Source: a virus
DNA length: 64,000 nt
Reading direction: 5' to 3' (one strand)
IMG/VR virus record: IMGVR_UViG_3300042319_001462
Location: 1-64,000 of that record
A program made the translations under genes and the position numbers. The notes beneath the pieces are model-generated. The model made no database searches, was not told the DNA's origin, and saw nothing but the letters and a program-made list of their open reading frames with translations. This document shows, in pieces, positions 1-64,000 of this stretch (its first letter is position 1; each line of letters begins with the position of its first letter).

Positions 1-19
1 ACTCCTCTGCTTTCCGCCA
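1..19 (+). tRNA. 3' end of a tRNA cut by the window edge
   Basis: The first 19 bases read as the end of a T-arm, a 3' acceptor strand (gctttcc), a G discriminator and CCA. The spacing to the next tRNA (7 nt) fits the array. The body of the gene is outside the window, so the isotype is unknown. Confidence 0.5.
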
Positions 20-26
20 AGATTGT

Positions 27-100
27 TCGGGTATAGTGTAATGGTAACACTACAGACTTTGACTCTGTCATTCTAGGTTCGAGCCCTAGTACCCGTGCCA
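27..100 (+). tRNA. tRNA-Gln(TTG), copy 1
   Basis: Cloverleaf with acceptor tcgggta/tacccgt (U1-U72 unpaired), anticodon stem acaga/tctgt with TTG, canonical T-loop ttcgagc, G discriminator and encoded CCA. A second Gln(TTG) lies at 5214. Confidence 0.95.
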
Positions 101-108
101 AATTGAAT

Positions 109-182
109 AGCTCTGTAGTTAAATGGAATAACAGTCGGCTGATAACCGGCAGTCCTGGGATCGTTACCCGGTGGAGCTACCA
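109..182 (+). tRNA. tRNA-Ile(GAT), copy 1, variant T-loop
   Basis: Acceptor agctctg/tggagct with U-G pairs, anticodon arm gtcgg-ctGATaa-ccggc, A discriminator and CCA. The T-loop is atcgtta instead of TTCRANN, so bases 54 and 58 are A and U. Its 3' end overlaps the stop codon of the convergent gene on the - strand. Confidence 0.9.
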
Positions 183-1064
183 GAAACGTCTGCTGAATTT
201 TAATAAGTTTTCTTTACCAGAAATGACTTTGCCCAATGGATAGCTACCATGTGTATCATTGGGAGATTGTCCGAGCCAGGCAGCAAATAAAGGACTGTCA
301 AATAGGTTGTCCCTACCTTGGTCAAGATCAATTGCGATACCGCCACTGATTGTAGGCGGTGGACGTATGTCAAATTGTGCAGGGTCATCATGATCTGCAA
401 ATGCAGTTATAAAGTCTTTTCCCAGTAGATCTTTTTTGATCCACACATCATACCCCGACAATCTGAGATGCTGTTGCATTTCGTCAGGGATTGCAACAGC
501 TGATCCATCTAGAAAAACGTCAACATCTTGGTATTTAGATGACTCAAAAACAAACTCTACTGTTTGTACTTGTCGCAAGAATTCTTGTTTGTGTGGTGTT
601 ATTACATATTCTTCAAGGTAATGAATGCTTTGATTTAACACATTGATGTTGTACATGAATTCATCGTTGGTATAGGGTACAGGGTTAAATTCTTCCTGCC
701 CGTTGTGATGCCATCGATTTCCAAATTCTGTAGCTACTACTGCATATCTGTGTAATCGATTGAGCAATTGTTGTGTGCTCAAATCCAATCTACTCAATTG
801 ATCTTTGGTTACAATTTCCGGTAACGGGCATAGGTAACTGCTGGAGTTAATTGTTTTGATCACGTTCAAAATGCGATCAATTAGTGTGTCAACAGTTTCG
901 TGGCTGCAGGGCTGATAATTGGGCCAGGGCACGTGTCTAGGTGTTAGGCTGTAACAATCAACCATTTGATCATAATGAGTTTTCCAGAAGTGAACAAACT
1001 CAGTGTCAAGTAGTTCGACCAGGACCTGACCGTGCTTGGTCGAAAGTTGTATTTGATTGGTCAT
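177..1064 (-). CDS. Unknown phage protein, paralogue of the gene at 29692-30780
   Basis: A 295-residue protein of unknown function. No catalytic motif is recognised. It resembles the 362-residue protein at 29692-30780: both have an N-terminal FW/KW segment, a middle helix of the type LNQSIxxLE or LDQINTSIQAI, then GYDVWIKKDLLGKDF against GVFVGVNKAVGKHHWEV, FDI in a PP- or GVNP-containing stretch, a segment around W-x-R, and a C-terminal GHP- or GSYPLGKV-like end. I chose the ATG at 1064; an in-frame TTG at 1112 would add 16 residues and neither has a clear ribosome site. It is transcribed against the flanking tRNAs and away from the tRNA promoters at 1121. Confidence 0.75.
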   Translation of the reverse strand: MTNQIQLSTKHGQVLVELLDTEFVHFWKTHYDQMVDCYSLTPRHVPWPNYQPCSHETVDTLIDRILNVIKTINSSSYLCPLPEIVTKDQLSRLDLSTQQLLNRLHRYAVVATEFGNRWHHNGQEEFNPVPYTNDEFMYNINVLNQSIHYLEEYVITPHKQEFLRQVQTVEFVFESSKYQDVDVFLDGSAVAIPDEMQQHLRLSGYDVWIKKDLLGKDFITAFADHDDPAQFDIRPPPTISGGIAIDLDQGRDNLFDSPLFAAWLGQSPNDTHGSYPLGKVISGKENLLKFSRRFW

Positions 1065-1120
1065 GCCTATACTTATAGGGGCGGCCCCGGTAGTGTTGTG
1101 AAAATACAACAAAAATTCAC

Positions 1121-1149
1121 TTGACCGGTAAACGTATTTTTGCTACAAT
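1121..1149 (+). promoter_or_regulatory. sigma70-type promoter P1 of the tRNA array
   Basis: TTGACC at 1121-1126, 17 bp spacer, TACAAT at 1144-1149. It faces the tRNA array and lies just upstream of the divergent gene at 177-1064. It is followed by a small hairpin (gttaa-gaaa-ttaac, 1158-1171). Confidence 0.75.
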
Positions 1150-1217
1150 AGAAACAAGTTAAGAAATTAACTGATGTTGCAAAAACCCTAGAAGTTGTAG
1201 GGACTTTGCAAAACAGA

Positions 1218-1246
1218 TTGACTGGTATTGCACATCGTGTTATACT
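1218..1246 (+). promoter_or_regulatory. sigma70-type promoter P2 of the tRNA array
   Basis: TTGACT at 1218-1223, 17 bp spacer, TATACT at 1241-1246. The sequence after the -10 box repeats that after P1 (agtta-gaaat-taact hairpin at 1254-1268), so the promoter and leader look duplicated. Confidence 0.75.
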
Positions 1247-1271
1247 AGAGACTAGTTAGAAATTAACTAGA

Positions 1272-1284
1272 TGTTCTTTAAAAA
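1272..1284 (+). promoter_or_regulatory. boxA-like antitermination site
   Basis: tgttctttaaaaa resembles the boxA of bacterial rRNA leaders (TGCTCTTTAACA). It lies 25 nt after the P2 -10 box, where boxA sits in rrn leaders. It may let host Nus factors read through the structured array. The match is short. Confidence 0.4.
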
Positions 1285-1537
1285 GTCGAGTTTTCTTGTA
1301 GTAACCCGCAAGGGTTGCTATATTAAAATGTATTAAAGGTTACCTACACCGTTAGGAACTTTGTGCGAGGACAGTGGGGCCGCCCACGCTCAATAGTCAG
1401 AGTTCATGAAGCCGAGCAGTAATGCTCAGAAAAGCGGCGGAGCATGTAGGCAGTAATGACCGTGCAGGCCTATACGAGACGGTCGTATAGGTAGACATAG
1501 ATGCACAATGGTTCCTTTAGTATTTTTTAATATAGTT
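1285..1537 (+). ncRNA. Structured leader RNA of the tRNA array
   Basis: No open frame is supported here, but perfect hairpins are visible: aaccc-gcaa-gggtt (1303-1316), gagca-gtaa-tgctc (1414-1427) and a 9 bp stem cctatacga/tcgtatagg (1469-1491) enclosed by gtgca/tgcac (1462-1506). I recognise no known RNA family; RNase P, 4.5S and riboswitch core motifs were not seen. It could be a stable RNA or a leader that is processed away. Confidence 0.45.
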
Positions 1538-1613
1538 GGTCTTAAAGTGTTCATGGACGCACGACGGCTTGTCACGCCGTAAGAGTGGGGATCGTTACCC
1601 CCTAAGACCGCCA
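1538..1613 (+). tRNA. tRNA-Asp(GTC), variant T-loop
   Basis: Perfect acceptor ggtctta/taagacc, D-stem gtgt/gcac, anticodon arm acggc-ttGTCac-gccgt, G discriminator (expected for Asp) and CCA. The T-loop is atcgtta, giving A54 and U58. Confidence 0.93.
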
Positions 1614-1954
1614 AGTTTTGAGAGTGTCAGCAAGTGAAGTCACGTTATGCAGTATTCTTCGAAGGTACTGAGTAATAGAAGGCAAGCGGGTTCGACTCCC
1701 GGCTGATCGGAAGATCGGTGTAGCATGGTTACCACGCTGGATGAATCCCAAGTGACGTACCGAACCCCGTCCGGACTTGTTAAATCGGGTGAATGGTGCC
1801 TATAACAGGGTGGCACTACTCTCAAATTCATTTTTGAAACTGCATCGCCTGGATACTTCCCTCATTGAGGCACTAGGTCCTGCAACAGCAGTTTCTCTTT
1901 TTAACACGGCCCTGTTTGGTTGCTTGACTGGACTACTTCAGGGTTTTTCTTTAC
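1614..1954 (+). ncRNA. Structured spacer with a tRNA-like remnant (1626-1707)
   Basis: A 341 nt stretch without a supported gene. Bases 1626-1707 look like a damaged tRNA: acceptor gtcagc/gctgat, an arm gtatt-cttcgaa-ggtac whose loop equals that of tRNA-Arg(TCG), and a T-arm cggg-ttcgact-cccg, but no CCA and a poor D-arm. A second partial D-arm-like piece lies near 1725-1745. Further hairpins are gtgcc/ggcac (1796-1816) and ccctg/caggg (1910-1943), the latter followed by five T, which could act as a weak terminator. Confidence 0.4.
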
Positions 1955-2029
1955 GCTGGGTTCGTCTATCGGTTAGGACACAAGCCTTTCACGTTTGTAA
2001 GACGGGTTCGATTCCCGTACCCAGTACCA
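1955..2029 (+). tRNA. tRNA-Glu(TTC)
   Basis: Acceptor gctgggt/acccagt, anticodon arm caagc-ctTTCac-gtttg, canonical T-loop ttcgatt with stem gacgg-type pairing, A discriminator and CCA. Confidence 0.93.
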
Positions 2030-2033
2030 CTTT

Positions 2034-2122
2034 GGAGATGCGGCTACGATGGTGGAGTGGCCCCGGACTGTAAATCCGGTACTTAAGAAACGCAATAGGT
2101 TCGAATCCTATCATCTCCACCA
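2034..2122 (+). tRNA. tRNA-Tyr(GTA)
   Basis: Class II tRNA of 89 nt with acceptor ggagatg/catctcc, anticodon arm cggactGTAaatccg, a long variable arm, T-loop ttcgaat, A discriminator and CCA. It starts 4 nt after tRNA-Glu. Confidence 0.95.
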
Positions 2123-2345
2123 GAACGTTCCGGGTGTCTCCGGATAGTGTGACCCACACGATGAGAAGTACTGTGACAAGTACGGGTGGTAGTCTTCGAA
2201 CCCAAAGGCCGCTAGCAATGCGATAACGGTCCCTGTCGGGAAGCGGGTGGAAGGTACGTGTGATGAAAAACTAATTGGTGAGTGAAAACTTGCTGACCAA
2301 ATTTCTGATGTACTACAATTACCGCCGGGGGATGCAGAGCAATAT
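2123..2345 (+). ncRNA. Structured spacer RNA between tRNA-Tyr and tRNA-Cys
   Basis: No gene is supported in this 223 nt gap. Hairpins with perfect stems are gtact/agtac (2168-2183), ccgct/agcgg (2209-2246) with an inner tccc/ggga, and ttggt/accaa (2275-2300) with an inner agt-gaaa-act. I cannot assign a family. Confidence 0.4.
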
Positions 2346-2422
2346 GTAGGTGTGTCGCTGAATGGTTAGGCCGCGGATTGCAAATCCGTTTTATGCAAGT
2401 TCGATCCTTGTCACCTACTCCA
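2346..2422 (+). tRNA. tRNA-Cys(GCA)
   Basis: Perfect acceptor gtaggtg/cacctac, anticodon arm ggattGCAaatcc, T-loop ttcgatc, U discriminator (expected for Cys) and CCA. Confidence 0.95.
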
Positions 2423-2431
2423 AATTTTTAT

Positions 2432-2507
2432 TCCGCAGTAGCTCAGTTGGTAGAGTAGAAGACTGTTAATCTTTTGGTCCCTGGTTCGAGCCCAGGCTGT
2501 GGAGCCA
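2432..2507 (+). tRNA. tRNA-Asn(GTT), copy 1, canonical T-loop
   Basis: Acceptor tccgcag/ctgtgga, anticodon GTT in a well paired arm, T-loop ttcgagc, G discriminator and CCA. A second Asn tRNA with a variant T-loop lies at 2885. Confidence 0.95.
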
Positions 2508-2513
2508 ATTTTA

Positions 2514-2535
2514 TTTGCTATTTGCAAATAGCAAA
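2514..2535 (+). repeat. 22 bp perfect palindrome between tRNAs
   Basis: A self-complementary sequence (left arm tttgctatttg, right arm caaatagcaaa) fills the gap before tRNA-Gly(GCC). In RNA it forms an 11 bp hairpin with almost no loop, a possible processing signal. Confidence 0.7.
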
Positions 2536-2536
2536 T

Positions 2537-2610
2537 GCGTGGTTAGTTTAATGGTAGAACCAGACGTTGCCAACGTTTAAGCAAGAGTTCGATTCTCTTA
2601 CCCCGCACCA
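2537..2610 (+). tRNA. tRNA-Gly(GCC)
   Basis: Acceptor gcgtggt/accccgc with one mismatch at pair 4-69, anticodon arm agacg-ttGCCaa-cgttt, T-loop ttcgatt, A discriminator (Gly usually has U) and CCA. Confidence 0.88.
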
Positions 2611-2618
2611 GTTTTATT

Positions 2619-2692
2619 GCTCTCATAGTATAAAGGCATTACACTACATTGGTAATGTAGCAACCCAGGATCGTTACCTGGTGAGAGCACCA
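2619..2692 (+). tRNA. tRNA-Thr(GGT), variant T-loop
   Basis: Perfect acceptor gctctca/tgagagc, anticodon arm ctaca-ttGGTaa-tgtag, perfect T-stem ccagg/cctgg around loop atcgtta, A discriminator and CCA. Confidence 0.93.
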
Positions 2693-2697
2693 GTTTT

Positions 2698-2772
2698 TGG
2701 CCTTTGGTGAAATGGATATCATCCTTGTCTTCGAAACAAGGGGTGGGAGTTCGATCCTCTCAAGGCCAGCCA
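2698..2772 (+). tRNA. tRNA-Arg(TCG)
   Basis: Perfect acceptor tggcctt/aaggcca, anticodon arm cttgt-ctTCGaa-acaag, T-loop ttcgatc, G discriminator and CCA. Confidence 0.95.
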
Positions 2773-2785
2773 TTTTGTAAGTTTT

Positions 2786-2875
2786 GGAACGGTCCTATAA
2801 TGGTATTAGAGCAGATTGCTAATCTGTCGCTCGGCGTAATCCGGGTTCTCGGTTCGAGTCCGAGTCGTTCCGCCA
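2786..2875 (+). tRNA. tRNA-Ser(GCT)
   Basis: Class II tRNA of 90 nt. Acceptor ggaacgg/tcgttcc, anticodon arm cagattGCTaatctg, long variable arm, T-loop ttcgagt, G discriminator (expected for Ser) and CCA. Confidence 0.95.
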
Positions 2876-2884
2876 AAATTTTAT

Positions 2885-2963
2885 TCCGCAGAACCCGAGC
2901 ATGGTGCATGGGCTTGACTGTTAATCAATGATTAGCTGGGATCGTTACCCAGATGCGGAGCCA
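2885..2963 (+). tRNA. tRNA-Asn(GTT), copy 2, variant T-loop
   Basis: Acceptor tccgcag/atgcgga (pair 7-66 mismatched), anticodon GTT with stem ttga/tcaa, perfect T-stem ctggg/cccag around loop atcgtta, unusually long D-arm, G discriminator and CCA. Its CCA is also the 5' end of the helix of the next spacer RNA. Confidence 0.85.
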
Positions 2964-3048
2964 TTATAGAAACACATACAGATCCGCCCGATAGTAAGGG
3001 AGATAGCGACTAACGTTGAAGGACTGTTTAAGTGTGTTTCTATAATGG
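2961..3048 (+). ncRNA. Spacer RNA closed by a 16 bp helix between two tRNAs
   Basis: Bases 2961-2976 are perfectly complementary to 3033-3048. The left arm begins with the CCA of tRNA-Asn and the right arm ends with the first GG of tRNA-Ala, so the helix spans both tRNA ends. An inner pairing acag..tcc/gga-ctgt extends the stem. The arms match those of the element at 5593-5696. The function is unknown; a role in processing both tRNA ends is inferred. Confidence 0.65.
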
Positions 3049-3121
3049 GGGCAGTAGAGGGCTACGGCGGATCCTTGCAAGATTCGTGTCTAGATCGGTT
3101 CGATACCGACGGTCTCCACCA
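3047..3121 (+). tRNA. tRNA-Ala(TGC)
   Basis: Anticodon arm ggatc-cttgcaa-gattc gives TGC. Acceptor gggggca pairs with ggtctcc with two G-U pairs and one mismatch, T-loop ttcgata, A discriminator and CCA. The first two bases are shared with the spacer helix upstream. Confidence 0.85.
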
Positions 3122-3128
3122 AGTTTAT

Positions 3129-3204
3129 CTCTCTAAAGCGTTATCTGGTTGCGTACACGGTTTGGGGCCGTGTGGTCAAGGTTCGAATCCTTGTAGGGAG
3201 ACCA
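3129..3204 (+). tRNA. tRNA-Pro(TGG), copy 1
   Basis: Acceptor ctctcta/tagggag, anticodon arm cacgg-ttTGGgg-ccgtg, T-loop ttcgaat, A discriminator and CCA. A second Pro(TGG) of different sequence lies at 6111. Confidence 0.93.
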
Positions 3205-3210
3205 AATACT

Positions 3211-3285
3211 CCGGCGTTCGTTCAACGGATAGGACATGATTCTTCTAAAGTCATTATAGGGGTTCGATTCCTCTACGCCGGGCCA
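3211..3285 (+). tRNA. tRNA-Arg(TCT)
   Basis: Perfect acceptor ccggcgt/acgccgg, anticodon arm tgatt-ctTCTaa-agtca, T-loop ttcgatt, G discriminator and CCA. Its last base abuts the stop codon of the convergent radical SAM gene. Confidence 0.95.
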
Positions 3286-4263
3286 TTATGAACATTGAGA
3301 CAAACAGGTTGGATGTACTGTCTTGGCGCTGGACAGCGATGTTGCTAGATTATGCACAAAGAAGTCACTTGTTAATATGTCAGCAATGTTGTGCTGATTG
3401 ATATCAATTGAATCCACATGCTGTATAATGCGCTGCCACAACTGTGCAGATATATCGCGTTGCCAAGACAAGCCACTGGTCATGCAACAAGGAATCACAT
3501 GCCCTTTGTGGTTTATGTAAATTCTACCACTGTTGATCCAGGAACAAGATGGTTTGGTAAATTGTTGTTGTTTGACTTTGTCAAGCGCCACAATATAATC
3601 CTTGGTACGAGTAGAATCAGCTGTGTCACTCATTTCAATATCGTGTGAGTACTCACCGTTGATCTTTACCGGCCAAATTGGATTATCCCAAAAGTTTCTA
3701 TTGGTTGATTGTGTTTGAAAATCAGCAAACCCCATGCTAGCGGCAAGTTCTTGTGCTTGCGCCACTTGGTGCTGATTGTGTTTGAACACAAGAAATTTCC
3801 ACGTGGCACGACCGCCTGCATTGATGTATGCCCGGGCGTTGCGCATGATTTTATCAAAATCAGCATTGATTCTGTATGTTGCATTGGTGTCAGCTAATCC
3901 GTCAATTGAAAAAACAACTGTCAAGTTGGGAATGGTTGCAAGATTTGCCCACCAGGTTGTGGATCGCATGCTACCGTTGGTGTATGCAACAATTGACTCC
4001 ACACTTGAGCAGTGCCTAAAAAAGCTTTCGGCACGTGGATGCATCATGATATCACCGTAGTCGCCTTCAAACACAATGTGTTTGAGGTTTGGCAACTGAG
4101 ACAGTACAAAGTTTTGTTCAAATGCTTCAAAGTCCAAATGGTCAGGCACTAGAAACTTGTTTAAGAATCCTTCCTGATCGTATCTAGGACACTGTGGGCA
4201 ATGCAAATTGCAATGCGATGTAGCTTCTACTACAACTCCGGTCACTTGTTCAGCAACAATCAT
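3286..4263 (-). CDS. Radical SAM protein with SPASM-like C terminus
   Basis: A 325-residue radical SAM enzyme. The 4Fe-4S motif CNLHCPQC is at Cys18, Cys22 and Cys25. A C-terminal cysteine group (around PSCSW and PCCMTSG, about 250-275) suggests an auxiliary cluster as in SPASM proteins that modify peptides or sugars. I chose the ATG at 4263 because it overlaps the upstream stop as TAATG and has GGAG 8 nt before it; an in-frame start 7 codons earlier has less support. It is translationally coupled to the gene at 4263-4694 and is not part of the five-gene radical SAM cluster at 30-39 kb. The substrate is unknown. Confidence 0.85.
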   Translation of the reverse strand: MIVAEQVTGVVVEATSHCNLHCPQCPRYDQEGFLNKFLVPDHLDFEAFEQNFVLSQLPNLKHIVFEGDYGDIMMHPRAESFFRHCSSVESIVAYTNGSMRSTTWWANLATIPNLTVVFSIDGLADTNATYRINADFDKIMRNARAYINAGGRATWKFLVFKHNQHQVAQAQELAASMGFADFQTQSTNRNFWDNPIWPVKINGEYSHDIEMSDTADSTRTKDYIVALDKVKQQQFTKPSCSWINSGRIYINHKGHVIPCCMTSGLSWQRDISAQLWQRIIQHVDSIDINQHNIADILTSDFFVHNLATSLSSAKTVHPTCLSQCS

Positions 4264-4694
4264 TAACAATTCTCCAATAACCAAATGTGAATTGGAGTAT
4301 AAAAATCAATTGTTACTGTGCCGTTGCAGCCCATGATTCCGTAGAATTCGTCTGTAAACTCAGGCTGTGTTCCGTTGAAATCGTGAGTGTAGCATTTTTT
4401 ACCTTTTGCATAGAGATCAGTAATATCTATGCCATCAAATGTTATATGTTCAACGAGTACTGTGCAGTCCGAGACTATGAGGTTGTTGCTGTCAACCACT
4501 GTGTGCGTTTGATTTTTGCCATGCATGGTCACAGTTAACACATGGTCTTGTGAAATATCACTTTCATCAAGTTCATGTTCAAAAGTCCATTTTTGGTCAC
4601 AAACCAAGGTAGACAACAAATGACCATTTAAGGATACATCAATTTTGATGTCTTGACAAACTTGGGTGGGATTGATTGTTAGGGAAATTAGCAT
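4263..4694 (-). CDS. Unknown small protein coupled to a radical SAM gene
   Basis: A 143-residue protein rich in Thr, Val and Ile in alternating patterns, which suggests a beta-sandwich. It has six cysteines and no recognisable motif. The stop overlaps the start of the radical SAM gene (TAATG), so the two are probably made together and this could be its substrate or partner (inference). The ATG at 4694 is used; a TTG one codon earlier is possible and neither has a clear ribosome site. Confidence 0.7.
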   Translation of the reverse strand: MLISLTINPTQVCQDIKIDVSLNGHLLSTLVCDQKWTFEHELDESDISQDHVLTVTMHGKNQTHTVVDSNNLIVSDCTVLVEHITFDGIDITDLYAKGKKCYTHDFNGTQPEFTDEFYGIMGCNGTVTIDFYTPIHIWLLENC

Positions 4695-4772
4695 CAAGAA
4701 TACTTATGCTGTAGCCGAGCCCATGCTGAGTTTAATGTTATTGTAATACAAAAATAGATATATAAGGATATT

Positions 4773-5207
4773 ATGTTACATCTAATTAAATCAGCCGCTG
4801 ACTCATTTCTTGAGTTTATTGCACAAGATCCTGTGCGCCCACACATACCAACTTCTTCAAGAGTTGGTGAAAACAGAGACATTTTTGTTGCTCGCAAAAA
4901 TGACTCAACTGCCCGCGCAATCACTTGCGTGAGCTACCAGTCAATTGTGCCCGAAAGTGAAAGCCAATTGTTTACTCCTTCCCAAGAGCCAATTGTTGTG
5001 GTTTTCTACACCATTTGGAGCTACGAAGCAGGAGCAGGACGAGACTTGATCTTTGAAGCAAGAGACTGGATTCAAAAAAACAAGCCAGGTATTCAACGGT
5101 TTGTTACACTGAGTCCGCCCACTGAGATGGCCCGTAGGTTCCATATCAAAAATGGTGCCAAGGTTTACCGTACCAACACAGACACAGTAAACTACGAGTA
5201 CCTGTAG
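4773..5207 (+). CDS. GNAT-like N-acetyltransferase
   Basis: A 144-residue protein with the size and pattern of a phage GNAT acyltransferase: two beta strands (ITCVSYQ and IVVVFYTIW), then AGAGRDLIFEARDWI at about 85-99, which fits the acetyl-CoA pyrophosphate loop and helix, then a C-terminal KxFHIKNGAKVYRT-like strand-turn. The start has AAGGA 7 nt upstream. It stands alone between the divergent radical SAM pair and tRNA-Gln. The acceptor is unknown. The GNAT call rests on pattern only. Confidence 0.65.
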   Translation: MLHLIKSAADSFLEFIAQDPVRPHIPTSSRVGENRDIFVARKNDSTARAITCVSYQSIVPESESQLFTPSQEPIVVVFYTIWSYEAGAGRDLIFEARDWIQKNKPGIQRFVTLSPPTEMARRFHIKNGAKVYRTNTDTVNYEYL

Positions 5208-5213
5208 TTTTGT

Positions 5214-5291
5214 TGGGGATTCGCCAAGTTGGTCCAAGGCACCGGATTTTGATTCCGGCATTCCTAGGTTCGAATCCTAGATCCTCAGCCA
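5214..5291 (+). tRNA. tRNA-Gln(TTG), copy 2
   Basis: Acceptor tggggat/atcctca, anticodon arm ccggattTTGattccgg, T-loop ttcgaat, G discriminator and CCA. The sequence differs from the Gln tRNA at 27-100 but the anticodon is the same. Confidence 0.95.
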
Positions 5292-5299
5292 CAAATGAC

Positions 5300-5328
5300 T
5301 TGACAACAAATGACATTTGTCGTATAAT
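5300..5328 (+). promoter_or_regulatory. Consensus sigma70 promoter
   Basis: TTGACA at 5300-5305, 17 bp spacer (starting acaaatg), TATAAT at 5323-5328. A perfect match to the consensus. It drives the Lys-Lys-Met-Thr-Gly tRNA group. Confidence 0.85.
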
Positions 5329-5346
5329 ATGTTTTTACTAAGGAAA

Positions 5347-5439
5347 ATGACATGAAACGTTCAGCGAAACGATAGTGTCATCCTAGACCCCCGTATGGTC
5401 CTGGATGGCACGTAAAAGACAATTCTTTACGATCCATCC
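5347..5439 (+). ncRNA. Structured leader before tRNA-Lys, with a 7-codon frame
   Basis: After the promoter, AAGGA precedes a tiny frame (5352-5375, MKRSAKR). The region folds: atgaca/tgtcat (5347-5381), then ggatgg/ccatcc (5403-5439) enclosing cgtaaa/tttacg (5411-5431). The last stem uses the first two bases of tRNA-Lys(CTT). Whether the small frame is translated is unknown. Confidence 0.4.
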
Positions 5440-5514
5440 CTTCAAGATGTTACTGGTTAGCATACCGGACTCTTAATCCGAGAAGTCTGAGTTCGAATCT
5501 CAGTGGAGGGACCA
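5438..5514 (+). tRNA. tRNA-Lys(CTT)
   Basis: Acceptor cccttca/tggaggg, anticodon arm cggactCTTaatccg, T-loop ttcgaat, A discriminator and CCA. The CTT anticodon complements the TTT tRNA 4 nt downstream. Confidence 0.93.
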
Positions 5515-5517
5515 TAT

Positions 5518-5595
5518 GGGGGTATAGTGTTAACGGTTTAGCACAGCAGACTTTTAATCTGCCAGGTCAGGGTTCGAATCCCTGTGCCCCTACCA
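5518..5595 (+). tRNA. tRNA-Lys(TTT)
   Basis: Acceptor gggggta/tgcccct, anticodon arm gcagactTTTaatctgc, T-loop ttcgaat, A discriminator and CCA. The CCA is the start of the spacer helix that follows. Confidence 0.95.
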
Positions 5596-5696
5596 TATAA
5601 AAACACATTAACCAGTATCGTAGCAGTACTGCTGGTGCTACGGGATTTAGTGGGTTCGATCCCCACAGCCAGGTTCGTTAGTGTGTTTCTATATGG
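5593..5696 (+). ncRNA. Spacer RNA with long closing helix and a T-arm-like hairpin
   Basis: Bases 5593-5612 pair with 5677-5696 with one mismatch and one G-U pair, again using the CCA of the upstream tRNA and the GG of the downstream tRNA. The arms share AAACACA and TGTGTTTCTATA with the element at 2961. Inside are a 7 bp stem cgtagca/tgctacg (5620-5642) and a perfect T-arm mimic gtggg-ttcgatc-cccac (5650-5666). A closed stem carrying tRNA-like arms resembles bacterial Y RNA; this is a comparison, not a match I could test. Confidence 0.65.
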
Positions 5697-5769
5697 TGAT
5701 ATGACGTAGATGGATGCGTACCGCCCTCATAAGGCGAGGAGAGTGGATCATTCCCACTTATCACTACCA
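5695..5769 (+). tRNA. tRNA-Met or tRNA-Ile2 (CAT), variant T-loop
   Basis: Acceptor ggtgata/tatcact, anticodon CAT, perfect T-stem agtgg/ccact around loop atcattc (A54, U58), A discriminator and CCA. The three G-C pairs of initiator tRNA are absent. Both Ile tRNAs in the window have GAT, so this could be the lysidine-type Ile2 that reads AUA. Confidence 0.88.
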
Positions 5770-5786
5770 GGATATATAGTAAAGAT

Positions 5787-5860
5787 GCCCTATTAGTATA
5801 ATGGTATTACACCTGTTTTGTAATCAGGTTACGGCAGTTCGATTCTGTCATGGGGCACCA
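5787..5860 (+). tRNA. tRNA-Thr(TGT)
   Basis: Acceptor gccctat/atggggc, anticodon stem cctg/cagg with TGT (a T-T mismatch closes the loop), T-loop ttcgatt, A discriminator and CCA. Confidence 0.92.
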
Positions 5861-5868
5861 AAAACCAA

Positions 5869-5942
5869 GCGGGGTTAGTTTAGTGGCAAAACGCTATCCT
5901 TCCAAGTTAGAGTTGCGAGTTCGATTCTCGCACCCCGCTCCA
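5869..5942 (+). tRNA. tRNA-Gly(TCC)
   Basis: Perfect acceptor gcggggt/accccgc, loop ctTCCaa, T-loop ttcgatt, U discriminator (expected for Gly) and CCA. Confidence 0.94.
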
Positions 5943-5956
5943 TTCAAGGATACAAT

Positions 5957-6109
5957 ATGCCAATGTATGAAACAACTGTAAGAACACCACAAGGTGAAGA
6001 AAAGAAGCGTATCTATGCGGACACCCCGCAAGAGGCTAAACGACTTTTTGAACAACTGTATGGTGGTCCTAGAGCAGTGCCATACATTCCAAAAATTGTA
6101 GCAAGTTAA
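5957..6109 (+). CDS. Small conserved-type phage protein (50 aa)
   Basis: A 50-residue frame between two tRNAs. The ATG has AAGGA 8 nt upstream. The protein begins MPMYETTVRTPQGEEKKRIYAD and continues with a helix (PQEAKRLFEQLYG); this strand-strand-helix layout recurs in small phage proteins. No function is known to me. It is co-transcribed with the tRNAs. Confidence 0.75.
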   Translation: MPMYETTVRTPQGEEKKRIYADTPQEAKRLFEQLYGGPRAVPYIPKIVAS

Positions 6110-6110
6110 T

Positions 6111-6187
6111 CGGTGTGTAGCTCAGTCTGGTAGAGCTCTGCGTTTGGGACGCAGTGGTCGCATGTTCGAATCGTGTCACACCGACCA
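6111..6187 (+). tRNA. tRNA-Pro(TGG), copy 2
   Basis: Perfect acceptor cggtgtg/cacaccg, anticodon arm ctgcg-ttTGGga-cgcag, T-loop ttcgaat, A discriminator and CCA. It starts one base after the stop codon of the 50-residue gene. Confidence 0.95.
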
Positions 6188-6193
6188 ATTTAT

Positions 6194-6269
6194 ATCGCTG
6201 TAGTTCAATGGATAAGAATACGATGCTACGAACGTCGGGATAGGGGTTCGATTCCCTTCAGCGGTACCA
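6194..6269 (+). tRNA. tRNA-Arg(ACG)
   Basis: Acceptor atcgctg/cagcggt, anticodon arm cgatg-ctACGaa-cgtcg, T-loop ttcgatt, A discriminator and CCA. A34 would need deamination to inosine by host TadA to read CGC and CGA. Confidence 0.93.
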
Positions 6270-6293
6270 ATCATAACTGGCAAAACAAATGCA

Positions 6294-6322
6294 TTGACAA
6301 CAAATTGCAGTTAGTGTATAAT
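6294..6322 (+). promoter_or_regulatory. Consensus sigma70 promoter
   Basis: TTGACA at 6294-6299, 17 bp spacer starting acaaattg, TATAAT at 6317-6322. The first bases of the spacer match those of the promoters at 5300 and 11780. It drives the gene at 6362. Confidence 0.85.
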
Positions 6323-6361
6323 TTTACATGCAGAGACAGTAATTTAAACCAAGGAATTGAA

Positions 6362-6895
6362 ATGATTACTTTTAAAGAATTCATGGAAGTAGTGAATTAT
6401 CGTGTTACCGAGGGTAGCGACTACGGCTGGAGTTGTTTTGGTGATGATGCATATAGCCTGAGTGCGTGGAATGGTATTCACGGCGCCGGCGGCTGGAGTG
6501 CCAATATTGTGTTTGATACAAAGACTCAGGAGGTCTACGAAGTTGATGTTTGTGACTACACTAACAATCGTGCATATCGTATTATCAATTCTGAGTACAC
6601 TCAAGCACATGCCGATGAATCCGTTGACCGCGGAGAATTAGGTAATCAAGCCTGGGACGATGTTGAGTATATCAATCTTGAAGTTGACGATGAGTGGATC
6701 CAAAAGGGTCTAGCTATTGTAGCTGGCGAGGTTTACGATACTCGAGTACAAATGCCAGTTGATTTTTCCGACGAGGATTTGCTAAAATACATGAAGGCGG
6801 CGCATGACTTGGATATCACGTTTAACCAATATGTTGAGCAGGCTCTGAGGTTGGCAATTGAAAAACACAAAGATGGATCATGGCATGAACAGTGA
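6362..6895 (+). CDS. Unknown acidic phage protein (177 aa)
   Basis: A 177-residue acidic protein of unknown function. The N terminal half is rich in Trp, Gly and Tyr (a stretch around DYGWSCFGDDAYSLSAWN at about 20-37), with beta pattern; the C terminal part (from about 140) is helical with DEDLLKYMKAAHDLDITFNQYVEQAL, similar to ribbon-helix or antitoxin-like tails. The ATG at 6362 follows AAGGA and the promoter at 6294, so the longer frame that starts inside tRNA-Arg is not used. It overlaps the next gene. Confidence 0.75.
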   Translation: MITFKEFMEVVNYRVTEGSDYGWSCFGDDAYSLSAWNGIHGAGGWSANIVFDTKTQEVYEVDVCDYTNNRAYRIINSEYTQAHADESVDRGELGNQAWDDVEYINLEVDDEWIQKGLAIVAGEVYDTRVQMPVDFSDEDLLKYMKAAHDLDITFNQYVEQALRLAIEKHKDGSWHEQ

Positions 6896-7193
6896 GTCAG
6901 ATAAATTCAAACGTTCGAAGCGTATTCAAAAAGATGAAAATGCTGTAAACAAGCAAGTCAAGATTGCCAAAGCACATGGGTTAACTGACAAAGATAAAGC
7001 CATACAAGAGCCTCATCGATTAGCAAAACATCACGCCATGGATTGTGGTAACCCTGAATGTTATTTGTGTGGTAATCCTAGGAAAACACACAAAGATAAA
7101 CTAACAACTCAAGAAAAGAGATTGTTTCAAGATGTAGAAAAATCTACAGATCGACATAGCAATGGTATTTTGCCGCCAACAGAGTTGGAATAA
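6885..7193 (+). CDS. Small CxxC-containing phage protein
   Basis: A 102-residue, very basic, hydrophilic protein. Near residues 58-70 it has HHAMDCGNPECYLCGNPRK, a compact Cys-x4-Cys-x2-Cys group followed by NPRK. The same CGN...CGNPRK pattern is common in small phage proteins of unknown role and could hold a metal. The ATG at 6885 overlaps the upstream stop by 11 nt; starts at 6873 (ATG) or 6858 (TTG) are possible. Confidence 0.75.
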   Translation: MNSESDKFKRSKRIQKDENAVNKQVKIAKAHGLTDKDKAIQEPHRLAKHHAMDCGNPECYLCGNPRKTHKDKLTTQEKRLFQDVEKSTDRHSNGILPPTELE

Positions 7194-7200
7194 GTTCTAT

Positions 7201-7276
7201 GGTGTCACTAGTGTAGAGGTTCGCACACTAGTCTGTGAAACTGGTAGTACGGGATCGTTCCCCGTGTGACACCCCA
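7201..7276 (+). tRNA. tRNA-His(GTG), variant T-loop
   Basis: Eight-pair acceptor (G-1 to C73) as expected for tRNA-His, with CCA directly after C73. Anticodon arm ctagt-ctGTGaa-actgg. T-stem acggg/cccgt around loop atcgttc (A54, U58). Confidence 0.93.
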
Positions 7277-7287
7277 GTTGAGATTTT

Positions 7288-7362
7288 GCCTGGATAGCTC
7301 AGGGGTAGAGCGTCTCCTTTACACGGAGAGGGTCCGCGGTTCGAAACCGTGTCCAGGTACCA
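7288..7362 (+). tRNA. tRNA-Val(TAC)
   Basis: Acceptor gcctgga/tccaggt, anticodon arm ctcct-ttTACac-ggag, canonical T-loop ttcgaaa, A discriminator and CCA. Confidence 0.94.
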
Positions 7363-7368
7363 TTTATT

Positions 7369-7443
7369 GCCCTAGTAGCTCAGTGGTAGAGCGCCGTCTT
7401 GATAAGGCGTAGGTCCGTGGATCGTTCCCACGCTAGGGTACCA
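7369..7443 (+). tRNA. tRNA-Ile(GAT), copy 2, variant T-loop
   Basis: Acceptor gccctag/ctagggt, D-arm gctc/gagc, loop ttGATaa, perfect T-stem cgtgg/ccacg around loop atcgttc (A54, U58), A discriminator and CCA. The body differs from the Ile tRNA at 109. Confidence 0.92.
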
Positions 7444-7460
7444 ATCAAAAGGAGTGCACC

Positions 7461-7961
7461 ATGCCGTGGATTCAAAACGTAGCCAAAAGCGACATTGCCC
7501 GGGGATTTCATATCAATCCCGGTGAGAACGCTATGCTGATTCAAATTGTGGATCCACCTGGTGACTTTCCCACACCCTTGTACAAGTTCAAGCAAGTTCA
7601 TCAATTTGAATTCTTAGACATTGAAGAAAATGATTTTGCATTAGACGAAGCCATGCGGTGCAGTCAAGAGCAGGCCAACGAGCTTGTTCGACTATTGCAA
7701 CATGCAAAGGACAATCACATGAATGTGGTTGTTCACTGTGTGGCGGGTGTTTGCCGTAGTGGTGCAGTGTGCGAAGTTGGTGTCATGCTGGGCTTTGATG
7801 ATACTGAGGTGTTTCGCAGTCCCAACTTGTTGGTCAAACATCGCATGATGAAGGCACTGGGTTGGACTTACGATGAACAAGAAGAAATCAAACATCGTCC
7901 ATATCTGTACCAACCGGATGAAAACGATCCACGCGGTACTGACACTCACGAAAGCAGTTGA
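7461..7961 (+). CDS. Dual-specificity/tyrosine phosphatase-like protein
   Basis: A 166-residue protein with the Cys-based phosphatase signature HCVAGVCRS (Cys93 nucleophile, Arg99), preceded by the usual hydrophobic strand NVVV. A helix rich in Gln and Glu (SQEQANELVRLLQHA) comes before the loop, as in small dual-specificity phosphatases. The start has GGAG 7 nt upstream. The family removes phosphate from proteins, RNA caps or lipids; the target here is unknown. It sits between tRNA-Ile and tRNA-Val and is probably co-transcribed with them. Confidence 0.85.
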   Translation: MPWIQNVAKSDIARGFHINPGENAMLIQIVDPPGDFPTPLYKFKQVHQFEFLDIEENDFALDEAMRCSQEQANELVRLLQHAKDNHMNVVVHCVAGVCRSGAVCEVGVMLGFDDTEVFRSPNLLVKHRMMKALGWTYDEQEEIKHRPYLYQPDENDPRGTDTHESS

Positions 7962-7970
7962 TGAATATTT

Positions 7971-8044
7971 AGGTCATTAGCTCAAAGGTAGAGCGGTGCA
8001 TTGACATTGCACATACAGCGGATCGTTACCGTTATGACCTACCA
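7971..8044 (+). tRNA. tRNA-Val(GAC), variant T-loop
   Basis: Perfect acceptor aggtcat/atgacct, anticodon arm gtgca-ttGACat-tgcac, T-loop atcgtta, A discriminator and CCA. It complements Val(TAC), which has a canonical T-loop. Confidence 0.93.
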
Positions 8045-8049
8045 GTTTT

Positions 8050-8186
8050 GCAAACATTAGACGTGTAGGGGTATACCTACCATTGGCGCTTGATACAATC
8101 CAGTGGACCAGGTGATCGGGTGCAAGACCCATAGAGATGCTGATATCTCACACACGCCCTAGCGAAATCAGTATGTTTGCTTTTTT
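8050..8186 (+). ncRNA. Structured RNA closed by an 8 bp stem and ending in a T run
   Basis: gcaaacat (8050-8057) pairs with atgtttgc (8173-8180), followed by six T, so the closing stem doubles as a 3' end signal. Inner hairpins are gtagg/cctac (about 8066-8081), gggt-gcaag-accc and gagat/atctc (about 8136-8151). It lies directly after tRNA-Val. Family unknown; stable non-tRNA RNAs are known from the T4 tRNA cluster, which is an analogy only. Confidence 0.5.
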
Positions 8187-8190
8187 ATGG

Positions 8191-8219
8191 TTGACCAAAA
8201 ATCAACAATGTAGTATAAT
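8191..8219 (+). promoter_or_regulatory. sigma70 promoter placed for a leaderless start
   Basis: TTGACC at 8191-8196, 17 bp spacer, TATAAT at 8214-8219. The ATG of the next gene begins 6 nt after the -10 box, so transcription should start at or next to the start codon. Confidence 0.8.
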
Positions 8220-8225
8220 TGATGC

Positions 8226-8474
8226 ATGTACAAAGTAATCAGCAAAAATAACCTAACATTAAACGTATGTGCAACTTTGGACGAGGCCATGAGCTTTGCC
8301 AAAACTGTTGGAGTATTTGTAACCATTGCAGGAGCAGACTTCGAAGTATGCGGGGTGTTTGGTGTTGACGCTGTCAAAGACGGTGTGTGTCCAGACGGTG
8401 TTGCTTACGACTGGGACAAATCAAGCCGAATTGGCCGCGTTAAAAAAGAAAGGATTAGCGATGTCGTGCTTTAG
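8226..8474 (+). CDS. Small phage protein (82 aa), probably leaderless
   Basis: An 82-residue protein that begins MYKVISKNNLTLNVCATLDEAMSFAKTVG, a strand-helix layout, and ends with CPDGVAYDWDKSSRIGRVKK. I know no function. There is no ribosome site and the promoter -10 box lies only 6 nt before the ATG. The end overlaps the next gene by 14 nt. Confidence 0.75.
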   Translation: MYKVISKNNLTLNVCATLDEAMSFAKTVGVFVTIAGADFEVCGVFGVDAVKDGVCPDGVAYDWDKSSRIGRVKKERISDVVL

Positions 8475-8889
8475 TGTGTTAGTTAATAAAAAGATAAACG
8501 GAATGTTCATAGGCAACGATGCATGGACATTGGTATTTCGCGACATCAACGGAAATCACTATCGATTTGACACTGCAAATGATTGTTGCAATTCTGTGTG
8601 GTTCAACCATGTTAATGGTGTAGACTCTGTACTGGGCAGTGGCAACTCTTTTGATATCCTGCGTGGTGCAACAGTGTTGGCTGTAGAGTCAAAAGATTTT
8701 GAAAGACAAGATCTCGAAGATGAACACGAGTGCGTCGATGACGCATTTGTGACCATCCGCACAGATCGTGGATATATAGATTTAGAAGTTCGTAACAGCC
8801 ACAATGGTTATTACGGAGGATCCATCAGTTACAACCAAGACGGACTAGCTGATGTGGAAGATTTGAAGCCTGTTACCGCAGACTTTTAG
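8461..8889 (+). CDS. Unknown phage protein (142 aa)
   Basis: A 142-residue acidic protein with a beta-rich body: SVLVNKKINGMFIGNDAWTLVF at 4-25, then YRFDTANDCCNSVWFNHVNGVDSVLG at about 32-57, whose double Cys and Trp-Phe-Asn-His cluster could bind a metal. The C terminus has FVTIRTDRGYIDLEVRNSHNGYYGG, a strand pair. The ATG at 8461 has AGGA 7 nt upstream and lies inside the end of the gene before. No family name can be given. Confidence 0.75.
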   Translation: MSCFSVLVNKKINGMFIGNDAWTLVFRDINGNHYRFDTANDCCNSVWFNHVNGVDSVLGSGNSFDILRGATVLAVESKDFERQDLEDEHECVDDAFVTIRTDRGYIDLEVRNSHNGYYGGSISYNQDGLADVEDLKPVTADF

Positions 8890-8891
8890 AC

Positions 8892-8973
8892 GCCCCGATG
8901 GTGGAATGGTAGACACGGTAGACTCAAAATCTACTGCTTCGGCGTCCCGGTTCGAGTCCGGGTTGGGGTACCA
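8892..8973 (+). tRNA. tRNA-Leu(CAA)
   Basis: Class II tRNA with acceptor gccccga/ttggggt, anticodon arm gtaga-ctCAAaa-tctac, variable arm, T-loop ttcgagt, A discriminator (needed for Leu) and CCA. Confidence 0.94.
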
Positions 8974-8980
8974 GATTAAT

Positions 8981-9064
8981 GCGAGTGTGGTGTAATGGTA
9001 GCCACAGGAGACTTAAAATCTCCCGTCTTAGGGCGTGCCGGTTCGACTCCGGCCACTCGCACCA
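8981..9064 (+). tRNA. tRNA-Leu(TAA)
   Basis: Class II tRNA with perfect acceptor gcgagtg/cactcgc, anticodon arm ggagactTAAaatctcc, variable arm, T-loop ttcgact, A discriminator and CCA. It is the last tRNA in the window. Confidence 0.95.
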
Positions 9065-9083
9065 GTATAAGTAAGATAACACA

Positions 9084-9716
9084 ATGTCGACACTTAAAGT
9101 AGCTTTTTTAAATTTGCCTGCGCCGCCGACAGCGTTGGCAACCCAGTTGATCAACTGTTGCCAACAAATCCCCTTGTTTGAAGAACACAGGATCTGGGTC
9201 GACAATTTTCATCGCAACGAAATCCCTGTGGCTGCACACGAATACGGCACCAAAGACACTGTACTGTCTGCCGAAATACAAAATCAAATTAGAGCAGTTT
9301 ATCAGAAATTTTTTCCAAACACAGTTGTATCCGCAGTGGTTGGTAAAATTAAAAATGTATTGTCGGTTCCCAGTCAAAGTCCACCACATTGTGATCGTGC
9401 AAGATATGTTGCCATAAACTATTTGCTAGAGCTTGGCGGTCCGGATGTTCGCACAGTATTTTACAAAGAATCGCGACCCAATCCCGATCTTTCCAGTGCT
9501 GCCAACATCTACCACAAGGATGTGACTGTGGATTTTAAAACTGTGATTCCGTTACATCAATGGCATGCTTATGATGTGCAACACTATCACAGCGTGGAGA
9601 ATATCATAACTGAACGCTATTTGTTTTCTCTACTGCTTGATACCAACCCCACGTTTGCCGACTTTAGGCAACGTTATAAAAATTTAATAGATACCGACCA
9701 CTCCATACAGACATAA
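9084..9716 (+). CDS. 2-oxoglutarate/Fe(II) oxygenase-like protein
   Basis: A 210-residue protein. His102-Cys-Asp104 in PPHCDRARYVAINYLLELG fits the HxD iron-binding pair of the double-stranded beta-helix fold, and the QHYHSVENI segment near 168-175 supplies the distal His, with Arg in ITERY close by as a possible 2-oxoglutarate ligand. Such phage oxygenases hydroxylate proteins, sugars or nucleobases; the substrate here is unknown. It starts 20 nt after tRNA-Leu and lacks a strong ribosome site. Confidence 0.7.
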   Translation: MSTLKVAFLNLPAPPTALATQLINCCQQIPLFEEHRIWVDNFHRNEIPVAAHEYGTKDTVLSAEIQNQIRAVYQKFFPNTVVSAVVGKIKNVLSVPSQSPPHCDRARYVAINYLLELGGPDVRTVFYKESRPNPDLSSAANIYHKDVTVDFKTVIPLHQWHAYDVQHYHSVENIITERYLFSLLLDTNPTFADFRQRYKNLIDTDHSIQT

Positions 9717-9733
9717 CACACAAAGGAAATTGT

Positions 9734-10207
9734 ATGCCAACTATAGATATAAACCAAGTCAAGGATTATATTGCCCAACAAGGCCCAAACACACGTATCT
9801 ACCTAGGAGCAGACTCGGAGCGCCATCGTATCAATGGAATATGGTGGGGTGTTTACACTGTGTGCATTGTAGTACATATCGACGGATGCCACGGTTGCAA
9901 AATCTTTGGAGAAATCACTCGTGAACGTGACTACGACCAACGAGCCAATCGTCCCAGCATGCGTTTGATGAATGAAGTATACAAGGTTAGCGAAATGTTT
10001 CAGAAACTGAGTACTGTACTTGAAGATCGACCAGTTGAAGTTCACTTGGATATTAACCCAGATGAAATGCACGGTAGTTCATGTGTGGTCAGTCAAGCCA
10101 TTGGCTACATTCGCGGCACCTGCAATGTTATTCCGTTGGTGAAACCGCATGCCTGGGCTGCCTCACATGCAGCCGACAAGTTCCCAAGCCTGCAACGAGT
10201 GGCTTGA
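9734..10207 (+). CDS. RNase H-fold protein of the YkuK/DUF458 type
   Basis: A 157-residue protein. IYLGADSERH at about 22-31 is the first strand with an acidic residue, followed by a long strand pair (TVCIVVHIDG) and a helix with Arg/Met-rich RPSMRLMNEVYKVSEMF, then VEVHLDINPD at about 100-110 with further acids, and a final SHAADKF helix. This order fits the predicted RNase H-like YkuK family found in Bacillus and in several phages. The activity of the family is not settled. The start has AAAGGA upstream. Confidence 0.7.
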   Translation: MPTIDINQVKDYIAQQGPNTRIYLGADSERHRINGIWWGVYTVCIVVHIDGCHGCKIFGEITRERDYDQRANRPSMRLMNEVYKVSEMFQKLSTVLEDRPVEVHLDINPDEMHGSSCVVSQAIGYIRGTCNVIPLVKPHAWAASHAADKFPSLQRVA

Positions 10208-10219
10208 TAAGTATCAGCT

Positions 10220-11797
10220 ATGCTAGACAACCACAAACCAAATGTTGTAATCCTTACTGATCGCACAGATGTGTTGTTGCTGTCTAAGCCACTGGGCTCT
10301 CACAAAGTTGCATGCGAGCTTAGAGCGGCTGGGTACGAAGTGCTAGTGATAAATCACTTGCATGTGTTTTCAATTGAAGAAATCAAGAACATACTCCAAC
10401 AAACAGTTAATCAACAAACATTGTTTGTGGGAGTTAATTCTTTCTTTTATCAGTCAATAGAAAATCCCATTCAACTTGACACCCCGGACGTGCTGGATCA
10501 CGAACGCGGTGGACAGAAGTATACCGAGCGAGAGCCCGGTGCGTTTCTACCACATGGTATCAAGTACAACCGTGAACTACGTGAGCTAGTTTCCAATATC
10601 AACCCGCATTGTCAATGGGTGCTTGGTGGACCAGATGCACAAGACTTATCTTACATACGAGATTACGATTATGCTGTGATTGGTTACGGCGATGTTGCCA
10701 TAGTAAATCTAGCTGATCATTTGCACAAAGGCACTCCACTTGAAAAGTCTCGGCGCAGTTTGTTTGGAACCACGCTAGTGGATGACCGAGCGGCCGAATC
10801 ATACGACTTTAACAGCAGTGTTATGAAATATCAACCTCAGGATGCTATCTTGCCCGGGGAAACATTGGTAATCGAGATCAGTCGAGGTTGTATATTTCGA
10901 TGTGGATTTTGCAGTTATCCCTTGAACGGCAAGAAAAAATTAGATCACATCAAGCATGAAGAAACTCTGCGCAACGAACTGATTGATAATTATCAGCAAT
11001 TCGGAGTCACAAGGTACTTGTTTTCCGATGACACATTTAATGACAGTCAAGAAAAAGTAGAGATGATACATCGTGTGTCTAAATCACTGCCGTTTGATTT
11101 AGAGTTTTGGGCATTTGCTAGATTAGATCTGCTGGCAGCTCACCCTCATACCATTGACTTGTTGTTTGACAGTGGATGTCGTGGATGTTTTTTCGGTATT
11201 GAAACACTTGACCCTGCCACTGCCAAGTTGATTGGTAAAGGTGGATCAAGACAAAAGCTGATTGATACCTTGCGCATTTGCAAAGAAAAATACGGTGATC
11301 GTATTCTGTTGCATGGTACATTTATCTTTGGATTGCCTGGAGAAGAAATTGCCAGCATGGAACGTACTGCACAGGCTTTGCTGAACAAAGATATACCACT
11401 AGACTCCTGGGTGGTGCTTCCATTTTATCTAAGTCAACAAAATCTAGCCTACACAAGTGAGTTCGATCGTTACCCAGAAAAATACGGATACGAAATCACT
11501 GGAACACAAGACAACAATCGGTACTTGTGGAAAAATCAATTTACCACCTTTGAAGATTGCAAACGCATGGCTGACGAGTTAATGGCTCAGGGCATTCGTG
11601 ACGGTAATAGAAAAGTAAGCAATTTGGCCGCATTTGAAATTGCCGGGCTTGGGTTTGATTTGGACTTTGCTCTGAACAAACCAATGAAAGATTTTGATTG
11701 GCACAGTGTTGATGTTAGAAAACAACAGCGAGCAATTGAATACAAGGAGTTGTTGCATCGCCGACTGGGTATCATGCCGTTGACAACAAATGAATAA
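10220..11797 (+). CDS. B12-binding-type radical SAM protein
   Basis: A 525-residue protein. The N terminal ~200 residues have the Rossmann-like pattern of a cobalamin-binding domain (VVILTDRTD, VACELRAAGYEVLVIN, then FVGVNSFFY and WVLGGPDAQ), but the base-on DxHxxG motif is missing. The radical SAM motif CIFRCGFC is at about Cys224, Cys228 and Cys231, followed by a full TIM barrel with FSDDTF, GCFFGIETLD and HGTFIFGLPGE. Members of this class methylate or rearrange unactivated carbons. The substrate is unknown. Its last codons contain the promoter of rpoZ. Confidence 0.85.
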   Translation: MLDNHKPNVVILTDRTDVLLLSKPLGSHKVACELRAAGYEVLVINHLHVFSIEEIKNILQQTVNQQTLFVGVNSFFYQSIENPIQLDTPDVLDHERGGQKYTEREPGAFLPHGIKYNRELRELVSNINPHCQWVLGGPDAQDLSYIRDYDYAVIGYGDVAIVNLADHLHKGTPLEKSRRSLFGTTLVDDRAAESYDFNSSVMKYQPQDAILPGETLVIEISRGCIFRCGFCSYPLNGKKKLDHIKHEETLRNELIDNYQQFGVTRYLFSDDTFNDSQEKVEMIHRVSKSLPFDLEFWAFARLDLLAAHPHTIDLLFDSGCRGCFFGIETLDPATAKLIGKGGSRQKLIDTLRICKEKYGDRILLHGTFIFGLPGEEIASMERTAQALLNKDIPLDSWVVLPFYLSQQNLAYTSEFDRYPEKYGYEITGTQDNNRYLWKNQFTTFEDCKRMADELMAQGIRDGNRKVSNLAAFEIAGLGFDLDFALNKPMKDFDWHSVDVRKQQRAIEYKELLHRRLGIMPLTTNE

Positions 11798-11808
11798 TTT
11801 GCTATAAT
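11780..11808 (+). promoter_or_regulatory. Consensus sigma70 promoter of the omega gene
   Basis: TTGACA at 11780-11785, 17 bp spacer starting acaaatg, TATAAT at 11803-11808. The -35 box lies in the last codons of the radical SAM gene. Confidence 0.85.
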
Positions 11809-11838
11809 ACACACATAGTTTAACAAAAGGAAAATTTT

Positions 11839-12102
11839 ATGGCCAGATACACCAGTGAATCAGCAGTAAGTGCAGTGGGCAACCGGTACGACCTGGTGCT
11901 GATTGCATCCAGGCGTGCTAGAGAACTTTCTGTGGGGTATCAACCAACTGTTGTCAGCAATTCGGGCAATCTTGTCAAGGCTCTGGAAGAAATTGAACAA
12001 GGCAAAATTGGGCGTGAGCTTTTGCTAAAATCCACGCATGTGGAAGATCGAAGAACACGCAAAGAACGACACAGTGCCACACCTGGCCTTCCCGGTCGAT
12101 AA
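11839..12102 (+). CDS. rpoZ: RNA polymerase omega subunit homologue
   Basis: An 87-residue protein that matches bacterial omega over its core: MARYTSESAVSAVGNRYDLVLIASRRAREL against the NRFDLVLVAARRARQ block of omega, then NLVKALEEIEQGKIG against TVIALREIEEGLI. A basic tail (RRTRKERH) follows. Omega binds beta-prime and helps to assemble and tune RNA polymerase. A phage copy could replace host omega and change promoter choice. It has its own consensus promoter and AAAGGA upstream of the ATG. Confidence 0.85.
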   Translation: MARYTSESAVSAVGNRYDLVLIASRRARELSVGYQPTVVSNSGNLVKALEEIEQGKIGRELLLKSTHVEDRRTRKERHSATPGLPGR

Positions 12103-12133
12103 TGATTCTGTTAACCTATTCCGGAGTTGATAG

Positions 12134-12310
12134 ATGAACGAACGAATTAAACAACTAATGAATCAAGCAGGCACTGATACTAGTGGCAAATGGATGGGCG
12201 TGGACCATGCTGAAAAGTTCGCCGAGTTGATTGTGAAGAAATGTGCTGAACTTTGCTTGGCAGACTACGATGCAGACATTATACTGGCACATTTCGGAGT
12301 TGAAGAATAA
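12134..12310 (+). CDS. Small helical phage protein (58 aa)
   Basis: A 58-residue frame with CGGAG 9 nt upstream. It begins MNERIKQLMNQAG and has a second helix HAEKFAELIVKKCAELCLADY. Short proteins with this MNERIxxL...EKFAELIV pattern are frequent in phages; no function is known to me. The tmRNA promoter lies in its last codons. Confidence 0.75.
   Translation: MNERIKQLMNQAGTDTSGKWMGVDHAEKFAELIVKKCAELCLADYDADIILAHFGVEE
12257..12285 (+). promoter_or_regulatory. Promoter for the permuted tmRNA
   Basis: TTGGCA at 12257-12262, 17 bp spacer, TATACT at 12280-12285, inside the end of the small gene upstream. Transcription would start near 12292, just before the tmRNA acceptor piece. Confidence 0.6.
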
Positions 12311-12395
12311 ATAAAAGTTAAGACTGTATGAAGTAGACAGAAAAGGATTCAAGACGCGGGGGCAGTGCCCGCCAGGTCCACCATAAGGAGATTAC

Positions 12396-12458
12396 GTGAG
12401 ATTACCATCATTGTTAGCAATATTAATTTTCATAGTAATAGTAGCAATCTTTTTATGA
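12396..12458 (+). CDS. Possible membrane micropeptide inside the tmRNA intervening segment
   Basis: A 20-codon frame with GTG start, preceded at 5 nt by TAAGGAG, a strong ribosome site. The product is one hydrophobic segment (MRLPSLLAIL then IFIVIVAIFL) with a single Arg at the N terminus, like a one-helix membrane peptide or toxin. It lies wholly between the acceptor CCA (12383) and the first base of the coding piece (12460). It may be real or a chance frame in a segment removed from the mature RNA. Confidence 0.45.
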   Translation: MRLPSLLAILIFIVIVAIFL

Positions 12459-12567
12459 TGGGCCTGACACAGGATCGATTGGGTCAAGAGTATTGAAATG
12501 GACAGTCCGGCAATGTAGAAGCCGTAGGATTGGGGTAACTCGGTCGAAGAAGCAAAACAAAGTAAAC

Positions 12568-12600
12568 GCAAACGACTCACAGTTCGCATTAGCTGCCTAA
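12568..12600 (+). other. tmRNA tag reading frame, ANDSQFALAA
   Basis: GCA resume codon followed by AAC GAC TCA CAG TTC GCA TTA GCT GCC and TAA. Together with the Ala on the tmRNA the tag is AANDSQFALAA, which ends in the LAA signal recognised by ClpXP. The bases before it (gtaaac) match the conserved context before the resume codon. Confidence 0.92.
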
Positions 12601-12643
12601 ACTCAGCTTAGGGTAAGACATACCTCGTAACAGAAACTCTAGA

Positions 12644-12668
12644 AGCCCACTTCGGTGGGCTTTTTCTT
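12644..12668 (+). terminator. Intrinsic terminator after the tmRNA
   Basis: Stem agcccac/gtgggct (12644-12661) with a TTCG tetraloop, followed by a run of T. Confidence 0.9.
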
Positions 12669-12740
12669 GATTAAATTAATTGACAGAATAAATATAGTCA
12701 GCAACGCCGGTATCAGACCGACGTCGGATCTCCAAGACGC

Positions 12741-12769
12741 TTGACATATCGATGTCTTTACTGTATTAT
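12741..12769 (+). promoter_or_regulatory. sigma70-type promoter
   Basis: TTGACA at 12741-12746, 17 bp spacer, TATTAT at 12764-12769, 69 nt before the TauD-like gene. Confidence 0.7.
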
Positions 12770-12838
12770 TAATACAGAACGCCTACCGTGTGTGGACAAA
12801 ACGTTCACTAGCCCTAAATCACAACAAAGGAAAACACG

Positions 12839-13897
12839 ATGAAAACTCGCTCACTTAAAAATTACGACTCCACAGTTGGAGTAGAAGTATACGACATTGA
12901 CCTAAATTCAGATGATGAAATATTTGAACTTGGTAGGCTTGTTGCCGGACAATGCATTGTATTTGTCAATCAAAAAATTCCCACAGAAAGATTGTTCAAT
13001 GTAATGATGCAATGGGGAGACCCTAGCCGAGCAATCATGCATAACTACGTGCTTGAAAGTAAACTGCAAGGTCGGCATTGGCGCGAACTGTTGCTCAACT
13101 TGGGATTTGTTGCCAAGAATGTAAAAGACCTATCAGCGGCAGTGACCCTGGTCAGCTACAAGAATGATGATCACGGGCGTCCTACTGGATTGTTTACCAA
13201 TGGTGAACTAGACTGGCACAGTGACCAATGTTCATCCGATGATGCACAACGCATTATTGGCCTGCAGAGTGTAAGCGACACGGCCAACAGCCAAACCACA
13301 TTTTTGTGCACACACGATGCATATGAGTCTCTCAGCAGTGATATGCGTAGCATGGTCAAAGAGCTTGTGGTTCGACACAAATGGACTGACAATCTCATGG
13401 CCCCTGGACTGAACAAAACACAGAGCTTGATTCTGCGTTACAACATGACTCCGTTGGATGGCATGGAGACTCGGCTGTACCGAGAAACTGTTACAGGACT
13501 GTCGGGTATGAAAATCCCCAGTCATACATTTGACGGTTTTGTTGGCATGAGTCAAGAAGAAAGTCAGCGTGTGATGTCTGAATTGAAACGTCATGTGTAT
13601 CAGGATCGCTATGTATACACCCAAAATTGGGCTGACGGACAAATTGTGTTCATGGATCAAGAAATTACACTGCATGCTCGACCAACCAATGTGCAAGATG
13701 GAGACAAACGCACCATGGCTCGTGTGGTGTCTTATCTAAACAAGGTATACCCGCATGTGCAACCTGCAACCACGGTGAGATACAACGGGGAAATTTACAC
13801 ACACGACGAATTTGCCAAGTTGGTTGATGCAGATCGCAAAGACTATTTTGAAAAAACTCAACAGAGTTCTTACACTGTTTATGACCCAACACATTAA
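12839..13897 (+). CDS. TauD/TfdA-type Fe(II)/2OG dioxygenase
   Basis: A 352-residue protein of the TauD/clavaminate synthase-like superfamily. GVEVYDIDLNS and the N-terminal helix fit the family start. The iron ligands His127 and Asp129 are in ELDWHSDQ, and the distal His is in EITLHARPTN near 278, with Arg downstream (ARVVSYLN) for 2-oxoglutarate. Family members hydroxylate or desaturate small acids and amino acids, in some cases attached to carrier proteins. It starts an operon with the acyltransferase, the acyl carrier protein and a small gene (overlapping or closely spaced), so the substrate may be a carrier-bound acyl group (inference). AAAGGA precedes the ATG. Confidence 0.85.
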   Translation: MKTRSLKNYDSTVGVEVYDIDLNSDDEIFELGRLVAGQCIVFVNQKIPTERLFNVMMQWGDPSRAIMHNYVLESKLQGRHWRELLLNLGFVAKNVKDLSAAVTLVSYKNDDHGRPTGLFTNGELDWHSDQCSSDDAQRIIGLQSVSDTANSQTTFLCTHDAYESLSSDMRSMVKELVVRHKWTDNLMAPGLNKTQSLILRYNMTPLDGMETRLYRETVTGLSGMKIPSHTFDGFVGMSQEESQRVMSELKRHVYQDRYVYTQNWADGQIVFMDQEITLHARPTNVQDGDKRTMARVVSYLNKVYPHVQPATTVRYNGEIYTHDEFAKLVDADRKDYFEKTQQSSYTVYDPTH

Positions 13898-14609
13898 TAC
13901 AACTGACAGACCGTTGATATTGGTGGGGTCAAGTATGACCATGGAAAAGTACACCGACATGTGCAATGTGTTGGGTATACAAATCCATGGTTGTATTGAC
14001 AGCGATTACTTTGGCAACAAATCTGAATTGTATGGAGTGCCTGTTATCGACACAGAAGATGCGTTTGAGCAAGACACCAAACTGAATTACTACCAACGCA
14101 ACTTCAATTTCTTTTGTGCTACAAACTGGGCTCCCGAAAAGGATGCTGTTACCACTCGCAATAGAGAAAAGCGACAGAGGCTGATCAATCTACTGGATAG
14201 TAAGCAACTGTCAGTCATTAGCTTGATTGACCCCACGGCCCATGTTAGCCGTAGCGCCACTATTGGTCGTGGGGTGTTTGTTGATGGTCTTGCGCAGATT
14301 GAGCCAGGTGTGGTACTGGGTGATTACTCTATGATTTACAGTTTTACTTGTGTGGGTCATCACACCAGAGTTGACCGTAATTCAGTACTGCAAAGATTTT
14401 GCTCGATTGGTGGTGACATTCACTTTGAAGAAAACTGTTTCCTGGGGGTCAATGTCAAGGCTCTCAAGACCAGTGCAACATTTGGCAAAGACACCTTTGT
14501 GCACGAATGCCTATACATTCGACGCGGAACCATGCCAGGGGAAGTGGTCAGCATCAATGGCTCCAATATGAGTCGAGTCTATTCTGAACAACAACGACAT
14601 ATCACCTAA
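13881..14609 (+). CDS. NeuD/PglD-like sugar O- or N-acyltransferase
   Basis: A 242-residue protein with a Rossmann-like N terminus (LILVGSSMTMEKYTDMCNVLGI, then GCIDSDYFG) and a C-terminal left-handed beta-helix of hexapeptide repeats (VSRSATIGRGVFVDGLAQIEPGVVLGDYSMI, about 125-215). His in TCVGHHTRV (about 165) is the likely catalytic base. The family acetylates nucleotide sugars or sialic acid. I use the ATG at 13881, overlapping the TauD-like gene by 17 nt; the frame extends further upstream inside that gene. Confidence 0.82.
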   Translation: MTQHINTTDRPLILVGSSMTMEKYTDMCNVLGIQIHGCIDSDYFGNKSELYGVPVIDTEDAFEQDTKLNYYQRNFNFFCATNWAPEKDAVTTRNREKRQRLINLLDSKQLSVISLIDPTAHVSRSATIGRGVFVDGLAQIEPGVVLGDYSMIYSFTCVGHHTRVDRNSVLQRFCSIGGDIHFEENCFLGVNVKALKTSATFGKDTFVHECLYIRRGTMPGEVVSINGSNMSRVYSEQQRHIT

Positions 14610-14614
14610 CTATC

Positions 14615-14860
14615 ATGATTATATCTGAACTTAAAAAAATTATTTCTATTCAACTGGGAATTCCTGAAAGCAAAATTCACGAACACCACGAGATTGTAGC
14701 TGACTTGGGGGCCGACTCACTGGACTTGATTGAGCTGGTGATGGAGATTGAAACAAAATTTAAAATTGCAATTGAAGAACACGAATACGAGAACGCAAGA
14801 ACTGTGCAACAAATTGTAAACCTTATTCAGAGCAAACATGAAAGTCACCGTAAAACGTAA
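14615..14860 (+). CDS. Acyl carrier protein
   Basis: An 81-residue ACP. The phosphopantetheine serine is Ser35 in DLGADSLDLIEL, and the four-helix pattern with an acidic helix II (EIETKFKIAIEEHEYE) is typical. Size fits free-standing ACPs. It would need a host phosphopantetheinyl transferase. It follows the NeuD-like acyltransferase by 5 nt, so it may present the acyl group for that step (inference). Confidence 0.92.
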   Translation: MIISELKKIISIQLGIPESKIHEHHEIVADLGADSLDLIELVMEIETKFKIAIEEHEYENARTVQQIVNLIQSKHESHRKT

Positions 14861-15107
14861 CCTTATTGTGTTCCATGATCCAGCAGATTGGGAACCAATT
14901 CTTCAGAAACTAGTAGACAATCACGGCCCAACAATTAGAATCAGTTGGGTCATGCGTCGAGAACTTGGATTCACCTGGCGCAATCACCAGGGGCTGGCGT
15001 CTGCCAACATAGCCAAAGACCCAAACAGAATGTACTATCAAGCTCAAATTCATCTAGATTTCTTCAATGAATCTGCACAAAGTTGGTTCCAGTTGCGCTA
15101 TTTGTAG
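14838..15107 (+). CDS. Small phage protein (89 aa)
   Basis: An 89-residue protein with a beta-alpha start (VKRNLIVFHDPADWEPILQKLVDNHG) and a central strand with RISWVMRRELGFTWR. It overlaps the ACP gene by 23 nt and closes this operon. Unknown function. Confidence 0.75.
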   Translation: MKVTVKRNLIVFHDPADWEPILQKLVDNHGPTIRISWVMRRELGFTWRNHQGLASANIAKDPNRMYYQAQIHLDFFNESAQSWFQLRYL

Positions 15108-15108
15108 G

Positions 15109-15137
15109 TTGACCAATAATTCCTGATTTGCTATAAT
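15109..15137 (+). promoter_or_regulatory. sigma70 promoter, VDQ-type cassette
   Basis: TTGACC at 15109-15114, 17 bp spacer aataattcctgatttgc, TATAAT at 15132-15137. The same GTTGACCAATAA core recurs at 17076 and 17353. Confidence 0.85.
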
Positions 15138-15163
15138 ACATGTATAGACAATAAGGAATTGAG

Positions 15164-15298
15164 ATGATGTACACACTGATCACAAAGTCTGGTAAAGTTT
15201 ACACTTTTTATCTCAAATCTGTAGCAGAAACGTATCAAGCGGCATTTGGTGGTGTTGTTTTTACACAACAAGTGCTAGTTGACACAGAAATCGCTTGA
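15164..15298 (+). CDS. Small phage protein (44 aa)
   Basis: A 44-residue frame after the promoter at 15109, with AAGGAATTG upstream of the ATG. The sequence MMYTLITKSGKVYTFYLKSVAETYQ has a strand-strand-helix layout as in other small phage proteins. The next promoter overlaps its last codons. Unknown function. Confidence 0.7.
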   Translation: MMYTLITKSGKVYTFYLKSVAETYQAAFGGVVFTQQVLVDTEIA

Positions 15299-15307
15299 TT
15301 GTATAAT
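15279..15307 (+). promoter_or_regulatory. sigma70 promoter of the MoxR gene
   Basis: TTGACA at 15279-15284, 17 bp spacer, TATAAT at 15302-15307. The -35 box is in the last codons of the 44-residue gene. Confidence 0.85.
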
Positions 15308-15346
15308 ACTTGTATTGAAACATTTTTTAACTGAAGGAAACGCCCT

Positions 15347-16438
15347 ATGTCACACGAAAATCGCACAGTTACCTCTGCTGGTGCCCGAAAAGCCATTAAA
15401 AAGTGCTTTTCTAAAAAACGCCCACTGTTCCTCTGGGGCCCTCCTGGTATTGGCAAGTCTGAGGTTGTTGCTAGTATCACCGAAGAACTTGGTGGCTTCA
15501 TGATTGACTTGCGTCTGGGACAAATGGATCCAACAGACATTCGCGGTATTCCGTTTTACAACAAAGAAATTGGTAAGATGGACTGGGCTCCACCAATTGA
15601 CTTGCCGGACGAAGACTTGGCTGGCCAATATCCAGTTGTGGTTTTGTTCATGGACGAAATGAACTCTGCGGCACCTGCTGTACAGGCTGCGGCTTATCAA
15701 TTGGTATTGAATCGCCGAATTGGCAAGTACCGACTGCCCGACAATGTTGTTATGGTAGCCGCAGGCAACCGCGAGAGCGACAAAGGTGTCACGTATCGCA
15801 TGCCTACTCCGCTGGCAAACCGATTTGTGCATGCTGAAATGCGTGTGGACTTCCCAAGCTGGCAAGAGTGGGCTGTGCAGAATCAGATCCACAAGGATGT
15901 GGTTGGTTACTTGAGTTTTGCCAAGCAAGACTTGTATGACTTTGATGCCAAGTCCAGCTCACGTGCATTTGCTACTCCGCGCACCTGGACCTTTGTAAGC
16001 GAGTTGTTGGATGATGACGACATCGACGAGACCACTGCAACTGATTTGATTGCCGGCACCGTTGGCGAAGGTCTTGCAGTGAAGTTCATGGCACATCGCA
16101 AGATTGCTGGTAAATTGCCCAAGCCCGAGGATGTGCTGAGTGGCAAGGCTACTGAACTCGCAGTTAAAGAAGTGAGTGCAATGTACAGTTTGGTCATCAG
16201 CTTGTGTTACGAGCTCAAGGATGCAATTGACAGCAAGCGTGTGGACGACAAAAAGTTCCATGAAATGTCTGACAATTTCTTTGCGTTCATGATGAAGAAT
16301 TTTGAAACAGAGCTGGTTGTTATGGGTGCAAGGATTGCCCTTACAACTTATAACTTGCCTTTCCAGCCCACCAAGCTGAAGTACTTTGATGAGTTTCATC
16401 AACGTTACGGCAAGTACATCTTGCAAGCCAACAGCTGA
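15347..16438 (+). CDS. MoxR-family AAA+ ATPase
   Basis: A 363-residue AAA+ protein. Walker A is GPPGIGKSE (about 31-39) and Walker B is VVLFMDEMN (about 97-105), followed by the sensor-1 region AAGNRESDKGVTYRMPTPLANRF with the arginine-rich end. This is the MoxR type, which works with VWA-domain partners as a chaperone or activator. The partner gene at 17408 follows after three small genes. GAAGGA precedes the ATG. In cellular genomes such pairs help to insert cofactors or act in conflict systems; the role in a phage is unknown. Confidence 0.92.
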   Translation: MSHENRTVTSAGARKAIKKCFSKKRPLFLWGPPGIGKSEVVASITEELGGFMIDLRLGQMDPTDIRGIPFYNKEIGKMDWAPPIDLPDEDLAGQYPVVVLFMDEMNSAAPAVQAAAYQLVLNRRIGKYRLPDNVVMVAAGNRESDKGVTYRMPTPLANRFVHAEMRVDFPSWQEWAVQNQIHKDVVGYLSFAKQDLYDFDAKSSSRAFATPRTWTFVSELLDDDDIDETTATDLIAGTVGEGLAVKFMAHRKIAGKLPKPEDVLSGKATELAVKEVSAMYSLVISLCYELKDAIDSKRVDDKKFHEMSDNFFAFMMKNFETELVVMGARIALTTYNLPFQPTKLKYFDEFHQRYGKYILQANS

Positions 16439-16475
16439 TAGCACGGGGTTGAGTCAAGTGAAGGGACATAGGGCT

Positions 16476-16709
16476 ATGTCTGACTCAACCCCGGACTATT
16501 CCACTGTTCGGATAAAGTTTAGTCCTTACAGTCATCATGAAGTTCAACAACTCTTGCGACAAATTTACGCCAGTTTTGGAAAAGATAAAAATCGGTGGTA
16601 TTATGTTTCTCCTCCAGTTGACTCAGTTGAAGAAAATGTCTGGATACTGGACTTCACATTCAAAGACCCACATGATGCAATTATGTTTAGTCTTAAATAC
16701 GCAAGATGA
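16476..16709 (+). CDS. Small phage protein (77 aa)
   Basis: A 77-residue protein between the MoxR gene and its partner. AAGGGA lies 9 nt before the ATG. The C-terminal LDFTFKDPHDAIMFSLKYAR resembles the end of the next protein (IYFKSDAELAFFQLANA), so the two may be distant relatives. Unknown function. Confidence 0.7.
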   Translation: MSDSTPDYSTVRIKFSPYSHHEVQQLLRQIYASFGKDKNRWYYVSPPVDSVEENVWILDFTFKDPHDAIMFSLKYAR

Positions 16710-17086
16710 AATACACTGTACAGCGGCTTGATGGCAGACATAGTTATCAAAAATGGTTTCAGTATTATGCCGGATTTTCAAATTCCATGTCCTTTAACAA
16801 AGGACCATTGCATTTTACTCAAGCTCAACAATGGTGTTTTCGTACCTGGGGCTGGAGTGCCGAGGTCAGGCAATGGAACGACATCTATCGCTGGAGCTCA
16901 AATCATACTCCAATGATGCGTTTGCCTGGCGGCTTTGTTAAACAAACACCTAGTAATCTCCCCGAAGAGTGCAATCCTTATTGGAGTTGGACCAATGGTT
17001 CTACCAGTGCCAACGAGCTACGAATTTACTTCAAAAGTGACGCAGAACTAGCGTTTTTTCAACTGGCAAATGCGGTTGACCAATAA
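16706..17086 (+). CDS. Small aromatic-rich phage protein (126 aa)
   Basis: A 126-residue protein rich in Trp, Tyr and Phe (for example QWCFRTWGWSAEV and NPYWSWTNGST). It starts at an ATGA overlap. The last codons (AVDQ and stop) contain the -35 box of the next promoter. Unknown function. Confidence 0.72.
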   Translation: MKYTVQRLDGRHSYQKWFQYYAGFSNSMSFNKGPLHFTQAQQWCFRTWGWSAEVRQWNDIYRWSSNHTPMMRLPGGFVKQTPSNLPEECNPYWSWTNGSTSANELRIYFKSDAELAFFQLANAVDQ

Positions 17087-17104
17087 TTCCCTTTTTGCTA
17101 CAAT
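17076..17104 (+). promoter_or_regulatory. sigma70 promoter, VDQ-type cassette
   Basis: TTGACC at 17076-17081, 17 bp spacer aataattccctttttgc, TACAAT at 17099-17104. The -35 box is read as the codons for VD of the upstream protein. Confidence 0.8.
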
Positions 17105-17135
17105 TAGGGTATAGTAAGAAACAAAGGAACTCAAA

Positions 17136-17363
17136 ATGGACACTATCCAAAAAACAGCACTCAAAGAAACAGCCAAAACTCTGGCAGGACTCACTGCCAT
17201 TGCTGTGCTGGTACCGGTCACAATCTTTCTGATCCCTTTGCCAGTACTGGGCGGAATCGTCGGTGTGGCGGCTATGTGTTTTGCCGCCAAGTTGATCTAC
17301 GATACCAAACTTGATCAAGCAAAATTCGAAGCTCAATACCTTGACAAAAAGGTTGACCAATAA
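17136..17363 (+). CDS. Small membrane protein (75 aa)
   Basis: A 75-residue protein with an N-terminal helix, two adjacent hydrophobic segments (LAGLTAIAVLVPVTIFLI and VLGGIVGVAAMCFAAKLIY, about 16-54) and a charged C-terminal helix. Likely a membrane hairpin. AAAGGAA precedes the ATG. It has its own promoter and ends in VDQ, which encodes the next promoter. It sits between the MoxR and VWA genes. Confidence 0.8.
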   Translation: MDTIQKTALKETAKTLAGLTAIAVLVPVTIFLIPLPVLGGIVGVAAMCFAAKLIYDTKLDQAKFEAQYLDKKVDQ

Positions 17364-17381
17364 ATTCCAATTTGTTATAAT
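17353..17381 (+). promoter_or_regulatory. sigma70 promoter of the VWA gene
   Basis: TTGACC at 17353-17358, 17 bp spacer, TATAAT at 17376-17381. Confidence 0.85.
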
Positions 17382-17407
17382 ACTTGTATAGACACCAAGG
17401 AACTGAC

Positions 17408-18694
17408 ATGAGCGCAACCACTACAGAAAACAAAAAAGAACTGGCAAAAAAGTTTGCTAGTCTTATTGGTGCCACAGACCCAAAAATTGATCGCGAAGTT
17501 CGAGAGTCCTTGATTACTGCACGAGTTGGTATGTTGCTTCGTGCCAGCTTCTTTGGTAACCTAGCAACTCGGTTGAAATTGGTCAATGCCGACGAGTGGT
17601 GCAGTACTGCCGCAACAGATGGTCGTAATTTCTATTACAACAGTCGGTTTGTCAAAATGCTAAAACCCAAAGAGATTGAGTTCTTGTTTGGGCATGAGGT
17701 ATTGCATTGTGTTTATGATCACTTTGGGCGTCGCGGAGATCGTGACCCGCAATTGTGGAACGTTGCAAACGATTTCTGTGTTAACTCAGATTTGAAGAAA
17801 CACAAAGTTGGAGAATTCATTACCAGTGTGCCTTGCTTGTATAATTCCAAATACGATGGCATGAGCTCTGAAGAAGTTTACGACAAACTGTATGAGAACG
17901 CAGAAAAAATCAATATTGATGACCTGGTCAATCAACTGATTGACGAGCATCTAGACGGCACAGACGAAGGCAGTGGCGATGGTGGCGGCGATGGTGGCAA
18001 GGACGGCAAGGGTCGTCCAAAGTTGAGCGATGAGGAACGTGCCAAGATTCGCGATGAGATTAAAGAAGCCATGTTGTCAGCGGCACAGACTTGCGATGCA
18101 GGTAACTTGCCAGCTGGAGTCAAGCGATTGATTAGTCAATTGACAGAGCCTCAGATGAACTGGCGAGAACTGCTACGCATGCAATTGGAGAGCACTATCA
18201 AGAGTGATTACAGTTGGATGCGATCTAGCCGTAAAGGTTGGGACATGGATGCAGTGATGCCCGGTATGAAAACTACCGATGCCATTGATATTGCTGTGGC
18301 TATTGACACATCTGGATCTATCAGTACTGAACAAGCTCGTGACTTCTTGAGTGAGATCAAGGGCATCATGGAAAGCTTTGACAGCTACAAAATCCATGTG
18401 TTTACTTTTGATACTGAAACATACAATCCACAACAGTACAACAGCGAGAATCTTGAAGACATTACTGAGTACGACATTCAGGGTGGTGGCGGTACTGATT
18501 TTGATGCTATTTTCCGCTATCTTAAAGATGTTGAAATTGAGCCCAAGAAGCTGGTGGTGTTTACAGATGGGTATCCATTCGGTAGCTGGGGCGACCCAAT
18601 TTATTGTGACACTGTTTGGATCATTCACGGTGACAAGAATCCTGATCCACCGTTTGGTACTTTTGCATTGTACGGCGAAGGCGATCAAGACTAA
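17408..18694 (+). CDS. Metallopeptidase-like/VWA protein, partner of MoxR
   Basis: A 428-residue protein of the DUF2201 type. HEVLH at 96-100 followed by CVYDH is a zinc-peptidase-like motif. A low-complexity Gly/Asp/Lys linker (about 195-215) leads to a C-terminal VWA-like domain with DTSGSIS near 298-304 and GGGGTDF near 360 as the metal-site residues. Proteins of this layout are encoded with MoxR ATPases in bacteria. The ATG at 17408 has AAGGAA upstream and fits the promoter at 17353. A terminator follows. It may be a chaperone or a regulated protease; the target is unknown. Confidence 0.85.
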   Translation: MSATTTENKKELAKKFASLIGATDPKIDREVRESLITARVGMLLRASFFGNLATRLKLVNADEWCSTAATDGRNFYYNSRFVKMLKPKEIEFLFGHEVLHCVYDHFGRRGDRDPQLWNVANDFCVNSDLKKHKVGEFITSVPCLYNSKYDGMSSEEVYDKLYENAEKINIDDLVNQLIDEHLDGTDEGSGDGGGDGGKDGKGRPKLSDEERAKIRDEIKEAMLSAAQTCDAGNLPAGVKRLISQLTEPQMNWRELLRMQLESTIKSDYSWMRSSRKGWDMDAVMPGMKTTDAIDIAVAIDTSGSISTEQARDFLSEIKGIMESFDSYKIHVFTFDTETYNPQQYNSENLEDITEYDIQGGGGTDFDAIFRYLKDVEIEPKKLVVFTDGYPFGSWGDPIYCDTVWIIHGDKNPDPPFGTFALYGEGDQD

Positions 18695-18715
18695 TTTGTC
18701 CAGAACCGTGCTATA

Positions 18716-18749
18716 ACCGGGGGATTTTTTACCCCCGGTGTTCTTTTTA
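18716..18749 (+). terminator. Intrinsic terminator
   Basis: Stem accggggg/cccccggt (18716-18739) with a T-rich loop, followed by gttctttttat. Confidence 0.85.
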
Positions 18750-18763
18750 TCTTAAATATTGAC

Positions 18764-18973
18764 ATGGACGAAACTACACAACAAACAAATCTTACCATAG
18801 CTGACTTAGCATCTATTAGAGATTTAATCGACACTGCATGCTCTAGGGGTGCGTACCGAGCTTCAGAAATGAAATCAGTTGGCGAAATATACGAACGCCT
18901 AAATGCATTCCTGAGCGAAGTGGTCGCTCAAGCCAATGCAACATCCGCTAATCAACAAGGAGAACCAAAATGA
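18764..18973 (+). CDS. Small helical phage protein (69 aa)
   Basis: A 69-residue protein with LTIADLASIRDLIDTACSRGAYRASEMKSVGEIYERLNAFL, an amphipathic two-helix unit that recurs in phages of the T4 superfamily. It overlaps the next gene by 4 nt and starts a run of closely packed genes. No good ribosome site is seen. Unknown function. Confidence 0.75.
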   Translation: MDETTQQTNLTIADLASIRDLIDTACSRGAYRASEMKSVGEIYERLNAFLSEVVAQANATSANQQGEPK

Positions 18974-19671
18974 TTAAACACGTAGGTAAACACGGTGACC
19001 GTAGAGTCGCTATTGTATTCAGAGAAGTGCCTGGTGAAGAGCACATGTGCTTGGTAATTTATCCTGACACCATGCCAGTTTCCATGCATGATACTATCAT
19101 GCGCACAATCGAGTCAGACATTGGACAAACAGCAGAGAATCTTGGAGATGCTCTGTTCCGTAGTTTGTTCCCAGATGGACGCCCTATGCTTCAGACTCTG
19201 CACGCCGAAGGCATGTTGAAGAAAGTGCAAACAAAGCAGGTGGTAGTTACACCAAATCCATCAAGTCATGTTAACTTGGAAGAAATGAATCGTATCATCC
19301 GCGAGATGAAGACCGGTGCAGATGCTATCAAGAAAATGGCCGACATTGACAACAATCGCGGCATGAGTAACTACAAACGCAGAGATGATTACGGTCGTGA
19401 GATTGGTGCGCCAATGGAGCAACTGCGTCAAGGAAGTGCCGCTGTGGCAGGTTCAGATGCGGCACGTGCACTTGACGATGCGGCCTTGGCCAACAACTTC
19501 CGGGACCAAGCCACACGTATGGCAGCAGAGGCACGAAGCTTGCTAGCCGAGTCAGATCGTTTGATGAAAGAGGCAGCTACCATGAGCGGCAGTGTAGCGT
19601 CCGGAGAACAAGCCGCAAAACCCAAGCGCGGCCGTCCTAATAAAAAGGCGGTGCCGGATGCAACATACTGA
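18970..19671 (+). CDS. Unknown phage protein with AT-hook-like tail (233 aa)
   Basis: A 233-residue protein. The N terminal ~80 residues are a compact alpha-beta domain (VAIVFREVPGEEHMCLVIYPD), followed by a helical middle and an Ala-rich coiled-coil segment (about 155-205). It ends in KPKRGRPNKK, an AT-hook-like motif that could bind DNA. AAGGAG precedes the ATG. Function unknown. Confidence 0.75.
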   Translation: MIKHVGKHGDRRVAIVFREVPGEEHMCLVIYPDTMPVSMHDTIMRTIESDIGQTAENLGDALFRSLFPDGRPMLQTLHAEGMLKKVQTKQVVVTPNPSSHVNLEEMNRIIREMKTGADAIKKMADIDNNRGMSNYKRRDDYGREIGAPMEQLRQGSAAVAGSDAARALDDAALANNFRDQATRMAAEARSLLAESDRLMKEAATMSGSVASGEQAAKPKRGRPNKKAVPDATY

Positions 19672-19960
19672 GGATTGGCTGAAACGATGGGAAGACATCA
19701 TTGACCAAGTCGAGAAAGAGCACATCCCGTTTGAATGCATCAAAAAGGTAGTGTTCCGAATTGCAGGTGGTCGTCAAAAAACCATTAATCTTCGAAAACT
19801 TAAAGATCAAGGATTTGGAATTGACGACATTCAAGAGGCAGTGGACAACTTTGTGCAGGCCAATTGTGATGATATCACCAACATGGAATTTGTGCTTGAC
19901 ATCGAAGCAGTGGCAGAATTATTACAACCCGAAACTGACAAGCTCCTTAGAGGAATATGA
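19658..19960 (+). CDS. Small phage protein (100 aa)
   Basis: A 100-residue protein, mainly helical and acidic (DWLKRWEDIIDQVEKEHIPFECIKKV, then LKDQGFGIDDIQEAVDNFV). It overlaps both neighbours, so it is translated together with the gene before and with thyX. Unknown function. Confidence 0.75.
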   Translation: MQHTEDWLKRWEDIIDQVEKEHIPFECIKKVVFRIAGGRQKTINLRKLKDQGFGIDDIQEAVDNFVQANCDDITNMEFVLDIEAVAELLQPETDKLLRGI

Positions 19961-20649
19961 TGAATGTTAAACTACTCAGTTACAGTCAACCCACAGCAGA
20001 ATTTGCAAGCCTGGGCGTCGAAGATGCGCAGGAACTCATTGCGTATTGCGCCCGTGTGTCCAATCCCGCCAATCAGTTCAACACTGAAACAAGCGACAAA
20101 CTCATACGATACCTTATCCGACACCAACACTGGAGTCCTTTGGAGATGGTGTCAGCCTGCCTCGAAATCGTCACCACCCGCGACATCGCAAGACAAATTC
20201 TACGACATCGAAGCTTCTCCTTTCAAGAGTTCTCCCAACGATATGCTGACCCAACGGCAGAGTTGGATGATGCGTTTGTACTACGAGACGCTAGATTCCA
20301 AGACACCAAGAATCGACAAAACAGCGTAGAACTTGATCTTGCCGATGAGTCTCAGCGGCTGTTGGCTATTGAATGGGAACGTGCTCAAAAACGTGTGCTA
20401 TTCTCGGCCAAACAAGAGTACGCCTGGGCAATCAAAAATGGCATTGCCAAAGAACAGGCCCGTGCTGTATTACCCGAAGGTCTTACAGTGAGTCGTTTGT
20501 ACATGAATGGCACATTACGTAGCTGGATTCACTTTATCCAACTGCGTAGTGCCAATGGAACTCAGAAAGAACATCAAGCCATTGCGATAGCATGTGCCAA
20601 GGTAATTACTGAAATATTCCCAATGGCCAGTGACCTTGTGGCAGAATAA
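19957..20649 (+). CDS. thyX: Flavin-dependent thymidylate synthase
   Basis: A 230-residue ThyX. The signature RHRSFSFQEFSQRY at 83-96 matches RHRxxSxxxxSxR, which binds FAD and dUMP, and a second Ser/Arg pair near LTVSRLYMNGTLRSWIHF supplies the usual substrate contacts. The enzyme makes dTMP from dUMP using methylene-tetrahydrofolate and NADPH. Size is normal. AGAGGA lies before the ATG at 19957, which overlaps the upstream stop. It supports DNA replication in the infected cell. Confidence 0.96.
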   Translation: MMNVKLLSYSQPTAEFASLGVEDAQELIAYCARVSNPANQFNTETSDKLIRYLIRHQHWSPLEMVSACLEIVTTRDIARQILRHRSFSFQEFSQRYADPTAELDDAFVLRDARFQDTKNRQNSVELDLADESQRLLAIEWERAQKRVLFSAKQEYAWAIKNGIAKEQARAVLPEGLTVSRLYMNGTLRSWIHFIQLRSANGTQKEHQAIAIACAKVITEIFPMASDLVAE

Positions 20650-20658
20650 TGCTACAAT
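20630..20658 (+). promoter_or_regulatory. Possible promoter placed for a leaderless start
   Basis: GTGACC at 20630-20635, 17 bp spacer, TACAAT at 20653-20658. The ATG at 20664 begins 5 nt after the -10 box. Confidence 0.4.
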
Positions 20659-20663
20659 GTGTT

Positions 20664-20990
20664 ATGGCAATAACACGCAAAGAACACGCTCAGTGGCGTC
20701 ATTTTAAATCTGAAGAAGTCAAGGTAATTGCCGATCGTGCAGTTCGGTTTCGAGATGTACAAGTGCATGAATTTATCCTAGGTGATGTAGATGACCCTGA
20801 CTTGTTTGCAGCCAGACCGTTGCACAAGTGGGCCGAAAGCGAAGTTGGCAAATGGTGTATAGAAAATGCAGAAGAAACACCATATTGGGTTAGATCATCT
20901 AGTTATGAAATACATGGTTATAGATACATTGTAATGGCCCGGCTTAGTGAACAAAACGAAACTTATTTTAGATTGAGATTCAAGGTATGA
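20664..20990 (+). CDS. Unknown phage protein (108 aa)
   Basis: A 108-residue protein that begins MAITRKEHAQWRHFKSEEVKVIADRAVRF, followed by acidic HEFILGDVDDPDLFAARPLHKW and a C-terminal strand pair (YRYIVMARLS, YFRLRFKV). The frame also has an ATG at 20649 that overlaps the thyX stop; I prefer 20664 because a -10 box lies just before it. It overlaps the epimerase gene. Unknown function. Confidence 0.7.
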   Translation: MAITRKEHAQWRHFKSEEVKVIADRAVRFRDVQVHEFILGDVDDPDLFAARPLHKWAESEVGKWCIENAEETPYWVRSSSYEIHGYRYIVMARLSEQNETYFRLRFKV

Positions 20991-21946
20991 ATATTTTAGT
21001 AACTGGTGGACATGGTCTGATTGGACACAACGTGGTACAACGTCTTCAGGCACGTGGCGAAACAGTCAGTGTTGTGGACACACACACCACTTATGGAATC
21101 ATCCCACAAGCAGAGATTGATTACTTGATTGGCGAACGACTCAAAAAGCTCACCGATCACACATACTACAATCAGTGTATCACAGACAGTTACGAAATTG
21201 ATCATATTGTAGAAAAAGAAAACCCCCGGGTGATCATTCACTGTGCTAGTTTCCCTCGACAGAAAGTGGTCAATGCCAACCCTGCACATGGTGCTGACGT
21301 CATGATGCGTGGCTTGATCAACCTGTTGGAGAGTGCCAAAAAGCATGGTGTAGAACGTTTTGTATACATTAGTTCAAGCATGGTGTACGGAGACTTTGAT
21401 GACCAAGTGTTAGAAGATGATGAGTGTAGCCCACAAGGGCAATACGGCATTATGAAACTGGCCGGTGAATGGTTGGTCAAAGACTATGCTCGCCGCACTG
21501 GTATGGAATATGTTATTCTTAGACCTAGTGCTGTGTATGGACCACTGGATGTGGAAGATCGTGTAGTTGCAAAGTTCATGCTCACTGCCATGCGAGATGA
21601 AACTCTCAAAGTAAACGGGGCAGGCGAAACACTGGACTTTACCTATGTTGACGATGCTGCCGACGGTGTGGTATCAGCAGCCACACGTATCACATGTCGT
21701 GATATGACGTTTAACATTACCAAGAGCCACAGTGTGAGTCTACTGCAAGCTGCCGAAATGATCACAGGTATTGTGGGGCGGGGCAAGATTGAAGTTCGAG
21801 ACAAGGATGCAGACTTTCCCAGCCGTGGCGCACTGAACATTGACCGTGCACGAACCATTCTTGGTTTTGATCCCAAGGTAGATGTTGAACAAGGATTCCA
21901 AAATTACTACAAGTGGTTGAGCGAATCGTCTTATTGGAACAAATGA
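20987..21946 (+). CDS. NAD-dependent nucleotide-sugar epimerase/dehydratase
   Basis: A 319-residue short-chain dehydrogenase of the extended type. The NAD site is VTGGHGLIGHNVV at 4-16, the catalytic set is Ser in YISSSMVYG, Tyr153 and Lys157 in YGIMK, and RPSAVYGP follows. Members convert UDP- or GDP-sugars (4-epimerase, 4,6-dehydratase, decarboxylase). It overlaps the aminotransferase gene downstream, so the two probably act in sequence on one nucleotide sugar. The exact reaction is not clear from sequence. Confidence 0.9.
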   Translation: MNILVTGGHGLIGHNVVQRLQARGETVSVVDTHTTYGIIPQAEIDYLIGERLKKLTDHTYYNQCITDSYEIDHIVEKENPRVIIHCASFPRQKVVNANPAHGADVMMRGLINLLESAKKHGVERFVYISSSMVYGDFDDQVLEDDECSPQGQYGIMKLAGEWLVKDYARRTGMEYVILRPSAVYGPLDVEDRVVAKFMLTAMRDETLKVNGAGETLDFTYVDDAADGVVSAATRITCRDMTFNITKSHSVSLLQAAEMITGIVGRGKIEVRDKDADFPSRGALNIDRARTILGFDPKVDVEQGFQNYYKWLSESSYWNK

Positions 21947-23049
21947 CAGCCACTGGTCTTACTATTCCGTTTACTGGATTGCGAAAACAGTACAATAATC
22001 TTCGCACAGAAATACTGAATTCTGTGGATGAGGTACTGCGATCTGGACAACTCATGAATGGCAATCATACACTAGAGTTTGAACACTGGTTGGCTCAAAA
22101 GAATCACGCAAGATATGCAGTGACTTGCCACAGTGGTACACATGCACTGGAAATTATTGCTAGCTATTATGCAGGTCAAGCAGACATCTCCGACCCTCCC
22201 AGGGTATTGCTTCCATCAGTAACTTACGTGGCCACTGCTAATGCATTTATCAATGCAGGGTGGGATGTTTACTTTGTTGACACTGATGTACATGGACTGT
22301 TGGATCTCAACCGTATCCCATCCACACTAGGGTACGATGCTGTTGTGCTGGTGGGCTTGTATGGTGCCAGTGTGTTGCATTATAAAAATTCCCGACAATG
22401 GGACGACTGGCAATTGCAAGATGTTGCAATAATTGAGGATGCTGCTCAACACTGGCTCAGTGCCGGGTGTGTTAGACTAGGTGAGGCGGCTGCTGTTAGC
22501 TTTGACCCAATGAAAAATCTAGCCAATTATGGCAATGGCGGTGCTGTGGTAACCAACAACATCAGTCTAGCCAATCATGCACGATCCTGGAGAGACAATG
22601 GTAAACCCAGCAATCACCAACCAGGTACCAACAGCAGAATGAGCGAGATTGATTGTGCAACCATGCGTGTGAAAGCTCAGTATATTGATCAATGGCAACA
22701 TCGTAGACGTAACATTGCCAATTACTGGATTGATCGATTCAAGAAAAGTCCCATTAGATGTTTAATCAATGACAGCAATAACCAGGAACATTGCTTTCAT
22801 AAATTTGTAGTTGACATTGATCAACGAGACATTGTAAAAAAGAATCTATCTCTACGCAAAATCGAAACCAAAGTGCATTATGAGTATCCCTTGCACGAAC
22901 TGGGTGCTTATAGACAATATCCAGGACCCGACTTGTTGAGTTCAGCCAGTGCACTGTGTCGACGAGTACTGAGTTTGCCTATCTATCCTGAGTTAACAGA
23001 TCTTGAAGTTGAATATGTCAGCGATCAGTTAGTAGATTGCGTTTCATAA
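21943..23049 (+). CDS. DegT/DnrJ/EryC1-type PLP aminotransferase
   Basis: A 368-residue sugar aminotransferase. Features are the N-terminal IPFTGLRKQYNNLRTEI, NHTLEFEHWLAQ, the acidic residue in IIEDAAQHW, and the PLP lysine in SFDPMKNL near 191, then NYGNGGAV. These enzymes transfer an amino group from glutamate to a keto-sugar nucleotide. The start at 21943 overlaps the epimerase stop as ATGA. Its 3' end overlaps the convergent gene at 23018 by 32 nt. Confidence 0.92.
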   Translation: MTATGLTIPFTGLRKQYNNLRTEILNSVDEVLRSGQLMNGNHTLEFEHWLAQKNHARYAVTCHSGTHALEIIASYYAGQADISDPPRVLLPSVTYVATANAFINAGWDVYFVDTDVHGLLDLNRIPSTLGYDAVVLVGLYGASVLHYKNSRQWDDWQLQDVAIIEDAAQHWLSAGCVRLGEAAAVSFDPMKNLANYGNGGAVVTNNISLANHARSWRDNGKPSNHQPGTNSRMSEIDCATMRVKAQYIDQWQHRRRNIANYWIDRFKKSPIRCLINDSNNQEHCFHKFVVDIDQRDIVKKNLSLRKIETKVHYEYPLHELGAYRQYPGPDLLSSASALCRRVLSLPIYPELTDLEVEYVSDQLVDCVS

Positions 23050-24634
23050 ACGCATAACTTGCCAACCAATCCCACTCGTAGCTCTTGCGGAGTTCAGTGG
23101 GATCACCATTGACTGCTTCGTAATACTCCACAGCATCTTGTGCACCTTTGTGGCTCCAATGACCATTGGCAATAGTACCTGAGTCTTCCTTTAGCCAAAC
23201 CTTTAGTCGGTACTCGTTTTCCACGTCGGGTAAACTTGCACGAAGTTTTAGTACTTCACGGAATGCAGTGCGCCAGGCCATCCAAGGCGATTCAGCATAC
23301 ATGGCTGTGCCACTGATAATAGGTACAACTTCGTGCGGTTGATCTAGAGTAAAGTCCAAGCCAACACCTGTGTTCTCCAACACCAACTGCCGGTTGTAGG
23401 CAATCATGGCTTGGTGTCCGTATACCAGTCCATTCACAGGATTACCAGCATGAAAAATATAGTGCTTGGGCTGTTGCATACGATCAGGTTGCCAGGTCCA
23501 ATCAAACCTTTGATTTACTTCTAGCTTGGCAAACACCGCAAAGAACCAAGGCGTGGTGCTGGCTCTGGCAGCCGCGTGGTATGCTGCCACTCGTCCATTT
23601 ACACCCTCTATCACATGAACGCGATTTGTGTACCTTGACTCATTGGCCAGATACACTGTCATCTGCAAATAATTAGACTTGGCATTGGGTTCGCCATTGC
23701 TGATAAACACAATGTCCAAGGGATGAGTCTTGAGACAAATTTTACTTTTATCAATATAAGGATAATCGTATACTTGTGTTTTGATGTAATTTTTACATTC
23801 CCTAGGTACCACTGCTGTGCCATGATCGTTGCTGAGTGGTGTAACTGTTTTGGTACGCTCTTGCCACAAACTTACTGTGGGAGCATGTGTGCCCATGCTG
23901 GTGCCTTGATGAAACTGCACCAAGGGAGTGGTGAATTCATGTTCCCAAATAGCAGTTGCTAGACTGTCATGTGTGTACTCAACTTCTGGCATGGGCAATC
24001 GAGGCACAACTATATCTTCAACAAAATGCAAAGTCTCAAACCATTCCAAAACTTTCAAGCTTTCAGTTTTCTGTAAAAAGCTAGGCACGTGCACATAAAA
24101 AGTATCACCAAATTTCTGTTCGTTGCTGGCAAACACATGCAACATGTTGTTCTGCCATTCGCTTGGATGCCAAGTAAAATCAAAGTTGCTGTAATCGCAA
24201 ACACTTGATACCACCCACACATATTCATGCTTTACATTTTTTAATACTCTGCGTAGAGTGCCTAGATAATCGCTTACGTATCGAGTGACTGTGTCGTATG
24301 CGGTTTCAAATCCGTTGCCGTGATCAATTGCAATGATTGGAACTGATTGACCACGATTGATCACAGCATGATCTCGATTGATATCACTCATGCCAGATTT
24401 GGGCAACAAGTAGGTGCCGCCGTTGGCTTGATGCTGACTGGGCCAAACATGTGTTTGATCAGCTTGCCAAGGGCTGGGCACCCAAAGAAAGTCAAAGCCC
24501 TGATAGTCCGATAAGTAGTTGACAATCCAACATGCCCGCGTACGACTTTTTTCACATGCCTCTGCCAAAGAATTCACAGCCTGCTCGTGTGGGAACAAGT
24601 TGGGTTTGGCTCCAATATAAAATACATCAAACAT
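23018..24634 (-). CDS. Glycosyltransferase-like protein with three FDF-W repeats
   Basis: A 538-residue protein. A motif of the type FDFxWxPxxWQ is present three times: FDFLWVPSPWQ (about 47-57), FDFTWHPSEWQ (about 151-161) and FDWTWQPDRMQ (about 382-392), each before a strand that ends in HV or HYIF. The C-terminal third is related to the GT-A-like protein at 39916 (NGLVYGHQAMI against NGLMYGNGGIS; WMAWRTAFREV against KHAWRAGFREG). It looks like a repeat-built glycosyltransferase; no DxD is evident, so activity is uncertain. Its start codon shares CATG with the divergent gene at 24633. Confidence 0.7.
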   Translation of the reverse strand: MFDVFYIGAKPNLFPHEQAVNSLAEACEKSRTRACWIVNYLSDYQGFDFLWVPSPWQADQTHVWPSQHQANGGTYLLPKSGMSDINRDHAVINRGQSVPIIAIDHGNGFETAYDTVTRYVSDYLGTLRRVLKNVKHEYVWVVSSVCDYSNFDFTWHPSEWQNNMLHVFASNEQKFGDTFYVHVPSFLQKTESLKVLEWFETLHFVEDIVVPRLPMPEVEYTHDSLATAIWEHEFTTPLVQFHQGTSMGTHAPTVSLWQERTKTVTPLSNDHGTAVVPRECKNYIKTQVYDYPYIDKSKICLKTHPLDIVFISNGEPNAKSNYLQMTVYLANESRYTNRVHVIEGVNGRVAAYHAAARASTTPWFFAVFAKLEVNQRFDWTWQPDRMQQPKHYIFHAGNPVNGLVYGHQAMIAYNRQLVLENTGVGLDFTLDQPHEVVPIISGTAMYAESPWMAWRTAFREVLKLRASLPDVENEYRLKVWLKEDSGTIANGHWSHKGAQDAVEYYEAVNGDPTELRKSYEWDWLASYAFMKRNLLTDR

Positions 24635-25742
24635 GATTAGAATCGACGAGATTTATAACAACACATTCAAGCCCTATATAAACAGGTTCATGCCCGGAAC
24701 TAGAATGTTCATGTGCGATCCGCCGGGGCGAAGCGATGCTGAGAGTTTGATCAATTATGGAAGTAGTGTACACGATTCTAATTATATATTATTTCATGAC
24801 CAAGAGCCTATTCATCTGGACACACACATTCCGTTATTTGAAGATGCAGTGAGACGAAATCGAGACTTGAATCAAAACACAGGCGCTACTCATCAAGCTA
24901 TTATCACTAGTGAATATCAAAGCCAGGCAGTTGAACAAGTATGTAGTCAATTTAACTGGCAGCACTACTATTACTTCTTTCATGGGTGGGCAGCACTGGA
25001 TTGGTATCGAGGGTACAATAAAACCTTTTTGATTCAGCCCTGGGCTGACCGTGTTCCTACCAAAACATTCATAGCCCCCAACAGGATCATTGCTGGACAC
25101 AGGGCACACAGATTGCAAATGTTATATTGGATATTTAAACTAGACATGATGGACAACCACATCAGTTGTCCCAAAACATGTCCAGCAGAAAATGTCAGTA
25201 TACACGATGCAATTTCTCCGCTATTGCCACAGTACCCCGACATAGCATCAGTATTTGCAAAACCACCGTTGCCGTTAAATTTTGCCGGAGAAGTCAATCA
25301 CCCCATGCACAGTTGTTGGTTAAGTTTGTTTGATGAATGTGCTGATAGTTTGCTGTATCTTGTGACTGAAACTGTGGCTCAAGGTCAGCGTCAGCACTTG
25401 ACTGAAAAGATATTCAAACCCATTGCCCTGGGTATGCCATTTATGGTAGTGGGCACACAGGGCAGTTTGAAATATCTGCGTCAATATGGGTTTAAAACTT
25501 TTGATGGGCTTTGGGATGAAAGTTATGACAACGAGCCGGACACCGCTGTGAGAATTCAGATGATAGCACAGACCCTTAAAGGCCTAGACTGCCTGTCACC
25601 GTTGCACAAGCAAGATATTTTTAAGGCAGCCCACAGCATAATTGAGCACAACTGGAATCATTTTTATAATGGTGGATTTGAAACAGTGCTTTGGTCTGAA
25701 TTTACAACGATGTTACAAAACTTGCGCAAAGATTTTTCATGA
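24633..25742 (+). CDS. GT-B-like protein 1 (TEKxFKPI family)
   Basis: A 369-residue protein of a family seen three times in this window (also 25739 and 35831). The shared block is LTEKIFKPIALGMPFMVVG near 257-275, then GFKTFDGLWDESYD. The Glu-Lys at its start and the PF.x.G strand resemble the nucleotide-binding C-terminal half of GT-B glycosyltransferases such as fucosyltransferases. The N terminal PGTRMFMCDPPG and HDQEPIH may form the acceptor side. Donor and acceptor are unknown. Start at 24633 shares CATG with the divergent gene. It overlaps the next gene by 4 nt. Confidence 0.65.
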   Translation: MIRIDEIYNNTFKPYINRFMPGTRMFMCDPPGRSDAESLINYGSSVHDSNYILFHDQEPIHLDTHIPLFEDAVRRNRDLNQNTGATHQAIITSEYQSQAVEQVCSQFNWQHYYYFFHGWAALDWYRGYNKTFLIQPWADRVPTKTFIAPNRIIAGHRAHRLQMLYWIFKLDMMDNHISCPKTCPAENVSIHDAISPLLPQYPDIASVFAKPPLPLNFAGEVNHPMHSCWLSLFDECADSLLYLVTETVAQGQRQHLTEKIFKPIALGMPFMVVGTQGSLKYLRQYGFKTFDGLWDESYDNEPDTAVRIQMIAQTLKGLDCLSPLHKQDIFKAAHSIIEHNWNHFYNGGFETVLWSEFTTMLQNLRKDFS

Positions 25743-26917
25743 TTCACTTGTGTTACGATCAAGTTGGCCGCCCAAATCTAGCACTTGCAACAGATGGTAG
25801 TTATGATACCCAGTGGCCATTCACAGTGTTGCCAAGACTGAGTCTGTATTTAAAATCTCACGGAATACCCTGTGCAGAATCCACAGTAGAGCAAGCACCC
25901 CCGGGCGCCTGGTACCCCATTGGTATAAGCTGGTTTGATCACTCTTGTGATTACATGTCATTGATGACCCCGGCACTGATCAAGCGTGTTCAAAACAAAC
26001 ACATTCAATTGTTGTTTTACTATCACGAAGGAGACAATCCTCAATTGATAATCCAACGATTGAATCAATTGTGTGACACATATTCACTGCCACATGCACT
26101 ATTGATCAGTGCTAACACAGCAGCCGATCAAGTGTCACAAGGTATATACTTTCCAGATCACGAGTACTTTTTCCGACACATAAATCGATTCCAGGTCAGC
26201 CAACCAGCAACAAATCAACCACGTGACTATACGTTTACAGCACTGAGTCGAACACACAAATGGTGGCGTGCCACAGTCATGAGCGAGCTAAAACATGCCG
26301 GTTATCTAGATCAAAGTCTCTGGAGCTACAACACTCTGGTAGACATCAATGACTCTAACGAAAACAATCCCATACGTGCCTGGCACCCCAAACAGTATCG
26401 TCGTGTGCTAGAGTTCATTGCACACGGACCGTATGTGTGTGACACTGCCGATGCCGACAAACAAAACCAACACAGTGATGTAAATCTGGACCTGTTTACC
26501 AATTCTTATTGTAATATTGTGTTGGAAACACTGTACGATGTTGATCAGAGCTTGGGTGCATTCTTGACAGAAAAAACATTCAAGCCCATCAAGTATGGAC
26601 AGCCATTTGTGATAATCGGATGTGCAGGAAGTCTAGAGGCACTACGGGCACTGGGGTATCGCACATTTGATCATGTGATAGACAACAGTTATGATAGTAT
26701 TCATGACAATCGTGGCAGGTGGGCCGCAATACAGAATACCATTGCAAAAATCAATAACGAATTTGATCGATTGACCTGGTTCCGCCGTTGTCTTCCGGAC
26801 ATACTGCATAACCAACAGTTGTTTGCCAGTCGTGGACAACTACCATTAAATAATTTAATAAAACACATGGAGACAAAATGCCTAGAGTTAGCAGCCACAC
26901 CAGTTGGCAACCATTAG
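25739..26917 (+). CDS. GT-B-like protein 2 (TEKxFKPI family)
   Basis: A 392-residue paralogue of the gene before it. LTEKTFKPIKYGQPFVIIG near 278-296 and GYRTFDHVIDNSYD follow the same order. The central region YTFTALSRTHKWWRATVMSEL (about 165-185) matches a KFLFLNGRIRGHRKF region in the third copy at 35831. It overlaps the amidinotransferase gene by 40 nt, so the three + strand genes form one unit. Activity is inferred. Confidence 0.65.
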   Translation: MIHLCYDQVGRPNLALATDGSYDTQWPFTVLPRLSLYLKSHGIPCAESTVEQAPPGAWYPIGISWFDHSCDYMSLMTPALIKRVQNKHIQLLFYYHEGDNPQLIIQRLNQLCDTYSLPHALLISANTAADQVSQGIYFPDHEYFFRHINRFQVSQPATNQPRDYTFTALSRTHKWWRATVMSELKHAGYLDQSLWSYNTLVDINDSNENNPIRAWHPKQYRRVLEFIAHGPYVCDTADADKQNQHSDVNLDLFTNSYCNIVLETLYDVDQSLGAFLTEKTFKPIKYGQPFVIIGCAGSLEALRALGYRTFDHVIDNSYDSIHDNRGRWAAIQNTIAKINNEFDRLTWFRRCLPDILHNQQLFASRGQLPLNNLIKHMETKCLELAATPVGNH

Positions 26918-27927
26918 AAGAAGTTGTTGTGGGGCGAGCCTACAGTCCAGACTACTTTGATTTCATCGAAGATGCACAAGTGCGAAATCAACTACAGCAA
27001 ATTCTTGCTGAAACAGCTGAAGATCTGGACAACTTGCAAAAGACCATTGAGCGGTACGGAGCAATTGTGCAACGCCCAGACTTGCCTGACAAAGACAGAT
27101 TTCAAAAGTTTCAAACGTTTGGCAGACCAATTCCGCTACCCCCATTGACTCCTAGAGATTGGCAAATCACTCTTGGCGAAACACTGTTACGCATACTGCC
27201 ATTAAAAGAACTGGATCATATTTGTGATCAGTACGGAGATCAAGTGCGCAGTCCTCATCATGATCACGGAATTCGGCACGTGGATGGCATACATGATCCT
27301 GACTGTGTGTTAGTCGGTGCCAGTGCCAGTTGTATTGTGCGAGTTGGCCTTGATGTGTTTTTTGACAATAGTGATTACTTGCGTCCAGATCAAACACAAT
27401 GGATTGTTGACAACTGCCTGAGCAAGCAACACCGTGTTCACGAAGCAGTTACAGATGGCCACGGAGATGCTGTTTTTGCCATTCTCAAGCCTGGTGTTAT
27501 CTTGTCAAGCAAGCACGATGAAAACTTGCACTTTGATCGTGACTTTCCAGGCTGGGAAGTCTTGCGTGTGTTGGATTCCAGTATTGATGCTGCCATTGCC
27601 ATGGGACAGTTTAAAAATCAAAGCAATGCAGGTGCTTGGTACATACAGGGACAAACACCTAGCGACAACTTCAAACAGTATGTAGACACATACTTGACTA
27701 AATGGACTGGCTTTGTGGCCGAAACAGTGTTTGACGTCAACTGCTTGGTACTAGACGAACAAAATGTCATCTTCTCAGCCTACAACAAATCAGTATTTGA
27801 TTTTTGCCAACAACACAAAATCAATCCCATTATATCTGAGCTACGACACAGTTATTTCTGGGATGGGGGAATCAGTTGCTGTACCCAGGACATCAGGCGT
27901 CGGGGCGGGCTTGAACGGTATCTTTAA
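26878..27927 (+). CDS. Amidinotransferase-family protein
   Basis: A 349-residue member of the arginine deiminase/glycine amidinotransferase superfamily. It starts with WQPLEEVVVGRAYSPD, typical for the group, and has the catalytic acid and His in the DHGIRHVDGIHDPDCVLVG region (about 135-155), and the C-terminal Cys335 in HSYFWDGGISCCTQD. Transferases of this family move an amidino group from arginine to an amine. With the aminotransferase upstream this suggests guanidination of an amino sugar or amino acid (inference). GGAG precedes the ATG. Confidence 0.87.
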   Translation: MPRVSSHTSWQPLEEVVVGRAYSPDYFDFIEDAQVRNQLQQILAETAEDLDNLQKTIERYGAIVQRPDLPDKDRFQKFQTFGRPIPLPPLTPRDWQITLGETLLRILPLKELDHICDQYGDQVRSPHHDHGIRHVDGIHDPDCVLVGASASCIVRVGLDVFFDNSDYLRPDQTQWIVDNCLSKQHRVHEAVTDGHGDAVFAILKPGVILSSKHDENLHFDRDFPGWEVLRVLDSSIDAAIAMGQFKNQSNAGAWYIQGQTPSDNFKQYVDTYLTKWTGFVAETVFDVNCLVLDEQNVIFSAYNKSVFDFCQQHKINPIISELRHSYFWDGGISCCTQDIRRRGGLERYL

Positions 27928-28129
27928 GACCCCATTTGATTTTTAGCCAAATGCGTTCATGGATATAATAGTCAATGCTTAACAGTATATGCAATGCTGT
28001 TGCAAATCCTGTGGCACTGGCAATATTTCCAGTAAACATATAGGTCCACAATATTGTAAATGACCAAGCGGTCAATCTATATGTGAGCATTCTTGTTATT
28101 GTTCGTTTGTGTGTTTCTACTAACTGCAT
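27893..28129 (-). CDS. DUF2061-type small membrane protein
   Basis: A 78-residue protein with the DUF2061 pattern: an N-terminal THKRTITRMLTYR, two hydrophobic segments (FTILWTYMFTG and ATGFATALHILLSI, about 24-52) and the end YYIHERIWLKIKWG. Function of the family is unknown. It overlaps the carbamoyltransferase by 10 nt and the 3' end of the convergent amidinotransferase by 35 nt. Confidence 0.85.
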   Translation of the reverse strand: MQLVETHKRTITRMLTYRLTAWSFTILWTYMFTGNIASATGFATALHILLSIDYYIHERIWLKIKWGLKDTVQARPDA

Positions 28130-29607
28130 ACTTTCACTCCGTATTGTTGTTCAAATCTATCTGCATCTGCTCGATTGTTGACCATGGGCTCACCACGTAT
28201 GTTAAGGCTGGTGTTGAGCAACATGGGGCAGTCGGTCATGACGTACCACTTTTCGAGCAGTTCTCTAATTCCACTTCCATCTCGCGGCACTGTCTGTACA
28301 CGACTAGTACCGTCAGCGTGAACGATAGCAGGAAATAAGTCAGGAACCCTGCAACGAGCGACTGACTGCATATACCTACTGTTGCCGAAACCCCCAGGCA
28401 TATCAAAGTAAGTATCAGCCAATTCTTCCAAAATAACGGGCGCAAAAGGTCTGAATTGTTGTCGTCGTTTGATGTCATTTACTTTCTCCTTGATTTCTTG
28501 ACCTCTGGGGTCAGCCAGTAAACTGCGATTTCCTAGGGCTCTGGGACCAAACTCAGCCCGGCCCGAGGCAACTCCTACAATTTTGTCAGCCAGTAGCCGA
28601 TCCAGGATACTGTTAACGGGATAGGGACCAGGAATATCATGACCCAAAAAAGCATTTTGCCAGTTGATTTTGCGCCCAAGAGTCAGTGCGGCAGCGCCAA
28701 GACTGCTGCCAGCATCACCCGGGCAAGGCATAATCCATATATTATCAAAGTAACGCCCTATTCGTGCATTGGCTGCACAATTAAGTGCAACCCCGCCCAT
28801 GTAAACCAGATTGTTGCTCCAGTTGAATTGTCTTGCACGTAACATCACATTTAGAATCAACTGCTCTGCCAGTTCCTGAGCACCAGCAGCCAAGTCCATG
28901 TCATTTGATTTTTCAAGATAAGATTTGTCTATTCCTGTGTGCAGATTTTGTGTAAACTTGATATTCCATTCGTCGGCAACAAAATCATATTTAAACTTGT
29001 TGGACATTTTGCGGTCGCCATATGCAGCCATGCCCATTAGTATATACTCTTCGTCTAGTACACGTAGGCCAACGCGGCCAGTCGCTGCTGAATAAAAGAG
29101 TCCGATGCTATGCGGATAACACTGGCTCCACATCTTGCGATAATGCGCTTTACCAAATTTATCATATTCTGCCGCCCATATTGTTATTGTGTCAAATTCC
29201 CCAATGGCATCAATTACCACCACAGTAGCACGATCAAACGGGCTGGTTTGGAATCCACCGGCTGCATGACTGAGATGATGGCTGTGCGTGCTGATGCGTG
29301 CTGGCAACGTGACCAGGCCGCCTAATTGATCATTGATGATGCGTCTAGCTGTTAACTTGTTCCATTCTATGCCCTGTCCCGAGTACAATTGTCGCAACTG
29401 TTTCAACCATGGTCGTTCATAGTAGGCAATCTGATTGATTGTGTTGCCATAATCCACGGCATCTTGAATCAATTCAAGACATAGGTTTTCGTCATTTTTT
29501 TTCTTGCTGTAGCGTTCACTATGTCCAGCAAACAAGATATCACCCTGGGGAGATATCACTGTGGCTGCCGCATCATGAAATCCAGCTGCGATTCCCAGTA
29601 TATTCAT
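28120..29607 (-). CDS. NodU/CmcH-type carbamoyltransferase
   Basis: A 495-residue carbamoyltransferase. The N terminal domain has MNILGIAAGFHDAAATV and the GHSERYSKKK block with HLSHAAGGF near 110-118 (metal and carbamoyl-AMP site, Kae1-like), and the C-terminal YrdC-like part has EFGPRALGNRSLLADPR near 352-368. These enzymes transfer carbamoyl from carbamoyl phosphate, via carbamoyl-AMP, to a hydroxyl on a sugar or antibiotic. In this island it probably decorates the same product as the glycosyltransferases. Its ATG overlaps the stop of the 33-residue gene. Confidence 0.93.
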   Translation of the reverse strand: MNILGIAAGFHDAAATVISPQGDILFAGHSERYSKKKNDENLCLELIQDAVDYGNTINQIAYYERPWLKQLRQLYSGQGIEWNKLTARRIINDQLGGLVTLPARISTHSHHLSHAAGGFQTSPFDRATVVVIDAIGEFDTITIWAAEYDKFGKAHYRKMWSQCYPHSIGLFYSAATGRVGLRVLDEEYILMGMAAYGDRKMSNKFKYDFVADEWNIKFTQNLHTGIDKSYLEKSNDMDLAAGAQELAEQLILNVMLRARQFNWSNNLVYMGGVALNCAANARIGRYFDNIWIMPCPGDAGSSLGAAALTLGRKINWQNAFLGHDIPGPYPVNSILDRLLADKIVGVASGRAEFGPRALGNRSLLADPRGQEIKEKVNDIKRRQQFRPFAPVILEELADTYFDMPGGFGNSRYMQSVARCRVPDLFPAIVHADGTSRVQTVPRDGSGIRELLEKWYVMTDCPMLLNTSLNIRGEPMVNNRADADRFEQQYGVKVCS

Positions 29608-29705
29608 TTGTAGATAAATGGGTCTCGTTTGCGTAACTCTTTGAGCTTTCGGCGGTAGTGAATTTCCAATTTGATTCGATTGATTATGTTCTTAATCCAG
29701 TTCAT
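29604..29705 (-). CDS. Small basic phage peptide (33 aa)
   Basis: A 33-residue basic helix: MNWIKNIINRIKLEIHYRRK then LKELRKRDPFIYK. The KxLKELRKRDPFIYK end is common in tiny phage and bacterial genes of unknown role. AAGGA lies 7 nt before the ATG. It overlaps both neighbours by a few bases, which supports real translation. Confidence 0.7.
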   Translation of the reverse strand: MNWIKNIINRIKLEIHYRRKLKELRKRDPFIYK

Positions 29706-30780
29706 GTGTGCGTCCTTGTTCAATAATGGCCACTTGTGATGCCGTAAAATTGCTGTCACTCCAGTGATAATCGTATGTTGCCACAGCATCGCTGGTACGA
29801 ATACTGTATACATCCAAATATTTATAGAGTTGTTGCCACACAGACAAATAGTCCTGGGTTCCAAAACTACTGTGCAAATCAATCTGCGCCACTTGTGGAT
29901 GTCCAATGGTCAGAGCTGGATCTTCCGGATCAAATCCATTATCTCGTAGCCATGATCTAAATTCTGCCAACTTGCGCACTTGCCAATCACGTCCAGCAGG
30001 GTTCACACCCCATTCAATATCAAAATCTCCAGCAGCTTCAGTCTGACTGCGCAGGGTGCTGGTTGTTAATTCGTCCACACTGCGACCTTCATCATTAAAC
30101 ACTTCCCAATGATGTTTGCCCACTGCTTTGTTGACCCCAACAAACACCCCGCCCTGAGCACGATTAATGGTATCAACCCCAAACAACTCATAGTCGTGTT
30201 GATCTAGCACAAACCTCGGTGCATGCAGCCAGCACATGAGTTGACTGGGACGTTGCCATTCTGGCGCTGTGTGTAGTTTTCTATTGCTGAGTACCCAGGA
30301 TTCAAATTCATGACACAGCAAATTCAGCTGTCGTATGTGCCAGCGAGTGGTGCCGTTGGCCGCAGTGTACAACTGGCTCATTTGGCCACTGACCCCTTGA
30401 AGGTCTTCAAAGTATCTGTGCAACATGTTCATGCGTTGCTGGTTGACCATACCCCCAGGGGTGTGTTCGTCAAATGGTCCGGGAATCAAACAGTCACTAA
30501 GTGAAAAGTGATCATGTATTGTGTATCCCAGATCAGCTGAATTTATTGCCTGGATGCTGGTGTTTATTTGGTCTAGTATGTACGCACCGTTGCGCTGGCT
30601 TTGTGCAAATCCCAGAAAACAGTAATTCTTTTCTAGATGATAGTTGTTCTTTAGCAATTGATTCAGTGCGCCAAGCCATTTGCGTGACAATGATGAATCC
30701 ATTACGTCAATGTGTAATGGTAATAAATTGCCTGTGCGTATATCACGCAGGGTCATTTGAATTTTATCAAGCAATTTCAT
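29692..30780 (-). CDS. Unknown phage protein, paralogue of the gene at 177-1064
   Basis: A 362-residue protein of unknown function, related to the protein at 177-1064 across most of its length. Conserved points are SRKWLGALNQLL, the ILDQINTSIQAINS helix, GVFVGVNKAVGKHHWEVF, FDIEWGVNP and FRSWLRDNGFDPEDP. Many Asp, His and Trp residues suggest an enzyme or a binding protein. It overlaps the radical SAM gene upstream by 14 nt and so belongs to the cluster operon. It could be a partner or substrate-binding component. Confidence 0.75.
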   Translation of the reverse strand: MKLLDKIQMTLRDIRTGNLLPLHIDVMDSSLSRKWLGALNQLLKNNYHLEKNYCFLGFAQSQRNGAYILDQINTSIQAINSADLGYTIHDHFSLSDCLIPGPFDEHTPGGMVNQQRMNMLHRYFEDLQGVSGQMSQLYTAANGTTRWHIRQLNLLCHEFESWVLSNRKLHTAPEWQRPSQLMCWLHAPRFVLDQHDYELFGVDTINRAQGGVFVGVNKAVGKHHWEVFNDEGRSVDELTTSTLRSQTEAAGDFDIEWGVNPAGRDWQVRKLAEFRSWLRDNGFDPEDPALTIGHPQVAQIDLHSSFGTQDYLSVWQQLYKYLDVYSIRTSDAVATYDYHWSDSNFTASQVAIIEQGRTHELD

Positions 30781-32059
30781 CCCACCATTTCTTTATCTTG
30801 GGTCTTGCACTCAGTATGTCTGACATTGATGTCTTTGCTGTGCGAATGTTTTCTAATTGTAACACACGAGCTTTGCCTTTTGCAAGCTCTTTCTGATAGG
30901 TATCCGGCCATTGTTCTTCAAACGTTGGGCGTGTTTTTAACTGTGCCAGCACATCGCGCATGGCGGGCTCTGTACAGTTTGGAATCAATTCATCAATCCA
31001 GTCTTCCAATAGCGATCTTGGCAATGCCAGTGGACTCATGATAATATCTGGTCCAAAGCTGAATATGACCTTGGCCAACAAGTCCACATTGTATTCCTGT
31101 GCCAACTGCTGTATGTTCTCAACTTCAAACATGCCCGGCAGCGTGAGTGTGAAATCTAATCGCATTTGTCTGCGGTGACGTTGGTGTGATAATCCTGCTT
31201 CAAAGTTGTGTCTAAACTGCTGGTAGTCAAGCCCTGTTCTAATGTATTCACCGATTGCTCCAGTGCCGTCAAGGCTCGCGCAAATTTGCCAATCTCGTAC
31301 ATGATCCAAAATATCACTGTAAAGATTACACCCCCTATAATTAACACGGCTAAGATTGGTATTGTATCTAGCATATACTTGCCCTCCATCCCCTAATTCA
31401 ATTATGCGTTGCATATAACGCCAGTGCTGTTCGTACATGAGTGGTTCGCCGCCCACCCAGTATATTTCCTCCACACTGTGCTGTTCTACTGCTGTGGAGA
31501 ATTCTGCTTCGATTTGCTGGTCTTGAAATTGAGATATTTGTTCACGTATTTCCGGCAATTGCCAATTGTTTTTAGAGTTGGTCCAGTCAACCATGTTGTG
31601 TGTTTTTTGCTCGGCTTCCCAACTGCTGGATAACATGTCACCACACATTCTACACTTGAAATTGCACAAGTTCGAAAATCTATAGTCCCACGACACTGGC
31701 CGCATGGTTGTAGATCCTGATTGGTCTGTTGATTCATATACTTGATCTAGTTTGTGTTGGAACAAATGCCAAAAGTAATCTCGGTACACACTGGTATTCA
31801 GCAGTTTGTCATTGCATACTTCACACTCGGGCAAGGATTCCCCGGCCAGCATGCGTTGGCGCACACTGCGCATGTGGTCACCGTTCCAGTGTTGTTCCAG
31901 TGTTATTGGTATGTATTGCCCAGAACCTGCCGCAGTGTCAATATACTGACGAAAGTTTTGCGCAGGTTCTCTAGACGCACAGCACAGCCGCCGTTCGGTT
32001 TGCGGACTCAGGTATGTGTGAGTCCACGGGGCCAGGCAAAGACTAGATGTTTTTGACAT
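30767..32059 (-). CDS. Twitch/SPASM-type radical SAM protein 1
   Basis: A 430-residue radical SAM enzyme. The N terminal segment APWTHTYLSPQTERRLCCAS and CEVCN form the Cys-rich twitch-like part; the radical SAM motif CNFKCRMC is at Cys132, Cys136 and Cys139, followed by SSSWEAEQ and the YWVGGEPLMYEQHW motif. It is the last of five related genes in one operon read leftwards. Twitch-domain radical SAM proteins bind an auxiliary Fe-S cluster and often act on peptides or carbohydrates. The substrate is unknown. Confidence 0.87.
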   Translation of the reverse strand: MSKTSSLCLAPWTHTYLSPQTERRLCCASREPAQNFRQYIDTAAGSGQYIPITLEQHWNGDHMRSVRQRMLAGESLPECEVCNDKLLNTSVYRDYFWHLFQHKLDQVYESTDQSGSTTMRPVSWDYRFSNLCNFKCRMCGDMLSSSWEAEQKTHNMVDWTNSKNNWQLPEIREQISQFQDQQIEAEFSTAVEQHSVEEIYWVGGEPLMYEQHWRYMQRIIELGDGGQVYARYNTNLSRVNYRGCNLYSDILDHVRDWQICASLDGTGAIGEYIRTGLDYQQFRHNFEAGLSHQRHRRQMRLDFTLTLPGMFEVENIQQLAQEYNVDLLAKVIFSFGPDIIMSPLALPRSLLEDWIDELIPNCTEPAMRDVLAQLKTRPTFEEQWPDTYQKELAKGKARVLQLENIRTAKTSMSDILSARPKIKKWWDEIA

Positions 32060-33251
32060 AATTCAGCAATTGCGACAATTTGGGTATGGCCCATTTTAAA
32101 TCAGTGTCACGACGTTGATCCAATTGGCGTATTTCTGCGCAGATTCTCTCACCCGAAGTGCTGGTTCCTTGATTCATAAAATCAATGATTCCATCAAAGT
32201 CAGCACGATATTCTGTACTGGCTTGTTGTAGGTACTGTGTGATTTCTAGCTTGGCATGTGCAGGCAAAGCAGCCACACTAAAATACCAAGCATCATGCAT
32301 GATATTCCAGTACACAAAGTCAAAGTCCTGTAGGCTGATCCACAATGCAGTGTCTTCAAGATAGCACACATTAAAGATATTCACAGTACTACAGCATTGC
32401 AACTGTAGGTTGGGCATTTGAGTCCTTAACGCCCGAAAACGATCAAGATTATCTACTACCTTGGGCCAACTGGCGTTGGTGCGTTGATATTCAAATCTTG
32501 ACCCTACATCGTCGATGCTGATGGCAATTTCCACAGTTTTAAAATGTTTCCAAATTGACGGTGCTTGATCTGGGAATTGTGTTCCATTTGTGTTGTAATG
32601 TATTTCCACGTTGCCAGCAATGCCACGATCCACCATGCCTTGCAACATGTCAAAATGTTCCTGAATCATAAATGGCTCGCCACCGGTGAATTCAATATAT
32701 TTGATCTGACTCAATATTGAATCAATTTCCTGCCAAAAATTCTTGTTGTCCCTAGGCCAAGCCCCGGCACGTAGCATCTGATAATGAAATGACTGCTTTT
32801 GTTCCTCACGTGGCAAAAAGCTCAGTTCTTCTGTGGCAAATTGACTGCTACTCCACGATCCACATATACGGCATTTTAAATTGCAAATGTTGCCTAGTTT
32901 TAAATCCAAGAACATCAGGGGCTTGGCATGTGCTGTCCAGTCTGTATCAATGCCCATGTGTTTGAGTCTGTCCAGGGTGTGCATGCGTTTGCTGGTGCGG
33001 CCAGCATCTTCCTCGTTCCAGCACTTGCGGCATGTTTTGGGCTGTTGCCCCTGAAGGAATTGTTCACGCAGAGATTGCATTGATTTGGAATTTTGCACAG
33101 AGGCAAAGTCAGCAGTTAACAATGAGAACTTTTGACCAGCATCATCCACCAGCTCATCATCAGCTAGACAGCAAGGACGCACAGTTCCTATGGGACTGGC
33201 TTCCAGACTGACCCAGGGCAATACACAAAACTTCTCATGAGGCAGGTTCAT
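32043..33251 (-). CDS. Twitch/SPASM-type radical SAM protein 2
   Basis: A 402-residue relative of the other four. FCVLPWVSLEASPIGTVRPCC (8-28) and CRKCWNEEDAG (74-84) give the auxiliary Cys set; the core CNLKCRIC is Cys123, Cys127 and Cys130; IEFTGGEPFMIQEHF follows. The C terminus has RDTDLKWAIPKLSQLL, a version of the R-P-E-L-W end shared by this group. It overlaps genes on both sides. Confidence 0.87.
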   Translation of the reverse strand: MNLPHEKFCVLPWVSLEASPIGTVRPCCLADDELVDDAGQKFSLLTADFASVQNSKSMQSLREQFLQGQQPKTCRKCWNEEDAGRTSKRMHTLDRLKHMGIDTDWTAHAKPLMFLDLKLGNICNLKCRICGSWSSSQFATEELSFLPREEQKQSFHYQMLRAGAWPRDNKNFWQEIDSILSQIKYIEFTGGEPFMIQEHFDMLQGMVDRGIAGNVEIHYNTNGTQFPDQAPSIWKHFKTVEIAISIDDVGSRFEYQRTNASWPKVVDNLDRFRALRTQMPNLQLQCCSTVNIFNVCYLEDTALWISLQDFDFVYWNIMHDAWYFSVAALPAHAKLEITQYLQQASTEYRADFDGIIDFMNQGTSTSGERICAEIRQLDQRRDTDLKWAIPKLSQLLNYVKNI

Positions 33252-34507
33252 TTTAGGGCCTTTAATTCTGGGATCACATCTAGAATGTTTTCTTTTCTAA
33301 TGGTATCTAGCTCATGTGTTTTGCGCCAGAATGTATCAATTAAATGAGTATTATCTGTTGCGTTCATAAACGTAATAGCTGACTCAAATCCTTGGGTGGC
33401 ACGACCCAGGCGATCCTGGGGACGAAGCCATTCTAGATGCTGTGTCCACTTTGCGTGTAACTGTGCTTTGTATTTCAACGGAGCAATATCAATCCTGTAG
33501 TGCTGTGGATCTTGTAGTATGTTTACATTGAGATCTTGTGCGCGAATCAATCCTTGGTCTACCCAAGCACGATGAAACTCTGACAGATGCATTGCATTCA
33601 TGATGCTTAGTGTAGGCGAGATGTAAAAATCCACGTCGGGACATGTGGCCAACATATCTATACGGTTCTGGCGCACCACACCCCAGTCTGTGCCTTTACG
33701 TATGTATTCACCGCGTGAGCCCATGTCGTCCAGGCTGGCACCCACTGCAACTGATTTAAATTGCTTCCAGTATTCAAATACACTGCGACCTTTAAGGTCT
33801 GTATGTGTGAAGTTTGTGTTGTATATCAGTCTGACATCTGTGCGCCCACGTCGAACCAGTTCTTCCAGGATATTGTAGTGTTCTTCCATTAATAATGGTT
33901 CACCCCCGGCAAAGTATATTTGTTCCACATAGTCTAAATGGGGAATCAATTGAGTCCACATGTCTGTTTCTGTGCGGCCTGCGTAGTTTAATACTTTGTT
34001 TTGTGCTTTCCAATCTCCGCCAGCTAACTTGGCTTGATCTTGATACCAGCTTGAACTAAAGATATGGCCACAGCTACGGCAACTTAGGTTACACAAGTTG
34101 CTGAAACGAATGTCCCAGTAAGTCATTTCAAACGGGTTGTCTTCCAACTTCTTGATCTGATGCCCGTGATGTTTATTGGCGCTCTTACGGCCACTAAAGA
34201 ACCCCGATTCTTCTTGCTCGTAGCAACGTGTGCAGGCAGCATTGGGCGTTTCGCTTAACATATCTGCACGTAGCTTTTGCATGGGTTTGCCGCGCCAGAT
34301 TTCCTCAAGTGTGTTGGTTCTACAGTTGCCTACCACACCCGGCTTCATTTCAGCATGACAGCAAGGATATGCTTCGCCTGTGGGGTATGCGTGTAAGTGT
34401 ATCCAAGGATAGATACAAAACGTTTTTGAATCTTTTAATAAAAATTCCTCACGCTCGGTCAGCTCTGTGGCATGTACTAGATCTGTTGAGTTGTAATTGT
34501 ATGTCAT
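33248..34507 (-). CDS. Twitch/SPASM-type radical SAM protein 3
   Basis: A 419-residue relative. FCIYPWIHLHAYPTGEAYPCC (30-50), CTRCYEQEESG (92-102) and core CNLSCRSC at Cys139, Cys143 and Cys146, then SSSWYQDQ and IYFAGGEPLLMEEH. The end IRKENILDVIPELKAL matches the group. It overlaps both neighbours at ATGA-type junctions. Confidence 0.87.
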   Translation of the reverse strand: MTYNYNSTDLVHATELTEREEFLLKDSKTFCIYPWIHLHAYPTGEAYPCCHAEMKPGVVGNCRTNTLEEIWRGKPMQKLRADMLSETPNAACTRCYEQEESGFFSGRKSANKHHGHQIKKLEDNPFEMTYWDIRFSNLCNLSCRSCGHIFSSSWYQDQAKLAGGDWKAQNKVLNYAGRTETDMWTQLIPHLDYVEQIYFAGGEPLLMEEHYNILEELVRRGRTDVRLIYNTNFTHTDLKGRSVFEYWKQFKSVAVGASLDDMGSRGEYIRKGTDWGVVRQNRIDMLATCPDVDFYISPTLSIMNAMHLSEFHRAWVDQGLIRAQDLNVNILQDPQHYRIDIAPLKYKAQLHAKWTQHLEWLRPQDRLGRATQGFESAITFMNATDNTHLIDTFWRKTHELDTIRKENILDVIPELKALK

Positions 34508-35838
34508 TATAGTGAATTATACCACTCGGTCAGTTCCGGAAATGCATCCGCAAAGTTTTTACCCCTGCGGTTGTCGTACTGTGTGTAGAACTGTTTGAAG
34601 TCTTGCTGTAGCACTGATTGTTCAGCGGCTCCGGCATGTGGTGTTTTGACCACATCTAAATAGTCTACTAGGCGTTGTAATTGATTCCACTCAAATTCCT
34701 GGAACAAGCTTGATCCTTTATTATCAACCATGACCTGGACCAATCGCTGTTGAAGTTCTTGGCGTAAATGATCGGGTAACACTAACGGGCTTTGGAAACT
34801 AGGGAAACGTAGAATATTCAAGCTGACATTAATGGAATCATTTCCGTATTCGCGCTTCCAATTCAGCACACACTCTAAAAATGAATCCAGTGTAGTCAAG
34901 CACAGTGCATTAATGGTACACATAACGTGTAGGCCACGGAACTTGCCCGAGCTTAACAAACGTTCTACATTGTTTGCCCAGTCGTCAAATACCAGGCCAT
35001 CACGAATGTATTCTGCTTGTAAACTCATTGCTTCGTTTGAAGTGTATAGGTCTACTTCCACACCATCAATAGCAGTTAACAGGCGATCAACATCAACATC
35101 GGTGCCTAGGTTACTGTTAATGGCCAAGCGTGTGGTACTCTTGCCTTTGTTGGTTTTAAACCACTCAATTAGTCGCCATGTTTCGGCACTCATCAAGGGT
35201 TCACCACCGGTGATCCTTAGCTCTTGTAGTGTTCTGTGGAGGTCTGACTCCCACCATTGGTGGAACGCTTCCACATAAGGATTAACCTCACCGAATTTAT
35301 ACAATTGGCTGCTATCATGAGTATGAGTAAAGTGATTGCGCCCGTCTGATACAAGTCCTGTGTATGCCCCGTTTCGTTTAATGTCGTTAACCCATGTAGT
35401 GCTGAAAGCAGGATTACAGTAACTACAAGCAAACTGGCAAGTGCGATCAAAAGCAATTTCCAATGTTTTGAGATTAAAGTCTTCACGGGCTGGAGTTGCG
35501 TAAGCATGTTTCAAATCCTTTATTTCGTAAATTTTACTTTTGTACACACGGTCGCTGATGTTGTCACGACCAATGTCCTCTACCTTCCAGCAATATTCAC
35601 AGCCGCTGGGACGTTCTCCCCGTTGCATTTGCTCACGTTCCATTTTCTTTTTGGTAGTGTTGTGCAGTGCGCTGGGGTTTAACTTGATCTCTTCAACGTC
35701 AATTGCATGCGGCAGTGGGTGATGACAACTGGTAGTTTGCCCACTTCCTAGCCATATAGTGGCGTTGTACCATTTGGCAGCACAAAAACTGTTAGACAGT
35801 TTGTCCAGTACTGTGTGTTTAAAATCTAAATCAGTCAT
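34507..35838 (-). CDS. Twitch/SPASM-type radical SAM protein 4
   Basis: A 443-residue relative, closest to the C-terminal part of the 638-residue protein: FCAAKWYNATIWLGSGQTTSCHHPLPHAI against MCLAKWKQVSLHLATGLNNSCYHPPLHEI. CEYCWKVED is at 80-88, the core CQFACSYC at Cys134, Cys138 and Cys141, and LRITGGEPLMSAETW follows. The ATG at 35838 overlaps the upstream stop (TAATGA); the frame runs 21 codons further upstream inside the previous gene. Confidence 0.87.
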   Translation of the reverse strand: MTDLDFKHTVLDKLSNSFCAAKWYNATIWLGSGQTTSCHHPLPHAIDVEEIKLNPSALHNTTKKKMEREQMQRGERPSGCEYCWKVEDIGRDNISDRVYKSKIYEIKDLKHAYATPAREDFNLKTLEIAFDRTCQFACSYCNPAFSTTWVNDIKRNGAYTGLVSDGRNHFTHTHDSSQLYKFGEVNPYVEAFHQWWESDLHRTLQELRITGGEPLMSAETWRLIEWFKTNKGKSTTRLAINSNLGTDVDVDRLLTAIDGVEVDLYTSNEAMSLQAEYIRDGLVFDDWANNVERLLSSGKFRGLHVMCTINALCLTTLDSFLECVLNWKREYGNDSINVSLNILRFPSFQSPLVLPDHLRQELQQRLVQVMVDNKGSSLFQEFEWNQLQRLVDYLDVVKTPHAGAAEQSVLQQDFKQFYTQYDNRRGKNFADAFPELTEWYNSL

Positions 35839-36973
35839 TAAATTTGTTTTCTTTAAGAAATTGACGAAAACGCTCGGGGAATTCATCACGCACAGTGTCA
35901 CGCAGTTCTAACATGTGCTGTTGATTGTATTTACATACGCTGGAGCAGGCCGCAAGGAATTCATCTAGATTCTGAGCACACAAATCTTCAACTACCTGTG
36001 TAATACGTGTGAGTCGATCCTGGCTGTTGTCAATCAAATCAAAACTTTCGTCAATCACATGCCCAAATGTCTTGAAGCCTAGGTTACGCATGTCGCGATA
36101 GTATCCGCGATTGGCTGCTGCTATCCAAGGATGTCCCATGGCCACAGGCTTCCATATCTTTTCAGTTCTAAATGAATACGGATATTCAAACACTGTTTCT
36201 GATACTAGACTAAAGTAGGTGTCGATATAGGGATCGGCCTTGAGATATATTTCTCCCCATTCTTGATTAAACAACCCAAATTTGATGTAGCCGTGTCCTA
36301 GGTTGCGATCTACATTGACACTGTATCGATCAACTTCATAATGAGCCGGTAAAAGATGCGGATCTCGATGTGTGAGCATTAGATCTTGACCATTAAATGG
36401 CACAGACAAATTAATTTTGCCACCAAGCCCGCCCTCCAAGCAACTCCATAAACTCTGATCTAGCAGGCCCATGATATTGAGTTTTTCTATTAGAAACTTA
36501 CGATGCCCACGAATACGCCCATTTAGAAACAAAAACTTATAGGGCTTGTTAGTGGTTGAGTACAGCGCCTGTGCTTGTGTAATAGCAGCGATGTTTTCTT
36601 CATAGTCGTGTATCTTGGGCAAGAAACTATCATACAGTAAACAGGGCCAGGTTTCATCCATGTCCCCACCACCAACCAATAACACACGTCCGGATTGTAT
36701 TAGATCCGCGCAGTTGTGCACATGCTCGCAGTGTGCTTTTAATGTCTCGCTGCCTTCGGCTGGATTGCTCAACACAACACTGATTGTGTTGGAGGTCACT
36801 AACTCTCTGATTCGATCTTTATTTAAATTATATTGTGCGCGGCCAATTACATAAATGGCGCCTGGTACTATGTTGTGCTTGTTGAAATTGTAGAAATGAT
36901 CATCCAGCCAGGGCTTTAATTGATCATAAACTTCGCACATTGTATCAAGTATAAGTTTACGATTATCTAGCAT
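35831..36973 (-). CDS. GT-B-like protein 3 (TEKxFKPI family)
   Basis: A 380-residue paralogue of the proteins at 24633 and 25739. RTEKIWKPVAMGHPWIAAA near 267-285, then GFKTFGHVIDESFD, match the shared block; YKFLFLNGRIRGHRKFLIEKL (about 140-160) is the second shared region. It lies between two radical SAM genes, overlapping both, which links this family to the radical SAM chemistry. I use the ATG at 36973; a GTG three codons earlier is possible. Confidence 0.65.
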   Translation of the reverse strand: MLDNRKLILDTMCEVYDQLKPWLDDHFYNFNKHNIVPGAIYVIGRAQYNLNKDRIRELVTSNTISVVLSNPAEGSETLKAHCEHVHNCADLIQSGRVLLVGGGDMDETWPCLLYDSFLPKIHDYEENIAAITQAQALYSTTNKPYKFLFLNGRIRGHRKFLIEKLNIMGLLDQSLWSCLEGGLGGKINLSVPFNGQDLMLTHRDPHLLPAHYEVDRYSVNVDRNLGHGYIKFGLFNQEWGEIYLKADPYIDTYFSLVSETVFEYPYSFRTEKIWKPVAMGHPWIAAANRGYYRDMRNLGFKTFGHVIDESFDLIDNSQDRLTRITQVVEDLCAQNLDEFLAACSSVCKYNQQHMLELRDTVRDEFPERFRQFLKENKFND

Positions 36974-38879
36974 TGTATTCACATTCTGCCCACCAGGCTC
37001 GCATTTCGGGAAAGGTCTTTAAAAAATCTGTGTTGCGGCGGCGATCGTGTTCAGTAAAAAAACGATAAAAATCTGCTCGTGCCACATTGTGATCAGCAGT
37101 TTGGCCACTGCGCATCCAGGCAATGTCTCTGTCCAAACGTGCCACTTCGTAGTCCTTGAATCCATGATAAGGGTTGTCGGGTGTGGTCAAGTGTGTGCTC
37201 ATCCAATCTCTAATGTCCTCTAATTTTTGTGCATAAGATTCAGGCAAAATTTGCAAGCTTTGCCATGCAGGGTCGCGCAGTACAGGCGTATCAAACCACA
37301 CACGCTGATATGTGGTGCTGTGCTTGCGGCGTAGTTCTAGTATGCCTTCAAGCAGTTGTGGCAGACTACTCACAGAGAGATTGTTCATTGTGATAATAAA
37401 CGTCAGGCTGTTGTAACTGGGCACTTGAGTCAGGTATTGATCTACTCTACTCCAAACTAGATCAAAATCCATGCCATGACGCATGTACTCTGCTTGTGAG
37501 CCCCATCCGTCCAAGGAGACATATTGCATAAAGTGTTCTATGCGCCCGTCACAAATGTTTTGTACTGCTGTTAGATATTTGTCAAATAGCACTTGGTCTA
37601 CTGAAAAGTTACTTGTGACATTCAAGTGTAGTTGCTTTGACGGGTTTTGAATCACATAGTCAAACACTCTATAAGTGTTTTTGTCCATGAGCGGTTCGCC
37701 GCCGGTCATGCGAAAGTGCACCAGTTCAGGGTACAGAGTAGGCCACCACTGCCAAAACGCTTCAACGTAGGGATTGTTTTCTCTCACAGGAATTGGAGTT
37801 CGAGTTCCAACAAAGTGAGACGGTGAGTTATGCTCGGTACTGGTGGGGTAACCTCCCTGTCTAGCAATCTCATCAGCCCAACTAGAACTAAACTGAGGAG
37901 AGCAGTAACTACAGCGTAGATTGCAAGCATGATTGAAATTGACTTCTACATAACTAGGCACAATATCATCGTCCCAGTTTGCGCTTACAATTTTTCCAAA
38001 ATCTTTTTCAGCCCAAGATTCTCCGCTGCGGTAATGCCGATCACTCAGCTTGCCGTTATCCTCCATGGTCCAGCAATAACTGCATTCTGCAGGGCGCACA
38101 CCATCAAGCATTAATTTACGCTGTTGTTTTTTGTGTTCAGTATTGTGCAATCCGCTTGGGCCTCGCTTGATGTCTTCGAGACGAATTTCATGCAATGGTG
38201 GATGGTAACAACTGTTATTGAGGCCTGTGGCCAGGTGCAGACTAACCTGTTTCCACTTGGCTAGACACATGCTGGGACTTACTGTGTCCAGTCGTTGTTT
38301 CATGGTTTCGGCATCGTCAAGAAACTTGCTTTTGAATCCATCCACAATTTTATCCCCAGACACCTGAGTCAGATCATGCGGTTGATATTCTGCAATGGCC
38401 TGTTGATATTCCACACTGTTGATTGTTGCCAATTCCATTCGCATCATTTGAGCAAAGTCAGACTGATCCAGGGAGATGTTGACAATGATGTCAGCGCCGG
38501 TTGTGTCCAGTGGATATTCAGTGTAATATTTTTTATGGTACGATACATGTGCCTTGGCATGCTCTAATTTGCCGGGCATGTCTTTGTCACGATACTGATC
38601 CTCTAGATACCACTCTCGTTGTAGACTGCTACCCAAATCAGACTTGATGATTGTGATTTTCTGTCCCGGAAACAACCGACTCAACAACGGAGCATTTACA
38701 CAGTGTGTGAGTATCAGGTCCTGATCTGGCAAGACTGAGTCTGCTGTTAGGTAACGGTATTCAAAACGTTGATTTTTAAGCAAATGATCATAGGTGGTGT
38801 GACTGGTGAATTCCGTTGTTCCTGTTAGATATTGGTAGTATCTGTTTCCACCTGCGCCGGGGTAAAATGCTATGATCAT
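36963..38879 (-). CDS. Fusion: unknown N-terminal domain plus twitch radical SAM protein 5
   Basis: A 638-residue protein. Residues 1-200 form an extra domain not present in the other four: MIIAFYPGAGGNRYYQYLTG, a glycine-rich turn like that of sulfotransferases or kinases, then ILTHCVNAPLLSRLF and QREWYLEDQ. I cannot name it. From about 204 the protein follows the group: MCLAKWKQVSLHLATGLNNSC, CSYCWTMED, core CNLRCSYC at Cys319, Cys323 and Cys326, and FRMTGGEPLMDKNTY. The end NTDFLKTFPEMRAWW matches. It overlaps the genes on both sides. Confidence 0.85.
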   Translation of the reverse strand: MIIAFYPGAGGNRYYQYLTGTTEFTSHTTYDHLLKNQRFEYRYLTADSVLPDQDLILTHCVNAPLLSRLFPGQKITIIKSDLGSSLQREWYLEDQYRDKDMPGKLEHAKAHVSYHKKYYTEYPLDTTGADIIVNISLDQSDFAQMMRMELATINSVEYQQAIAEYQPHDLTQVSGDKIVDGFKSKFLDDAETMKQRLDTVSPSMCLAKWKQVSLHLATGLNNSCYHPPLHEIRLEDIKRGPSGLHNTEHKKQQRKLMLDGVRPAECSYCWTMEDNGKLSDRHYRSGESWAEKDFGKIVSANWDDDIVPSYVEVNFNHACNLRCSYCSPQFSSSWADEIARQGGYPTSTEHNSPSHFVGTRTPIPVRENNPYVEAFWQWWPTLYPELVHFRMTGGEPLMDKNTYRVFDYVIQNPSKQLHLNVTSNFSVDQVLFDKYLTAVQNICDGRIEHFMQYVSLDGWGSQAEYMRHGMDFDLVWSRVDQYLTQVPSYNSLTFIITMNNLSVSSLPQLLEGILELRRKHSTTYQRVWFDTPVLRDPAWQSLQILPESYAQKLEDIRDWMSTHLTTPDNPYHGFKDYEVARLDRDIAWMRSGQTADHNVARADFYRFFTEHDRRRNTDFLKTFPEMRAWWAECEYNAR

Positions 38880-39427
38880 AATTGTGTTGCTGTTATGTAA
38901 AAAATGTCAATGTCCAATAATCTGTCTGTTATGGTCAATCCGCTTGATGCCAGATGTAAATTTAATTCATCAATCACTTGATTGTACGAAAATTTTAATC
39001 TATGAAACAACAACGTGGTAATTGGAATTGTCACTATAACACGCCCATTTTGTTTTAATACAGGAACAAGTTTGCCAATAACTCTGGCACAATCAGCCAC
39101 AGTCCGGTATCTAAATTCAGTTAGGCCTGCTAAAATTATGTTGTTGTACTGAATTGAGTCTGGTACATGGTTGTACGAATCAACAAAACTGACATTGTGC
39201 ACATGTAATTTATTCCATATCACTTGTGAGTCTGTTAATTCAATTATTTTGTCAATCTGTATATCTTTGGGCAGTGTGTACGGGAAACTATCAATTGACA
39301 TGGTGCTGCCGTTGACCATGTTGTTTTTAATAAATGCCACTGGGACAGGCGATATTTTTCTAAATCTCAATAAAGGATGTAGTGCTTTGTACACTCTCCA
39401 GGCAAATAATTTTTGTTTTACATGCAT
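38876..39427 (-). CDS. Possible degenerate methyltransferase-like protein (183 aa)
   Basis: A 183-residue protein. The middle IIELTDSQVIWNKLHVHNVSFVD and YNNIILAGLTEFRYRTVADCARVIGKLVPVLKQNGRVIVTIPI (about 60-145) resembles strands 1 to 5 of class I methyltransferases, but the glycine-rich SAM loop is not seen. It overlaps both neighbours. Function uncertain. Confidence 0.6.
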   Translation of the reverse strand: MHVKQKLFAWRVYKALHPLLRFRKISPVPVAFIKNNMVNGSTMSIDSFPYTLPKDIQIDKIIELTDSQVIWNKLHVHNVSFVDSYNHVPDSIQYNNIILAGLTEFRYRTVADCARVIGKLVPVLKQNGRVIVTIPITTLLFHRLKFSYNQVIDELNLHLASSGLTITDRLLDIDIFYITATQL

Positions 39428-39912
39428 AATTTTTTTTCATAATACATGTTTGTTGTTGGATGAACAAAATTAAAATGTGTGCCATCATCGTGTTCAATGT
39501 AAGACTGTTTGATTTTTACAAAATTCAACGGCAGTAGAGACAAACTAACTATGTCAATCAGGTCCTGGTCATAATTGTCCGTGAGATTATGCCAGTGTTG
39601 GTCAGTGGTTATTAAGTATTTGTTAATTGCTATGTAAACCCAGTCTGGGTTGGCAGCTTGTATTTTTTTATCAATTGCCAGCAATACCTCTTCTAGTTTG
39701 TTATCAAGTTGATTCACAAACACTGCCAGCAATCCAGTGTTGTGCACTGTTCCAATTTTGCAATCTGGCAACTGAGACTGAAAGTACTCAACATCATTGT
39801 CGCCGTGCAGTTCCAGGCTAGTAATGCTGTGTTGTTTTACAAAATCAACAAGATATTTGTCTTGCAAGATGTTGCAGCCAAGTCCTTGCAACTGCTGGAT
39901 CCGCCAACTCAT
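39418..39912 (-). CDS. Unknown phage protein (164 aa)
   Basis: A 164-residue protein that begins MSWRIQQLQGLGCNILQDKYLVDFVKQ and has ITSLELHGDNDVEYFQSQLPDCKIG, again reminiscent of an alpha-beta nucleotide-binding fold. It could be a companion of the gene after it. No family is recognised. Confidence 0.65.
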   Translation of the reverse strand: MSWRIQQLQGLGCNILQDKYLVDFVKQHSITSLELHGDNDVEYFQSQLPDCKIGTVHNTGLLAVFVNQLDNKLEEVLLAIDKKIQAANPDWVYIAINKYLITTDQHWHNLTDNYDQDLIDIVSLSLLPLNFVKIKQSYIEHDDGTHFNFVHPTTNMYYEKKLCM

Positions 39913-39915
39913 GTG

Positions 39916-40842
39916 TTACCAACCTTCTTGTTGTCTGATAACATCTATCTCTCGTGTCATTACACCACGGTTGTGCCAGTTGCTACGATAGTGATGTTTA
40001 AAGAATTCACTTTCTTTGTGTAGCAAAGTATTCATTGGCAGGTCCAACTGAGTGTGCAACTGCTCTTGATATCTCACAATCAATTCAGCCGAATCCACTC
40101 CCTGGATAGATTTCCAAAGCTGGTCCAATGCATCAAAGCTCTGCACATCTCTATAGTCCCAGTCAGTTAGCATGGTCATGTATGTGCCCATTCTAGCACC
40201 AGCAATGGCCCACGCACCCTGGTCAACATCCAACCCAACGTTTTGCCATATGGTAAGATGATCAAGGTTGCGTTGATGCACACGGTCACGGAATTCAACT
40301 ACTGTGGGACGTCGGCCACGGTCCAGGCACATCTTGACCCCTTCCCTAAAGCCGGCACGCCAGGCGTGCTTGGGCGAGCCGTTGGGGTATGTGGTTGAAT
40401 AACAATCGTACATGCTCCAGTACAAGGGATCAAAACAGAACTCCACTTGAGTTTCGGTACGCCCATCTGTTGCTTCGTGTGTTTTCATGTCATTGACAAA
40501 CTTACGTGTCCAGCTACTGATACCACCGTTGCCATACATGAGCCCATTGATGTGGTTACGAGCACGCCAGCGATACACTGCATTTTCCCAGTCGGTGTCT
40601 TGGTATTCTATAGTCAGGTTAAAGAATTTTTCATCAGGTAAATTATCACCATCAATCAAAACAAAACGTTCAGTATCACTGGCAGCGGCAGCGGCCTTGT
40701 GTGCCGCATCACTACCTTGGACTCCATCCACACGTTTGGCCCAGGGAATCATGTTTTTGATTTTGACCCAGAACTCTTCTTTTTGTGGTTCGTCGTAACT
40801 TAAATATATGCAGTCTAGATCTGCAATATCAATCTTGTGCAT
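39916..40842 (-). CDS. GT-A-like glycosyltransferase
   Basis: A 308-residue protein. The order YLSYDEPQKEEFW, RVDGVQGSDAAHKAAAAAS, RFVLIDGDNLPDEKF (DGD near 69-71, a DxD-type metal and nucleotide-sugar site) and the C-terminal NGLMYGNGGISSW and KHAWRAGFREG fit a GT-A glycosyltransferase. It is related to the last third of the 538-residue protein at 23018. It overlaps the upstream 116-residue gene. Donor and acceptor unknown. Confidence 0.75.
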   Translation of the reverse strand: MHKIDIADLDCIYLSYDEPQKEEFWVKIKNMIPWAKRVDGVQGSDAAHKAAAAASDTERFVLIDGDNLPDEKFFNLTIEYQDTDWENAVYRWRARNHINGLMYGNGGISSWTRKFVNDMKTHEATDGRTETQVEFCFDPLYWSMYDCYSTTYPNGSPKHAWRAGFREGVKMCLDRGRRPTVVEFRDRVHQRNLDHLTIWQNVGLDVDQGAWAIAGARMGTYMTMLTDWDYRDVQSFDALDQLWKSIQGVDSAELIVRYQEQLHTQLDLPMNTLLHKESEFFKHHYRSNWHNRGVMTREIDVIRQQEGW

Positions 40843-41179
40843 GGTTATTCAAACTCCATTTGATGTGTGGTTCGCTAGGCTCTACCACAATGGCCACATT
40901 GGTTGGGTCACAACATGTGCCATCCTGTCCAGGACGTAATTTATTAAATTGTCGAGTCTCAATTAGCACTAGGTGGCCGTCGACCACTCGTGCGTTTGTG
41001 GGGCTGATTAAATAGGTTTCTAGATCAACTTCTATGTAGTTACCGGGCAAGTCTTCCATGGTGTAGAATAACGGCCGTCCTTGGTCATTGTAATATAACC
41101 GATAGAATACAGGTGCAGGTGCAGGTGGATTCCAGGCAGTTAGTGCAGCCCAGAAGTTATCAGTTGTTGCTTGAGTCAT
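40829..41179 (-). CDS. Unknown phage protein (116 aa)
   Basis: A 116-residue protein: FYRLYYNDQGRPLFYTMEDLPGNYIEVDLETYLISPTNARVVDGHL, a beta-rich sequence that recurs in large myoviruses as a gene of unknown role. Two adjacent cysteines lie in DGTCCDPTN. It overlaps genes on both sides. Confidence 0.75.
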   Translation of the reverse strand: MTQATTDNFWAALTAWNPPAPAPVFYRLYYNDQGRPLFYTMEDLPGNYIEVDLETYLISPTNARVVDGHLVLIETRQFNKLRPGQDGTCCDPTNVAIVVEPSEPHIKWSLNNHAQD

Positions 41180-41948
41180 GTTCTAACCAATCCTTGACGT
41201 GATAATGAAACATACCAGTCTGAGCTACTGAATTGATGCGTAGTCCAGGATTAGTGTGTTCCCATACCAGTTCCTGTGTCCAGTTATTGCTGTGTATTGG
41301 CTGGATGTGTCTTTTCATGTGCACAATACTTGGACCTAGTTCTGCTGGTAATGTGACATTTTCCACTCCCACAATCACTGCCGCCATGGCATAAACCACA
41401 TCAGTTGTTGCATGGTCATCGGGAAATTTAAGCAACATTCGCCACTGTGGCCAATTTTCAAATATGTTGCGAACCACATCAAAAAACTCACGGGCAGTTT
41501 TACTCAATCGCCAGTATGTTATTGCATTGTACACATCTGGCAGATTGTTGGTGTCAAACAATTTTCTGTAAAATCTACTGGTTGCAGGCTCATTGTAAAA
41601 TGTCCTACACCCTTGACTTATCACAACATCTCTATGCTCAAACAACTGCCACCAATGATCCACGGGACTTGTGCACAACATGTCAGCTTCAAGTTTGATT
41701 GTTTGGCGATACGGGCTGGCTGAAAAACATTGCCAATCGTTGGCATACCCGTGAATGTTGCTAGTTGGTAATTCAACAACATGTGTGAACAAACTCCAGT
41801 CACAACGGTCGTTGGTCATGATTGCTATGTTTGCATCTGGATGCCATTGTCGAATACTGATTGCCAATTTTTCTGCGCAATCAGTGTAGCTAACAGTGTC
41901 AGAATTGATAGCTGGGATCAAGTACCCACGCTCAGCAAGTATTGGCAA
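41160..41948 (-). CDS. Glycosyltransferase-like protein (GT8-like)
   Basis: A 262-residue protein: GYLIPAINSDTVSYTDCAEKLAISIRQWHP, IAIMTNDR, then the metal-site variant RQTIKLEADML near 82-92 (EAD), which fits GT8-like glycosyltransferases. It is a paralogue of the next gene upstream. The start is TTG, supported by GGGGA 5 nt before it. It overlaps the upstream gene by 17 nt. Confidence 0.72.
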   Translation of the reverse strand: MPILAERGYLIPAINSDTVSYTDCAEKLAISIRQWHPDANIAIMTNDRCDWSLFTHVVELPTSNIHGYANDWQCFSASPYRQTIKLEADMLCTSPVDHWWQLFEHRDVVISQGCRTFYNEPATSRFYRKLFDTNNLPDVYNAITYWRLSKTAREFFDVVRNIFENWPQWRMLLKFPDDHATTDVVYAMAAVIVGVENVTLPAELGPSIVHMKRHIQPIHSNNWTQELVWEHTNPGLRINSVAQTGMFHYHVKDWLEHDSSNN

Positions 41949-42744
41949 TTATTTCCCCTAGTTGTAATTTACCCATGGCATGGAAATCTTGTTGTTGCAA
42001 ATTGATCCAACGAGTTTTATTGTCGCCGGTGACAAAATCAACTCTGTAATGATCCTGTCCCAGCTGTGTTAGTTTGTGCTCAGGTAACAAACTTGCTAGG
42101 TTCCAGGGTATACTGCACTGTGGCTGCATGTGCCCGTTAACTGTGTTTAGCGCAATGCTCAAGGCATGGTCATTGCGGTATGTGCCGGAATTGTTTGCAT
42201 AGAGATTTCTATAATGCATCCAATTATTTCGAACCATGCTCATAGCATCAAATATCATTTTGGCTGTGTCGCTACGCCTAAACATCATTACAGTAGCCCA
42301 CCACATGGGCATGCGATAGTTACCAAAATAATTAAGCCCAGTAAAATCAGTCAACCCAGTTACGTCACTGGCCCAGCGATGTGCAAGAAAGTTATCGGGG
42401 CTTTGTAAAATTGTGCCAAGTTGATTACTTGCAACGACATAGTCTGCATCCAGTACCAGGGTCTGATCCCATGGACTTAATGCATAAGCATCCATGCGAT
42501 TGGTGTTGTGCCAGGTTACTGTGGTGTTGTAATCACTAAAATATCGTTTGTTTGCTATGCCAAGGTTAGCAGGTCCAACACAGATGGCTTTGTCAAAGCC
42601 TGACAGATCCTGCTGTTGTGTGTCGGTGATCAAACAAACTGGTATGTTTAGATGTCTACGGATGTTGTTGGCTGTCCAACGTGCCATGGACACATAGTCT
42701 ATTTGTTCGTTGTTAAATGCAAATACCAGGGCACCAGTAGTCAT
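41932..42744 (-). CDS. Glycosyltransferase-like protein (GT8-like), paralogue
   Basis: A 270-residue protein: LVFAFNNEQIDYVSMARWTANNIRRHLNIPVCLITD and the metal motif QTLVLDADYVV near 84-94 (DAD). FFGNYRMPMWWATVMMFRRSD follows as in glycosyltransferases of this type. It is related to the gene at 41160. The ATG at 42744 overlaps the upstream stop as ATGA; the longer frame is rejected. Confidence 0.78.
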   Translation of the reverse strand: MTTGALVFAFNNEQIDYVSMARWTANNIRRHLNIPVCLITDTQQQDLSGFDKAICVGPANLGIANKRYFSDYNTTVTWHNTNRMDAYALSPWDQTLVLDADYVVASNQLGTILQSPDNFLAHRWASDVTGLTDFTGLNYFGNYRMPMWWATVMMFRRSDTAKMIFDAMSMVRNNWMHYRNLYANNSGTYRNDHALSIALNTVNGHMQPQCSIPWNLASLLPEHKLTQLGQDHYRVDFVTGDNKTRWINLQQQDFHAMGKLQLGEIIANTC

Positions 42745-43046
42745 CGTTTTTTGTTGTTCTCTTCGTGCTCTATTAGCCAAGCATTCATTTGCTCTTGCCA
42801 GCGTTGTTGGCTTTGTGCGTACAGCTCTTTGGTATCAACTTGAACAGGGTTTTCGTACAGGTCCAGAATCACTGCGGTTGCATCTGGGCAGGTTAACAGT
42901 GTGGTTTGTAGCTCGGGACCAGCTCGCCACATGCCTCCGCGATAGGCAAACAACATCCTAGCTAGGTATTTTTCTTTTAGCAGTTGCTTGGCCGCTGTGT
43001 GTTCAAATCTTGCACGGCCGTGTTCAATAAGTTGCGCAGTATTCAT
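42741..43046 (-). CDS. Conserved-type phage protein (101 aa), possibly leaderless
   Basis: A 101-residue helical protein: QLIEHGRARFEHTAAKQLLKEKYLARMLFAYRGGMWRAGPEL, then VILDLYENPVQVDTKEL and RWQEQMNAWLIEHEE. The pattern is frequent beside tail genes of large myoviruses. No ribosome site is seen; a TATAAT box lies 6 nt before the ATG. It is the first gene of the long leftward operon. Confidence 0.75.
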   Translation of the reverse strand: MNTAQLIEHGRARFEHTAAKQLLKEKYLARMLFAYRGGMWRAGPELQTTLLTCPDATAVILDLYENPVQVDTKELYAQSQQRWQEQMNAWLIEHEENNKKR

Positions 43047-43052
43047 CTAGTA

Positions 43053-43058
43053 ATTATA
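43053..43058 (-). promoter_or_regulatory. Possible -10 box of the leftward operon
   Basis: TATAAT on the - strand, 6 nt before the ATG at 43046 and after the terminator at 43078-43099. No good -35 box is seen, so this rests on position. Confidence 0.35.
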
Positions 43059-43077
43059 CAGGATTTTTTGACAAAAT

Positions 43078-43099
43078 AAAAGGGCCTTGCGGCCCTTTT
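43078..43099 (-). terminator. Strong terminator at the end of the tail operon
   Basis: A 9 bp stem aaaagggcc/ggccctttt with a 4-base loop. On the - strand it follows the fibre-like gene at 43115 and is followed by an A/T-rich stretch. The symmetric A and T arms would also work on the + strand. Confidence 0.85.
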
Positions 43100-43114
43100 G
43101 GACAATTGCATCAA

Positions 43115-44107
43115 TTAACTTACACTGGCTGCAATAGTAGGAGTTCCCCAGCTGTTGGTCAAGTTTGTGGTTGCTGGTGGAACAAAACGACATACCACAG
43201 CCGGTGCTGTACCAAACGAAGAGAATGGGCTGGCAGTGTCTGTTCCACCACTGATGTTAGATGTTTGACCTGATCCTGAATCTGACCAAGTGGTAACAAA
43301 TGTAAGCGTAGTTGATCCAGCATTTTTTGCGGCAGTGACTCTAACAAAGTCAGAAGTATAAGGGGAAACTGTTGAGGTCAACTGGAACATTGTTGTGGCA
43401 GCGGCACCGGCTGTTAGTGTGTACCAGCCAGTTGTGGTCAAGTTTGGACTAGGTGTGCCTGATCCACCAATTCGAGTAAAGCCTGTGTAGCTTTGGCCAG
43501 CAATGGTCTGCGCCGCACTGTTTACACGACCACTCATGTACAAGGTACCAACTGTACCAATAAGAGTGTTCCAGTCTGGGTCAGCGTCTGTGCCGGTTGA
43601 TGTTTTGCTCATGTCCAAGCGTACAAGTCCACCTGCATTCCAGAAGTATCTTGCTTGATCAGCACTGGGGAAAGTAACTGTGTGCGTGAACGTGATAGTC
43701 CAGGCGCTGGCACCTGAACCAGTGCCCGTTGTTTTGGCGCTACTACCGGTCCATGTTGAACTGGTTGTGCCGCTGGCGGCAGCGTTGCCACGATTGGGTG
43801 TGATGTTGGTCAAGTCTGTGTTGATTGCTGCCAAAATACTAATGGTCTGACCTGTTGTGGGTGCGGATCTTGATGTTATGGTTGTGCCAGTTTGTGCGCC
43901 CATACTAGCTATGTTGTTGACTAGGCCTGCCCACTGTGTAGCTGTTACAACGGTTGATCCGCCGGTCACAGTTGAGAGTGCAGTTTGTCCCCATCCACTA
44001 TCGCCTGATCCGGTGCTCCACACGTTGTTGACGTTGGCACCAGATGTGGTACTAGCAAATCCGTTGTAATCTGTTGCTTGGATTAATCCGCCTGATGAAT
44101 ATGTCAT
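43115..44107 (-). CDS. Tail fibre or other virion structural protein
   Basis: A 330-residue protein rich in Gly, Ser, Thr and Ala with beta repeats (for example GGSTVVTATQWAGLVNNIASMG, TWTGSSAKTTGTGSG). The N terminus has YNGFASTTSGANVNNVWSTG, and the tail WYTLTAGAAATTMFQLTS is typical for phage fibre or decoration proteins. AAGG precedes the ATG. It ends the tail operon, before the terminator. Confidence 0.78.
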   Translation of the reverse strand: MTYSSGGLIQATDYNGFASTTSGANVNNVWSTGSGDSGWGQTALSTVTGGSTVVTATQWAGLVNNIASMGAQTGTTITSRSAPTTGQTISILAAINTDLTNITPNRGNAAASGTTSSTWTGSSAKTTGTGSGASAWTITFTHTVTFPSADQARYFWNAGGLVRLDMSKTSTGTDADPDWNTLIGTVGTLYMSGRVNSAAQTIAGQSYTGFTRIGGSGTPSPNLTTTGWYTLTAGAAATTMFQLTSTVSPYTSDFVRVTAAKNAGSTTLTFVTTWSDSGSGQTSNISGGTDTASPFSSFGTAPAVVCRFVPPATTNLTNSWGTPTIAASVS

Positions 44108-44117
44108 TTGTTTTACC

Positions 44118-45512
44118 TTATTTGATTGTTACTATGGATTCGACCAGGCCAAGTCCAGTAGTTGTTTTGGCTTCTAATGCACGGCCAATCACGTTGAATG
44201 CCGTTGCTTCGCCAGGTAGTGCAGCTCGGGCTGTTCCAGCACCTGCTGACACAAGGCGATCACCTTTGCGCACCACTCCGTTGACCTTGACTGGCACACG
44301 TCCAGTCATAGCAATTGGTGGGTGTGTTTGGTCGTTGCCGGCACCAGAATTCATTAGATACGCTGCATTCGTACTCACAACGCCAAACACTTCTTCGCTA
44401 AGATCAGAAATGCTCATTGTAATTTCATTTGTGCCGCCAAGTTCGACCACAGTGCCTGGCTCTAGGTACGCATCGGCTGCAAAACGTTCAGCCACGTCAG
44501 CGTATTGTGCTGAAGTGGCCTGGGCAAAAACCGTGTTGAAGTAACTGCTGGAACTGCCAATATTGCCCACACCGTTACCGGCTGCATTTATAAGAGCAGT
44601 TGCTCCAGCTGCCGAATTAAGTGACAGAGTAGTTGGGAATGACACAACCGATGTTGCTCCATTAACCAACATAACTGTGGTAGTAACACCGCCGTCATTT
44701 ACCTTGACAGATAAGTTGGCATCTTGTGTTTGATTCTGTAATGTAACTTCTGATGTGCCGGTGTTGACAGAAATTTTTGCGTCTTGGTCAACACCAACTG
44801 TCAGTCCTGAATCATTCAGGACGCCTAGTGTGCCCGATGTGGTGCCGTTGGTATTGTTGCGTATAAATTCTGAACTTGTGAATCCGCCAAGACTTTGTGC
44901 ATCAGTAGCTGTTCCACGGAACAGTGCGTTTGATACTGTTGTGCTGAGCTGGATACCAGGACTGATTGTTGCAAAACCAGTAATGCTTGGTACTGGAGTA
45001 AACGTAGCATCCTTTGATATCAACCCAACCAGTGTGTCTTGAACGTACAGTTGAATAACTACGTGATTTACGCTGAGGTTATCTGTTAGTGTGGTAACAA
45101 TTGCGCCCGATGTTCCTTGTCCGGAAGTTGATGCTGGACCAACCAGAATAAAAGCAGCACCATTGTAAACTTTCAACTGTTGATTGACAGTGTCAAACCA
45201 AAGATCTCCAGCCACATTGCTGACGGGCGCAGTAGATGATGCAGTTGATGCTGAAATAACTTTGAAAGTTGTACCGTTGTACACTTTCATGACGTTATTG
45301 GTTTTGTCCCACCACAGTTGTCCTGTAAGCGGTGCGCTAGGTGCAGTGGTATTAGCACCACACTCTAGCAAGTGCATGAAGTTTTCGTCTAAAAACTCGC
45401 CGTAGCCGGCATAGTTTTTACCCACTAAGATCATGCTACTAGCGGTGTTAATTGTACCATCTGCAATGGTAGCAAAAATGCTGCCGTCAGTTAAATTGAT
45501 TGTATATGCCAT
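44118..45512 (-). CDS. Tail fibre-like protein with C-terminal autoproteolytic-type domain
   Basis: A 464-residue protein. The N terminal half has fibre-type repeats (GQLWWDKTNNVMKVYNGTTF and GDLWFDTVNQQLKVYNGAAF are two copies, about 64-125). The C terminal third, from YADVAERFAADAYLEPGTVVELGG near 340, resembles the intramolecular chaperone/peptidase G2 domain that helps fibres to trimerise. Two CATAAATA boxes lie upstream. Receptor unknown. Confidence 0.8.
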   Translation of the reverse strand: MAYTINLTDGSIFATIADGTINTASSMILVGKNYAGYGEFLDENFMHLLECGANTTAPSAPLTGQLWWDKTNNVMKVYNGTTFKVISASTASSTAPVSNVAGDLWFDTVNQQLKVYNGAAFILVGPASTSGQGTSGAIVTTLTDNLSVNHVVIQLYVQDTLVGLISKDATFTPVPSITGFATISPGIQLSTTVSNALFRGTATDAQSLGGFTSSEFIRNNTNGTTSGTLGVLNDSGLTVGVDQDAKISVNTGTSEVTLQNQTQDANLSVKVNDGGVTTTVMLVNGATSVVSFPTTLSLNSAAGATALINAAGNGVGNIGSSSSYFNTVFAQATSAQYADVAERFAADAYLEPGTVVELGGTNEITMSISDLSEEVFGVVSTNAAYLMNSGAGNDQTHPPIAMTGRVPVKVNGVVRKGDRLVSAGAGTARAALPGEATAFNVIGRALEAKTTTGLGLVESIVTIK

Positions 45513-45535
45513 TTATCGTTACTCCGTCATTTCAG

Positions 45536-45568
45536 TATTTATGGGCGAATTCTATATTCATATTTATG
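45536..45568 (-). promoter_or_regulatory. Two T4-late-like boxes
   Basis: CATAAATA occurs on the - strand at 45536-45543 and 45561-45568, 24 and 49 nt before the ATG at 45512. T4 late promoters are TATAAATA. A third box is at 46323-46330. Weak evidence. Confidence 0.35.
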
Positions 45569-46169
45569 CTGCACTCAAGTTAGTTAACGTCTGAATGCGC
45601 ACAGTATAATCTATTTGTATTTGCCTATTTAAGCTTTTTTGCACAGGATGAAATATCACGTGAGTCAAAAGCATAAGATTGCTTGAAGAACCTTCCCAGG
45701 CTTTTAATCCCAGCTCATCAAACACGTATTCACCATTGAAGTTTGTGCTGTTGTCAAATGCTTGTTGCCCAGCTGGTTCACCGTAATCTAGCAAACAAGT
45801 GACCAAAACGTCAGTGTACACTTGCCCAGAAGTGTGCAACACTGTGAGCTTGTTGCGGGTTGGGTCTGTATTGGCAGCAGAATTGTCATCAACTACCTTG
45901 ATAAAAGTTTGGTTGTACAAGTCGGCGTTTTGACCAGTTACGTTAGGGGGCAGATATGTAATGACCCCTGTTGGATCCACGCTACTGCCACCGTTGCCAA
46001 ATGCCATGGCATAGATATAGCCAAGGTCTTTATTGGCAATGCTCTGGGCCAATGCAATACTCATATTTTCATAATGAATTGCATTTTTCTTGTCAACGAA
46101 TGTTTCCCCGTTGTTGGGGTCGTAGATCTTTAAGAATCCCTGCACTGCGACTGGAATTAGTGGCATCAT
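45564..46169 (-). CDS. Virion structural protein (201 aa)
   Basis: A 201-residue protein: GFLKIYDPNNGETFVDKKNAIHYENMSIALAQSIAN, then YIYAMAFGNGGSSVDPTGVITYLPP (about 50-75) and VLHTSGQVYTDVLVTCLLD. It lies between the giant tail protein and the fibre gene, and resembles conserved tail-module proteins of large myoviruses. The ATG overlaps the stop of the 50-residue gene. Confidence 0.78.
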   Translation of the reverse strand: MMPLIPVAVQGFLKIYDPNNGETFVDKKNAIHYENMSIALAQSIANKDLGYIYAMAFGNGGSSVDPTGVITYLPPNVTGQNADLYNQTFIKVVDDNSAANTDPTRNKLTVLHTSGQVYTDVLVTCLLDYGEPAGQQAFDNSTNFNGEYVFDELGLKAWEGSSSNLMLLTHVIFHPVQKSLNRQIQIDYTVRIQTLTNLSAA

Positions 46170-46318
46170 GACCGAGCCTCCACTAGTACTTCTTGTGTGT
46201 TTGGATCAAACACACGAACGTAGGCTGCAAGCTGTATGTTGCCTTGGTCGTCGGGCCGAGCTGGTTTACGCTCGGGTGTGTTTGGGGCATTATTAATATT
46301 GTTGTCTTGGGGCATCAT
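46166..46318 (-). CDS. Small tail-module protein (50 aa)
   Basis: A 50-residue frame: MMPQDNNINNAPNTPERK, a Pro/Asn-rich start, then IQLAAYVRVFDPNTQEVLVEARS. Its TGA overlaps the start of the next gene as ATGA, and AAGGA lies 11 nt upstream. The VRVFDPNTQEV segment matches the KIYDPNNGETF segment of the next protein, suggesting a shared strand motif. Position suggests a structural or assembly part. Confidence 0.8.
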   Translation of the reverse strand: MMPQDNNINNAPNTPERKPARPDDQGNIQLAAYVRVFDPNTQEVLVEARS

Positions 46319-46334
46319 GTTTTATTTATGTCCT

Positions 46335-49300
46335 TTATTCTCCGCGCAAAAACCTTGCGGCATAGGTATCGGTATCTTGTAATGGAACACCATCGCTAGC
46401 TGTGCCTGCTCCCAATTGATACCAGCTTTTCCCACGTAGTAAACTGATAGACACTTGATATCCAGATTCAGGTGCTTGATCAAATTCCACAGTAACTGGG
46501 TTAGAATTGATAATGCTGTATCCCGAGGACTGTAGTGTGCCACCAATTCGTACTTCAACTGCTTCTAGGATTTCAGTAGAATCCAATCCAGATACCGATA
46601 TTGATTCAGTTTCAAACACTGTGGTTGTTCCATCGCCTAGGAAGTTTTCATTAACTATATAGTTTTGGTATTCAGATATTAGTAAATTACCACTACCAAT
46701 GTCATATACTGCGGCTCCAACTGCATGTGGTGCGGCTGCGGTTCCGGCAGTACCACGGCGCAGACCACTAACTGTGTTGTTTGCAGTATCGCGGTTGCGA
46801 TAGGTAATGCGTTCGCCATCAATTGTGATATACCCAAAAATACCCAGGGGCAGATTTGGTTCAGGCAAGGCTGTCACATCACTGACATAAATTATGTCAT
46901 CACTTGCACTCAAAGCCACTGCAACTTGGGTTGTCGTGGCAGGTGTGATTCGATAGGTGCGCTGTAGTCCTCGCATGTCTTGGAATATGCGGAATGCCAT
47001 GGCTTCTGGTACCACTTGATTTGTCATGCTTGTAATTACCACCACTTGAGATGCGCCAATTACTGGATTATTCAAAATAACCAACGACCCATCAACCACA
47101 AAGTCACGTCCCGAAGACAAGTATCGTCCATCAAGAGTAACAATCAAACGTTCAGGTTTGAGTATTAGACGTCCAGTGTCAAATTGATTGTTCTGAATCA
47201 ATGTACCACTTTGATAGTCATACGAGCCTGGCTCGCCGGTGGTATTGCCAGTGTCGTACAGGGTATCGCTGTATCCTTCAGTTATCACTAGCCCTGATTC
47301 ATTCGGGCCCACAAATACTTGTGTTAGCAATTGTTGTTGGGTAGTGTCGTTCCATGAAGTAACCGAAATAACATCTCCTACTACAGGAATCAAACCCTGA
47401 CTTGGTTGGAATGTGATCTGATTGCCCACTACCCAATACTGTGCTTTGGTTCTAACAGATATCAATATATTTGATAAGTTGGCTGGCGGTGTAGCAAATT
47501 CAATTGCTCGTTGTGTGCTATCGTCAGCTGGATCAACTGTAAAGTCAACTCCCAGTACTTGTGCAACGTTGTTGACATACACTGCAACATCGTTGTCAGC
47601 CACAAGATTCAAGCTATACCCACCCGTAGTTGGTAGATCATAATAAACAGTGACTCCATCTCCAACATAGTCTATCCCTTCTGCAGGACGAGCTCTTGTG
47701 CCATTTTTGTTTACTACCACATTAACTGGGTTGGTTCCCATCATGCTGTTGGTCAGTGTGTAAGTCAGCGCACCAGTGCTGTAGATGTACTGAGTCACTG
47801 GCAAGCTCCATGTACCGCCAACCTCAGCACCAAGAGCTGTTATTGTCACACTGTCTGTTGAAGTAAATGCACTGCTAAATGTAATCAATGTGTTTACGGT
47901 GGAGTCTGCACTTGATGTAAAGTTAGATACTTGAACACCATTCACAAACACCACTAAACTATCAATCAAACTATAGGTCATTGGGATTACCACTGTAGAC
48001 CCAATATCGGATCCCAAGTATGTTTGTGTAAACAACTGATTACCGCCGCCCAGGGAATACGCCGCAATAGTGAGCACATCACCAAGGCTGGCATTTGCAC
48101 TGATAATTGTAACTGTAGAATTTACCCAATTAACTGTGTAATCAGTGCCAAGTGCTAGATCAACCCCAGTGGTTAGATTGTATACATTTAGTGCAATTGC
48201 ATTGTTTAACAATCCAACAAAACTCAAACTGCTGCCATCAAAAATATAGTTACGATCTTTTTCTGGCCAGCCGTGTCCATCACCTATCCAGTCAGCCCCC
48301 GGTGTGGTATACACACGCATGTCAAGTGTATCATATGTGATACCTGGCACCAACTCTTCTGGAGCATGACTCTCGTATGTGTCAACAAATGCACCACCGT
48401 CAACATTGATGTCCGTAGGGAGTGTTCCGAGGTACGGATCCAAGAACGAACTGCTGTACGCTGCATCTAAAATAGCTGGATCGTAAGTTGGGATACCCTC
48501 AGCATCATACGAGATATTGTCAAACGGGTTGATGTCAAAGTTTCCAACATCAAATCCAGTATTTTGGTCAAACCCTGGACCCATTACTTGCACACCTGGG
48601 TAATCAATGCCACTGATCAATAATGCTAGATCTAGGCCAGGCTGATCAGGAGTGGGTGCATAATATCCCATGGTGCGATCAACACCAGTTAGATCACCAG
48701 CGGGCACCACTGTCCAATCTGTTGGGTCAAATGTTGTTGTCTGTACTTGTGCGTTTGCTGACCATACTCGATCTGCATAACGTACCATGGTACCCTCTGT
48801 GTATATCACCCCAGATTGCCACGGAACCACAGTTGGAGTATACTGATAACGATCATATCGCATGGTTGTTGTTAAACTACGCACACGAGAGTTGCCCATG
48901 TAAGCCACTGCACTTGCACCTGAACCACCGCCACCTGTTATGGTAATTATTGCAGTGGTGGAATATCCCTCGCCTGCAGATACAACATTAATTGCCACCA
49001 CTTGGCCTGCGCTGTTGATTTGTGCAGTCATTGTGGCAGGTGTAATACAATCACCAGTAACAGTCACTGTGGGTTGAGTAATATATCCAGTGCCGCCAGA
49101 CACTATCCCAACATTTTCAATACTCAATAGATAGTTCTGATACCATTGATTCCAGGGGAATGTAGTCCACACAGGATCAGTGCTTGGGCGGCTGCTGGTT
49201 GTACTCAAGTTGCCAGTATTGTCTAGTACCGGACTAACAAACAGTTGCTCGGCGGCATCCCAGTATGCTGGTAAATCAAAATCAGTCACGCTACCAAGAT

Positions 49301-52300
49301 ATTGGTCAAATCCTTGGTACTTCAAATTAAATTCTCTTATTTGAACATGGTATGGCTTGACTTCGTTAATGTAGTCCAATACAAAGTTTTGATTGTCTTG
49401 GCGGTACACTTGGTATGGCACAAGATTTCGAATGGTATGATCAACATCAATCAAGCTGGTCTTGGTTAGCCAATTTGGTGCTTGTTGTTCACTGAGGATG
49501 TAATTAAACATCAGCATTAACAACCGATTACGTTCAATTAATAATTCTCCAATAAACAACTCCTGATTGATTGCTTCAAGAATCTTTCGAGTTTCGGTAA
49601 TCGGGGCTTCGTCATAGTACTGTGCGTCAAATACTTCGCTATCAAATCCAAATCGTCCCAGGTTATAATCCCACAATGCAGGAGATATCTCAATAGTGCC
49701 GCGTTGTAGTGCCACACGTTCCCAGCTGGTGCCGGTATAGACATAAATTTCCCACAAGTTTTGAGCATTAGCAGTTACCTTGACTGCACTGCCAGTCGGT
49801 ACTGTGATCGTGTCTAGTGAAGAAACATTGGGCACTTCTAGTAAAATGCGTGTCAATGGATTGTAATTGGCCTTAAACCAATCAATACGAGACCAGTATA
49901 TTTTGGTATCATAGTTTTGCACTCGTGCTAAACTTAGATTACGCTCGCCTGGTAAAATTCCAGCAACCACTTGATAGATTGTCCAGAAACCACTATTGGT
50001 ACTATCACTAACCACAAGATATCGATAGCCAATTGGAACTTCAAGCAGGTCTTGGTATCCTAATTCTTCAATATTGGACACTCTCTTGTCCCAAGCTCCG
50101 GTAGTTGCAGCTGGTTCAGGCTCTGCACTGTTTAGTAAATTAAATGATCGAATCTCGGTTATTGGATACAGGGCCAGCACTGCGTTGGTTTGCTGAATAT
50201 AGTTTTTCAGTGCAAGGAATCGATTAACAAACATGCTCTGACGTGGGCGATATTCAATACCGTATTGCTCGCTAGGACTCAGCAACGGGTCAGGCACAGC
50301 ATTACCAGCTGAGTCAGATCCGGTCATGCTGTCAAGGAATTTTCGATACAAGGATGCATCCAGGAACGCATCTGGACGGTCTTGTGCAATCAGCTGATAC
50401 TCAACGTGCACTGCTGCATCTGTTGCTTGTTGATCATACTCTATATACAGCACAGTGTCCTGTGCAGAGATATACTGTAAACCATTGTAAATGGCCACTG
50501 TGCTGGCATCTATTGGAGCAAGATAACTAATACCACTACTGCGCGGATTTTCAATGTAGTTGGTTAATGTATTAATACTCAGTGTTTTACCAGCAACTGT
50601 TGCTGTTTCTGCAATACCAGTGACCCAGAAGTAATATTGTGTTTCAATAAATCCTTGAAGATTAACTGATGTGGTCACATCATAGCTGGTGATACTGTAC
50701 GGGGTGCCTGGTCCAACGTACTCTGCTGGGGGCAATGGACTTACTATCCACTGATACATTTCAACTTTGCTACCAGGGAATATTTGTCCCCAGCGTCGGC
50801 TCGCATACACAATATCATTTTGGTGTGGATCAATAAATCTCACATTTGATGTATTCCACCAGACCTGTCCAACACGAGATTGCCCCCATTGTTGGCCAAA
50901 ATTATTCACACTGCCCGTGTTGTATGTTGCCGGGTCCACTGCACCAATAAAATCTATGTTCTGACGCACCACGCCCAACAATCGGCCTTGTAATGGGTCA
51001 AAAAAGTCAAAATACTCCTGTGGCGAGCTGCTCACACGATCATACATGAATATGGTATTGAGTAAGTTAACATCAACCACCGGCTGTTGCACTCTAACAG
51101 GTATCCAAGCTGGCAATAAATTTGGATTGTGATATTGTAATACCTGGCCAAAGTTTGACAGGCTACTGTCTCCAAGATCTGATCCAGGGGCACCGATCAA
51201 CATAACACCAGTAGTGTAATCGATTGCAGCACCAAAGTTATCTAATGGTTGCAAACTGCTATTTACAAACTGCTGGCCAAATACAAATTTTGCCGGGTTA
51301 GTTATCGATTCGTCAACTGCGGTTAGCAAATCATATTCATACACGGCTCCACTCTGCTGAACTGGATCAGCAAAAGGTGTGCTGTACGAGTCAAAATATG
51401 TATTGCCAGCATCAAATGTTGTTGGGGCAATCATGTTACCATTTGGAGCACCCACTATCAAAGTTTGGGTGTCGTCGCTGATGAATAGACCCAGGCCAAA
51501 GTTTGCTTGAGTTTGCGGTACTGGGCTAACAATCTCCTGAGCCCAAGAATAAACAGTTAATCCTAGATCATTAAACAGTGTGCCCGACCCTGGCAAAACT
51601 GACATTCTGTTAAATCGCTGAGTTGATTGAATATTTTTAACATTCAGCATCATGCGTCCAGAAACCACAGTGATGTCTGCAGTATTGTATGGCGGAATTG
51701 TGAATGTAATCTGTTGAACAGTATTATCGTAGGTGTAATCACTGCCATATGTCTGCAACACATCCTCAATGTATACCACTGTGGTGTAACTAGAAGCATC
51801 TGTATAGGTGGTACCAATATCAAACACGCGGGTTGTACCGTCGCCTTGCAACACTAGATCCTCAGTGGGCATTGCAATTACATTGGGTATACCAGCAGTA
51901 TTGATATCAAGTATCAAGTCAGCAATAGTAGTACCGGTGCATTTGACAAAATAATCATCAATTCGAATGTAGTCATCCTCTGTCAAAACTGGGTTTGCAA
52001 CAGTGGTGCTTATTGTTCCGTAGAGACGAGCTTGATTTCGATACACTTCAACTTTGCCGGCTTGTGAAAGAATAGCTGAATCATATGGTGACGAAATATA
52101 CAGACTGCAATCATTCACACACTGATCAACTTTTAGGCCAAATCTTGCCGCAGCCACTGGGTTATTTGACTGTATGGTTTGCAACAGACTAAATTGATTG
52201 GTTTCAATTTGTATAATATCTCCAACTGCTAGAGGAGAAGTAATTGTAACAGTTTTGGTGCCAGTGTCCACACTGTATGTTCCACCAATGTTTAATCCAG

Positions 52301-55300
52301 TCTGCAACAAATAAACACCGTTGACAGACACAGCAACAAATCCTGGAGTCAACATGCTGTTTAGAGTAGTATACTCAGTCTGAGTTGCATCTGTGACTGT
52401 AAACTTTTCTAAACTACGATCAAATACATAAACCAGTCCTTCTTCATTTGCATCTGAATCTGGACTACCAATCATGACTTGCGAACCAGTAGTGGTTGCA
52501 CTAACCGATTTACCAAATTGAGCGTCAGCATCAATACCCGGTACTGTGAGTTTTTCAACAAAATCAAAATGTGAACTACTGTCAACTAAGATTGTTGCGC
52601 CAGGTACTGGAATAGTAACGAATGTCAATTGAGTAGTGACTGGGTCAAACGTGTAATCAATATTTGGACGATACAACATATCGCCCACTCGCACAGTAAA
52701 GGAATGAAGCGAGGTTGCTGTGGCCAGAGTTTGGTTGAGCGCAAACACACTGGTATTTGACACGCCACTGCCGGTGTAGGAAATTTCACTAATCTCACCA
52801 GACAACACATTAGTAACTGCATCCACGGTGATTGTTATATTGTTAGCCGGGCTTGTTCCGCCGCCAACAACCGATGCATTAATTGTAATGGTGTCGTTAA
52901 CAGCGTAACCTTGACCTGGTGATTCCAAGGTAACAGTGTACACGCCACGCACGCGGTTAACTGTGAACTCTGCGCCAAGTCCAGCACCGCTGGTACTTGA
53001 CGGAGCTACACCGGTATATGTTTGTTGATCAAGTTGTGTTAACTGTCTGCGAGTTATTACAATTCTTTGCCCCACTGTAGGAGTAGAGTTAAGCTCTACC
53101 GTGGATGCAGTAACAGTGTAGTCGGTGGAGTTAGTCAACAATACATTGTTTAACACCACAGCCAATTGATCAGGATAGTTTGAGTCAATAACTAGGCTGT
53201 CGCTCCAGTTGAACGATGTGGTAATTCCATCACCAATATAAGTCACTGACTGAGATTGCACATCAACACGAGTAAATGCATAAACTGCATTGTCATCTGG
53301 AGCGCCGATGTACATCCAGCGTTCATCTTGGCTCATGGTTACAGAAGAACCAAATAATCCCTGCACCGCTTCATCGCCGTCGGGAGCAACCAATAGCTGT
53401 CGCTGTTCAAATACATTGCTACCAGGTTCCACAAAGATTGTAGTAACATATCCTCGATTAGTGTTGCTGGTGCTGGCGCCTGCTACTGCCCAACTTTGAG
53501 CGCCAACATCAATCTCGTTGCCGTATCCAGTTGCATCTGTTGCTTTTAGCAACAAAATGTTGTTTTGTTCATATCGATCTTGGTCTGTACGAACAAACGT
53601 GTAGACCGCACCTGGTGCAGTTGCTTGGTCGGTAGGATTGTATCCCGGTGCTCCAATCAGTGCGCTTAGGTTTTCAAGTCCTTGGGCAACACTTGCTCCA
53701 AATTGACTATAGGCCACTGGAGTGGTTGCTGTTAATGTAGGGTCAACTGTAAACGGTTCAGTTTTTTCCAAAACTGTCCAATTGCCATTGCCGTTGTTAT
53801 CTACCCAAACTTTAACTCCGGGTAACAGTTGATCTGCATATGATAATTGAGGTATATCCGATGGCTGTGCAACTCTGTTGGTTTCCAAAGTAAGCCCTAG
53901 GCCGTTACCAATTTGGAATCTATCAAATGTACTAAACACGTAATCAATTATAACAGTATAGATTCCTGTAACTGCTAGTACTCGATATACTCCATTAACT
54001 GAGCTGGAAAAATTCTTGATAACAAGAACATCGTCCACTGACAATCCGTGAGCTGCGCCAAATGTAACTTGAGACGCATTGTCTAGGTTGTCTTCAATTC
54101 GTAGAATCTGTCCTGGAACTTGTACCACTCGGTACACTCCCCAGTCATATGTGTTGACTCGTGCTGTCCAGATTGTAGTGCCAACTCCAATTGAATAGTA
54201 TTGTTCAATTATCGAGGTTAAATCAATTAGGTCAAATGTTGTTATGTCAACGTCGTCAAGACTAACGTATCCAGCAGTGGGCAGGCCAACGTCTGTCACT
54301 GTGGTGTTTGTTGTGGGCAAGATATTAGTTGATGTTATCTTGTAACTGCTTTTCCAAATGTCTTTTAACAGCACTGTTTGGTCGGCTTGTGATGTTTGCT
54401 GAGGTTCAACCAGTTGAATCAACGATGGATCACTTGTTAACTTGGCTTCGTTCAGTAGAAATTCAACAAAACTTCTGTTGGCATTTGCTCCATACGTGCT
54501 ACGCAACATGGCCCAGTATTCATATATGCTGTACTCAGCGATTTCTTTTCCAAGATTAGCTAGACTGAACAAGTTGGTTGCACGAACTGTTCCTTTTGTA
54601 CCAAGAAACTGTTGATACAGATTGACCTGACTAACATCGTCAAGATTTAATGACTGCATGTACTGTCGAGGACGGAATCCAATTAGCCCATAGCTGAAAA
54701 TGTCAACTTCTGTTTCAAGGTTGGCATCATATACGCTGTAAGATCGTGCCAGTTGATCGCTGGCGTTGGCAGAGTTAGGCAACAATCCTTTTTGTATTTG
54801 TCCGTAGTCGCTCTTGATCCACAGGCTGAAATCAAATTCTGCGCTGGGCCTGATGATGGTGCTTGCACTCCAGTACTGATCCTTGAACAACACAATGTCG
54901 CCCTTGGTGTACTTGCTATTTGGTTGCCATTCTTGAATGTTGTCTTGATTGAGAACAAAACCAGGAGCATTAACTGTTCCGTTCCAATCTCCTGTTAGCC
55001 ATCCCGAAACCAGCACGCGGCTTTGGCGGGCACCTGTCACAGGATCGTAGATTAGATCAGCAAAAATACTTCGATTGTCCAACACCACCATGTGTTCGTA
55101 TGCTGTAAATCTCAGATTCAAAAAGTTAATAAAACTTGATGTTGTTGTTGAGATTTTAAATGTGTTTTCAAATCGATCAATTACCAACTCGCTTGGAGAT
55201 ATTGCAGTGCGATTTTGATTTAGCACAATGCTATCAAGTCTTGGTGGCTGTATGCTTTCAACCACTGCCCCAGGTCGTAGAACTGAAATACTTGTTGCAG

Positions 55301-58300
55301 CCGGGTTCAAGTTGATAATACTACCTGAAGTCCATCCTTGGTTGCTCCAATACAAAAATTCCTGTGCCATTTGCGGCCAGTTCATGATATAACCGTTTTC
55401 AATTCCTTCAAAAGTCATGCCGCGGTCAGCCAACAACTTGCCATAGCTGTACAAGAAATCACACACTGCTGCCTGACTGGTGAATACAAATCCATAAGGA
55501 ATCTGTGCGACTGTATTTGAGTACTCGATTGACACACGCTCCTGCGAGCCGCCAGCTGATACCACAACAAACTGTCCTGTTGGCTTGGATACTGCAATTT
55601 CAAAATAGCTAGCAACACTGTTGTAACCAAAAACTGCCCACCCAGTGTCGGTGCGTTGAACAATTACTCCACTATAGGTCACTTGTTCAAAAGGTTGATT
55701 TTGATACAACAAAACCTGATAACTTTCGTCTGGCAGCAACAAGCTGTTGTTTGTACCAGTTGGAGTTGACCGTTCAGAGTAAATTTTTAAATAATTCTTA
55801 TCAGTAAATGCTGCTGTGCGCCAGCAAAGTCTTACATCAACATTGGCCAACGTTCTAGATAACAGCGACGAACTATCAACGCCTCGCTGTTGATTATAAT
55901 CAATAATCCAGTTGTTGTAGCTGGCTTTGCTAACCCCATTGCCGTATAACGGTGTCAGGTTACTGGCTTCAAGTCTGTAACGGTTATCCCATAGATACTG
56001 TTCAATGCCAGTGTTGTACACATAACGATCACGATCAGCAAACAGGCTAAAAAATTCAGCTGGTTTTGTTAATGCCAACAAGCGCATGACTGCAAACGGC
56101 CAAGCTGAACTGGTTCTCCAGGCGTTTTCTACAGGACCATCATCACCAAATGTCCAACTACGACGGAAACTGGTTGCATCATAGTTTCCAACTGTAGACT
56201 GCAACGGATCCAACAGTGCACCTTCGGTACCTGCTGGGATAACAGTTGTTAAGCCTGGACGAGCGTATCGCGGATCAATCCTTGGAGACAACGGATCTGC
56301 AATGTACCCACGTTCTAGGTCGCGCCACAACACCAAGTTTCCTGATGTGTATGGTGCAGGACCATATGCATCCTCCCACCAATACGGTTCTTGACTAAAA
56401 CCTAACATTTCCCACGGAGTAGTGTTGGGTGTGATAGTATCATAGAAATATTCATAGATACCACGCCATGCACCCAACAAAGGTTGCGCGGTGAGACGGT
56501 TACCACTCTGACTATAGTTGTAGGTGAATGGATTGTTTGGTAGATAGTTTTGTGAAGTATAATCCAACTTGTTCCAGCCAACCCATGATAGAAAATCTGG
56601 CAACAAGATTGAATTAATTTCAGTTAATGAATAGTCGGTTGTGCGGAACTGCCCAGGGATTACATCATCTGCGTCTAATGGCACCGGTGTAACAATTTTA
56701 AGGTTGTTGAAAATACGAGTCTCAAATTCCAGCAACACATTGTCGCGGTAGTCACCAAACGCTATGGTAATTGACCCATCGTGTCCACGAATCACCAACG
56801 TCGGCTCAACGTATGTTTCGTCTAGATAAATTTCTGGACGGTACGCTGGGTACAAGCCCATCTTTGTGGGCGTGTTGGGGATAAAACTACCATACGTAGT
56901 ATCGTATTCTCGAATTGTAATTAAATCACCAATGGCCAGCGGTGCAGAGATTGTGATTGTTGCGCTGTTGGTAGAAACAGTGTAATCATACCCACGAGTT
57001 AGAATTGTACCATTTAAATAAACCAATACGCTCTGGAAATTGGACTGGGTAAAATCATAAACTTTATTAATACCAAATACATCTGTGCTGACTTGCGAGT
57101 AGGTATAGTTGATTTCTGTGTATGTTTCGCCACCTGGAATCATGTCACTCCAGTAAAACGGAAACATCTCAGTCTTGCCAAGAGTCATTTCTGACAGCAC
57201 ACTGTCTAGTACTTGGGTTGGTGTTGAATTAATAAAGTCGCCTTGGCCCGCAAGATCGGTCAATCGAGCTTTGTACTTGCTGTACTCCTGATTGCTAAAG
57301 GTCAGCGAATTAAACAATTCATATTGCGGGTCGCGCAGATACACACCGGGTAATACCAGCGGTGATGAATGTTGCACAATGTTTGTGCCGTAAGGAATAA
57401 TGTCGCCGAGATCGCGAGAATTGTTAGCACCGTTAATTACCCCCACTAGACCACGTAAATTTTGTCCAATACTATCGTAGTGTGTGCGAATTGTGCCAAG
57501 TGTGAACTGTGGGCTGTTTCCGTTTGGAGCATTGTTTTCTAAATTCAATGGTACTTGATAGAATCCAATCTTGCTAGCATAGTTGCTGATAACTTGCAGT
57601 TCAATTATGGTGTTTACCGGAATCGTAACATTGAATGTTATAGTAGTCGACGTGTCGCTTACTGTAGTTGAGTACTTGGTAGTATCAACAAATACTCCAT
57701 CGGCAAACACTTGCACTGGTGGGTAGACTGAACTAGTGTCAACCGGAACGTCTAATATCAGCGGAGTTGCGTCATAGGTAAATCTGAACACCTGGCGGCT
57801 ACGATTTTTAGCTGCCGCTGGTTGCCAGCCCAGTTGACTAGAGAATGATGTGCGATCAATGTACTGACGCACAAATCCTGTGCTGATAGCCTGGGTTGTG
57901 CTGGTTTTGTCACGCACGTAGATAAATGTGTCGGTGTAAAGATAATTAGAAAATAGTATATCGCCAACGTTGTTGATGTTCAAAAACTTTAGCGGGAAGC
58001 CCAGCACAACGTCGGTAACTGACTGGCCGCCATCAGTGTAACCAAACAATCGACTACCAGTAAAGGTAGTGCTAGGATATACTGCACGATCACCAAAACT
58101 AAATCCATTGATGTCATAAACATCAAATAGCGGCGCTTGATTTACTTTGGTTTTTTGCTGTGCCAACTGCCATGTTACACCATTAAACCAAAAGCTTTTG
58201 CCTTGTTGATTTAGACCGTTTAAACTCACCACGGTCTGATCATATAGCGGATTGCCATCAGCAGCCGGCACTAGATCAATAATCAGTGTTCCAGAATTGG

Positions 58301-60479
58301 TTGGGTCAATAAATCTAACTGTGTAAATTTTGTTTCGCACTGCCGGATCAATGTCGGCTGCAAAAATTACACGAGTACCATTCAAAAAGTTGTAGCCATC
58401 TACCCCATATCCAGTCTGTCCGTTGACATTGCCAAGTGCGTCGGTGGTTTGAAAGTCAATGATATTAACTGGCTCTTTGGCCTGTGTGCCAGTGTTCCAA
58501 AGGTCAAGATTTGCCCGGAATTCAATGATTGGTCGTTTTGCACGTTGGTCATTATTGACCACTGAAGGTTGATTGTTTCGTTCAGCACTGTAGTTGATAA
58601 CATCAATGTGGAACCAACGGTTGCAACGGCTCCAAGCGTTTCTACTTTGACTAGAGCGGTTCTGTACCAGGTAGTCTGGTACCAACGGTGAATTTAAATT
58701 TGCATCGTATCCGCCGGTATCATACGGAATGCTTGAATATGGAACAAGTTCACTTGTTGTGTATGTTTCAGGCGTGATCATGTCGGACACTGGCACAAGC
58801 CGTATTCCGTTGCCTAATGCCGCACCTGCAACTGAAGCAGTTGGTAACGGTGCACCTTCTGGTGCCCCTGCTCCAAGATTAGCAATGCTTTCATCAACTG
58901 AATCATAAATGTATTGTTGAAAATCAGTTGACGAGGCCAGGCCAGTAATCTTTTGGCCATTGTACACGTGCCAAGGACCAAAATATGCTTGCCCGTCAAC
59001 AAATCCAACTTTGGCAATTGATCCAGGGCCTGTGCCCACTCCTTCAACATAGTATTCTAGATTTTCATATCCAGCAGGACTCGTGACTCCGCGAAATTGT
59101 ACTTTTAATCCATTGGTAAACACTACACCATTTGGGCTGGTATAGTTTTTGGCTCCAATAATTTCGTTGATGTCAATTGGCGCCGACGCATCTGCATCAA
59201 TTAGTCTAATCTGACCAAAAATTTCTGGGTTTACACTATCTTGATAGTACAATGTATCTTGTATGGCCGTCAACAAAGGTTGTTGTTCAAAGTAGCCAGT
59301 GTCGGCTTTGTACCAAACTGTACTGCTGTATTGTGTTCCGTAATCAATGCGAAATTTAGTCAGTGCTGGAACTTCAGCAATGCTACTAAGTTGCATAAAT
59401 GGCTGACCGTCGTTATCGTAGACATAGTTGATTTGCCAAATGCTGTAACGCTGACTTTGTAGTGTTATGTCAGTGGTTTGGTCAAACAAAATTGAATCAT
59501 ATGTACCAAGTGCACCTGTGTCTCCAGTGTTTATTGGATCAAACTGTGTGTTAATTTGCCAGCCACCAGCAGCTGGGTCAGAAATCTGATTTGTAAAAAT
59601 TATTGTTCGACCATCTAACTCAGTGATACCATCAACCCCAGTGGGATTGGCTGCTAGGAATGCCGACACGTATATATTGTTGAGTTGATTGAATTTTAAT
59701 TCTGGCGCAACTAGGTCAACTGGTGCCCGTGTGTTTAGAGCATAATAAAAATCTTGAGCATTTTTTAACGGAACATCAAAGGTGATAGTACCAACATCGT
59801 CGCCGTTGTTGGTTACACCGTATACATCTCTGCTGCTGATATTTGGTGTTTGCGGTAATCGACCATTAATACCAGGCGCGGCTTGAATCCAAAAATTGTA
59901 ACCAAGTTGATTGACATCAAATGTATATGATCCACCACGTGCTAGTGTGATGACTGGATTGTTACCTAGGACTCCAAAGAATTGATATGCTGTGTCTGTT
60001 CGAGTAACTGCAAAATCATCAGTCAACAACACATCACTGGATCCAACATCAACTGATGACGGTCCTGTTGGCAACCAATAATATTGGCTGTAGTTATTGA
60101 ATTTATCAAGGTCGCAGAATGGATCCCACGAATAGTATTCGCTTTCAAACAACCGATCTTGACGTGAGACATCGCCTTTTTGCAAATTCAATGCATCAAT
60201 TATGCCCGGATATGTCATTACATCACGAGCACGTGATGTGTTGGGGTCCAACAATACCACACCGGGCTCAAGCTGATAGTCTGTACGAGTTGCAGTTGGT
60301 TCTGTCAAATATTTGTCAGCAGGATTTACGCCTGGACCAACTCGACGCCCCACGTATCCTTGAGTACGATTAACATTGGGTTCCTGGGTTAATTGGTCTA
60401 GGGTTGCTGCCAAAAACTTGCGGTTCGTACCTGTACGAAAAATCTCTGGTAAAAGATCAACGGTTCTGTGTAATGCCAT
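46335..60479 (-). CDS. Giant tail/baseplate structural protein (4714 aa)
   Basis: A single 4714-residue frame with no internal stop. The N terminus (MALHRTVDLLPEIFRTGTNRKF) leads into a long beta-rich chain. Residues about 2250-3120 hold at least six FG-GAP-like units of the form FGxxV...IGAP (for example FGASVAQ...LIGAPGYN, FGSSVTM...YIGAPDDN, FGKSVSA...MIGSPDSD), which suggests a beta-propeller. Elsewhere a GDGxTxxF...VYVNNVxQxxGxDYTV unit repeats at least six times. Near the C terminus is GERITYRNRDTANNTVSGLRRGTAGT. It starts at TAATG, coupled to the gp6-like gene. Probably a tail or baseplate protein that contacts the cell surface. Confidence 0.9.
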   Translation of the reverse strand: MALHRTVDLLPEIFRTGTNRKFLAATLDQLTQEPNVNRTQGYVGRRVGPGVNPADKYLTEPTATRTDYQLEPGVVLLDPNTSRARDVMTYPGIIDALNLQKGDVSRQDRLFESEYYSWDPFCDLDKFNNYSQYYWLPTGPSSVDVGSSDVLLTDDFAVTRTDTAYQFFGVLGNNPVITLARGGSYTFDVNQLGYNFWIQAAPGINGRLPQTPNISSRDVYGVTNNGDDVGTITFDVPLKNAQDFYYALNTRAPVDLVAPELKFNQLNNIYVSAFLAANPTGVDGITELDGRTIIFTNQISDPAAGGWQINTQFDPINTGDTGALGTYDSILFDQTTDITLQSQRYSIWQINYVYDNDGQPFMQLSSIAEVPALTKFRIDYGTQYSSTVWYKADTGYFEQQPLLTAIQDTLYYQDSVNPEIFGQIRLIDADASAPIDINEIIGAKNYTSPNGVVFTNGLKVQFRGVTSPAGYENLEYYVEGVGTGPGSIAKVGFVDGQAYFGPWHVYNGQKITGLASSTDFQQYIYDSVDESIANLGAGAPEGAPLPTASVAGAALGNGIRLVPVSDMITPETYTTSELVPYSSIPYDTGGYDANLNSPLVPDYLVQNRSSQSRNAWSRCNRWFHIDVINYSAERNNQPSVVNNDQRAKRPIIEFRANLDLWNTGTQAKEPVNIIDFQTTDALGNVNGQTGYGVDGYNFLNGTRVIFAADIDPAVRNKIYTVRFIDPTNSGTLIIDLVPAADGNPLYDQTVVSLNGLNQQGKSFWFNGVTWQLAQQKTKVNQAPLFDVYDINGFSFGDRAVYPSTTFTGSRLFGYTDGGQSVTDVVLGFPLKFLNINNVGDILFSNYLYTDTFIYVRDKTSTTQAISTGFVRQYIDRTSFSSQLGWQPAAAKNRSRQVFRFTYDATPLILDVPVDTSSVYPPVQVFADGVFVDTTKYSTTVSDTSTTITFNVTIPVNTIIELQVISNYASKIGFYQVPLNLENNAPNGNSPQFTLGTIRTHYDSIGQNLRGLVGVINGANNSRDLGDIIPYGTNIVQHSSPLVLPGVYLRDPQYELFNSLTFSNQEYSKYKARLTDLAGQGDFINSTPTQVLDSVLSEMTLGKTEMFPFYWSDMIPGGETYTEINYTYSQVSTDVFGINKVYDFTQSNFQSVLVYLNGTILTRGYDYTVSTNSATITISAPLAIGDLITIREYDTTYGSFIPNTPTKMGLYPAYRPEIYLDETYVEPTLVIRGHDGSITIAFGDYRDNVLLEFETRIFNNLKIVTPVPLDADDVIPGQFRTTDYSLTEINSILLPDFLSWVGWNKLDYTSQNYLPNNPFTYNYSQSGNRLTAQPLLGAWRGIYEYFYDTITPNTTPWEMLGFSQEPYWWEDAYGPAPYTSGNLVLWRDLERGYIADPLSPRIDPRYARPGLTTVIPAGTEGALLDPLQSTVGNYDATSFRRSWTFGDDGPVENAWRTSSAWPFAVMRLLALTKPAEFFSLFADRDRYVYNTGIEQYLWDNRYRLEASNLTPLYGNGVSKASYNNWIIDYNQQRGVDSSSLLSRTLANVDVRLCWRTAAFTDKNYLKIYSERSTPTGTNNSLLLPDESYQVLLYQNQPFEQVTYSGVIVQRTDTGWAVFGYNSVASYFEIAVSKPTGQFVVVSAGGSQERVSIEYSNTVAQIPYGFVFTSQAAVCDFLYSYGKLLADRGMTFEGIENGYIMNWPQMAQEFLYWSNQGWTSGSIINLNPAATSISVLRPGAVVESIQPPRLDSIVLNQNRTAISPSELVIDRFENTFKISTTTSSFINFLNLRFTAYEHMVVLDNRSIFADLIYDPVTGARQSRVLVSGWLTGDWNGTVNAPGFVLNQDNIQEWQPNSKYTKGDIVLFKDQYWSASTIIRPSAEFDFSLWIKSDYGQIQKGLLPNSANASDQLARSYSVYDANLETEVDIFSYGLIGFRPRQYMQSLNLDDVSQVNLYQQFLGTKGTVRATNLFSLANLGKEIAEYSIYEYWAMLRSTYGANANRSFVEFLLNEAKLTSDPSLIQLVEPQQTSQADQTVLLKDIWKSSYKITSTNILPTTNTTVTDVGLPTAGYVSLDDVDITTFDLIDLTSIIEQYYSIGVGTTIWTARVNTYDWGVYRVVQVPGQILRIEDNLDNASQVTFGAAHGLSVDDVLVIKNFSSSVNGVYRVLAVTGIYTVIIDYVFSTFDRFQIGNGLGLTLETNRVAQPSDIPQLSYADQLLPGVKVWVDNNGNGNWTVLEKTEPFTVDPTLTATTPVAYSQFGASVAQGLENLSALIGAPGYNPTDQATAPGAVYTFVRTDQDRYEQNNILLLKATDATGYGNEIDVGAQSWAVAGASTSNTNRGYVTTIFVEPGSNVFEQRQLLVAPDGDEAVQGLFGSSVTMSQDERWMYIGAPDDNAVYAFTRVDVQSQSVTYIGDGITTSFNWSDSLVIDSNYPDQLAVVLNNVLLTNSTDYTVTASTVELNSTPTVGQRIVITRRQLTQLDQQTYTGVAPSSTSGAGLGAEFTVNRVRGVYTVTLESPGQGYAVNDTITINASVVGGGTSPANNITITVDAVTNVLSGEISEISYTGSGVSNTSVFALNQTLATATSLHSFTVRVGDMLYRPNIDYTFDPVTTQLTFVTIPVPGATILVDSSSHFDFVEKLTVPGIDADAQFGKSVSATTTGSQVMIGSPDSDANEEGLVYVFDRSLEKFTVTDATQTEYTTLNSMLTPGFVAVSVNGVYLLQTGLNIGGTYSVDTGTKTVTITSPLAVGDIIQIETNQFSLLQTIQSNNPVAAARFGLKVDQCVNDCSLYISSPYDSAILSQAGKVEVYRNQARLYGTISTTVANPVLTEDDYIRIDDYFVKCTGTTIADLILDINTAGIPNVIAMPTEDLVLQGDGTTRVFDIGTTYTDASSYTTVVYIEDVLQTYGSDYTYDNTVQQITFTIPPYNTADITVVSGRMMLNVKNIQSTQRFNRMSVLPGSGTLFNDLGLTVYSWAQEIVSPVPQTQANFGLGLFISDDTQTLIVGAPNGNMIAPTTFDAGNTYFDSYSTPFADPVQQSGAVYEYDLLTAVDESITNPAKFVFGQQFVNSSLQPLDNFGAAIDYTTGVMLIGAPGSDLGDSSLSNFGQVLQYHNPNLLPAWIPVRVQQPVVDVNLLNTIFMYDRVSSSPQEYFDFFDPLQGRLLGVVRQNIDFIGAVDPATYNTGSVNNFGQQWGQSRVGQVWWNTSNVRFIDPHQNDIVYASRRWGQIFPGSKVEMYQWIVSPLPPAEYVGPGTPYSITSYDVTTSVNLQGFIETQYYFWVTGIAETATVAGKTLSINTLTNYIENPRSSGISYLAPIDASTVAIYNGLQYISAQDTVLYIEYDQQATDAAVHVEYQLIAQDRPDAFLDASLYRKFLDSMTGSDSAGNAVPDPLLSPSEQYGIEYRPRQSMFVNRFLALKNYIQQTNAVLALYPITEIRSFNLLNSAEPEPAATTGAWDKRVSNIEELGYQDLLEVPIGYRYLVVSDSTNSGFWTIYQVVAGILPGERNLSLARVQNYDTKIYWSRIDWFKANYNPLTRILLEVPNVSSLDTITVPTGSAVKVTANAQNLWEIYVYTGTSWERVALQRGTIEISPALWDYNLGRFGFDSEVFDAQYYDEAPITETRKILEAINQELFIGELLIERNRLLMLMFNYILSEQQAPNWLTKTSLIDVDHTIRNLVPYQVYRQDNQNFVLDYINEVKPYHVQIREFNLKYQGFDQYLGSVTDFDLPAYWDAAEQLFVSPVLDNTGNLSTTSSRPSTDPVWTTFPWNQWYQNYLLSIENVGIVSGGTGYITQPTVTVTGDCITPATMTAQINSAGQVVAINVVSAGEGYSTTAIITITGGGGSGASAVAYMGNSRVRSLTTTMRYDRYQYTPTVVPWQSGVIYTEGTMVRYADRVWSANAQVQTTTFDPTDWTVVPAGDLTGVDRTMGYYAPTPDQPGLDLALLISGIDYPGVQVMGPGFDQNTGFDVGNFDINPFDNISYDAEGIPTYDPAILDAAYSSSFLDPYLGTLPTDINVDGGAFVDTYESHAPEELVPGITYDTLDMRVYTTPGADWIGDGHGWPEKDRNYIFDGSSLSFVGLLNNAIALNVYNLTTGVDLALGTDYTVNWVNSTVTIISANASLGDVLTIAAYSLGGGNQLFTQTYLGSDIGSTVVIPMTYSLIDSLVVFVNGVQVSNFTSSADSTVNTLITFSSAFTSTDSVTITALGAEVGGTWSLPVTQYIYSTGALTYTLTNSMMGTNPVNVVVNKNGTRARPAEGIDYVGDGVTVYYDLPTTGGYSLNLVADNDVAVYVNNVAQVLGVDFTVDPADDSTQRAIEFATPPANLSNILISVRTKAQYWVVGNQITFQPSQGLIPVVGDVISVTSWNDTTQQQLLTQVFVGPNESGLVITEGYSDTLYDTGNTTGEPGSYDYQSGTLIQNNQFDTGRLILKPERLIVTLDGRYLSSGRDFVVDGSLVILNNPVIGASQVVVITSMTNQVVPEAMAFRIFQDMRGLQRTYRITPATTTQVAVALSASDDIIYVSDVTALPEPNLPLGIFGYITIDGERITYRNRDTANNTVSGLRRGTAGTAAAPHAVGAAVYDIGSGNLLISEYQNYIVNENFLGDGTTTVFETESISVSGLDSTEILEAVEVRIGGTLQSSGYSIINSNPVTVEFDQAPESGYQVSISLLRGKSWYQLGAGTASDGVPLQDTDTYAARFLRGE

Positions 60480-63400
60480 TAGTAGTTACTCCCACCATTA
60501 GTGAGTGGTGTTGTTCCAGTTTGTCCAATCGTGATGCCAGGCGCACCAATTGAGGTTACTGGATATAATCCTGATACCGAAGTTTGACTTCGGATATTGC
60601 TTTGTGTTAGTGCCGAAATTACCTCGATGTCGCTGACAGTTGCCGCGCTTACAAAAATTTCATTTGGTGCTGATCGTATTTCATACAAGTCACCAAAACT
60701 TTTTAGAGGGTTGAGTGGCACCAACACAACTGAACTGATTATGGATCCTAGTTGTCTGTGCAGATAAGCAGCCAATTCTGAGAAATAAAAACTATCACCA
60801 AAATCCCATTTGTCAATAGTAAAATATTCATTAATCTTGGCAACAACTTGACTCTTGATTTCGCTGTCACTTGCAACTGTGTTCAAAGCCTTGACCACTT
60901 TGATAATGCCCTGTAGTTGCAAGGGTGCTTTGGCTCCAAACAATGGTTTAAACGTTACTGAATTAAAAACAATGTTGTCTGAAATCATTTTGTAGTCATC
61001 AAGAGTTGAATATGCTGTAGTTAGCTGTGCTATATCTGGTGGTGCTGGTTGTGGCACTGTGCCAGTGGTGTCAGTAATGTAATTTTGATACGCTGTGTAG
61101 TAGCTTTGAGTCACCAAGTACATATCAATAATGTTGGTGGTGCCTGGATCAATTATGTTTGTTAGTGCACTGTTGTGACGATATTGGAACGACAGAGCAC
61201 CGCGTCCTACCCGAGCTATGTAAGAACTCAACTCAACTAGTGTTCGTTGTTGTATTCCATTCACAAACAAAACTTCAAGTTGATAAAACTTGTCTGTGGA
61301 TGTGGTGTAAAATACTTGTCCATTTACATACTCGCTCTTGACCAATTCAACATCATCGAGAGTAGCGTACCTGCTGATCACCACTCCTGGTTCTACTGGC
61401 AAGTATCTTTCAAGATCATCAAAATCTACTGTCTGACGGAAAAATACCAGTTTAGTTGATGGATCAACTGATGGTTCAACTATGGTATCAAAGAAGTCAG
61501 GATCATCTGCTATACCATCGCCATCGCTGTCCACATAACTGATGTCAACTTCGTAATCGTTAACATATCCATCGCTTTGAATGGGTTGCCCAATGATGTC
61601 CATGACAATATCAGATGGCAAAGGCTCGTTTGTGTCAGGCTTGGAATTTATTTTCAACACCTTGATATAGTCATTGATCACTGAACCAGTTGTGCTGTCA
61701 TACACTAGGCCGTTGCCATCATAGTAAAATCGAGTTTGCAACACGCTGGCAAATTTATAGTCTAGACCACGAGAGGTGACCACATAGCCTTGGCCATTTG
61801 TGGTAAACTGAATCAGCCAACTTGCATCAAGATTTAACCCTTGGGTGTTTTGTGCGTAACTCAAACTAAATGGCGATGTGGATGCTAAATTGGTACTACT
61901 AATTAGATACCAAGTGCCGTTTAGGTTATCAAATCCAATGCCGAAATTACGGAATAGTTCAATTTGTTGAATCATGCTTTGTTGCAAGGTCAACGGCAGT
62001 TGATTGATAAATCTTGGAATTACAACCTGCGCAAGTGCGCCAGTTGGTACAAAATTGTTAAGAGTTACTGGACCCACACCGTTGGGCAAATTGCCCAGGC
62101 CTTGCGCAGTGCCATCAACCACTACTGAAGTAACTGATGCCCAGATTGTTAATTTCTCGTCAGCGCGAGTGGGTGTGCCAGTTTGCAACCGATTGTTGGC
62201 ATCAAAAAATTGACCCGTTGGAGCTCTAAATTGTACCAAGCTGCCAACTGTTATGTATTTGGCATTGTTGTTTGTGTACTGACCAAGTGGTAACGGTGTT
62301 TTCTGCGGACCATAGTAAAAATAGCCGCTGGTTTCATTAACTAGGCTTGTGGATTGATTCCATCCTGCGCCGATTACAGTCAGTGGCGGACGAGGAAAAT
62401 TTTCATAATAAAATTGCAACAAGCTACGGCCTGCCACAACTGGGTAAACTGATCTACTCAATACATCAACAATGTCATTACGATTGAACCAACTAAACTC
62501 AAAACTAGGCAAAACATTTTCGCGATAAATTACACCATCGCTGGCAAAGATATTGGTACTAGAATATTTGCCAGTGACATCAGTGAGATCAATATATCTT
62601 GAAGAGCCAATGCTGCTACGTACAACAGATTTGCTCTTGATGATTGAGTTAAATTCAGTGAACGGGAAGTTGTTATAATCTTCGCCGTTGACCATGCGGT
62701 TCTGTGTGTAGTAACGTGCAGGGGCACGTTGTTTGATCTCTGCTAGAGATTCTCTAGCTTGGGCATTTGTCACCGGTGTGGTTATACCACATGTGAATGT
62801 AATTGTTTCCAATCGTCCTTGACGGCTAATATAGCTAATGGGCACAACTATGTTCTGCATTTCTTCTGGATTGATAATGTATTCAAGTCCATTACTTGCA
62901 CGAACATAAGTTCTAAAAGTTCCCACTGGGATGCTGGAGAATACGCCGTCACCAAATGTCAGCGTAATTTGATCGTTGACTCTGCTGGTAATAGAATACA
63001 ATGTTCGCTGGTCAGGAGCCAACTGCTCAACTGCTCCAGCAAAAATATTGTTAACAAATGTCCATTCAGAGGCAACACTACCCACATCATCTAGTTTGTA
63101 TAACCAATGATCTTGTTCGTTACAACCTTCAATATTGATAGCAACTGTTCGATTGGGAATTGCTTCAGCTAAGTTAAAATCTTGATTCTGCAACACTCCT
63201 TGTTTGAACAAGAAAAAGAATCCAGTGTTGTTACTGCCAAAACCCAGGCCATCATTTCGATACAATATGTTAAATGCACCATTTGGTTGTGGTGGTGGCT
63301 CATAGACATAAGCTTTACCAATGCTGGTTGCACTGGTAACCTCAAACGGCATGTTGACACCATCCACTACTGCGGTGTACGGAACCACTGGTAGATAGCC

Positions 63401-63979
63401 CGGAACTAAATTAACAGTATATTCATCGGTGCCAACGCCAAGGATTGTTTGTTTATTGCCCGGGCGACCAAATTTTTGGCTTGCGAGCAGCGACGAGTTA
63501 ACAATAGTTGTAAATTGTTCTAGCCAGTTGGGGTTGGTTGGATCATTCCAGTCAATAGTTACATTGGCCAAGTTAATGCCATTGTAATCAACCACACTTT
63601 CAGTTGTGCTAACTGAAAATACCTTTAGATATCCCTGAGACGAGGTGTTACGCTTGGGTGTGTAACTGACCAAATTGGCCAGGCGCACAACTGAATCTCT
63701 TCGTTCAGCGGTGTCTAGGAAGTTTTCACGGGTATTGAGATCATTGCGGAATGCCAGTGCCTGTCCCATAAACGCCATGACATCAAGCAATGCAATAAAC
63801 TCGCTTGACTCAATGTAGTCGTTAAATGTTTCAGGGTAGTAAAGACGCAGGTAGTCAACAAAGCTCTTGCGTAATGTCTCAAAATCGTAGGATTGGAAGT
63901 CGGCTTCTCTATAAGTTTGATAGAGTCTCTTCCAGTCTTCTACACCAAATATTGCGGTTTGTCGTGTTGTCTTGGCCAT
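60479..63979 (-). CDS. T4 gp6-like baseplate wedge protein
   Basis: A 1166-residue protein. Its N terminus matches the gp6/baseplate J-like start: FGVEDWKRLYQTYREADFQSYDFETLRKSFVDYLRLYYPETFNDYIESSEFIALLDVMAFMGQALAFRNDLNTRENFLDTA. The rest is beta-rich with the long arms typical of wedge proteins; INEYFTIDKWDFGDSFYFSELAAYLHRQLG near 1060-1090 matches the baseplate J tail. T4 gp6 has 660 residues, so this one has about 500 extra. Gp6 forms the iris of the baseplate. The start lies 21 bases from the right edge. Confidence 0.92.
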   Translation of the reverse strand: MAKTTRQTAIFGVEDWKRLYQTYREADFQSYDFETLRKSFVDYLRLYYPETFNDYIESSEFIALLDVMAFMGQALAFRNDLNTRENFLDTAERRDSVVRLANLVSYTPKRNTSSQGYLKVFSVSTTESVVDYNGINLANVTIDWNDPTNPNWLEQFTTIVNSSLLASQKFGRPGNKQTILGVGTDEYTVNLVPGYLPVVPYTAVVDGVNMPFEVTSATSIGKAYVYEPPPQPNGAFNILYRNDGLGFGSNNTGFFFLFKQGVLQNQDFNLAEAIPNRTVAINIEGCNEQDHWLYKLDDVGSVASEWTFVNNIFAGAVEQLAPDQRTLYSITSRVNDQITLTFGDGVFSSIPVGTFRTYVRASNGLEYIINPEEMQNIVVPISYISRQGRLETITFTCGITTPVTNAQARESLAEIKQRAPARYYTQNRMVNGEDYNNFPFTEFNSIIKSKSVVRSSIGSSRYIDLTDVTGKYSSTNIFASDGVIYRENVLPSFEFSWFNRNDIVDVLSRSVYPVVAGRSLLQFYYENFPRPPLTVIGAGWNQSTSLVNETSGYFYYGPQKTPLPLGQYTNNNAKYITVGSLVQFRAPTGQFFDANNRLQTGTPTRADEKLTIWASVTSVVVDGTAQGLGNLPNGVGPVTLNNFVPTGALAQVVIPRFINQLPLTLQQSMIQQIELFRNFGIGFDNLNGTWYLISSTNLASTSPFSLSYAQNTQGLNLDASWLIQFTTNGQGYVVTSRGLDYKFASVLQTRFYYDGNGLVYDSTTGSVINDYIKVLKINSKPDTNEPLPSDIVMDIIGQPIQSDGYVNDYEVDISYVDSDGDGIADDPDFFDTIVEPSVDPSTKLVFFRQTVDFDDLERYLPVEPGVVISRYATLDDVELVKSEYVNGQVFYTTSTDKFYQLEVLFVNGIQQRTLVELSSYIARVGRGALSFQYRHNSALTNIIDPGTTNIIDMYLVTQSYYTAYQNYITDTTGTVPQPAPPDIAQLTTAYSTLDDYKMISDNIVFNSVTFKPLFGAKAPLQLQGIIKVVKALNTVASDSEIKSQVVAKINEYFTIDKWDFGDSFYFSELAAYLHRQLGSIISSVVLVPLNPLKSFGDLYEIRSAPNEIFVSAATVSDIEVISALTQSNIRSQTSVSGLYPVTSIGAPGITIGQTGTTPLTNGGSNY

Positions 63980-64000
63980 AGTATCTCGTTGTTTGAGTAT

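Follow-up and report, generated by a model that had tools for sequence, protein, structure and literature searches.

The locus at positions 12,322 to 12,600 of the window (the whole stretch of viral DNA analysed here, 64,000 nucleotides) raises the question of what a phage does with the part of a permuted tmRNA gene that is removed from its product. According to the available part of PMC11915505, tmRNA occurs in nearly all bacteria, and the spacer is the sequence that is absent from the mature RNA. The preliminary description of this DNA recognized a phage-encoded, circularly permuted two-piece tmRNA and passed over the spacer between its halves, which is the most unusual part of the locus.

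The tmRNA itself was readily recovered by covariance models. The Rfam model RF04321 (tmRNA_permuted) covers 12322-12600 on the plus strand with 106.1 bits against a gathering cut-off of 47 (E 1.1e-19 in the window), and the alignment takes in the full model (positions 1-213 of 213). RF01849 (alpha_tmRNA) also exceeds its cut-off (62 bits vs 50), while RF01850 (beta_tmRNA) stays below its own (79.4 bits vs 84; E 4.7e-24 in a 1001-base stretch). A run of ARAGORN on the window did not report a two-piece tmRNA at 12322-12600. With the source being a virus record, the phage-encoded two-piece tmRNA of the preliminary description is upheld, as are its 7-bp acceptor stem with the G3-U70 pair, the encoded CCA, and the tag with its stop. 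The parts of the gene and its flanking signals are as follows.

12257-12285, plus strand: candidate sigma-70-like promoter, TTGGCA-17-TATACT, from a consensus match alone (3 found vs 1.3 expected in shuffles).
12322-12383, plus strand: acceptor half (3' piece), from the RF04321 and RF01849 alignments, with a long-helix strand, T-arm, CAGGTCC, discriminator A, and encoded CCA.
12356-12372, plus strand: T-arm, read from the sequence, with loop GGCAGTG at 12361-12367.
12373-12379, plus strand: acceptor 3' strand CAGGTCC, read from the sequence, followed by A (12380) and CCA (12381-12383).
12460-12600, plus strand: coding half (5' piece), its extent being the reach of RF04321, with the acceptor 5' strand, D-loop AGGATCGA, long-helix strand, resume codon, and tag frame.
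12460-12466, plus strand: acceptor 5' strand GGGCCTG, forming the 7-bp stem with CAGGTCC at 12373-12379 and including G3-U70.
12568-12600, plus strand: tag frame GCA..GCC, encoding ANDSQFALAA (12568-12597), with stop TAA (12598-12600).
12641-12664, plus strand: terminator-like hairpin with a TTCG loop, from a hairpin scan (2 found vs 0.9 expected).

Some details of the earlier reading had to be changed. The acceptor half does precede the coding half, but according to RF04321 its domain begins near 12322 and not at 12354. The terminator said to frame the unit corresponds to the terminator-like hairpin above; the promoter match is weak, since three were found where 1.3 were expected, and by eye it sits within an upstream 58-aa frame (12134-12310). 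The T-loop GGCAGTG, presented as a departure from the usual sequence, is the standard alphaproteobacterial form (the Rfam alpha consensus is GGCgGUA): the pattern occurs in at least 118 bacterial stretches, and the 80 record titles among those listed are largely alphaproteobacterial. The earlier suggestion that permuted tmRNAs are not known from phages does not hold, as phage cases are in print in the accessible part of PMC9004378 and Rfam finds the tmRNA of phage Melnitz. A second, lower-scoring RF04321 match at 2095-2336 (plus strand; 21.7 bits, below the cut-off) overlaps a tRNA-Tyr and is probably spurious. Two tRNAs were found by Rfam at 5518-5592 and 5695-5766 on the plus strand (61.4 and 41.5 bits), both unlisted by ARAGORN.

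Other genes of the window were noted in passing. Just upstream of the tmRNA, an 87-aa ORF (11839-12102, plus strand) matches RNA_pol_Rpb6 (PF01192, E 3.5e-15) and represents a phage RNA polymerase omega/Rpb6-like protein. A row of minus-strand ORFs at 30767-38879 mostly matches radical SAM families, and two of them (32043-33251 and 33248-34507) carry a SPASM domain N-terminal to the radical SAM match. A 4714-aa ORF (46335-60479, minus strand) has four stretches matching phrog_10938 ('virion structural protein'), and near residue 3800 it shows head-closure and tail-lysozyme-like matches.

The RF01849 score, the T-loop GGCAGTG, and the D-loop AGGATCGA all place the window tmRNA with the alphaproteobacterial subtype. 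The betaproteobacterial score is below its cut-off yet higher than the alphaproteobacterial one (79.4 vs 62), so the coding half is not plainly alphaproteobacterial. The window tmRNA is thus confirmed as a phage-encoded permuted tmRNA of alphaproteobacterial type in its tRNA-like part. Among the viral loci listed, the alpha T-loop is accompanied by the D-loop AGGATCGA in 158 and by GTTTCGA in 2, and the canonical T-loop by GTTTCGA in 12 and by AGGATCGA in 2, rarer combinations aside; the T-loop type thus tracks the D-loop type, as expected if both tmRNA pieces pack together. RF04321 scored above its cut-off in 10/10 loci of one viral set and in 9/10 of another, the tenth (L507) having entered through a homologue of its cargo. 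For the host, the 33-nt acceptor piece gave no exact match in the GTDB genome collection, and the coding half gave three weak, partial matches alone in 398 genomes of the phylum.

ANDSQFALAA is also the commonest tag among the matches listed, being found in 19/65 distinct coding halves of the viral CAGGTCC group. Its ALAA C-terminus is degron-like and would act as a degron. A role of the phage tmRNA in freeing ribosomes and feeding ClpXP, as put forward in the preliminary description, is plausible. No SmpB match was found within the 71,328-base virus record, of which the window is bases 1-64000; the tmRNA would therefore require host SmpB, or else a phage copy encoded beyond the record. The missing SmpB would also suit a tmRNA that is a remnant or decoy with no working two-piece product, leaving the nested gene (see below) as the only part that matters, and a phage tmRNA lacking a CDS has been described, in the part of PMC11915505 at hand, as inhibiting E. 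coli tmRNA. We regard a remnant or decoy as very improbable, given that the acceptor stem, G3-U70, CCA, the T/D-loop match, and the tag frame are all intact and that LAA-ending tags predominate in the viral loci (44/65 and 122/163 distinct coding halves among the matches listed; the script found no tag in 7 of 65 and 24 of 163).

The spacer between the halves contains a complete small reading frame with its own translation signal, and its ends can pair with each other.

12384-12459, plus strand: intervening segment (spacer) of 76 nt, lying between CCA and the 5' acceptor strand, and expected to be absent from the mature tmRNA.
12384-12393, plus strand: 5' arm of the closing stem, TAAGGAGATT, which pairs with 12446-12455.
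12385-12390, plus strand: Shine-Dalgarno (SD) sequence AAGGAG, read from the sequence, within the closing stem of the spacer.
12396-12458, plus strand: nested frame MRLPSLLAILIFIVIVAIFL, with GTG start and 20 codons; a single base separates its TGA stop from the 5' acceptor strand.
12446-12455, plus strand: 3' arm of the closing stem, AATCTTTTTA, which pairs with 12384-12393.

In this arrangement, the SD sequence stands close behind the CCA, five bases separate AAGGAG from the GTG start, and the frame of 20 codons runs to the end of the spacer (stop at -1). The encoded sequence MRLPSLLAILIFIVIVAIFL is very hydrophobic and would probably be a 20-residue membrane-spanning peptide. Our preferred reading, which we consider likely, is that the phage permuted tmRNA is processed, charged, and used for tagging, that its excised spacer serves as a dock for a small protein gene, and that the transcript acts as an mRNA first and as a tmRNA precursor afterwards.

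The window frame could also have arisen by chance in an A+T-rich stretch of an ordinary phage permuted tmRNA, with real nested genes possible in other phages. When the window spacer was shuffled 20,000 times with dinucleotides preserved, 225 shuffles contained any nested frame by the rule given below, and only 13 joined SD, start, and a stop at the boundary. When the body of the frame was shuffled with start and stop kept, 3976/20000 (20%) remained open, which favours chance, although 3 of these 3976 were as hydrophobic as the window frame. The GTG start also favours chance, as does the isolation of the frame: it is a singleton in family clustering, no diverged homologue was found, and the two matches obtained were a related contig with the same spacer and L161 with a different frame. 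Among the loci compared, the same spacer was otherwise found in those of contig IMGVR_UViG_3300042558_003617 alone. On the other hand, L104 and L164 have tmRNA halves near-identical to those of the window (100% in the acceptor part, 97% and 96% in the coding part) and carry, in the corresponding slot, frames of 64-69 codons that have relatives. Taken alone, the 20-codon frame is suggestive and not proven, and we hold chance to be a rather unlikely explanation of it.

Whether such frames are a property of phage tmRNAs was examined across viral and bacterial spacers. A nested frame was defined as one preceded by an SD sequence, with a start at most 32 nt from the CCA, at least 15 codons, and an end no more than 20 nt before the acceptor strand or later. 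The viral loci counted are samples among the matches listed. The first sample was collected with a 17-base T-arm pattern, which gave at least 120 loci, nearly all in an acceptor-half context, and all 120 were used; the second was collected with a pattern that did not require an SD sequence, and 80 loci among at least 120 were used. Loci were discarded if they lacked a full 7-bp partner or had a T-loop of another kind, leaving 97/120 and 75/80 viral loci and 106/118 bacterial ones. A further viral scan required AAGGA after the CCA, and its loci contribute to the family and stem sets but not to the SD-blind counts. As the contigs are not independent, they were dereplicated at 90% for frame counts and at 80% for stem pairing, and expected counts were taken from dinucleotide shuffles.

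Among the matches listed, nested frames were present in 13/55 distinct spacers of the first SD-blind viral sample (1.11 expected) and 14/66 of the second (1.92 expected), whereas bacteria had 1/91 (2.13 expected). Nested frames are therefore above chance in phages, where they reach 123 codons. The median spacer length among the matches listed is 93 and 97 nt in the two viral samples vs 30 nt in bacteria (91 distinct spacers). RF04321 is present in 359/385 genomes of Alphaproteobacteria, the matches listed spanning about 184-351 nt, and none of 34 additional alphaproteobacterial tmRNAs had a nested frame, including four chosen as among the longest matches listed (37 were read; L552 duplicates L541, and the genomes of L514 and L515 had been sampled before).

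The fixed rule is a strict one: it missed the window's own frame as well as the DUF2061 loci L067 and L082, which a slightly wider SD rule counts. In a looser tally asking for an SD sequence and a frame of 15 or more codons, 20/62 and 63/69 viral spacers among the matches listed qualified, the second sample having been chosen for AAGGA, and the frame ended within 12 nt of the spacer end in 11 of 20 and 23 of 63. Most phage spacers among the matches listed have no frame by the strict rule (42/55 and 52/66), a finding that suits chance in the window and from which it follows that cargo is dispensable for the tmRNA. The position of the stop alone proves little, because a terminal TGAT is also common in non-nested viral spacers (117/150 among the matches listed). 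In several viral loci (L182, L189, L190, L192, L218, and others), spacers of about 159 nt hold a short acidic frame (..GDSDEEPSSTR..) that ends mid-spacer and is not explained by the cargo model.

No match to the window locus was obtained with blastn against phage records, and the 53-nt acceptor piece found weak matches alone (best E 2e-3), from which five isolates were taken. SD-preceded spacer frames were absent from the permuted tmRNAs of XM05, CcrPW, Cp1R7A-A1, and EliS-L02, and the script detected no permuted tmRNA in MD18 (L492).

The nested frames have the look of genes. By the wider SD rule, and with the AAGGA scan included, 94 viral loci among the matches listed are nested, carrying 68 distinct sequences in 33 families, of which 20 are singletons. 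The dN/dS values were 0.23 (10 sequences), 0.19 (5), 0.13 (4), and 0.12, 0.15, and 0.22 (2 each); less clear values were 0.44 for three DUF2061-like sequences and 0.41 and 1.40 for two pairs with few changes. Two further families are near-identical, and two pooled families (8 and 4 members; dN/dS 0.42 and 0.72), which join partly unrelated frames, were kept out of the selection evidence. Differences peak at third codon positions (612/377/953, 34/43/100, 30/18/57, 10/7/33, 6/1/13, 9/7/20, and 20/10/29 for the first, second, and third positions), with the excess missing in three pairs that have 3-7 differences. Several cargo families are thus under purifying selection, and the window frame is a singleton for which no diverged relative was found.

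One 69-aa cargo is a DUF2061 protein (PF09834, E 3.5e-20), and nine other cargoes tested gave no Pfam match above the cut-off. A tblastn search with the DUF2061 cargo matched one phage record (42% identical), while three nested families searched in the same way matched none. The 122-aa cargo of L101 was modelled by AlphaFold with a mean pLDDT of 65, and its best Foldseek match was a GNAT domain (E 0.022); as no match reached 0.001, 'acetyltransferase-like' is a mere hint. Of 16 loci with relatives of this cargo, whose T-arms are partly of the alpha and partly of the canonical type, 12 are nested according to the script. Inspection by eye adds L504, which has one mismatch in the acceptor; in L508 and L509 the contig is cut and the frame extends into the coding half, while the relative in L507 lies outside any such nest. 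A family of 104-aa cargoes is nested in 4/4 loci found, and in some cargo families the frame extends 13-42 nt into the coding half.

The slot is not bound to one gene. L055 and L067 are identical in the compared tmRNA halves, and their flanks are 89-94% identical where aligned, but L055 carries a 72-aa frame and L067 the DUF2061 gene, with no similarity found between the spacers; together with L114, they are three sisters with three cargoes. A pair was taken as flank-alike if each of its two flanks aligned over 300 bp or more at 80% or higher; duplicate contigs were counted too. By the rules of the script, 205 viral pairs qualified, of which 49 have the same cargo, 5 have different cargo, and 28 combine a nested with a non-nested spacer; in the other pairs, the non-nested spacers are alike in 72 and unlike in 51. 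L089 and L068 also have similar flanks (86%) and different cargo, with an upstream match too short for this count. The reverse situation was found as well, with spacers of L104 and L120 97% identical and no blastn match in the compared flanks, spacers of L067 and L082 77% alike between flanks without a blastn match, and spacers of L090 and L110 93% alike with one 51-base match downstream. Sister phages therefore exchange cargo in the tmRNA spacer. The L120 contig (299,983 bases) combines a GOLLD RNA (9451-9914; 192.6 bits, with an internal tRNA match), a long tRNA array, and the tmRNA with a nested gene.

The ends of the spacers pair with each other. In the minimum-energy fold of the window tmRNA, TAAGGAGATT and AATCTTTTTA form a stem atop the acceptor stem with the SD sequence inside; this fold is modestly better than those of shuffles (z -1.84; 4/100 shuffles as good). 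Across loci, the two ends of a spacer form better pairing with each other than with ends swapped in from elsewhere in 47/47 nested, 97/98 non-nested viral, and 20/22 bacterial spacers, the latter two groups being restricted to spacers of at least 35 nt. The closing stem is a general feature, because it is also found in non-nested viral and bacterial spacers. In 38/47 nested spacers, many of which were chosen for AAGGA (favouring this result), 75% or more of the SD sequence is paired within the closing stem; in L383 (Melnitz), L388, L404, L425, L427, L433, L453, and L457 it is less than 75% paired, and one of the 47 has no SD motif in its first 15 nt.

From this arrangement we infer the processing, charging, tagging, cargo translation, and order of events as follows. 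The transcript would be cut into acceptor and coding pieces; once these had paired and received alanine, they would add ANDSQFALAA to stalled peptides. The spacer removed in processing would double as the docking site for a small protein gene, whose SD sequence lies close behind the CCA and whose stop lies at or near the spacer end. The spacer ends pair into a stem that closes the precursor, in many cases with the SD sequence in it; ribosomes would load before the 3' arm is transcribed, so that the transcript would probably act first as an mRNA; closure of the stem would then commit the RNA to tmRNA maturation.

The main mechanistic rival takes the nested frame for a regulatory leader, in which translation holds the precursor open and blocks RNase P, the tmRNA matures when ribosomes are scarce, and the peptide is irrelevant. 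The position of the SD sequence in the closing stem, both in the window fold and in most nested spacers, would agree with a leader, and so would the stop, often beside the 5' acceptor strand, and the frames that run into the coding half in some families. A leader has no need, however, for cargo of up to 123 codons, for purifying selection in several families, or for DUF2061. The stem is not there to regulate a frame, because non-nested spacers keep it too (97/98). That the proteins are conserved, diverse, and in part known speaks against a leader as the whole story, and we judge this explanation to be distinctly unlikely.

Returning to the spacer as a dock for small genes, a broader proposal can be made with some reserve, as we would put it at somewhat below even chances: the permuted tmRNA may be a mobile cargo carrier in phages, with a slot exchangeable among unrelated genes and a transcript used twice, as cargo mRNA and, after closure of the stem that hides the SD sequence, as two-piece tmRNA. 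Many of the cargo mRNAs, which cleavage at the 5' acceptor strand would leave with about one base past the stop, may then be substrates of their own tmRNA. If phages use the spacer as a gene slot, one transcript would join an mRNA with a ribosome-rescue RNA, raising the testable question of how its translation is kept apart from its processing. The spacer would then also be a hiding place for small phage genes, as in Melnitz, where no CDS is annotated there. Different genes between the same tmRNA halves in sister phages would also offer a reason, besides ribosome rescue, for phage tmRNAs to be kept.

The closest known system is the Methylophilales phage Melnitz, for which a two-piece tmRNA has been reported; the same paper gives 53/133 unique phage tmRNA structures as two-piece according to the suggestion of ARAGORN (PMC9004378, part of the text). 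Like the window, Melnitz has a permuted tmRNA (Rfam matches of 113.4 and 106.7 bits) with an alphaproteobacterial T-loop (GGCAGTA) and an SD-preceded spacer frame, which has 54 codons, no CDS in the record, and relatives in, e.g., L409 and L435; the accessible part of PMC9004378 makes no mention of it. Melnitz differs from the window in its cargo, in an SD sequence mostly outside the closing stem, and in a glutamine riboswitch match behind the tmRNA. In addition, a homologue (59% identity) of a 62-aa nested family is annotated in Melnitz as a free gene immediately upstream of the tmRNA. The positions noted in L383 (Melnitz) for this arrangement, a free gene with nested relatives beside a spacer with a different frame and no annotated CDS, are 1489-1689 and 1786-1927.

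Alphaproteobacterial ssrA (RF01849) shares with the window the permuted order, the GGC[AG]GT[AG] T-loop, the AGGATCGA D-loop, and paired spacer ends, while it differs from the phage loci in its short spacers (median 30 nt), with nested genes not above chance. No report of protein frames in tmRNA spacers was found in the open-access literature as far as it could be consulted, subscription papers and preprints being mostly outside the search; for spacers, the available part of PMC11915505 mentions a tRNA gene and a repeat and no protein frame. Group I introns with homing-endonuclease genes are known from tmRNA genes (36/883 intron forms, in the part of PMC11915505 consulted), and they resemble the window in placing a protein gene inside a tmRNA part that is removed from the mature RNA. 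In those tmRNAs, a T-loop intron carries a homing endonuclease as cargo, whereas the phage loci use the spacer slot for diverse cargo; no group I intron was found in the window tmRNA, its T-loop being uninterrupted at 12361-12367 and no intron family being among the Rfam matches at gathering score. A tRNA-Ala gene in the intervening sequence of a permuted tmRNA was termed a unique feature (PMC11915505, same part); it is likewise a gene in the spacer, but a single RNA gene, unlike the protein frames of many families in the phage loci. As an RNA kind, the permuted tmRNA is already known in phages, and the new part is the spacer as a cargo site.
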